Positions 1 through 32,952 of a stretch of 32,952 nucleotides of DNA are shown piece after piece (the first letter of the stretch is position 1; every line of letters starts with the position of its first letter). Both the position numbers and the translations under genes were made by a program. The notes beneath the pieces were generated by a model. The model was not told where the DNA came from and searched no databases. It worked only from the letters and a program-made list of their open reading frames with translations. Source of the DNA: Nitrosomonas sp. (GTDB lineage: Bacteria; Pseudomonadota; Gammaproteobacteria; Burkholderiales; Nitrosomonadaceae); the NCBI GenBank assembly GCA_021774075.1, contig JAJFJK010000057.1, positions 1 to 32,952 on the forward strand. Reading direction: 5' to 3'.

Positions 1-131
1 GCTGACGCAGATCTTCTTTTGGCGTAACTACTCTCCCCCTATAAATAATCAAAAAAACACTTGACATGTTTTTGGAGGGTTGTTCGGCGACAATTACAAA
101 AGGGCATTTCGCGACAATTATAATGGCACTC

Positions 132-251
132 TCATAAATTAATTCTAGCTCGCTCAACCAGCCTGTGCTCCGCGCTGTGGCTTCGCGTAACTTTTTCCAA
201 ATAAACTTTTTGTGCTTCTGTAAGTATGATTTCTATTGCTTTCCTAGGCAT
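132..251 (-). pseudogene. N-terminal remnant of an IS630-type transposase
   Basis: Minus-strand translation MPRKAIEIILTEAQKVYLEKVTRSHSAEHRLVERARINL* resembles the N-terminal HTH region of IS630-family transposases; it stops after 39 aa and no remainder is present. Confidence 0.55.
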
Positions 252-292
252 AGTGCCTATTATAGCTAATAATCTATGTTATTAAATACTAG

Positions 293-453
293 GAGTCTGT
301 CGGACTTAAGTGATCGTAGCGAGCAAAGTGGGAAAGAGGAATTAGGTTGATTCAATTTTGAGGCGCATAGTTATTCTATTTGACGATAAATTGAGCCAAT
401 ATAAGCCTCTTGTCCCACTTGCACAGTAGATTAATCTTAAGTCCGACAGACTC
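293..453. mobile_element. 161-bp MITE-like element with perfect 18-bp terminal inverted repeats and CTAG target duplication
   Basis: GAGTCTGTCGGACTTAAG (293-310) and CTTAAGTCCGACAGACTC (436-453) are perfect reverse complements; both are flanked by CTAG (289-292, 454-457). Confidence 0.75.
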
Positions 454-474
454 CTAGATCGGAACATAAAGTGA

Positions 475-1216
475 AAAATATTTTTTCCTGTTTTACTGAT
501 CATTACGTTAGCGTTCTTACTGGCGCAGTTTGCACAAGCCGCTGGATCAGGGCCTTGCGGTGCAAACTGCCAAGCTAACTTCACTACGGTGCAGGACATT
601 GAAGATCTTGTAAACGAACTGACGAATGATGGTCAGCCTGGTGCAACGACAAATCATGGAAACCAAAAATGGCGGTCTGCACTTACGTTCACGGCAAGGT
701 TTGCAAATTCAGCTACGTAGTGAATTCCAGCACGAAGCGCAAGCTATTGGCGAGTTACTGCGTCTAGGGTGGAATAATATTGAATGGTTTGGGAATCAAA
801 TCGAGATTGATTCGTCATTGGGGGAACGCATGTGTTTCGCCCCTGATATGGAACTTGTCTCTGGACAAGCTTCTGGAGCCACGAGTGTTTCTACTGATAT
901 AGACGGCAATCTGCTGATTATGCATCAGGATAGTATCCAGCAGCGCTTATTTGCTTGCGCGCATGACATGGTGCAATTACGTGACCAGGTCAGGAGTACG
1001 CTGCACTAACAATTGCAAGTCCATACTGACGGCACGCTCTCGGTTCAATTTGAGGATGGGCAGCAACAACGTTTTAGATTGGCAGCGGCATTGCGTTGGA
1101 ATGGCATCCTTGATCAGCTGGGATTCTTTACGAAGCAAAATAGATTGTTTTCACTACAGAGATGGATGGGAACAGGAAGTCGTTTCTTTGCCATGAGAGG
1201 CTATTCCAGCATATAA
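475..1216 (+). pseudogene. Decayed gene for a secreted/surface protein of unknown function
   Basis: Signal-peptide-like fragment (IFFPVLLIITLAFLLAQFAQAAGSGPCGANCQANFTTVQDIEDLVNEL...) without a standard start codon, then ORF 626-1009 in another frame, then ORF 1013-1216 in the same frame as 626-1009 but separated by a single TAA. Confidence 0.45.
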
Positions 1217-1362
1217 CCGATAATCTTTTAACAGATTGAATAAAAAGTGTAGTTTATTGATCTTGGCTAAGTTTTAATGTGCCAAATGATGGACAATATT
1301 AGAATGGAATAAGTAAGTTTCTTGTTCTTTGACATTTAATTAATCTAATTGGAGAAATCATC

Positions 1363-1872
1363 ATGAAACGAATTTATTTTCTAGTCCCTGATATTGCTAC
1401 CACTAAAAAAATTGTTGATGAACTGTTGCTGGCACGCATTGAAGAGCAACACATTCACGTGCTCGCAAAGCGTGGCACGCCACTTGAGGATTTGCCGGAA
1501 GCCAATCTTTTGCAAAAGAGCGATTTTATTCCAGCCGTGGAACAAGGACTGGCGCTTGGCGGGTCAACCGGCATACTGGCTGGGTTGGTTGCGGTTGCAC
1601 TGCCACCGGCTTCAACGGTAATTGCGGGCGGTGTTCTATTGGCAACCACAATCGCAGGCGCAGGTGTGGGTGCGTGGTTAAGCGGCATGGTAGGAATGAG
1701 TGTTGGCAATCGACAGACAAAAGCGTTTGAAGATGCAATTGAAGCAGGTGAATTGCTGGTGCTGGCCGATGTGCCGTCCGGGCGGGTAGAAGAAATTGAA
1801 GAAAAAATAGCACAGCATTTGCCGACAGTAGAGATTGAAGGCACAGAGCCGAGGGTACCGGCGTTTCCCTAA
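1363..1872 (+). CDS. DUF1269-like membrane protein
   Basis: 169 aa, MKRIYFLVPDIATTKKIVDELL... with Gly/Ala-rich hydrophobic centre typical of DUF1269; upstream TTGGAGAAATCATC RBS. Confidence 0.75.
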   Translation: MKRIYFLVPDIATTKKIVDELLLARIEEQHIHVLAKRGTPLEDLPEANLLQKSDFIPAVEQGLALGGSTGILAGLVAVALPPASTVIAGGVLLATTIAGAGVGAWLSGMVGMSVGNRQTKAFEDAIEAGELLVLADVPSGRVEEIEEKIAQHLPTVEIEGTEPRVPAFP

Positions 1873-1902
1873 TCAGGATAGTATCCCCCCGGCTTTGCTG
1901 GG

Positions 1903-3090
1903 GTGGCTTACGTTTTGCGGAACTACAAACTCATTAGTTTTCATGTGATCAGGTATCGGTTCTTTATTGCCTTAATTCTAAGGTGCGCTTTACTTGGCTT
2001 GTTGTTAATCATTCAACCCTTGGAAGCGGCAAATGATGGGTTACAGCACATTACTGAGGAAAATGTGCTCGAAGTGTACGTGCGTGATGGTTGTCCACAC
2101 TGCGCAAAAGCTAAGAAATTCCTGTTGGAATTTGGCCACGACCGACCATGGTTACGTATTGTTTACCGTTCGGTAGATCATGATTCGGATGCACGCAACG
2201 ACCTGCTGAGATACGCCCAAGCGGCAGGTATTTGGCCGGTTGGTGTGCCAACTTTTCGTTTCAATAATCAGTTGCTAGCCGGTTTTGATAGTCCAGAGCA
2301 CACTGGTGCTTCATTGGCTGCTTTGCTTGAACAGCGTGTAATAGATTCAGAGCGTGTTGAAACGGTGCTGTTTGGAACGTTGAGCGTCTCTAATTTAGGT
2401 CTGCCGCTATTTACGTTGGCAATGGGCCTGCTGGACGGGTTTAATCCATGTGCGATGTGGGTATTGCTATTTTTACTTTCCCTACTTGTTCATATACAAA
2501 ATCGCAAAAGAATGGCGCTGATTGCAGGCACTTTTGTGCTGGTAAGTGGTGCAGTCTATTATGCGTTCATGGCAGCTTGGCTCAATGTCTTTTTGTTAAT
2601 TGGAATCTCAACCGCCTTACGGTGGGTGCTGGGTGGTATGGCATTAGCGATCGGCGGCCTTAATGTGAAGGATTTCTTTATTTGGAAACGGGGGTTTTCA
2701 TTATCCATTCCAGATTCTTCCAAACCTGATTTATATGCGCGCATGAGAGCGATACTCACTGCCGACAAGCTGTTGCCTGCTCTGATAGCAGTTGCCACAC
2801 TTGCTGTTTTGGTCAATTTTATCGAGTTATTGTGTACCGCCGGATTTCCAGCAATATATACTGCCGTATTGGTTCAGCAAGAATTGAGTCCGATAACATA
2901 TTATGCGTATCTGGGACTTTATATTTTTGGTTACGTGGCCGACGATTCACTAATGGTCGCGACTGCAGTCATTGCATTGAGCAGCCGCAAGCTCACAGAA
3001 CAGGCGGGACGCTGGCTGAAGCTCATAAGCGGTGTTGTTATGCTCGGCTTAGGCGGCATGATGATACTGCGCCCAGAATGGTTGATATAG
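1903..3090 (+). CDS. Glutaredoxin/thioredoxin-fold domain fused to multi-TM (DsbD/CcdA-like) membrane domain
   Basis: 395 aa (GTG start; true start may be downstream); N-terminal YVRDGCPHCAKAKKFL redox motif, then several TM helices including FNPCAMWVLLFLLSLL and ELLCTAGFPAIYT, conserved Cys/Pro typical of DsbD-family helices. Confidence 0.75.
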   Translation: MAYVLRNYKLISFHVIRYRFFIALILRCALLGLLLIIQPLEAANDGLQHITEENVLEVYVRDGCPHCAKAKKFLLEFGHDRPWLRIVYRSVDHDSDARNDLLRYAQAAGIWPVGVPTFRFNNQLLAGFDSPEHTGASLAALLEQRVIDSERVETVLFGTLSVSNLGLPLFTLAMGLLDGFNPCAMWVLLFLLSLLVHIQNRKRMALIAGTFVLVSGAVYYAFMAAWLNVFLLIGISTALRWVLGGMALAIGGLNVKDFFIWKRGFSLSIPDSSKPDLYARMRAILTADKLLPALIAVATLAVLVNFIELLCTAGFPAIYTAVLVQQELSPITYYAYLGLYIFGYVADDSLMVATAVIALSSRKLTEQAGRWLKLISGVVMLGLGGMMILRPEWLI

Positions 3091-3146
3091 TTTCTACATG
3101 GCGTAAAGCGTGACTTATCTTTCATTAAGATGAATGAATCTCGAAT

Positions 3147-4532
3147 ATGAAAAACCAAATCTATCTACGATATTTATTGCGTTTACTGCTATTTCTATTG
3201 CTTATTTTCATGCTTTCCGGCTGTTTGTCGCCCATTACACTAAACCGGGCAGTCGTAGTTTATGATCAAGCAGTAGCCAGCGCAGAATCTGAACAACTGC
3301 TGATCAATATTGCCCGTGCCCAACATCACGAACCTATTCATTTCACCAGGGTTTCAAACATTGCAGCCACCTTCGATTTCAGATTCAGTGCAGGCGCCAC
3401 TCCCGCACTGACTGGTGATGCCGGAAGCACGCTTGTGCCAATATTTGGTGGAAGTGTGGCAGAAAATCCCACTTTCAGTATTGTTCCGATCGAAGGGGAA
3501 GAATTCACCAAACGACTTCTTACCCCGTTTCATCAAAACAAGCTTACCTTGCTTCTTCGCCAGCATTTTGATGTTGATCTTATGTTGCGAATGATGGCAC
3601 AAGAAGTACGTATACAGTACCAAGAACAACAAGCGATCTCTCACAACGTTTCGGATAGTGAAGCGCAAGAACATCACCGCCGTCTCCGGCATGGTAGACA
3701 CCATGCTGGCTCCCGGCTTGGTGAGCAGCATGACATTCCTCTTGATATCCAACAGACTTCGGAACAACAGCATCGTGTTCGTCTCCGAAGCCAAAGACAC
3801 AAAGCACAAAGAATCTACCCGAACAGCCCGTCGAATCAAGCTGGTTATGAGATGTTTCGGCGTGTGGTGCTGCATCTCTCAGCCATTCAAGATCAGAATC
3901 AGCTGTATGCTGAACCGCTAACCTTCGAACACAGTTGGACCATTCCTGCCAACTCTGTTTCAGCAGAAGGCTTTCAGTCTCTGGAAAAAGAATTTACCGT
4001 GTTATACAACCAAGAGGACGATACCTATACACTTAGCAAGCAGACGCTAGGCCCGGTTCTCATCACCAATTATGACCCCGATATTCTGTGCTGCGAGGAG
4101 CGCGCAGAATTGTATGACATGACAAACTCATGGATTGAGAATGATGTTGCATTTGATATTCGTCCTGAATATGTCGGCGGAGAATGGCCGATCAATGGCG
4201 CTTTTCGTCTCAGGAGTTTTCATTCGATTCTCAATTTTATTGGTCACGCGCTTGGTGAAGCACCGGAGTACCATGTCGAGAAGGACCCACGTACGCCACA
4301 CCTCGCCAGAAACGAAAATCCTAACGCGACTCTGGAACTGATCGTATCTGATACGAAGCCTTCAGAAGTGGGTTTGTCAATCAGCTCACACGGTCAGTAC
4401 TATGCAGTTAATTCTAACGGGTCAAATTCCCACTGGAATTTAAATGCTTTTCAATTGCTGTCCATACTATACCGAATGACTATCACTGACCCCTCATCTG
4501 TCGGTGTGCCTGGTATTACGATTGCAAAGTAA
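3147..4532 (+). CDS. Hypothetical lipoprotein (LSGC lipobox), contains anomalous internal segment
   Basis: 461 aa, N-terminus LRLLLFLLLIFMLSGCLSP gives a lipobox; aa approx 170-228 are His/Arg/Gln-rich and unlike the flanks. Confidence 0.6.
   Translation: MKNQIYLRYLLRLLLFLLLIFMLSGCLSPITLNRAVVVYDQAVASAESEQLLINIARAQHHEPIHFTRVSNIAATFDFRFSAGATPALTGDAGSTLVPIFGGSVAENPTFSIVPIEGEEFTKRLLTPFHQNKLTLLLRQHFDVDLMLRMMAQEVRIQYQEQQAISHNVSDSEAQEHHRRLRHGRHHAGSRLGEQHDIPLDIQQTSEQQHRVRLRSQRHKAQRIYPNSPSNQAGYEMFRRVVLHLSAIQDQNQLYAEPLTFEHSWTIPANSVSAEGFQSLEKEFTVLYNQEDDTYTLSKQTLGPVLITNYDPDILCCEERAELYDMTNSWIENDVAFDIRPEYVGGEWPINGAFRLRSFHSILNFIGHALGEAPEYHVEKDPRTPHLARNENPNATLELIVSDTKPSEVGLSISSHGQYYAVNSNGSNSHWNLNAFQLLSILYRMTITDPSSVGVPGITIAK
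3649..3828 (+). other. Putative in-frame inserted foreign segment within lipoprotein gene
   Basis: Host frame encodes low-complexity VSDSEAQEHHRRLRHGRHHAGSRLGEQHD...; the +1 frame has almost exclusively G/C third positions (GTG AAG CGC AAG AAC ATC ACC GCC GTC TCC GGC ATG...) and encodes VKRKNITAVSGMVDTMLAPGLVSSMTFLLISNRLRNNSIVFVSEAKDTKHKE. Boundaries are approximate. Confidence 0.4.
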
Positions 4533-4582
4533 CCGGTTTTTTCCTAACGCCTATTCTTAACAAAAATTATTCATACAACTAA

Positions 4583-4605
4583 CCTAAATATTGTACCAGT
4601 GCGTT
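4583..4605 (+). repeat. Solo, degenerate end related to the 18745-18984 MITE
   Basis: CCTAAATATTGTACCAGTGCGTT versus CCTGAATATTGCACCAGTGCGTT at 18745; two mismatches in 23 nt. Confidence 0.6.
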
Positions 4606-4772
4606 GTGGTCAAGAAGGACCGGTCGGTTTTTGTAAGGTGGCAGTTTTCTATGGAAAATGCAACCAACAGGGGTTCGGAGTATACTCTACGTACTTCCAA
4701 CAACACTTAGCCGAAATTGTTTTAGTCCTGCACCTGTCTCACAAAATTTTGATTAAGATATTTTCTCCGACT

Positions 4773-5006
4773 ATGCATCCACGCGCCCTCATCGCTATAT
4801 TTCTGAATTTTGCCAACCAGCTAAAATTCAGAAACCTTTTTCTAATTGTCACCGGACTATTTTTTATCGACCTGTTAATTCCAGATTTCATCCCTTTAAT
4901 CGACGAAATCATTCTCGGTTTGCTGGCGATTATCCTGGCTAATTGGAAGGGTGAAAGGAAAAAGGAAAAAGAGGGAAACGTTAATGAACCTAAAAACCTT
5001 AGTTGA
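4773..5006 (+). CDS. Small membrane protein, DUF6116-like
   Basis: 77 aa from internal ATG 4773: MHPRALIAIFLNFANQLKFRNLFLIVTGLFFIDLLIPDFIPLIDEIILGLLAIILANWK...; the longer ORF start at 4599 is not supported. Confidence 0.65.
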   Translation: MHPRALIAIFLNFANQLKFRNLFLIVTGLFFIDLLIPDFIPLIDEIILGLLAIILANWKGERKKEKEGNVNEPKNLS

Positions 5007-5056
5007 ATGGTTTTTAGAGTGCGTTGTTGTTTGTTTTTGATTAAGGAATGATAGTG

Positions 5057-5458
5057 ATGGTGCATATGCTGGTGTGGATGTCCGGGAACAGCATGTCGTG
5101 CATGGTCGCTTAACTGGGCGTCAAACCACTGATGGATTGCCTTGATAAATTGTGGTGATTTGGTGGCGTATTTAATCTGCGCGCCATCAGGAAGAGCCAT
5201 GTATTCAATCTTGATCTGGTCAGGATTGGCTGTTTTTAATTCAGCTAATCCTGGCATATCTTCGCCGTGAATGTGTGCTGGATTGGAAAAATCACCTTGT
5301 CTGAATTCTTCAGAAATTTCCGATAGATGATCTCGTATCAATTGAATCAGTCCAGAATCGGATTTGTCTTTGGCGATAACCTGTTGGATCCTGCCATTGG
5401 CTGTTTTGGAAAAAACATGTCTCGTTTTCTCCAGATCAAATGGCATGACATGCATACC
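5057..5458 (-). pseudogene. 5'-truncated copy of the secreted His-tailed protein encoded at 7920-8432
   Basis: Colinear with 7926-8327 at constant offset 2869 (no indels); lacks signal peptide and first ~36 aa, and lacks the native stop codon. Confidence 0.8.
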
Positions 5459-5617
5459 AAAAAACAAAAAATGGGGCGAACAAAAAGAGCCGTTTTTTAT
5501 GTTAAGTGCTGAGGTCCACATAGACAACTAGTATAGACCTGACCCCGTGACCGCGTGACCGTGACCTGCTTTGGACAAATCCAGTGAGCATGCTTAGCAG
5601 CTGAGGGTGCTGGCTGC

Positions 5618-5645
5618 GACATAATGTCACACGCGACATTATGTC
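5618..5645. promoter_or_regulatory. Pair of palindromes GACATAATGTC / GACATTATGTC, 17 bp centre-to-centre
   Basis: Two 11-bp near-perfect palindromes (5618-5628, 5635-5645) that are reverse complements of each other, ~120 bp upstream of the peroxidase gene at 5766. Confidence 0.4.
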
Positions 5646-5765
5646 ACATTCCCAAAATTTTCATCTACTACTAAAATCCTTTCACTCGTTACATCTGACC
5701 ATTTGCCATGTAGCAAGTAACTTATTATTTTATTAAATTATTAACCAAAGAGTTAAAAGTAGATT

Positions 5766-7130
5766 ATGAAAATGAATTTAGGAAAAGTTTGTTTAGGGTT
5801 GGCAATTTATGCCACGACGGTTGTGGCACAGGCGGGAAATCAAGGACCTATGCCTGTCACCGACAATGATTTTTATCCGACACCATCCAATGCCAAAGTG
5901 GAACTTGGAAAGGTGCTGTTTTATGACAAAATTCTCAGTGGTAATAGCAACACCTCTTGTGCTACCTGCCACCACTCATTAACGGGCACTGGAGATGGTC
6001 TGGCACTTCCTGTTGGCGAAGGTGGAAAAGGCCTTGGCGTTACTCGTGATACCGGTAGTGGCAGTGATGCTATTCATGAGCGAGTGCCGCGCAATGCACC
6101 GCATGTTTTTAATCTGGGTGCCCAAGAATTTGCTGTCATGTTTCATGATGGACGAGTGGCAGTGGATAGTTCACAGCCGTCAGGCTTTACTTCTCCGGCA
6201 GGTGCGCAGCTGCCTTTAGGGCTTGATAACCCGTTGGCGGTACAAGCCATGTTTCCTGTGACCTCAGCCACAGAAATGGCTGGTCAATTAGGTGAAAATC
6301 CCGTAGCCGATGCAGCTGCTGCGGGAATTTTGTCAGGCGAGAATGGTGTTTGGGGCTTATTGGCGCAACGACTACGCGCAATTCCCGAATATGTTGCCAT
6401 GTTTCAGGCTGCTTATCCCAGCCAGATAAATACCGCTGACGATATTCAATTTAAAGATGCGGCCAATGCCATAGCCGCATTTGAAACCACTGCGTGGCGT
6501 GCCGACAACAGTCGTTTTGACCAGTATCTGCGAGGCGATAAACACATGTTGAGTAAACAAGAGAAAAAGGGTATGAAGTTATTCTATGGCAAAGCCAATT
6601 GTGGCAGCTGTCACAGTGGTAAGTTTCAAACTGATCAAGGTTTTCATGCGATTGCTATGCCGCAGATTGGTCCAGGAAAAGGACATAACTCTGATGGCTA
6701 TGATGATGGCCGAGAGGATTTTGGCCGTGAAGCAGTTACTGGTAATGTGAATGATAGATTTAGATTCCGCACGCCGACCTTGCGTAATGTTGCCCTGACT
6801 GCACCTTATGGCCATGCTGGCGCCTATGATTCATTGGAGGCAGTGGTTCGTCATCACTTGTCTCCTGTTGATAGCCTGTTTAACTATGACACTAGTCAGG
6901 TGCGCATGCCTTCACGTGCCGACTTGGATGAACAGGATTTTGTAGTGATGAACGATGGATGGCGCATAGAACAAATCGTCCAGCGTAATGAATTAGCCAG
7001 TGTTGATTTAGATGAAGAGGAGTTTGCTCGATTGATAAGTTTTCTGCATACCTTGACAGATAACTCTTTTCTAGATGATCGACACAACGTACCAAGCAGC
7101 GTACCTAGTGGCTTGACGTTGGCTGAGTAG
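5766..7130 (+). CDS. Di-heme cytochrome c peroxidase / MauG-family protein, exported
   Basis: 454 aa with signal peptide; two CxxCH motifs (CATCHH, CGSCHS), ELGKVLFYDKILSGNSNTSCATCH, RTPTLRNVALTAPYGHAGAYDSLEAVVRHH typical of the family. Confidence 0.92.
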   Translation: MKMNLGKVCLGLAIYATTVVAQAGNQGPMPVTDNDFYPTPSNAKVELGKVLFYDKILSGNSNTSCATCHHSLTGTGDGLALPVGEGGKGLGVTRDTGSGSDAIHERVPRNAPHVFNLGAQEFAVMFHDGRVAVDSSQPSGFTSPAGAQLPLGLDNPLAVQAMFPVTSATEMAGQLGENPVADAAAAGILSGENGVWGLLAQRLRAIPEYVAMFQAAYPSQINTADDIQFKDAANAIAAFETTAWRADNSRFDQYLRGDKHMLSKQEKKGMKLFYGKANCGSCHSGKFQTDQGFHAIAMPQIGPGKGHNSDGYDDGREDFGREAVTGNVNDRFRFRTPTLRNVALTAPYGHAGAYDSLEAVVRHHLSPVDSLFNYDTSQVRMPSRADLDEQDFVVMNDGWRIEQIVQRNELASVDLDEEEFARLISFLHTLTDNSFLDDRHNVPSSVPSGLTLAE

Positions 7131-7252
7131 TTTTCTTCAACAGTAACAAACAAATGGAAATTATGCAGCATTTAAGCTTATGGTTTGTGCCACGTAATTT
7201 TCCACAAATAATATAAACATTTCTTGATAACACTAAATCAATAAGGAACACT

Positions 7253-7768
7253 ATGCGTACAAAAATTTTTAATTTATCTCTTGTTATTTTTCTATTGTTA
7301 GCAGTAGCTTTTCTGCAACCTGCCCATGCCGGAAGTGAAAATAAAAAACAGAACGTCATTGTGAAATTGTCACATTTCGATGCTCTCAATTGGGAAGATC
7401 CTACTAAGGACGGACACAACTGGCAGCCTGCCTGTATGGCGTTAATGATGACTGATCATGTATTGGGTAAGAAGGTGGGGAAAAGATACAAAAATAAAGT
7501 CACGCTTTTCTTGGCCTTAGAGGCTGTCGAGATGGCAGATAAGGACACCGCTACTGACCTTTCAAGTTTCACATGCATGAACGGCCAGACGCTTCAAGAC
7601 AGGTGGGATGATTTAGTCAACAAAGGAGTCGATATCGCTGTTTGTCCTGGTTGCGCAAAAATTGGTGGCATTACTCCGGATACGTTGCGCGAAGGTTCCT
7701 TTATTCCGAATGGCGCGCCTGAAGTGACACGGATTTTTCTGAAAGCAGATAAAATTATTGATTTTTAA
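7253..7768 (+). CDS. Exported DsrE-family-like protein
   Basis: 171 aa, signal peptide LSLVIFLLLAVAFLQPAHAG; DsrE-like pattern with VTLFLALEAVEMADK and VDIAVCPGCAKIGGI. Confidence 0.65.
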   Translation: MRTKIFNLSLVIFLLLAVAFLQPAHAGSENKKQNVIVKLSHFDALNWEDPTKDGHNWQPACMALMMTDHVLGKKVGKRYKNKVTLFLALEAVEMADKDTATDLSSFTCMNGQTLQDRWDDLVNKGVDIAVCPGCAKIGGITPDTLREGSFIPNGAPEVTRIFLKADKIIDF

Positions 7769-7919
7769 GTTAAAGTAATTTAGCGGCGGGTTTGGATATA
7801 CATCATTCTAAGAAGACACATAAATACTAAAACCCGCTCTTCCCATTCCCATATTATTTAGCTCACATTCATTGCAAATAAAAAGACAACGTGTGAATTA
7901 GCTTCGTTTTCAGGAACAG

Positions 7920-8432
7920 TTATTTGTGGTGCATATGCTGGTGTGGATGCCCAGGAACAGCATGTCGTGCATGGTCGCTTAACTGGGCGTCAAACCACTG
8001 ATGGATTGCCTTGATAAATTGTGGTGATTTGGTGGCGTAATTAATCTGCGCGCCATTAGGAAGCTCAATGTACTCAATTGTGATCTGGCCAGGATCCGCT
8101 GTTTTTAATTCAACTAATCCTGGCATATCTTCGCCGTGAATATGTGCTGGATTGGAAAAATCACCTTGTCTGAATTCTTCAGAAATTTCCGATAGATGAT
8201 CGCGTATCAATTGAATCTGCTCAGAATCGGATTTGTCTTTAGCGATAACCTGCTGGATTCCACCATTGGCTGTTTTGGAAAAAACATGTGTTGTTTTTTC
8301 CAAATCAAATGGCATGATATGCATTCCGCGCTCTGTGACTTCGTCAAGCCGCTTTTCATCCGCTGGATCTGCGGCGTGGACAGGTATCACTGCAAATAAC
8401 ACGAGTAATAAAGATACGATGAATGGATTCAT
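7920..8432 (-). CDS. Conserved secreted protein of unknown function with His-rich C-terminus
   Basis: 170 aa, signal peptide MNPFIVSLLLVLFAVIPVHA; C-terminus HARHAVPGHPHQHMHHK. Confidence 0.75.
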   Translation of the reverse strand: MNPFIVSLLLVLFAVIPVHAADPADEKRLDEVTERGMHIMPFDLEKTTHVFSKTANGGIQQVIAKDKSDSEQIQLIRDHLSEISEEFRQGDFSNPAHIHGEDMPGLVELKTADPGQITIEYIELPNGAQINYATKSPQFIKAIHQWFDAQLSDHARHAVPGHPHQHMHHK

Positions 8433-8484
8433 TATTTTTTCCTTTCTGAATTATATCGTTCCGATAAATGTCTCAAATTGGGCC

Positions 8485-8523
8485 AGCATTCGTCATACCA
8501 ACCTTATAGGTATGACGAATGCT
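8485..8523. terminator. Perfect 15-bp-stem hairpin between two minus-strand genes
   Basis: AGCATTCGTCATACC (8485-8499), 9-nt loop, GGTATGACGAATGCT (8509-8523); no clear U-tract on either strand. Confidence 0.4.
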
Positions 8524-8545
8524 GAAGAGTACTCATCACATACGA

Positions 8546-9664
8546 TTACTGATCTTTGCCCGTTAAAGATCCCAGAAATGCTTTGATGTCTCTAATCATT
8601 CCATGGCCGACGTGATCTCGCCCAAGTTGATGTTTTGCCATTAATTTGATCGCTTCATCTAATGTTTCGACTGAGCCATCATGAAAATATGGTGCTGTTT
8701 TGGCAATATTTCTAAGGCTAGGGACTTTAAACGCTTTCTTGTCACTCTCGAGGCCAGTCACTTCATAGCGACCCATGTCTTCTGTTTCATAGGGTTCAAC
8801 AAGCCCGATTTTTTTATATGAATTGCCACCAATTGCAACACCATTGTGGCAATTGGTACAGCCCATACGCATGAATTTCTTCAGACCTCTTTTCTCATTT
8901 TTATTTAGCGCATCTTCATCGCCATTGAGAAAATCATCGAAACGTGACGGAGTTAATAGCGTGCGCTCAAAAGCACCAATGGCCACGCCAATATTGTTGT
9001 AATTAAACGGATATGCTTCTTGACTAAACGCTTCTGCAAAGAGTGTTTTATATTCGTCAATCGCTTTGATTTTTTGTACAACAGCGCCTTTATTTGGCAT
9101 ACCCATTTCAACAGGGTTTAAAATTGGGCCTAAAGCCTGCTCTTCTACATCATTGGCGCGTCCATCCCAGAATTGATCAATGTGAAGTGCTGCATTCATG
9201 GTGGTGGGAGAATTTCTGCCGCCACGTTTGCCTTCATGGCCTGGAGATGTTGGTTCATTATCCACACCATAATTGTTGAGTGCGTGACAAGAGTTACAGG
9301 AAATCTTGTCATTGACTGATAACCTTGGGTCCATGTACAGCATTTTGCCAAGTTTAATCAGAGCTGCATTCTTTTCTTCATCAATAATTGATGCAGGTAA
9401 AGGCTCAAAAAATTGTTTAACGTTGTTCATGCCATGCCCGCCACCATGCATGCCACCACCATGCCCATGGCCGCCATTTTCACCATCTTCGTGACCATGC
9501 TCACCGCCATGCATCATGCCGCCTTTATGCTCATGACCGCCACCATGCTTGCCACCTTCGTGCTCATGGCTTTCCTGGTGTTTAGAACCACCGTGGCCCT
9601 CATCGTCATTTTGAGCATAGGCCTGAGTACTTAATAATAGTGTGAGTAATAAAATAAGTTTCAT
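8546..9664 (-). CDS. Cytochrome c peroxidase-like protein with His/Gly-rich N-terminal extension
   Basis: 372 aa; signal peptide, then ~60 aa of HGG/HEH/GGMHGGGH low complexity, then CNSCH and CTNCH heme motifs and FKVPSLRNIAKTAPYFHDGSVETLDEAI. Confidence 0.9.
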   Translation of the reverse strand: MKLILLLTLLLSTQAYAQNDDEGHGGSKHQESHEHEGGKHGGGHEHKGGMMHGGEHGHEDGENGGHGHGGGMHGGGHGMNNVKQFFEPLPASIIDEEKNAALIKLGKMLYMDPRLSVNDKISCNSCHALNNYGVDNEPTSPGHEGKRGGRNSPTTMNAALHIDQFWDGRANDVEEQALGPILNPVEMGMPNKGAVVQKIKAIDEYKTLFAEAFSQEAYPFNYNNIGVAIGAFERTLLTPSRFDDFLNGDEDALNKNEKRGLKKFMRMGCTNCHNGVAIGGNSYKKIGLVEPYETEDMGRYEVTGLESDKKAFKVPSLRNIAKTAPYFHDGSVETLDEAIKLMAKHQLGRDHVGHGMIRDIKAFLGSLTGKDQ

Positions 9665-9783
9665 ATCATCTCCATAATTTATATAGTTAGAACTTTCATT
9701 GTTTTGAGCTTATTGTTTGATCGGTTGCTACAAACTATTCCCTCCATATTTGTTTTTACCTTGCGTAATAAATTATTTGCAGC

Positions 9784-9987
9784 TTAATGAAAAGCAATAC
9801 CCGGTTTTAATCCCGTTTTTTTCAGAAGCTTCGCCAATGGGCAGAAGCCGCTGAAAGATGCCTGAAAGAGATTTGCGCCGACAAACGCCGTCAGCCATAA
9901 CCAATATGCAGAGTGTAGTTGCGATAACAACAGGCTTATAAGAATCATGCTGCCCGCGAATGCCATTACCATACGATCAATGTTCAT
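9784..9987 (-). CDS. DUF2892-family inner membrane protein
   Basis: 67 aa [61 protein letters not shown]; characteristic GFCPL motif. Confidence 0.85.
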
Positions 9988-10012
9988 GATTATTTCTCCT
10001 ATAGTACTCCGT

Positions 10013-11281
10013 CTATTTGAGTTTATTGATGCCCAATGCTTTTAATATGTAATGCTCGTATAAAGGCTCGGTTGTGCCTTTTCTGATTTTGTGCAGAAAA
10101 TATTTTTCATAGGCGATTTTGGCGAGATGTACCCATTTTCCGGATTTTGTCCAGGTAACATTACGCGGTGGTATTTGTGGGATTGCCACGAAAGCGACAC
10201 CGGTATCCCCCATATCGGCCAAACATACGGCATTCCATGTTGCTTCAGTGGATGGTGCTTTGCCATCAAGAGCGTCACGAATGTTATGTGTTGCTGCAGT
10301 CACCATTGATTCAATCATGTAACCACTTTTCGGCACGCCGACTGGCACAGGTGTTTTCTCTAGTGGCGCAATCGCGACACAGACACCAACCGCATAAATA
10401 TTCTCATAACGCGGGTTGCGTTGATATTTGTCGATGATAATAAAATCGCGCGGATTGGTCAGGCCTTCGATATTACTGACTGCTTCAATGCCGGTGAATG
10501 CCGGCAACATCATTGAATAACTAAAGGGAAGTTCGTGGCGTTGTTTTTCAGAACCGTCTTCATTGTGTTCGAGTACGTGCATCATGCCATCTTCAACTTT
10601 TTCTACTTTGGCATTAGTAATCCATTTGATGTGACGCTCACGTAGTAAACCTTCCATCATGGCTTTAGAGTCACCGACGCCACCCAGTCCTAAATGACCA
10701 ATATACGGTTCTGCTGTCACATAAGTCATGGGTACCTGGTCCCGCAATTTTCGTTTGCGCAAATCTGTATCCATAATGAATGCGTGTTCATAGGCTGGCC
10801 CGTAACAGGAGGCGCCTTGCGCCGCACCAACGACAATAGGGCCTGGCTTCTGTATGAAATCATCCCAGGCTGCCGCTGCATTATTGGCATGATCGACATG
10901 ACAAATGGAATGTGTATAGCCTTCCGGCCCCAAACCATCGACTTCTTCAAATGCCAAACGCGGGCCGGTAGCAATGACCAGATAATCATAGATCAGTTCG
11001 GATCCATCGCACAATTCCAGACGGTTTTCTTCCGGAAGTAAACGTTTAACCCCCACTGCGCTAAAAGTAATATTTTTCGTATTGAGATGGGGCGCGAGTT
11101 CTACCTTAATATCCGCTGGCTTGCGCCAGTTGACAGCGACCCAAGGGTTAGACGGTACAAAATGAAAAGTTTCGCTATCAGAGACCAGCATAACCTCATC
11201 TTCCTTGCGAGCAAGACAGCGCATCTCATAAGCCATCGACACGCCACCGATACCGCCGCCGATAATAATAATTTTTGCCAT
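10013..11281 (-). CDS. Sulfide:quinone oxidoreductase-like FAD-dependent oxidoreductase
   Basis: 422 aa; N-terminal [17 protein letters not shown] dinucleotide fold, [60 protein letters not shown]. Confidence 0.85.
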
Positions 11282-11316
11282 TATTTCTTCCTCCTGTGCA
11301 TTTTTACATGGGTTGA

Positions 11317-11622
11317 TTATTCATTTTCTGTTTCACAATAAATGCCATACAGCACTTCAAGTACACGGCGTGCACCTTCATCCTTCAAGGAATAATAAGC
11401 ACTCTGCCCCTCACGTCTGCATTCCACGATTCCTTCATGGCGCAAACGTGACAAATGTTGCGATAACGCCGATTGACTCAAACCAATTAGTTTTTCCAGT
11501 TCACCCACTGTGCGCTCCTGCTTAACAATGTTGCACAACACCATCAAACGATGCGGGTTTGCCAGCGTTTTTAGTAATTGCGATGCGGCTTGCGCATTTT
11601 GTTGCATATCATCCATATTCAT
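11317..11622 (-). CDS. ArsR-family HTH regulator, BigR/SqrR-like
   Basis: 101 aa; LKTLANPHRLMVLCNIV and SQSALSQHLSRLRHEGIVECRREGQSAYYSL HTH; Cys30 and Cys96 in positions compatible with the sulfane-sulfur-sensing Cys pair. Confidence 0.85.
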   Translation of the reverse strand: MNMDDMQQNAQAASQLLKTLANPHRLMVLCNIVKQERTVGELEKLIGLSQSALSQHLSRLRHEGIVECRREGQSAYYSLKDEGARRVLEVLYGIYCETENE

Positions 11623-11635
11623 ATTAGTTGATTCT

Positions 11636-11658
11636 TATATTATAATATACTAATATTA
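11636..11658. promoter_or_regulatory. Candidate ArsR operator(s) in divergent intergenic region
   Basis: Perfect 14-bp palindrome TATATTATAATATA (11636-11649) followed by TAATATTA (11651-11658), between divergent genes at 11622 and 11701. Confidence 0.5.
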
Positions 11659-11700
11659 TGTCAAGGTTTTTATAACAATTCAAATCGGAGTCTTGAAGTG

Positions 11701-14367
11701 ATGCAAAAAACATTTGCCGAGAGCGTTATCCGTTTCTCCCTGGATAGACCACGAACGATCATTTGGTCCGTGGTGATGGTGACTCTGTTGCTGACGACAC
11801 TGGCGACGCTGCCCAGTCTCTGGCCGCAGCAATTTCCCGCTTTGCAGAGTCTTAAGATAGACACTGATCCCGAGAATATGTTGTCCGAATCGGAACCAGC
11901 GCGTATTTTCCATAACCATGCAAAGAAAGAATTCTCGTTGTATGACATGGTCGTAGTTGGAATCGTCAATGAAGAGCATGCGAATGGCGTATTTAACACT
12001 GCTTCTCTCACTCGAATTTTCAAATTAACAGAATTCGCCCGGCAACTAAACTGGCCGGATTCTCAGGATCCCAATCAATGGGAAGGCGTTATCGAAGTTG
12101 ACATGATTGCGCCGTCCATGGTCGACAATATCGAACAAGGTGGTTTGGGTGCTGTCAATTTCAGCTGGCTGATGCCGCAACCCCCCACCAGTGAAGAAGA
12201 GGCTATTGCTGTACGTGATCGCGCTGCGCGTATTCCTTTCCTGCACGATACGCTGGTCAGCGGTGACGGCAAGGCAATTGCGCTCTATTTGCCACTGACC
12301 AGTAAACATATTTCCTACGAAGTCAGAAAAGCATTACTGGCGTATGTCGAAGATTGGAAAGGAACTGGTGATCAAATTTTTATCACGGGTTTGCCGGTGG
12401 CAGAAGACACCTTTGGTGTCGAAATGTTTGTTCAAATGGCTGTATCGGCACCGCTGGCGATGCTGGTGATCTTTTGTCTTCTGTGGTGGTTTTTTCGGAA
12501 TTTCGTCTTGATCATCTCACCGATGATTTTAGCTGTGGTTTGTTCCTTATCCACCATGGCTTTGCTGGTTATTTCCGGCAATACCGTGCATATCATGAGT
12601 TCGATGATCCCTATTTTCATCATGCCTATTGCGGTGTTGGACTCGGTGCATATTCTGTCGGAATTCTTTGATCGTTATCCCCAAATTAAAGACCGTCGGC
12701 GCACCATAGAACAAGTGATGAGACACTTGTTTAAGCCGATGTTATTCACTACGCTGACAACCATTGCAGGGTTCGCTTCTCTGGCGCTGACACCAATTCC
12801 GCCGGTACAGGTATTTGGCATCTTCATTGCCATTGGTGTTTTCCTGGCCTGGTTATGGACTATTATTTTTATACCCGCTTTTATTATGTTGATTCCGGAA
12901 CATAAACTGGCAGATTTCGGACATGCTTCCGGTGATGTGGAAGATTCTACGCCAATGAGCCGGATGCTTCATCAAGTTGGCGTGTGGACATATGACCATT
13001 CACGAAAAATTATCTCGGGTACATTTGCACTAGTGCTCATTGCAGCCTGGGGTATCAGCCTGATCCAGATTAACGATAATCCAATCAAGTGGTTTACTGC
13101 CTCACATCCCATACGTGTTGCCGACAAGGTGTTAAATGAACACTTTGGTGGCACTTATATGGCTTATCTCCAATTTGAACAAGCCCCCAATAGTGTGTCT
13201 GTCGAGACTTATGCGCAATTACTGAAGCTAAGGTTGAAAGTACGCAAAACACAGTCTGTAGACAATGGATTCTTATTTACTGATAAGGTATTCGATCAGA
13301 TTACCGACAAAATTGATTCCGGATTACCCACTATTGAATCTAAAAAAAGGTTGTTGTTTGCATTGACCTCGATGGCACAAGTCGCGCTTGATAATGCGCC
13401 CGACGATGAATATGACGCGTGGGATGATCTGTTGTTATTTTTTGATGAAGAACGTCAGCGTGATGAGGTTTTCAAACAGCCGGAAGTTCTGAATTATCTG
13501 GATAAATTGCAACAACACCTGCTTGAGACTGGCATTGTCGGCAAGTCTAATTCCGTGGTGGATGTGGTCAAAACGGTGCATAGGGAGTTGTTGCTTGGGG
13601 AGGATGCGGCGTTCCGCATTCCGGATACGGCCAGTGCGGTGGCACAAACGCTGATTACTTATCAAAACAGCCATCGCCCGCAGGATCTCTGGCATTTTGT
13701 CACGCCAGACTACCGTAAAGCGGTACTTTGGTTGCAACTGACCAGTGGTGACAATCAGGATATGGAAACCGTTATCAAATCCGTTGAAACATTTGTTGCT
13801 GATAACCCGCCACCGTATGCGCTTGAGCCACATTGGTTTGGTTTAACCTATATTAATACCGTGTGGCAAGACAAAATGGTGTCGGGCATGCTGGAAGCAT
13901 TTGCCGGTAGTTTCCTGATCGTTTTGTTAATGATGGTATTCCTGTTTCGTTCGCTGCTGTGGGGAATATTAGCCATGATCCCGTTAACAGTCACGGTTGG
14001 CCTAATTTACGGCATTATCGGACTCACCGGAAAAAACTATGATATGCCAGTGGCGGTGCTCAGTTCGCTGAGTTTGGGTCTGGCCGTGGATTATGCCATC
14101 CATTTTCTGGCCCGTGCCCGTGAAGCACGGAAAAATTATGCCTCATGGCGGGAAACAATCCCGGAAATGTTTGGCGAACCGGCGCGTGCGATTACCCGTA
14201 ACGCAATTATTCTTGGCGCAGGTTTTCTGCCTTTACTGGCAGCACCACTCATTCCTTATAAAACAGTGGGTGTATTCATCGCTGCTATTATCGTCTGCGC
14301 TGGTATTGCTTCATTATTAATTTTGCCGGCAACGATTCGAATGCTGGAAACAAAGCTCTTTCGGTAG
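11701..14367 (+). CDS. RND superfamily / MMPL-type (HAE3-like) exporter
   Basis: ~888 aa (GTG at 11698 or ATG at 11701); duplicated TM blocks, e.g. VLDSVHILSEFFDRYP and LSLGLAVDYAIHFLARAREARK. Confidence 0.88.
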   Translation: MQKTFAESVIRFSLDRPRTIIWSVVMVTLLLTTLATLPSLWPQQFPALQSLKIDTDPENMLSESEPARIFHNHAKKEFSLYDMVVVGIVNEEHANGVFNTASLTRIFKLTEFARQLNWPDSQDPNQWEGVIEVDMIAPSMVDNIEQGGLGAVNFSWLMPQPPTSEEEAIAVRDRAARIPFLHDTLVSGDGKAIALYLPLTSKHISYEVRKALLAYVEDWKGTGDQIFITGLPVAEDTFGVEMFVQMAVSAPLAMLVIFCLLWWFFRNFVLIISPMILAVVCSLSTMALLVISGNTVHIMSSMIPIFIMPIAVLDSVHILSEFFDRYPQIKDRRRTIEQVMRHLFKPMLFTTLTTIAGFASLALTPIPPVQVFGIFIAIGVFLAWLWTIIFIPAFIMLIPEHKLADFGHASGDVEDSTPMSRMLHQVGVWTYDHSRKIISGTFALVLIAAWGISLIQINDNPIKWFTASHPIRVADKVLNEHFGGTYMAYLQFEQAPNSVSVETYAQLLKLRLKVRKTQSVDNGFLFTDKVFDQITDKIDSGLPTIESKKRLLFALTSMAQVALDNAPDDEYDAWDDLLLFFDEERQRDEVFKQPEVLNYLDKLQQHLLETGIVGKSNSVVDVVKTVHRELLLGEDAAFRIPDTASAVAQTLITYQNSHRPQDLWHFVTPDYRKAVLWLQLTSGDNQDMETVIKSVETFVADNPPPYALEPHWFGLTYINTVWQDKMVSGMLEAFAGSFLIVLLMMVFLFRSLLWGILAMIPLTVTVGLIYGIIGLTGKNYDMPVAVLSSLSLGLAVDYAIHFLARAREARKNYASWRETIPEMFGEPARAITRNAIILGAGFLPLLAAPLIPYKTVGVFIAAIIVCAGIASLLILPATIRMLETKLFR

Positions 14368-14436
14368 TGGGTTGGTTGTTGGAAAGAATAATTTTCAACA
14401 AGTAATAATTTCTGATCAATAATGTGGAGGTACAAC

Positions 14437-15252
14437 ATGAACAAACTCTTAAGCCTAATCGCCGCGTGCCTTGTGTTTGCAAGTGGCCAGGCTATTGCGC
14501 AATCACCATCCGTCGATGACATTGTTCACCGTGCCAACAAAGTTTCTTATTACGCGGGTCAAGACGGGCGCGCTCAAGTAGAAATGACCATAACGGACAA
14601 TCAAGAGCGCGTGCGTAATCGACGCATGACAATCCTGCGTAAGGATGTACCTGAGACAGATATGCTGGAAGACGGCGCTTACCGGGGCGAACAAAAATTC
14701 TACGTCTATTTCACACGCCCTGCGGATGTCAACAAAATGGGTTTTCTGGTTTGGAAGAAACTCGATTCTGATGATGAACGCTGGCTCTATCTGCCAGCTT
14801 TGGATTTGGTTAAACGTATAGCTGCAAGTGATAAACGCACCAGTTTTGTTGGTTCAGATTTCTATTACGAAGATGTGTCAGGTCGGGATATTGATGAAGA
14901 CAGCCATGAATTGATTGAGACGACGGACAATTATTATGTGCTCAAAAATACACCAAATGACCCGTCATCGGTAGAGTTTGATCACTACAAGATGTATATC
15001 CATAAGGACTCATTCATCCCGGTGCAAGTTGAATATTACGATGCACAAGGCAGCAAGTACCGCGTTGCCACAGCACTTAAGGTTGACACCATTCAAGGGT
15101 ATGCAACGGTCACCAAAGCCAGTATGGAAAATCTAAAGACTGGTAGCAAAACGGTGATGGAATACAGTGATGTGGAATACGATATTGGTCTGCCTGATGA
15201 TATCTTTAGCGAACGTTATTTGCGCAAGCCGCCAAGAAAATTTCTGCGTTAA
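14437..15252 (+). CDS. Outer membrane lipoprotein-sorting protein (LolA-like)
   Basis: 271 aa from ATG 14437 (GGAGG upstream), signal peptide; MTITDNQERVRNRRMTILRKDV...KFYVYFTRPADVNKMGFLVWKKLDSDDERWLYLPALDLVKRIAASDKRTSFVGSDFYYEDVSGRDIDEDSHEL. Confidence 0.85.
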   Translation: MNKLLSLIAACLVFASGQAIAQSPSVDDIVHRANKVSYYAGQDGRAQVEMTITDNQERVRNRRMTILRKDVPETDMLEDGAYRGEQKFYVYFTRPADVNKMGFLVWKKLDSDDERWLYLPALDLVKRIAASDKRTSFVGSDFYYEDVSGRDIDEDSHELIETTDNYYVLKNTPNDPSSVEFDHYKMYIHKDSFIPVQVEYYDAQGSKYRVATALKVDTIQGYATVTKASMENLKTGSKTVMEYSDVEYDIGLPDDIFSERYLRKPPRKFLR

Positions 15253-16724
15253 TGAAATCATCCGTCATTCTATTTTTTTTCTATTGGCTGATTATATTAC
15301 CGGTCATGGCGCAAGAACCGGCTTTGCCGGCGGGACTCGGCAAAGATAATAGCAACGAGCCAGATCTGCCCGCTGGTCTCACCATCAAGAAACCGGTGTT
15401 GCCCAAAGATCAGGGTGACGAGCCTGCTTTACCCAGCGGATTGGAGAGTGTGCCAGCGCCAGCATTACCGGAAAAGCCAAGTGCGGAAAATGATACCGAA
15501 TCTTTGTGGGATTCCTGGGCAGATGCGAAATTACCTTTTTCACTGACTGGTTTCTGGGAAGCACGAGGCGGTACGCGGGTGGTTAATGATGCGCATGAAC
15601 GTGGCACATCTATTGCAGAAACCCGCCTGCAATTAGAGCTAGATAAAAGTTTTCAATCCGTAACATTCAATCTGACTACAGATCTAATTTATGATCAGAT
15701 TGTCAAAAATCACAGAATAGACCTAAATACAGGCCGCGGTTGGATTGATTTGCGTAGTGCAAACCTAACTTTCTCGCCAACGAGTTTTATGGACATAAAG
15801 GCGGGTAGGCAGATACTCACTTGGGGTACGGGCGATCTGTTGTTTATTAATGATCTGTTTCCCAAGGATTGGAACGCATTCTTTATTGGTCGTGATGAAG
15901 AGTATTTGAAGGCGCCATCGGACACATTCAAGACTTCGTTATTTAGTGATTTGGCCAATCTTGATATCGCTTACACACCGGAATTTGATGCGGATCGATT
16001 TATCGATGGTCGCCGCATTTCTTTTTTTGCACCGCAATTGGGCGCAATTGCTGGCCGTAATGCTATCGCCCATAGTAATAGACCAAAAGATGGTGAACTG
16101 GCTTTACGCTTGTATCGCAACATCGGTGCCTATGAAGCGGCAGTGTATTTCTATGATGGGCATTGGAAAAGCCCGGGTGGTTTTGATCCAGGCAACAACC
16201 TTGCGTTATTTCCAAAGTTGCGTGTGACGGGTGGCAGCATTCGCGGCCCATTGGGAAAAGGTATCGGTAATATTGAAGTTGGCTACTATGACTCACGCGA
16301 TGATAACAAAGGTAACAATCCATTTATCAACAATAGTGAGTTTCGAATACTGGCCGGTTACGAACAGGAAATCGTCAGGAATCTGACGCTGAGTACACAA
16401 TATTATCTGGAGCACATGGTTGACCACAATAACTACCTGCGCACCCTTCCAGCCGGGATTCCTGCACGTGATGAGAATCGGCATTTGTTAACGACCAGAC
16501 TGACACTGCTAACACATAGCCAGAATGTAACCTGGTCAGTATTTGGCTACTACTCACCCTCGGATGAGGATTTTTATTTACGGCCAAAGGTTAACTACCG
16601 GGTTGATGATCATTGGATAGCAGAACTGGGTGGCAATATATTCGGCGGTAAAAATGTTCATACTTTCTTCGGTCAGTTTCGGGACAACAGTAATATTTAT
16701 CTGGCGCTTCGGTATGGGTTTTGA
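15252..16724 (+). CDS. Outer-membrane beta-barrel protein (DUF1302-like) with LPAGL-repeat linker
   Basis: 490 aa; start overlaps the upstream stop (TAATG); signal peptide, PALPAGL/PDLPAGL/PALPSGL repeats, then alternating amphipathic strands ending in FRDNSNIYLALRYGF. Confidence 0.75.
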   Translation: MKSSVILFFFYWLIILPVMAQEPALPAGLGKDNSNEPDLPAGLTIKKPVLPKDQGDEPALPSGLESVPAPALPEKPSAENDTESLWDSWADAKLPFSLTGFWEARGGTRVVNDAHERGTSIAETRLQLELDKSFQSVTFNLTTDLIYDQIVKNHRIDLNTGRGWIDLRSANLTFSPTSFMDIKAGRQILTWGTGDLLFINDLFPKDWNAFFIGRDEEYLKAPSDTFKTSLFSDLANLDIAYTPEFDADRFIDGRRISFFAPQLGAIAGRNAIAHSNRPKDGELALRLYRNIGAYEAAVYFYDGHWKSPGGFDPGNNLALFPKLRVTGGSIRGPLGKGIGNIEVGYYDSRDDNKGNNPFINNSEFRILAGYEQEIVRNLTLSTQYYLEHMVDHNNYLRTLPAGIPARDENRHLLTTRLTLLTHSQNVTWSVFGYYSPSDEDFYLRPKVNYRVDDHWIAELGGNIFGGKNVHTFFGQFRDNSNIYLALRYGF

Positions 16725-16772
16725 CGCACTTCTGCCACATTAACTTTCACAACAAGGCCATCTGTTTTTGCA

Positions 16773-17999
16773 TTATTTCTCTGCGCTTGATTCGCTCTCT
16801 TGATCCTGAATATGTTTCAGTAATTGCTGGTAATTTGCACGCACACCTGTGGTATTGGGGTGGTTTTCACCTAAAACTTTCTCAAAACCCGCCAGCGCCT
16901 GCGCCAAATAACTATTGGCTTTGTTATAGTCGCCCAGCGCATACCAGGCGCCAGCCAGGTTATTGCGGTAAGTCGCCACTTGGAGATCATCTTCTCCATA
17001 AGTCTTGAGGTCACTGGTCAGCGCCTGTTCCAAATAGCCAATGGCTTTTGCGTATTCGCCCAGTGCATGCCAGGCCATGCCCAGATTATTGTGATCAATC
17101 GCTACATCGGGATGGTCTTCCCCATAGGTTTTAAGGTCGCTGACCAGTGCTTGTTCATAATAGCCAATGGCCTTCTTATACTCCCCCAACGCATCCCAGG
17201 TTGCACCCAGATTATTACGATTAATCGCTACATCGGGATGATCTTCGCCATGGGTATTGAGGTCTATGGTCAGCGCCTGTTCATAGTACGCGATGGCTAT
17301 TTTATATTCGCCCAGCGTATGCGCCAGATCCGCCACGTCTGACAGATAATCCGTTCGGTCCGGCACTAATTGCACGGCCCGCTGACATAGCGTGAATGCC
17401 TGACGATAACGTATTTCATCTGCGGCAATCTGACAGCGCTGATAATTGGCTTGTGCCATGACTGGGTAGGAATTCTGCGTTTGCGTTTCCATTTGCTGTA
17501 ATAATCGATCAACCTGCTGGGTGTCGCCATTGGCCACTGCCTGCTGGGTTTTGCTCAGTAATTCATCAGATACCTCCCCGCGGATTGATTCCAACTGCGC
17601 AATGCGATCCGCTAAATCTTCGATATGGGCTTGATAGCTTTGCTCGATGTCCTGCAGGTGGCCTTGGGTTGCATGCAACTGAGCTTCCAAGTGTTGCCGA
17701 TCATTGGGATGTGCTCTGACAAAGCGCGTTTCCAATTCTTTTTCCCGGCGTTTCAATTCTGCCTCGTATTGCTGCAGGGTCAGCCCGGTATGCACAACGC
17801 TGCCGCCATCGCTAACATCGCCGACAACCTGCCCAATGTCATCGCCCAACGCCACACTGTGATACAGCGGGCCGATAACACTGAATAGAATCAGCACGCT
17901 AAGGTACAGCAGCTTGCGAAATGGCGGCATTTTCTTTCCCCGTATGAATAACACCGGTATCTCCTTCGATGATTTGATTTGCTCCGTCATTGACAACAA
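16773..17999 (-). CDS. TPR protein with kinesin-light-chain-type 42-aa repeats and a coiled-coil
   Basis: Repeats ALGEYKKAIGYYEQALVSDLKTYGEDHPDVAIDHNNLGMAW... in four copies; N-terminal TM segment and Gln/Glu-rich coiled coil. The start may be an internal Met (KKMPPFRKLL). Confidence 0.85.
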   Translation of the reverse strand: MLSMTEQIKSSKEIPVLFIRGKKMPPFRKLLYLSVLILFSVIGPLYHSVALGDDIGQVVGDVSDGGSVVHTGLTLQQYEAELKRREKELETRFVRAHPNDRQHLEAQLHATQGHLQDIEQSYQAHIEDLADRIAQLESIRGEVSDELLSKTQQAVANGDTQQVDRLLQQMETQTQNSYPVMAQANYQRCQIAADEIRYRQAFTLCQRAVQLVPDRTDYLSDVADLAHTLGEYKIAIAYYEQALTIDLNTHGEDHPDVAINRNNLGATWDALGEYKKAIGYYEQALVSDLKTYGEDHPDVAIDHNNLGMAWHALGEYAKAIGYLEQALTSDLKTYGEDDLQVATYRNNLAGAWYALGDYNKANSYLAQALAGFEKVLGENHPNTTGVRANYQQLLKHIQDQESESSAEK

Positions 18000-18001
18000 A
18001 A

Positions 18002-18301
18002 CTAAAATGGGTTTCGTTCCTGCGCTCCATGTTTTACATGAAGGATCTGAACAGTTCTATCCTGTATGCGGTATAACACGCGATAATTCCCAAATATCAG
18101 GTGCCTAATTTCGTACTCATAGTAACGATTTTCAAATGCTATAGGGCAACGTTCGGGGAAATCTTTTAATGTTTGTATTTTGTCATAGATAGCAAAATAC
18201 CAACGCGCTGCATTGTTCGGGGAGTCTTGGGCAATATAGAGGTAAATATCCTCTATCTCCTTTGCCGCTTCGGGTGCAATGTCAATCTTGTACTGCCTCA
18301 C
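18002..18301 (-). CDS. RelE/ParE-family toxin
   Basis: 99 aa: YKIDIAPEAAKEIEDIYLYIAQDSPNNAARWYFAIYDKIQTLKDFPERCPIAFEN...EIRHLIFGNYRVLYRI typical of ParE. Confidence 0.9.
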   Translation of the reverse strand: MRQYKIDIAPEAAKEIEDIYLYIAQDSPNNAARWYFAIYDKIQTLKDFPERCPIAFENRYYEYEIRHLIFGNYRVLYRIQDRTVQILHVKHGAQERNPF

Positions 18302-18575
18302 GCTTCAAACCATATTTTTTCTCAAATTCACTGAAAAACTCATTAGCAGGAATACCTTTTCCCTCATCATGAGATTTTGCCGCTTGCGCTATTTTCTCCA
18401 GCGCGTCTAATAAATCAACCATCTCTTCATAGGCTTTTGCATCTTGAATGACTAATTCGGCTTTGCCGTTTACGGTTAATATTTCAGGTCGTCCAGTTTC
18501 TTTTAACCGTTTGATATGCTCCGCAGGTTTGCGGCTAAAATCTGAAACAGGGTGTATAGCGTCCATTCTAAACAT
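18282..18575 (-). CDS. Phd/YefM-type antitoxin
   Basis: 97 aa: VSDFSRKPAEHIKRLKETGRPEILTVNGKAELVIQDAKAYEEMVDLLD; overlaps toxin start by 20 bp. Confidence 0.9.
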   Translation of the reverse strand: MFRMDAIHPVSDFSRKPAEHIKRLKETGRPEILTVNGKAELVIQDAKAYEEMVDLLDALEKIAQAAKSHDEGKGIPANEFFSEFEKKYGLKREAVQD

Positions 18576-18744
18576 GATAATACCTCAACAGAAAATTTAC
18601 TGATCATTATCAGTCTACAGAATGCTTCGTGGCCTGACAAGTTTAAACAGGATATGGGTTAGGCAGAAAATACGGTGTAATTCCCCGAAGAAGAGGATGT
18701 AGTGTTTATTCAAAACTCAGCAAAGTAAACTGAAAGAGTACTAG

Positions 18745-18984
18745 CCTGAATATTGCACCAGTGCGTTATATTTTTGCCTGTAATCGTTGTGTCTATTGGT
18801 TCTTAGTAATTTTTGCGAAAATACAGTTTGCACTTAAGGCTCACTTGCTGGTTTTTAACTTGCCCTGTTTTGAATTGAACGTACATGCTCTCTACGCCGC
18901 AGAATAACTGCGTCTTCGGTCGCGAGCACGCTCAATTCAAAACAGCTCGGCGTTTAAATTCCACCAACTGGTGCAATATTCAGG
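18745..18984. mobile_element. 240-bp MITE with perfect 18-bp TIRs and CTAG target duplication
   Basis: CCTGAATATTGCACCAGT (18745-18762) and ACTGGTGCAATATTCAGG (18967-18984); flanking CTAG at 18741-18744 and 18985-18988; internal inverted repeat CTGTTTTGAATTGAaCGT / ACGcTCAATTCAAAACAG. Confidence 0.8.
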
Positions 18985-19016
18985 CTAGCTCCTGTAATTA
19001 ATAATCTGGACAATTA

Positions 19017-19037
19017 TCATACTATTTTATAGTATGA
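19017..19037. promoter_or_regulatory. Candidate autoregulatory operator of the mazEF-like module
   Basis: Inverted repeat TCATACTA-TTTTA-TAGTATGA, 30 bp upstream of the antitoxin ATG. Confidence 0.55.
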
Positions 19038-19067
19038 ATATGATTACTATATGGTGTGAGGAATATT

Positions 19068-19298
19068 ATGACACATAGAACAACAATTACCCTTGATGAT
19101 GATAGTTTCGCGTTTTTGAATAGTGTTGCTGGTGATAACCGTAGTGCATATATCAATAAGCTTTTGAAGCAGCAACGTAAGAATGCATTAAAGGAAGCGC
19201 TACTTAAAGCTAATCAGGAAGAGGCTGAAGACACGAGCTATCAGGAAGAATTGCAGGAATGGGACAAAACAATATCTGATGGTTTAACCAATGACTGA
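19068..19298 (+). CDS. Ribbon-helix-helix-like antitoxin of MazEF-type module
   Basis: MTHRTTITLDDDSFAFLNSVAGDNRSAYINKLLKQQRKNALKEALLKANQEEAEDTSYQEELQEWDKTISDGLTND; GAGGAAT RBS; overlaps toxin start by 8 bp. Confidence 0.8.
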   Translation: MTHRTTITLDDDSFAFLNSVAGDNRSAYINKLLKQQRKNALKEALLKANQEEAEDTSYQEELQEWDKTISDGLTND

Positions 19299-19632
19299 TT
19301 TTAAGCAACTTGATATTTACTGGATTGATCTTGAACCGACCAAGGGTGCGGAAACAAAAAAACTCAGGCCATGCGTGATAATTCAAGGTGATTTTGTAAA
19401 TATTAAATCAAAAACCTTAATTGTTGCGCCGTTGCTCCCAACCCATAAATCATGGCCTTTTGCGGTAAACCTCAAACCATCCAAGGCGAATGGTCTTGAT
19501 AAAGATCGCCATATCAATTTGAAGAAATTACGGGCTATTGATGTCTCTCGTATCAGGAGAAAGCAAGGCAAACTTGAAAATCAATATGTTGATCTTATCA
19601 AGGATGCTTTGACCATTGTATTTGATCTGTAA
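19291..19632 (+). CDS. MazF/PemK-family endoribonuclease toxin
   Basis: 113 aa: LDIYWIDLEPTKGAETKKLRPCVIIQGDFVN...TLIVAPLLPTHKSWPFAVNL typical of MazF/PemK. Confidence 0.9.
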   Translation: MTDFKQLDIYWIDLEPTKGAETKKLRPCVIIQGDFVNIKSKTLIVAPLLPTHKSWPFAVNLKPSKANGLDKDRHINLKKLRAIDVSRIRRKQGKLENQYVDLIKDALTIVFDL

Positions 19633-19939
19633 ACCCTGAATTAGGTAATTCTTAAACACTCGAAAAATTTGTAATCAACACAAAACAACATCTTGACGGC
19701 GATTACCTTGTTGGGCAATGTAATGTGGGTATCCAGGTAAAATGACTCTTGCTAGTTTTGCCATGGACTCATTTTTACAGAATTAAGTATTATGTCCTCA
19801 GAACCCATGATATTAAGAAAAAGGTTGATGCGATTTGGTCTGATCTGGGCTGTAATTAAGTTACGTGTCCCCAGAATTTAAACCCTATTCCTCTTGATGA
19901 CTTGCGCTTGTTCCAGTGATATTTCTGTATGATCAATGA

Positions 19940-19960
19940 GAAAGGGCTTCGGCCTTTTTC
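19940..19960 (+). terminator. Possible intrinsic terminator
   Basis: AAAGGGCTTCGGCCTTTTTC: short G/C stem with T-run. Confidence 0.4.
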
Positions 19961-20010
19961 CCCGCACCCGAAAATATCAAGTAGTCGGAGCACTAGATCA
20001 CATCATACCC

Positions 20011-20610
20011 ATGAAATCCTATTCTGAAGCCGCTGAACGCAATAAACAACCGATTCTGGAAGTATTGCAGCAAGTTTTCGTTGATCGCAGCACGGTGATG
20101 GAAATTGGCAGTGGCACCGGGCAACATGCCGTATATTTTGCTCTCGCTCTCAATCACCTTACCTGGCAACCAACAGAACGCCCCACTAACCTTGCTAGCC
20201 TACGTGAAAGATGCAATGAGCGTCTGGTGCCAAATTTAGCTGAACCCATACCGCTTGATGTGGACGATGAATCCTGGCCTGTTTTAACTGTGGATGCTGC
20301 TTTTACCGCCAACACCTTACACATCATCAGCTGGCCGCAAGTTTGTCGCCTATTTACCAAAGTGGGCAGTTTGTTACCTGACGGCAGCACATTTTGCACC
20401 TACGGCCCTTTCAATATCGATGGCGAATTTACCAGCGAAAGCAATGCCAATTTCGACGCCTACCTGCGCGCACGTGATGCGGACATTGGCATTCGTGATA
20501 TTAGGGATTTAACCGTGCAAGCTAAAACACATAAACTTTTTCTGCAAGCGGATCACTCCTTACCTGCTAATAACCGCCTGCTGGTTTGGCGCAAGATTGT
20601 TGCATTATGA
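20011..20610 (+). CDS. DUF938 SAM-dependent methyltransferase-like protein
   Basis: 199 aa from ATG 20011: MKSYSEAAERNKQPILEVLQQVFVDRSTVMEIGSGTGQHAVYFA; class I SAM motif VMEIGSGTGQH. Confidence 0.85.
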   Translation: MKSYSEAAERNKQPILEVLQQVFVDRSTVMEIGSGTGQHAVYFALALNHLTWQPTERPTNLASLRERCNERLVPNLAEPIPLDVDDESWPVLTVDAAFTANTLHIISWPQVCRLFTKVGSLLPDGSTFCTYGPFNIDGEFTSESNANFDAYLRARDADIGIRDIRDLTVQAKTHKLFLQADHSLPANNRLLVWRKIVAL

Positions 20611-20978
20611 CTTTGCGTTATGACGGATGGCGCTGCGCTTATCCATGCTACCTTGCTGTGAATGCAGCTTTTACCGCCAACACCTTACACATCATCAGCT
20701 GGCCGCAAGTTTGCCGCTTATTCACCAAAGTGGGCAGCTTGTTACCTGATGGCGGCGCATTTTGCACCTACGACCCCTTCAATATTGATGGCGAATTTAC
20801 CAGCGAAAGCAATGCCAATTTCGATGCCTACCTACGCGCACGTGATGCGGACAGTGGCATTCGTGATATTAGGGATTTAACTGCACAAGCTAAAACACAC
20901 AAGCTTTTTCTGCAAGCGAATCATCCCTTACCCGCTAATAACCGCTTGCTGGTTTGGCGCAAGATTGTTGCATTATGA
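20607..20978 (+). pseudogene. Tandem partial duplicate of the DUF938 gene C-terminal half (open frame, ATGA-overlapping start)
   Basis: AFTANTLHIISWPQVCRLFTKVGSLLPDG... to NNRLLVWRKIVAL* repeats at a constant offset of 368 bp; lacks the SAM-binding motif. Confidence 0.85.
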
Positions 20979-21044
20979 CGGATGGTGCTACGCTTATCCG
21001 TGCCACCTTGCTTGTTCACTTCAGAGAATTTCTGGGTTAGCCAA

Positions 21045-21191
21045 CTATTTTTTCGGCTGAGGTGGAGGGGTAATAGGCGCCATTGGCCTAACGCCGCTAG
21101 GCGGAGGGTTTACGTTTGCTTGCTCTCTATTTCCTGGGGTGGGTGGGGTCTGTGTCGGCTGCGGTGGTTGAAACTTAGGGGGGTTAGCCAT
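21045..21191 (-). CDS. 48-aa proline-rich microprotein (not in ORF track)
   Basis: MANPPKFQPPQPTQTPPTPGNREQANVNPPPSGVRPMAPITPPPQPKK*; preceded by GAAGGAGTAAAAACT RBS embedded in the end of the upstream gene. Confidence 0.65.
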   Translation of the reverse strand: MANPPKFQPPQPTQTPPTPGNREQANVNPPPSGVRPMAPITPPPQPKK

Positions 21192-21196
21192 AGTTT

Positions 21197-21796
21197 TTAC
21201 TCCTTCGGTTGGTTAATAAACTCTACCCATTTTACATCTTTGGTATTGATGAGCAATCCCTCAATTTCACTTAGGAGTTGATGCTCACCAGTTTCAGACA
21301 ACCAGCCTGGTTCGACAATGAAAAAATGACCTTTATCTGGCTCCGATGACCAGACTTGAGGGTAACCAGAAAGGCGGCGTTCATCAGCAAGGTGAAGAAC
21401 GACATGGCTTTGGCGTTCAGAAAGCACTCCGTGCCATTCGGACGGATGTGAAGCTCTAGCTGTAAAGCCTACCGCTCGCATCCACTTGTGGAATGAGTCC
21501 TTGTTTGTAAGATATGCCAAGGATGCACCCAGTAGCACGGCGACGAGGGCTAAGGCGAGAGTTTCCGATGCGTCGTCCCAAGAACGGACCGGAAACTTAG
21601 TTCCGATAAATTCTAGCGGCCAACGGACAACAGGAAGAACTGCATGTACTAAAAATGTGAAGATTAATGCCTGAATGACTCGCTCAAACTGGGATGGCTT
21701 TATGTGTGACGTAAGACCGTAATACACCCATGCCGCCAACAAGCCGGGCAGCAAGTATTGCAAGAGGGCTATAATCTCCTTAGATAGCTCAGGCAT
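21197..21796 (-). CDS. DUF6338-like membrane protein
   Basis: 199 aa; three or four predicted TM segments then soluble region RASHPSEWHGVLSERQSHVVLHLADERRLSGYPQVWSSEPDKGHFFI. Confidence 0.65.
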   Translation of the reverse strand: MPELSKEIIALLQYLLPGLLAAWVYYGLTSHIKPSQFERVIQALIFTFLVHAVLPVVRWPLEFIGTKFPVRSWDDASETLALALVAVLLGASLAYLTNKDSFHKWMRAVGFTARASHPSEWHGVLSERQSHVVLHLADERRLSGYPQVWSSEPDKGHFFIVEPGWLSETGEHQLLSEIEGLLINTKDVKWVEFINQPKE

Positions 21797-22011
21797 AGAT
21801 ATAGTTGATTAACGTAATATATACAACATTATTTTTCCAAGAGCTCCCAAGGAACATAGTATATTTCTTATCAACATAAATTATCTCATTCCTGAATTCG
21901 TATAAATAAAAGCGACATTACTACTATTACCGAGAAAATTGCTGGATCAAGCAAGGAAGGGTACCGAGTTGAGAATATTGATAATAGTCTGTTTTACCAA
22001 AGACCCTTGCT

Positions 22012-22225
22012 TTAACATGCATCAATTATCTTACCATTAATTTGATACAGAATTAATCGGCGGTTCATGAATTTCCAGCATACTTCATAGGTGAATCCAA
22101 AGTTTTGTATGACCCCAACGATAATCAGTCTGCGTCAGTTTACCTGTTGATGAGTCACAAGCATTGGTGATAACGTCTGGCAGGGTTACGCAGGCTTCTT
22201 GCAACGATGTTAAATCCAGCTTCAT
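22012..22225 (-). pseudogene. Frameshifted nucleotidyltransferase-substrate-binding (HI0074-like) gene
   Basis: MKLDLTSLQEACVTLPDVITNACDSSTGKLTQTDYRWG, then after a shift near a GGGG run VIQNFGFTYEVCWKFMNRRLILYQ, matching the family hallmark IQxFEFTYELxWK. Confidence 0.6.
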
Positions 22226-25200
22226 ATCTTTTCTTCAATATTATTCGCCATATGAATTGGTTTACGTCTTTCCTGCCACTGAAGCACCACGCTGTAAATA
22301 ACCGGAAATATCAACAGGCTGAGTATCAATACGGTTAGCATACCACCCAGTACTGGCGCGGCGATGCGGTGGGTTACATCAGCACCGCTACCGGTGGCTA
22401 ACATGATGGGGATGAGCGCAATCATGGTGGTGAATGCGGTTATGGTGACCGGTCTTACCCGCATGGCAGTGGCGGTTTCGATGGCTGTGTTAATTTCTGT
22501 CGGTGTTAGCAGGGTTTGTTTTTTGCGGCGCAAACGGGCGATTTCCAGATTAATGAAACTAAGTACCATCACACCGGTTTCTGCGGCAGTGCCGGCCAGT
22601 GCGATGAAACCGACATATACGGCAATGGACAGATTATAACCCAGCAAATATACCAGCCAGATGCCGCCAATCAGACCAAAAGGTATTGTCAGCATGACGA
22701 CAATAGGTTCAACCGCATTGCGAAAGATGACGTACAGCAGGAAAAAAATCAGCGTTAAGGTCATTGGCACGACAATGCGCATTTTTTCTGCGGCGCGTTC
22801 CATATATTCATATTGACCCGACCAACTGATGGTATAGCCGGTCGGGATGCTGACTTGGTCTGCCACCAGTTTTTGTGCTTCGGCCACAAAGCCACCGATA
22901 TCTGATGTTTTTAGATCCACATAAACCCAGGCATTGGGTCGCGCATCCTCACTTTTTATGGACGGCGGGCCACGTCGCAGCGTTAAATCAGCAACCAGTG
23001 TCAGCGGAATCTGTGCGCCAGTCGGCGTAGGAATCAGCATACGCTTGAGGCTTTCCTGATTATCACGTAATTCACGCGGGTAACGCAGATTAACCGGATA
23101 GCGTTCCAAGCCTTCTACCGTCTCGGTAATATTGATGCCACCAATGGCGCTTTGGATGACATCTTGAATGTCTCCCACGGTTAAACCATAGCGCGCCGCT
23201 TCCTCACGTTTGATGTCAAAGTCCAGATAATATCCCCCCATTGCGCGATCACCGAAAGCAGACAGCGTTTCCGGCATGGTTTTCATGACTTGTTCAATTT
23301 GTTCAGACAAGCTTTGCAATACATTCAGATCAGGCCCGGAAACCTTGATACCAACGGGTGTTTTAATGCCGGTGGATAGCATGTCAGTACGTGTCTTGAT
23401 GGGCATCGTCCATGCATTGGTTAGCCCTGGAAAGTTAATCGCCCGATCCATTTCAAGCATTAATTCCTGCGTGGTTTTACTGGGATCCGGCCATTCTGAT
23501 TTGAGTTTCAGGCGTATGGTTGTTTCTATCATGGATAGTGGCGCGGGATCAGTCGCTGTCTCAGCGCGTCCGATTTTTCCAAACACATGATGGACTTCAG
23601 GAAAAGATTTTAAAATTTTATCGGTTTGTTGTAACAGTTCCTTGGCTTTAGTAATGGATATGCCGGGAAACGTGCTGGGCATGTAAAGAATGTCACCTTC
23701 ATCCAGTGGTGGCATAAATTCACTGCCGATTTTGGATAAGGGGTAAATCGTCGAAGCCAGTAACGCAAGGGCCAGGATTAATGTGATTGAGCGCCAGCGC
23801 ATGGCCAGTTTTAGCAATGGCGTATGCACCGAATGCAACACACGGTTTGCCGGATTCTTATGCTCTGGAATAATTCTGCCGCGTATAAAATAACCCATCA
23901 GCACCGGTACAACGGTGATGGTTAAAATGGCTGCTGCTGCCATGGCATAGGATTTGGTATAGGCCAAGGGGGTGAACAGACGGCCTTCCTGCGCTTCCAT
24001 CACAAAAATCGGAATAAACGAGACGGTAATAATCAACAGTGAAAAAAACAGCGCGGGCGCAACTTCGCGTGAAGCTTCACCAATAACCTTCCAGCGTTCC
24101 TTATTGGTCAGTTCGGCTTTTTTCTTGGCAATGGCCTCGCTAATACGCTTGTGCGCGTTTTCGACCATCACAATAGCGCCATCAACCATGTCGCCAATCG
24201 CAATGGCGATACCGCCCAGTGACATGATGTTGGCATTAATGCCTTGCCATTTCATGACAATAAAGGCCATCAGAATACCTAATGGTAATGTAATAATAAT
24301 CACCAGCGAGGAGCGCAGATGGAGTAAAAATAAGGAAACTAACAAACTGACAATAATCAGTTCCTGGATCAATGCGGTGTTGAGCGTATCCACGGCCTGC
24401 TGGATCAGATCACCGCGATCATAGACGGTGACAATCTCAACGCCTTCGGGCAGACCTTGTTTGAGCTCTTCCAGTTTCTCGCGGATACCGAATATGGTCT
24501 TTTGTGCATTCTCGCCAAAGCGCATAATTACCACACCACCAACGACTTCACCTTCACCGTTTAGCTCAACCACGCCACGACGCAGTTCCGGCCCTATCTG
24601 CACATGCGCGACATCCTGCAGACGCACGGGTGTGCCATTGCTGTCAAAACCGACTGGAATACTTTGAATATCTTTTAGTGATTGAATATACCCCAGGCCA
24701 CGCACCATATATTCCGTTTCGGCCATCTCAAGCAGGCGCCCGCCCACATCATTATTGGAGCGCTTAATAGCGCGTTTTACTTTGGATAAAGGTATATCGT
24801 AGGCCAGCAAGGCATTCGGGTTGACTTCAATCTGGTATTGCTTGACATAACCGCCAACTGAGGCCACTTCTGATACACCCGGCACCGTTTGCAGTGGATA
24901 ACGTAAATACCAGTCTTGTATTGAGCGCAGTTGTGCCAGGTCATGTTGGCCGGTTTTATCAATCAAGGCATATTCATAAATCCAGCCTACACCCGTTGCA
25001 TCAGGTCCTAATGATGGGTTAACCCCTTGCGGTAAGCGCGTACTGGCATAATTGAGGTATTCCAAAACTCGAGATCTGGCCCAATACGTGTCGGTGCCTT
25101 CTTCAAAAATGACATACACAAATGACAAACCAAAGAATGAATAACCGCGTACCACTTTGGCATGGGGCACGGCTAGCATGGCGGTGGTCAGCGGATAAGT

Positions 25201-25416
25201 CACCTGATCTTCAACAACTTGCGGCGCTTGTCCAGGGTATTCGGTAAATACGATTACCTGCACATCGGACAAATCAGGAATCGCATCCAGCGGCATATTC
25301 TTGAACGACCAGATCCCCGCCGTGGCCAGCACAACAACAGCCAGCAGCACCATAAAACGGTTGTTGAGTGAGCCATTGATAATGGCATTAATCATGCTGA
25401 TGATATCCTTGCTCAA
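22222..25416 (-). CDS. cusA: Heavy-metal efflux RND permease, CusA-like
   Basis: 1064 aa; IINGSLNNRFMVLLAVVVLATAGIWSFKNMPLDAIPDLSDVQVIVFTEYPGQAPQVVEDQVTYPLTTAMLAVP; Met-containing motifs consistent with the Cu/Ag type. Confidence 0.9.
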   Translation of the reverse strand: MSKDIISMINAIINGSLNNRFMVLLAVVVLATAGIWSFKNMPLDAIPDLSDVQVIVFTEYPGQAPQVVEDQVTYPLTTAMLAVPHAKVVRGYSFFGLSFVYVIFEEGTDTYWARSRVLEYLNYASTRLPQGVNPSLGPDATGVGWIYEYALIDKTGQHDLAQLRSIQDWYLRYPLQTVPGVSEVASVGGYVKQYQIEVNPNALLAYDIPLSKVKRAIKRSNNDVGGRLLEMAETEYMVRGLGYIQSLKDIQSIPVGFDSNGTPVRLQDVAHVQIGPELRRGVVELNGEGEVVGGVVIMRFGENAQKTIFGIREKLEELKQGLPEGVEIVTVYDRGDLIQQAVDTLNTALIQELIIVSLLVSLFLLHLRSSLVIIITLPLGILMAFIVMKWQGINANIMSLGGIAIAIGDMVDGAIVMVENAHKRISEAIAKKKAELTNKERWKVIGEASREVAPALFFSLLIITVSFIPIFVMEAQEGRLFTPLAYTKSYAMAAAAILTITVVPVLMGYFIRGRIIPEHKNPANRVLHSVHTPLLKLAMRWRSITLILALALLASTIYPLSKIGSEFMPPLDEGDILYMPSTFPGISITKAKELLQQTDKILKSFPEVHHVFGKIGRAETATDPAPLSMIETTIRLKLKSEWPDPSKTTQELMLEMDRAINFPGLTNAWTMPIKTRTDMLSTGIKTPVGIKVSGPDLNVLQSLSEQIEQVMKTMPETLSAFGDRAMGGYYLDFDIKREEAARYGLTVGDIQDVIQSAIGGINITETVEGLERYPVNLRYPRELRDNQESLKRMLIPTPTGAQIPLTLVADLTLRRGPPSIKSEDARPNAWVYVDLKTSDIGGFVAEAQKLVADQVSIPTGYTISWSGQYEYMERAAEKMRIVVPMTLTLIFFLLYVIFRNAVEPIVVMLTIPFGLIGGIWLVYLLGYNLSIAVYVGFIALAGTAAETGVMVLSFINLEIARLRRKKQTLLTPTEINTAIETATAMRVRPVTITAFTTMIALIPIMLATGSGADVTHRIAAPVLGGMLTVLILSLLIFPVIYSVVLQWQERRKPIHMANNIEEKI

Positions 25417-26740
25417 TCTGTAGTGGGCTGAGTGGTTCGGTTCTTGGGGTGGCTGGATCCATCATTTTGGCGGTGGCTTCACGTAATCTTGATTCAGAGT
25501 CGATCAGGAATTGGGATGAGGTGACAATTTCCTCACCTTCTTCCAGCCCTTCCAGAATTGTTATTTTGCCATCAGCGGCCAAGCCGGTTGTTATCGAGCG
25601 TGGTTCGAATTTGCCGGGACTGCGAACCACCAGCACTTTGTCGCGTACACCGGAGCGGATTATTGCTTCGGATGGGATAACCAGTGCGCTGAGTTGCTGG
25701 CTGGCATAGATGGTGATTTCTGCAAACATATCGGGTTTTAGCAACAGTTCCTTATTACCAAATTCAAGACGCACTTTAATGGTGCGGGTTTTGGCTTCTG
25801 CATAAGGATAAATAAATGCCAGATGTCCTCTGAAAATGCGCCCGGGTATGCCGGTTAGCTGCATTTCCACCAGATCGCCCGTTTTAACCCACGGTAATTC
25901 ATTTTCATAGATGTCTGCGAAAACCCAGACCTCAGATAAATCAGCAATCATGTAGATTTCGGTGGCGGGTGTGACATACTGGCCTTCACGAGCACCTATA
26001 TTGACCACGATGCCAGATGCAGGGCTGTGAATATGCAGACTTTTGTGGATGTTGTGGTCAGCAGTTAAATCATGTATTTGATGCTTGGGCACATCCAGCA
26101 GTTTCAAGCGTTCTAATGAGCTGCTGACGAGTTCTTCTGCGCCACGGCGGATGTCTTCAACTGGGCTTTGTTCCAGTCCTTTAAGATTATTTAGGGCCAG
26201 AATATATTCCTGTTGACTGACTACTAATTGCGGCGAATAAATACTGAGCAAGTCCTGATCTTTCTTAACTTTTTCGCCTGTTTTGTCCACGCGCAAGGTT
26301 TCTATCCAGCCTTCCACTTTGGGGTGCAGGCGCACAATGCGTTCTTCATCATACGCCACGCGGCCGACTGTGCGCACCACATGTGACAGGATATCTTTTT
26401 TGACAACCGCAATCCGCACACCCATGTTTTGAACAGTATTCGGGTCAATGGTAACTGTGCCGATTGGTTCGTCAGTCCGAGAACTATCATCTGCATAAAC
26501 CGGTATGTAGTCCATACCCATTGAGTCTTTTGTGGGAACAGGAGAGGTAATCGTTGGGTTCATCGGATTACGGTAAAACAGTGGCTCATTGCTATCAGAA
26601 GCGCGAGTATTTTCTTCATGTAATTGGATATCCGCTTGCCAGTAAGAACCAGCCAGCCAATAGCCACCACCGATGCCCACCATTAGCGTAAAAATAACTA
26701 TGAACAACATCGACTTATTCATAAATATCTTCCTTGCCAA
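25388..26740 (-). CDS. cusB: Efflux RND periplasmic adaptor, CusB-like, with N-terminal metal-binding motif
   Basis: 450 aa; FYRNPMNPTITSPVPTKDSMGMDYIPVYADD plus membrane fusion protein core; overlaps cusA start. Confidence 0.88.
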   Translation of the reverse strand: MARKIFMNKSMLFIVIFTLMVGIGGGYWLAGSYWQADIQLHEENTRASDSNEPLFYRNPMNPTITSPVPTKDSMGMDYIPVYADDSSRTDEPIGTVTIDPNTVQNMGVRIAVVKKDILSHVVRTVGRVAYDEERIVRLHPKVEGWIETLRVDKTGEKVKKDQDLLSIYSPQLVVSQQEYILALNNLKGLEQSPVEDIRRGAEELVSSSLERLKLLDVPKHQIHDLTADHNIHKSLHIHSPASGIVVNIGAREGQYVTPATEIYMIADLSEVWVFADIYENELPWVKTGDLVEMQLTGIPGRIFRGHLAFIYPYAEAKTRTIKVRLEFGNKELLLKPDMFAEITIYASQQLSALVIPSEAIIRSGVRDKVLVVRSPGKFEPRSITTGLAADGKITILEGLEEGEEIVTSSQFLIDSESRLREATAKMMDPATPRTEPLSPLQIEQGYHQHD

Positions 26741-28001
26741 CAGCCGCCGCTAATTGAGCCAAGGCCTGATTGGCTTCTGTGAATGCATTCCAGTATTTTA
26801 GCTCGTGATTTAATAAAGCAATCTGACTGCGGATCAGATTCAGAAAATCAACCTGGCTTACTTGGTAGCCAGCCAGCATTGATGCCACGGTTTGTCTTGC
26901 CTGAGGAATAATGCCGGATTTAAACAATACCATTTGTTCCTTGGCGCGCTGGAAATCATTATAGCTTTGCGAAATCTGTGTGCGTACTTTGTTCCATTCG
27001 TCATCTAACGCATACTTTTGTTGTAGCAGTTCACTGCTGCGTTGATCAACGGCTTTAGCTTGTTTGCGATCTAAGAAAACAGGAATGCGCATGCTGAGAT
27101 TCAGCGTTAAAAAATCATCGCGATCAATGCCCGTTGGTTGATCACGACGGAACCCATAATAAGCCCCGAGGTTGAAATCAGGATAATAATCTTTTTTTGC
27201 TAAATCCAACCGAACTTGTGCTGCATCAATTGATTTGCGTTTGGAAGCCAGTAATGCCCGATAGCTTTCAGCTTGCTGATAAAGCGCAACTTCTGAGATC
27301 ACTGTAGGTAATATTTCAGCTACTTCATGCGGGAGTTCTATCACTTGATTGGCTGCTTGTCCCAGTAAAGTATTTAATTGTGCAATAGTATTTTGTCGGG
27401 TATTTCTGAGTATCAGTTGTTGGTCCAGCAGATTGGATAATTCCAGTTGTGCAAGCAAGATATCTTGCTGCAATCCTTTTCCTACCTCATATTTTGTGCG
27501 TGCAATCTGAATAAATTGCCGTAATAGGTTCTGGTTGTCTTCAACAATTTGCAAAGCATGATCCAGATAAAATATTTGCCACCAAACATGTTTGACATGG
27601 CGCAGTAGCCACCATCTGGCTTCAATAACATTATCGAGTGCTGCTTCCGCTTCGAATGTCGCTGCTTCTTCACGTAAGGCAAGTTTTCCCGGAAAAGGAA
27701 ACTGTTGAGAAATACCCGGCCCGATTTGTGTCATGTTCTCTTGCGCGGTATTAAAAGTATCGACTGGTAGGTTTCTGGCGCTGAAACTGATTTCCGGATC
27801 AGGCAGCGTGCCCACTTGTGATGGAATAGCCGCCAATGCTTGAGCGCGGGCACGCATTTGTGCTAAATCAGGGTTGTTTTGCAGAGCCAGTTCAGTGGCT
27901 TGTTGGAGGTCAAGAATGCTTCGGTTTTCACCAAAAACAAAACTGCAAGCGAATAATAAGGTCGCTATGGCAATACTTTTTAGCGTGATTCGTCGTGACA
28001 T
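26715..28001 (-). CDS. TolC-family outer membrane efflux protein (CusC-like)
   Basis: 428 aa; signal peptide, LDLQQATELALQNNPDLAQMRARAQAL, two OEP-type repeats; overlaps cusB start. Confidence 0.88.
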   Translation of the reverse strand: MSRRITLKSIAIATLLFACSFVFGENRSILDLQQATELALQNNPDLAQMRARAQALAAIPSQVGTLPDPEISFSARNLPVDTFNTAQENMTQIGPGISQQFPFPGKLALREEAATFEAEAALDNVIEARWWLLRHVKHVWWQIFYLDHALQIVEDNQNLLRQFIQIARTKYEVGKGLQQDILLAQLELSNLLDQQLILRNTRQNTIAQLNTLLGQAANQVIELPHEVAEILPTVISEVALYQQAESYRALLASKRKSIDAAQVRLDLAKKDYYPDFNLGAYYGFRRDQPTGIDRDDFLTLNLSMRIPVFLDRKQAKAVDQRSSELLQQKYALDDEWNKVRTQISQSYNDFQRAKEQMVLFKSGIIPQARQTVASMLAGYQVSQVDFLNLIRSQIALLNHELKYWNAFTEANQALAQLAAAVGKEDIYE

Positions 28002-28125
28002 ATATTGCCTCAGATATACGTAGTGATAACAGCGCAGGTTAAGCTAAAAATTCAATCCTTCTAGAATGTATGCCGGATACTGCAGTTTATTCCAAATAAA
28101 CTCCTGTGTGCATTATCTTGTTTTA

Positions 28126-28269
28126 GGGCACCTCTAAAAACCCAGATTTCATCCCAACTGCTGTGTTGCGGAAAAAATTTATTGCTGTCATATCAACCAT
28201 ATGCCGCACTGCAAAATTTTTCCCACGCCTTGCATTTGGGTGAACTCTGAATTTTTAGAAGAGGTACCC
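28126..28269. mobile_element. 144-bp MITE-like element with imperfect TIRs (GGGCACCTCT / AGAGGTACCC-like) and TTTA duplication
   Basis: Left GGGCACCTCTAAAAACCCAG; right (reverse complement) GGGTACCTCTTCTAAAAATTCAG; flanks TTTA 28122-28125 and 28270-28273. Confidence 0.5.
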
Positions 28270-28270
28270 T

Positions 28271-29293
28271 TTAGTAGTACGCAATTCGCTGCGCTTCTTG
28301 TTTGGCGCCTAACAAGCTGATTTGGGGATTCGTGATCACATGTACCGGAATGTCATGCATCATTGCAGAAAATCGCCCCTTATCTCTGAATGCCTGCATA
28401 AATCCACCCGCGCTGAGTATATTCATAATTTTGGGTGCAATGCCGCCTGCAATGTAGACGCCATTACGGCATAAGCCAGCAAGTGCCAGATTGCCGGCGT
28501 AAGCACCGTAAATTTCAGCAAATAATTGCAGTGACTTTAATGCAATCGGGTGATTCTGTGTGAGTGCAAGCGTAGTTATGGTTGCACCACTATCTTCATC
28601 AAGGTTTTTCTGCGCCAAGCCTGAAATTGCTGCTAAGTCTGTCTGCAAGAAATTAAATATATTGGTTAGACCAGATCCGGATAGCAGGCGTTCTACCGAC
28701 ACATGCCCAAATTTATTTTGTAGCGCTTCAAACAATTTAATCTGCAATGTGTTGGTGGGTGCAAAATCAATATGTCCGGCCTCAGTTGACAGTGCAACAT
28801 AATGATCCTCCTGCCAAGTGAGCCACGCCACACCCATACCCGTGCCTGCGCCCAACACAACACGCATTTCTTCTTCATGCACCTTGCCCGTTTGGAATGT
28901 TACCAGATCATCGGATGGCAATATTTCAATTGCCAGCGCGGCTGCTTCAAAATCATTTATGAGCTTAACGTAGGGAATAGAAAATTCAGACGTAATATCT
29001 GCGCTGTCAATTAGCCAGGGTAAGTTGGTCAATTTTGCTTTCTGTGCAATGACTGGCCCCGCTACTGCAAAACATGCTGCAATTGGTGAACTGGTTGTCC
29101 TGGTAGTTCTGGCTGTTCCGAATTCATATAGGAAATCTTTAAGCATGTCGGAGAAAGTATTGTAAGTACGGCTGTCATAGCAATGTGTGAATTGCTCGCA
29201 TACTTTCCCGCCGCCTAACCCATCGCTTAGTTCTGCTATTTGTAAAATAGTTTTGGTGCCACCAAGATCACCATAAATTAAGTGTTTACTCAA
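28271..29293 (-). CDS. glk: Glucokinase
   Basis: 340 aa; LIYGDLGGTKTILQIAEL, ACFAVAGPV, LINDFEAAALAI, VVLGAGTGMGVAWL, STEAGHIDFAP, VYIAGGIAPKI. Confidence 0.92.
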   Translation of the reverse strand: MSKHLIYGDLGGTKTILQIAELSDGLGGGKVCEQFTHCYDSRTYNTFSDMLKDFLYEFGTARTTRTTSSPIAACFAVAGPVIAQKAKLTNLPWLIDSADITSEFSIPYVKLINDFEAAALAIEILPSDDLVTFQTGKVHEEEMRVVLGAGTGMGVAWLTWQEDHYVALSTEAGHIDFAPTNTLQIKLFEALQNKFGHVSVERLLSGSGLTNIFNFLQTDLAAISGLAQKNLDEDSGATITTLALTQNHPIALKSLQLFAEIYGAYAGNLALAGLCRNGVYIAGGIAPKIMNILSAGGFMQAFRDKGRFSAMMHDIPVHVITNPQISLLGAKQEAQRIAYY

Positions 29294-29321
29294 TTGTTTT
29301 TCAATCCAAATAGCATTTAAA

Positions 29322-29340
29322 GGGCACTTCTAAAGAAGGT
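29322..29340 (+). repeat. Solo terminus related to the 28126-28269 element
   Basis: GGGCACTTCTAAAGAAGGT resembles GGGCACCTCTAAAAACC. Confidence 0.35.
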
Positions 29341-29582
29341 CAACGAGTTTCGGAATACAGGTTTTGTCTGATGCAATTTTCAGGCAAATTCCCCTTTCTC
29401 ATTTCTGAAAGAATACACCGCTATAGTCATTCGGTGCATTACAATGAACAGTGGTACTTGCTATAGAATTATTTCTGGCTACAATGAAGCTTGCCACTGT
29501 ATTGGTCAATAAATATTTATAATCCGGATTCATTATATATTACGTTTGTGCGTAGGTATCCTAATCCTCATCAAGGAGAGTG

Positions 29583-32141
29583 ATGATGTTTTCTAGAACC
29601 AGTTTCACAATCACGGTCAATCCAAAGATACCGCCTCGTCTTGAACGCTTGGAGGAGCTTGCTAATAATCTTTGGTATAGCTGGGATCGTGCGACGCGTA
29701 CGCTTTTTTCCCGGCTGGATCCCGGGCTATGGGAAGCGGTGGGACATAACCCCAAAGCATTTCTCAAACGCGTGGATGAATCTATTTTATTGAAAGCGGC
29801 GGAAGACCGGGTATTCCTCGGCACCTACAATAGCATTCTGTCCACTTATGATTCATATCATTACGAGCCGTCACGACAAGATAATATTGATGGCTTAAGT
29901 CCGCAAGATCAGGTTGCCTATTTCTGTTTTGAATTTGGTTTTCATGAGAGTTTGCCTATTTATTCCGGTGGCCTGGGTATCCTGGCTGGCGACCACTGTA
30001 AGGCGGCGAGTGATTTACATTTACCGTTCGTGGGTGTTGGCTTGCTGTATCGTCAGGGTTATTTTTCCCAGACCATAGATAACAAAGGGAATCAACAGGT
30101 TGCCTACAATGATACCGATTTTGAAAGCCTCCCCGTGACACCGGTGTTGCATGAGGATGGCTCTGATGTATTGTTTGAATTGGCAATGCGGGATCGTAAT
30201 ATTGTGGTGAAAGTATGGCAGGCAATAATAGGTCATGTGACACTTTATCTGCTGGATACTGATTTGCCTGAAAATTCGTCGCATGATCGCTATATCACCC
30301 ATCAGCTTTATGGTGGCGACAAAACCATGCGTATTGAACAGGAAATTTTATTAGGTGTCGGTGGTGTACGCGCTTTGCAGGAAATGGGTATCAAACCGAC
30401 TGTGTGGCATATCAACGAAGGCCATGCCGCGTTTATGATACTTGAGCGTGTACGTGCTCTGGTGCAACAAGGCTTGGATTTTGCCAGTGCGTTGGAAGCC
30501 GTGGCAGTCAATACAGTATTTACGACACATACTGCAGTACCAGCTGGGCACGATCATTTCAGTCCGGATACGATGAGAGTGTATTTTGACTTGTTCTATC
30601 AAGATCTTAATATTACTTACGAAGAATTTATGGCGCTTGGTCATGCATCCGATAGTGCGGATTTTAATATGACGGCATTGGCTATTCATGGTTCACGCAC
30701 ACACAATGGTGTGAGCAAAATACATGGCAGCGTATCGTCGAATATTTGTAGAGACTTATGGCCACAGATCGAGCCAGAGGAAAACCCAATTTCATATGTC
30801 ACTAACGGTGTGCATGTGCCAACTTTTCTGGCGCAGGAATGGTCCGACTTGTTTGATCGTTTTTTGGGCCATGAGTGGCGTAACAAAATGTGCGATGATG
30901 AATACTGGTCACGTATTCATGATATACCTGATCACTTATTCTGGAGCGTACGCCAATCCCTAAAATCACAAATGTTTTATGGTATTCGTGACCGGCTGAC
31001 AGAACAAAATGACCGCAATCATGGCTCTGGCGCGCATCTTGACCGGTTATTCAAGTTTGCCGACCCAATCAATCCAAATATTTTGACACTGGGTTTCGCA
31101 CGCCGCTTCGCGACTTATAAACGCGCAACGTTGTTATTCGAGAATCTTGATTGGTTGCGGGAAATAATCCTTAATCAAAAGCGCCCTGTGCTGTTGATAT
31201 TTGCCGGCAAAGCGCATCCGGCGGATATTCCAGGGCAGGACCTAATTCGACGTGTCAGCCAGATTGCACGTTTGCCGGAATTCCTGGGGCGAATTTTATT
31301 GGTTGAAGGTTATGATTTGCGTCTCGCTCGAAGATTAGTTGGCGGGGTGGATGTCTGGCTTAACAACCCGGTATTCCCATTGGAAGCAAGTGGCACATCC
31401 GGTATGAAAGCCGGTATGAACGGCGCGATAAATCTGAGCGTGTTGGATGGCTGGTGGGGAGAAGCTTACGATGGCGACAATGGTTGGGCAATTAAACCCG
31501 GCCCGGAAAATATGGAAGCGGTGCTACGTGACAACGAAGAGAGTCAGGCATTTTATGAAATTTTGCAGGATCAGGTCGTGCCACTGTATTACAGCCAGGA
31601 CAAACGTGGTTATTCACCTGAATGGGTAAGAATAGCCAAACATTCAATGGCGACATTGCTACCACGCTATAACTCCACCCGTATGGTGAGTGAGTACGTG
31701 AAAAAATTCTATCTGCCGGCCAGTAAGCAAAATTTACGCTATGCAGAAAATAATTTTTCAGGCGCAAAAAAAATTGCTATTTGGAAAAATGAAATAAAAA
31801 AACTATGGGGCGGTGTTGCACTACGCCGGTTGGATGAACCGTGCATGTGTACAAATTTTGGTGACACGTTGAGTTTTAAAGTCGCCGCCAACCTGAACGG
31901 CCTAAAGCCTGAGGATGTCGTGGTAGAACTGCTACTATGCCGCCAGTACAAGAAAACAAGATTCAATAACTTTAAGTGTTTCAAATTTGAATTAACGGGT
32001 ACTGAAAAAGCAGGTGAGCACCTGTTTGAACTAAATCTTACGCCAGAATTATGTGGCAAGCAGGAATATTATATCCGAATCTATCCACATCATCAGCTAC
32101 TGACTCACCCTATGGAAATGGGTATGATGGTTTGGGTGTAA
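29583..32141 (+). CDS. glgP: Alpha-glucan (glycogen/maltodextrin) phosphorylase
   Basis: ~852 aa; LEELANNLWYSWDRATRTLFSRLDPGLWE, YFCFEFGFHESLPIYSGGLGILAGDHCKAASDL, NPVFPLEASGTSGMKAGMNGAINLSVLDGWW. Confidence 0.93.
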   Translation: MMFSRTSFTITVNPKIPPRLERLEELANNLWYSWDRATRTLFSRLDPGLWEAVGHNPKAFLKRVDESILLKAAEDRVFLGTYNSILSTYDSYHYEPSRQDNIDGLSPQDQVAYFCFEFGFHESLPIYSGGLGILAGDHCKAASDLHLPFVGVGLLYRQGYFSQTIDNKGNQQVAYNDTDFESLPVTPVLHEDGSDVLFELAMRDRNIVVKVWQAIIGHVTLYLLDTDLPENSSHDRYITHQLYGGDKTMRIEQEILLGVGGVRALQEMGIKPTVWHINEGHAAFMILERVRALVQQGLDFASALEAVAVNTVFTTHTAVPAGHDHFSPDTMRVYFDLFYQDLNITYEEFMALGHASDSADFNMTALAIHGSRTHNGVSKIHGSVSSNICRDLWPQIEPEENPISYVTNGVHVPTFLAQEWSDLFDRFLGHEWRNKMCDDEYWSRIHDIPDHLFWSVRQSLKSQMFYGIRDRLTEQNDRNHGSGAHLDRLFKFADPINPNILTLGFARRFATYKRATLLFENLDWLREIILNQKRPVLLIFAGKAHPADIPGQDLIRRVSQIARLPEFLGRILLVEGYDLRLARRLVGGVDVWLNNPVFPLEASGTSGMKAGMNGAINLSVLDGWWGEAYDGDNGWAIKPGPENMEAVLRDNEESQAFYEILQDQVVPLYYSQDKRGYSPEWVRIAKHSMATLLPRYNSTRMVSEYVKKFYLPASKQNLRYAENNFSGAKKIAIWKNEIKKLWGGVALRRLDEPCMCTNFGDTLSFKVAANLNGLKPEDVVVELLLCRQYKKTRFNNFKCFKFELTGTEKAGEHLFELNLTPELCGKQEYYIRIYPHHQLLTHPMEMGMMVWV

Positions 32142-32235
32142 GATGAGATATAGTGCGTGAATAAAAAAGGTTGAGTTGTATTCAATTGAATCAGCTCTCC
32201 CCCTACACCCCAAAACCAACTAAAAAGGATTGCAA

Positions 32236-32394
32236 GTGGCCAAACCCAACTATGAGTACGCTAAACGCCAGAGAGATCTCGCCAAGAAACAAAAGAAGGA
32301 AGCAAAACGAAAGCTGAAAGCTGAAGCAAAGCAACCGCCAGCCCAAGAGGAGGATTTGTCCCAGCCGCCTGTGGATGAGAAAACCGAAACTTGA
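32236..32394 (+). CDS. Small Lys/Glu-rich charged protein (not in ORF track)
   Basis: GTG start: MAKPNYEYAKRQRDLAKKQKKEAKRKLKAEAKQPPAQEEDLSQPPVDEKTET* (52 aa); AAAGGA RBS; resembles small conserved basic proteins seen in proteobacteria. Confidence 0.6.
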   Translation: MAKPNYEYAKRQRDLAKKQKKEAKRKLKAEAKQPPAQEEDLSQPPVDEKTET

Positions 32395-32532
32395 TTCTCC
32401 ATGGTTTAATTCGTTGATTCACCCAGAATGTGAGTTTTATAACTGCATACAAATTACAATAATTTAAACTATTACCTGTAATTTAGAGCGATCAACTGCG
32501 GTTTTTAGGTTCAAGCGAACAGGAGAAACAAT

Positions 32533-32652
32533 ATGGCGGCAAGAACAGCAATGGGGAAAGTTGGAAAGATTGATTTTTTTGCTTGTCTGCCGTCGGGGGC
32601 ATATGCTTTTCTATGTTTGTATCTGGTTTGGAAGAGGGTTCAGAGCGGGTAA
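32533..32652 (+). CDS. Short hypothetical ORF, possibly a truncated gene
   Basis: MAARTAMGKVGKIDFFACLPSGAYAFLCLYLVWKRVQSG*; AGGAGA RBS upstream; later sequence shows only broken frames. Confidence 0.3.
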   Translation: MAARTAMGKVGKIDFFACLPSGAYAFLCLYLVWKRVQSG

Positions 32653-32952
32653 TCGACGACGGAAAAGTGACTGTCTCGCTAAAGGCAACTGACTCTGAGA
32701 AGACGATTGACCTAAATTATGATAGTTGATTCTGGGAAGGCAAATAATTTAAAGAAGGAGGCTATCGATTCTGCAAAGAAGAACCACGACCTATGGAATG
32801 CGATCAATCGGCTAAGTAGAGTCCACTCAGAAACTATAACCATATGATTGCATGGTATATTTGTCTATTTTTTGATATAATAATGCAAGTAAAACAACGA
32901 GATACCACCAAAAAGCTTGCACATGATCACTTACAAAAGCCAAAAGCAACTC

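Follow-up and report, generated by a model that had tools for sequence, protein, structure and literature searches.

Does one sensor of sulfane sulfur control both sulfide oxidation and an exporter that spans the cell envelope? The question is raised by six genes in a contig of Nitrosomonas sp. (JAJFJK010000057.1), analyzed over its whole stretch of 32,952 nucleotides (hereafter the window). The known targets of persulfide sensors include sulfur enzymes and sulfur transporters of the inner membrane; in this locus, a persulfide-type sensor appears to command an entire envelope-spanning exporter of hydrophobic cargo, with relatives in several phyla. Our analysis indicates that the locus is probably a two-armed sulfane-sulfur switch, co-controlling SQR and DUF2892 on one side and a trans-envelope exporter, perhaps of a hydrophobic, sulfur-related molecule, on the other.

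All six genes named in a first-pass annotation of this DNA were found in place in the list of open reading frames (ORFs). They form a minus-strand arm (ArsR, SQR and DUF2892) and a plus-strand arm (RND/MMPL, LolA-like and beta-barrel):

9784–9987, minus strand: DUF2892/YgaP-like transmembrane protein (Pfam; invariant Cys49)
10013–11281, minus strand: SQR of the Acidithiobacillus type (Pfam; C127, C159 and C353 invariant)
11317–11622, minus strand: ArsR of the SqrR/BigR/HlyU kind, predicted repressor (Cys30 and Cys96 pair; extra Cys68)
11698–14367, plus strand: RND/MMPL (HAE3-like) pump (Pfam; D315 and D798 conserved)
14437–15252, plus strand: LolA-like periplasmic carrier, PF17131 (Pfam; signal peptide; mature protein free of Cys)
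15252–16724, plus strand: outer-membrane beta-barrel of about 18 strands (model; disordered N-terminus with EPxLPxGL motifs)

The RND gene starts at GTG 11698 or at ATG 11701, the latter being the choice of the first-pass annotation. The LolA-like ORF opens at 14422, with the signal-peptide start, ATG 14437, as the likelier start, and is overlapped by the barrel ORF through TAATG. Pfam matches over the cut-off were obtained for PF11127 YgaP-like_TM (the DUF2892 family), Pyr_redox_2, HTH_5, MMPL and PF17131 LolA_like. An Rfam search of the whole window gave no matches, and a tRNA search found none.

The SQR showed full-length similarity to the Acidithiobacillus enzyme (E 6e-142 over 421 aa), and its family membership was borne out by the active-site residues C127, C159 and C353, which were invariant in 17 homologues. 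In the DUF2892 protein, which corresponds to the membrane part of YgaP, the Cys was likewise invariant (39/39). The SQR would oxidise sulfide, and the DUF2892 protein may relay sulfane sulfur.

The window ArsR contains three Cys, at positions 30, 68 and 96. A sensing Cys pair had been proposed for it, and on alignment C30 and C96 indeed coincide with the sensing pair of SqrR/HlyU in alpha2 and alpha5. The protein is 47% identical to Rhodobacter SqrR, matches the HlyU, SqrR and BigR structures, and belongs to the ArsR winged-helix family, with HTH_5 above the Pfam cut-off; against the BigR equivalog NF040642 (NCBIfam) it scored 99.9 bits and did not reach the 155-bit cut-off. The Cys pair was present in all gamma- and alphaproteobacterial ArsR proteins adjoining relatives of the window RND, and the planctomycete and desulfobacterial ArsR proteins beside the pump were without it. 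The best reading of these sequences is a SqrR-type repressor that senses per- or polysulfide, and from what is known of the family we expect it to bind DNA and to respond to persulfide. At four loci (L060, L063, L068 and L081), a different kind of ArsR, with other Cys positions and adjoining DUF302, was found upstream of the RND gene.

A phylogenetic footprint across the relatives' intergenic gaps, compared by eye, yielded the operator ATATTAG-N6-CTAATAT, which differs from the HlyU hlyA site TAATTCAGACTAAATTA (PMC4330345). The window carries two copies in its divergent promoter region, 16 bp apart and sharing one arm, together with two promoter-like sites:

11621–11640: predicted operator copy 1, ATATTAGTTGATTCTTATAT, one mismatch (phylogenetic footprint)
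11637–11656: predicted operator copy 2, ATATTATAATATACTAATAT, one mismatch, sharing one arm with copy 1 (phylogenetic footprint)
11637–11664, minus strand: promoter-like site of the ArsR arm, TTGACA-16-TAATAT (consensus scan only; overlaps operator copy 2)
11618–11646, plus strand: promoter-like site of the RND arm, TTCATA-17-TATAAT (consensus scan only; overlaps both operator copies)

Promoter-like matches were no commoner than in shuffles when counted over a wider region. Two palindromes had previously been noted in the gap, and both exist: TATATTATAATATA at 11636–11649 (0 matches in 100 window shuffles) and TAATATTA at 11651–11658. Their description as separate operators was replaced after comparison with the relatives, according to which they are pieces of two overlapping 20-bp sites, the palindrome of the first-pass annotation being the junction of copies 1 and 2.

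Operator sites with at most two mismatches numbered 49 in the 54 kb upstream of RND genes versus 9 in 1004 kb elsewhere, and four of these nine belong to a second ArsR-DUF2892 locus in L012. In a held-out count that left out the six ArsR-divergent source loci, and that is not perfectly blind as all gaps had been seen beforehand, sites with at most one mismatch numbered 27 in 50 kb upstream versus 3 in 917 kb elsewhere. Within 300 bp upstream, over all loci, 37 such sites were observed versus 0.04 in composition shuffles. Across the 3.49 Mb assembly, no site beyond the two window copies had one mismatch or fewer; a further 15 had two mismatches, giving a total of 17 per strand versus 25 for the reversed control pattern. 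A wider operator regulon in this genome was rejected, the two-mismatch sites being at background level, and we predict a dedicated, local switch. Operator sites also remain before the RND gene where the ArsR gene is absent or has moved (L011, L015–L021, L023–L025 and L029–L033); at L015, L018, L019, L021 and several methanotroph loci the operator lies upstream of RND with no adjacent ArsR. This retention before RND genes that have no neighbouring ArsR speaks for operator control of the exporter arm itself.

The conservation of the pairing was assessed from 80 RND relatives retrieved from bacterial genomes, 72 of which had sufficient upstream sequence. Of the 72 close relatives, 50 had ArsR, SQR or DUF2892 no more than 2.5 kb upstream of the RND gene, as against 0 of the 21 loci whose RND pumps are more distantly related (Fisher p ~3e-9); the loci are interrelated, so that p-values overstate independence, and many are metagenome bins with loose taxon names. 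Matches to the three partners numbered 82 in the 165 kb directly upstream of RND versus 11 in 525 kb of flanking sequence farther away, and 22 loci, about a third of the relatives, had none of the three in reach. The linkage was maintained through at least six gene orders: divergent ArsR-SQR-DUF2892, SQR-DUF2892 or DUF2892 alone; co-directional DUF2892-RND, mostly in alphaproteobacteria; and single rows of ArsR-DUF2892-RND (L080) and DUF2892-SQR-RND (L064). The survey thus found the association across phyla, and the arrangement is not confined to the window's genome. It is not a general property of RND-LolA systems, which was ruled out by the 21 control loci, among them the C144 paralogue in the window's genome, an RND-LolA-barrel set accompanied by a MarR gene with no sulfur genes nearby. 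At E ≤ 1e-150, 14 of the 369 genomes sampled from the window's class had the pump and the sampled same-genus genome lacked it, a patchy distribution.

Further upstream, the recurring neighbours were thioredoxin, DUF302, rhodanese, DUF6132 and OsmC genes. In the Fusobacteriota, plasmid pILYOP01 of Ilyobacter polytropus (L162 80–9221) carries selD, yedF and DUF3343 directly before carrier, barrel and pump, a possible selenium/sulfur link. An SQR was considered for that locus and rejected, its FAD enzyme being a CoA-disulfide reductase/NADH oxidase type, and plasmid-borne spread of the module was discarded as an explanation since Ilyobacter gave the one plasmid match (48%). The thread common to the loci is sulfur or selenium handling, not a single sensor. 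Given the conserved predicted operator and pairing, these data suggest that the pump is part of how cells deal with sulfur.

The locus resembles the SqrR, BigR, YgaV and HlyU regulons in its winged-helix ArsR, the alpha2/alpha5 Cys pair and the adjoining sqr, and differs from them in its second arm, a trans-envelope exporter. RND efflux pumps were listed among likely targets near Cys-pair ArsR genes in a published survey (PMC12423496). The bare pairing is common to that survey and this locus; the survey's main text gives no subtype for the RND pumps and says nothing of a LolA-like carrier, a barrel or an operator. As judged against that text, the RND-ArsR pairing as such was already known, and what is new here is the operator, the type of exporter, its spread and the tandem EPxLPxGL motifs on the barrel. 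A search of the open-access literature retrieved nothing specific on this exporter type with sulfide, on its operator or on its spread.

Gene identities, the Cys pair, the operator footprint with its exclusive target and the conserved linkage can all be read from the DNA itself. At this level there is good support for the earlier proposal that a single sulfane-sulfur sensor serves both arms, from the Cys pair, the two exclusive predicted operators and the cross-phyla association; the envelope remodelling proposed with it found no direct support. In the switch that we propose, the ArsR would bind the two overlapping ATATTAG-N6-CTAATAT sites and repress both arms. Rising per- or polysulfide would bridge C30 and C96 by sulfur, and the repressor would leave its operators. 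Derepression would produce SQR and DUF2892 alongside pump, carrier and barrel, and the proton-driven RND pump, the LolA-like carrier and the barrel would move a hydrophobic, sulfur-related molecule out through both membranes.

The exporter proteins bear on what that molecule may be. The pump passed the MMPL cut-off in two stretches (PF03176, 118.1 vs 20.5 bits) and remained below the curated cut-offs for HAE3 (TIGR00921, 167.6 vs 351.9 bits), HpnN (93 vs 751.85 bits) and BstA (36.2 vs 1400 bits); HpnN and BstA, which are hopanoid/sterol exporters, and MmpL also belong to the MMPL/RND superfamily, and the window pump falls far below the HpnN, BstA and HAE3 cut-offs. An intramembrane Asp is conserved in each half of the pump (D315 and D798), as is expected for proton drive in the RND family. 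By analogy with that family, the exporter is presumed to be proton-driven and to work in the direction of export. The carrier passed the LolA_like cut-off (PF17131, 206.6 vs 30 bits). Its model (pLDDT 86.6) had its best fold match in LolA3 of Porphyromonas gingivalis, a protein for which we know of no sulfur link. LolA3 (PDB 9tp6) was also the carrier's best sequence match (4e-32, ~31% identity), with TM 0.77/0.88 for the fold. The barrel did not reach the DUF1302 cut-off (PF06980, 20.1 vs 23.2 bits); its fold was predicted with good confidence as ~18 strands with a disordered N-terminus, and the fold search returned porin/AlgE-like matches of modest TM (~0.4–0.5) that gave no hint of cargo. 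As modelled, the two proteins are compatible with a LolA-like shuttle and an outer-membrane pore. Tandem EPxLPxGL motifs occupy residues 25–65 of the barrel, within the disordered N-terminus. At least one LPxGL was present within the first 200 residues in 56 of 62 barrel homologues, versus 11 occurrences in 947 other ORFs, and no ORF of at least 250 aa in the control loci had two or more. Our guess is that this segment serves as a docking tether.

The pump has no conserved Cys, and the mature carrier and barrel of the window have no Cys at all. Thiol-bound sulfur is an unlikely cargo for an exporter lacking conserved Cys, which leaves zero-valent sulfur or a lipid. With a lipid cargo, the co-regulation would be real and the cargo free of sulfur: the exporter would deliver a hopanoid-, sterol- or glycolipid-like molecule to the outer membrane, lowering permeability or repairing the envelope under sulfide. 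We regard this as a credible competitor, though not as the favoured account. RND and carrier families of known cargo mostly move lipids or other hydrophobic molecules, with HpnN, MmpL and BstA as the nearest profiles, and the absence of conserved Cys for sulfur handling fits such a role, as does the pump's occurrence in sulfate-reducer and planctomycete bins with no SQR detected nearby. However, no lipid-synthesis gene recurs beside the module, the recurrent partners being sulfur and thiol genes. If the cargo is a lipid, the locus would tie sulfide directly to the outer membrane. Our guess places zero-valent sulfur/polysulfane or another sulfur-related molecule slightly ahead of lipid. The narrower claim, that the module is dedicated to exporting zero-valent sulfur (S8 or polysulfane) through both membranes and receives sulfur from SQR by way of DUF2892, is put forward tentatively and is rather unlikely to hold in full. 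A sulfur route across the outer membrane must exist, by a mechanism that is unknown in Chlorobaculum (PMC12285230); such an exporter, if true, would be a protein route to extracellular sulfur, and the locus offers named genes and a predicted operator for the open question of the route by which insoluble sulfur passes through the outer membrane (PMC12285230).

It is improbable that the ArsR governs its own arm alone, with the RND operon sharing the gap under a control of its own. Divergent neighbours may have separate regulators, the plus-arm promoter calls are weak, and about a third of the relatives have none of the three partners, yet the operators are kept before RND genes whose ArsR is absent or moved, the linkage outlasts rearrangement, and L064 and L080 place RND in one row with DUF2892 or SQR. 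Similarly improbable is a response of the ArsR to another signal (a general thiol oxidant, organotin or metal), with the pump as detoxification efflux: the related E. coli YgaV was earlier reported to be derepressed by tributyltin (PMC9774250) and the window ArsR has the extra C68, but its Cys residues sit where the persulfide-sensing cluster has them, and HlyU, a member of that cluster, stays DNA-bound with peroxide or glutathione disulfide (PMC10509353), and SQR lies in the ArsR's arm at many loci.

The preferred reading, a sulfane-sulfur switch over both arms, concerns one of two such sensors in this genome. A second SqrR-type ArsR, 42% identical to that of the window, is encoded on contig C56 (L098 350–5886; ArsR at 2806–3126). 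Its neighbours, named from their sequences, are a DUF442-like/SQR-like fusion, a TauE-like protein, a divergent ETHE1-like hydrolase and a multicopper oxidase, and the locus resembles the known bigR operon of Xylella and Agrobacterium (PMC5823870), whose DUF442, TauE and ETHE1-like genes the window locus lacks. A common operator was rejected, as the C56 locus gave no match and has a different AT-rich repeat in its gap. We infer a division of labour between the two sensors.

Elsewhere in the window, two MauG/cytochrome c peroxidase-like genes and a gene for a DsrE-like secreted protein (7253–7768) lie next to the SQR arm (5766–9664), and near-copies of one small secreted-protein ORF occur on the minus strand at 4739–5527 and 7920–8432, the first apparently fused with other sequence. 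By eye, 18002–18575 and 19056–19632 were each named as a likely toxin-antitoxin pair, one RelE/RelB-like and one MazF-like. They are followed by a methyltransferase-like ORF and a partial tandem copy of its C-terminal part (19936–20978), and by a minus-strand CusABC-type heavy-metal RND efflux operon, also named by eye (22222–28001).
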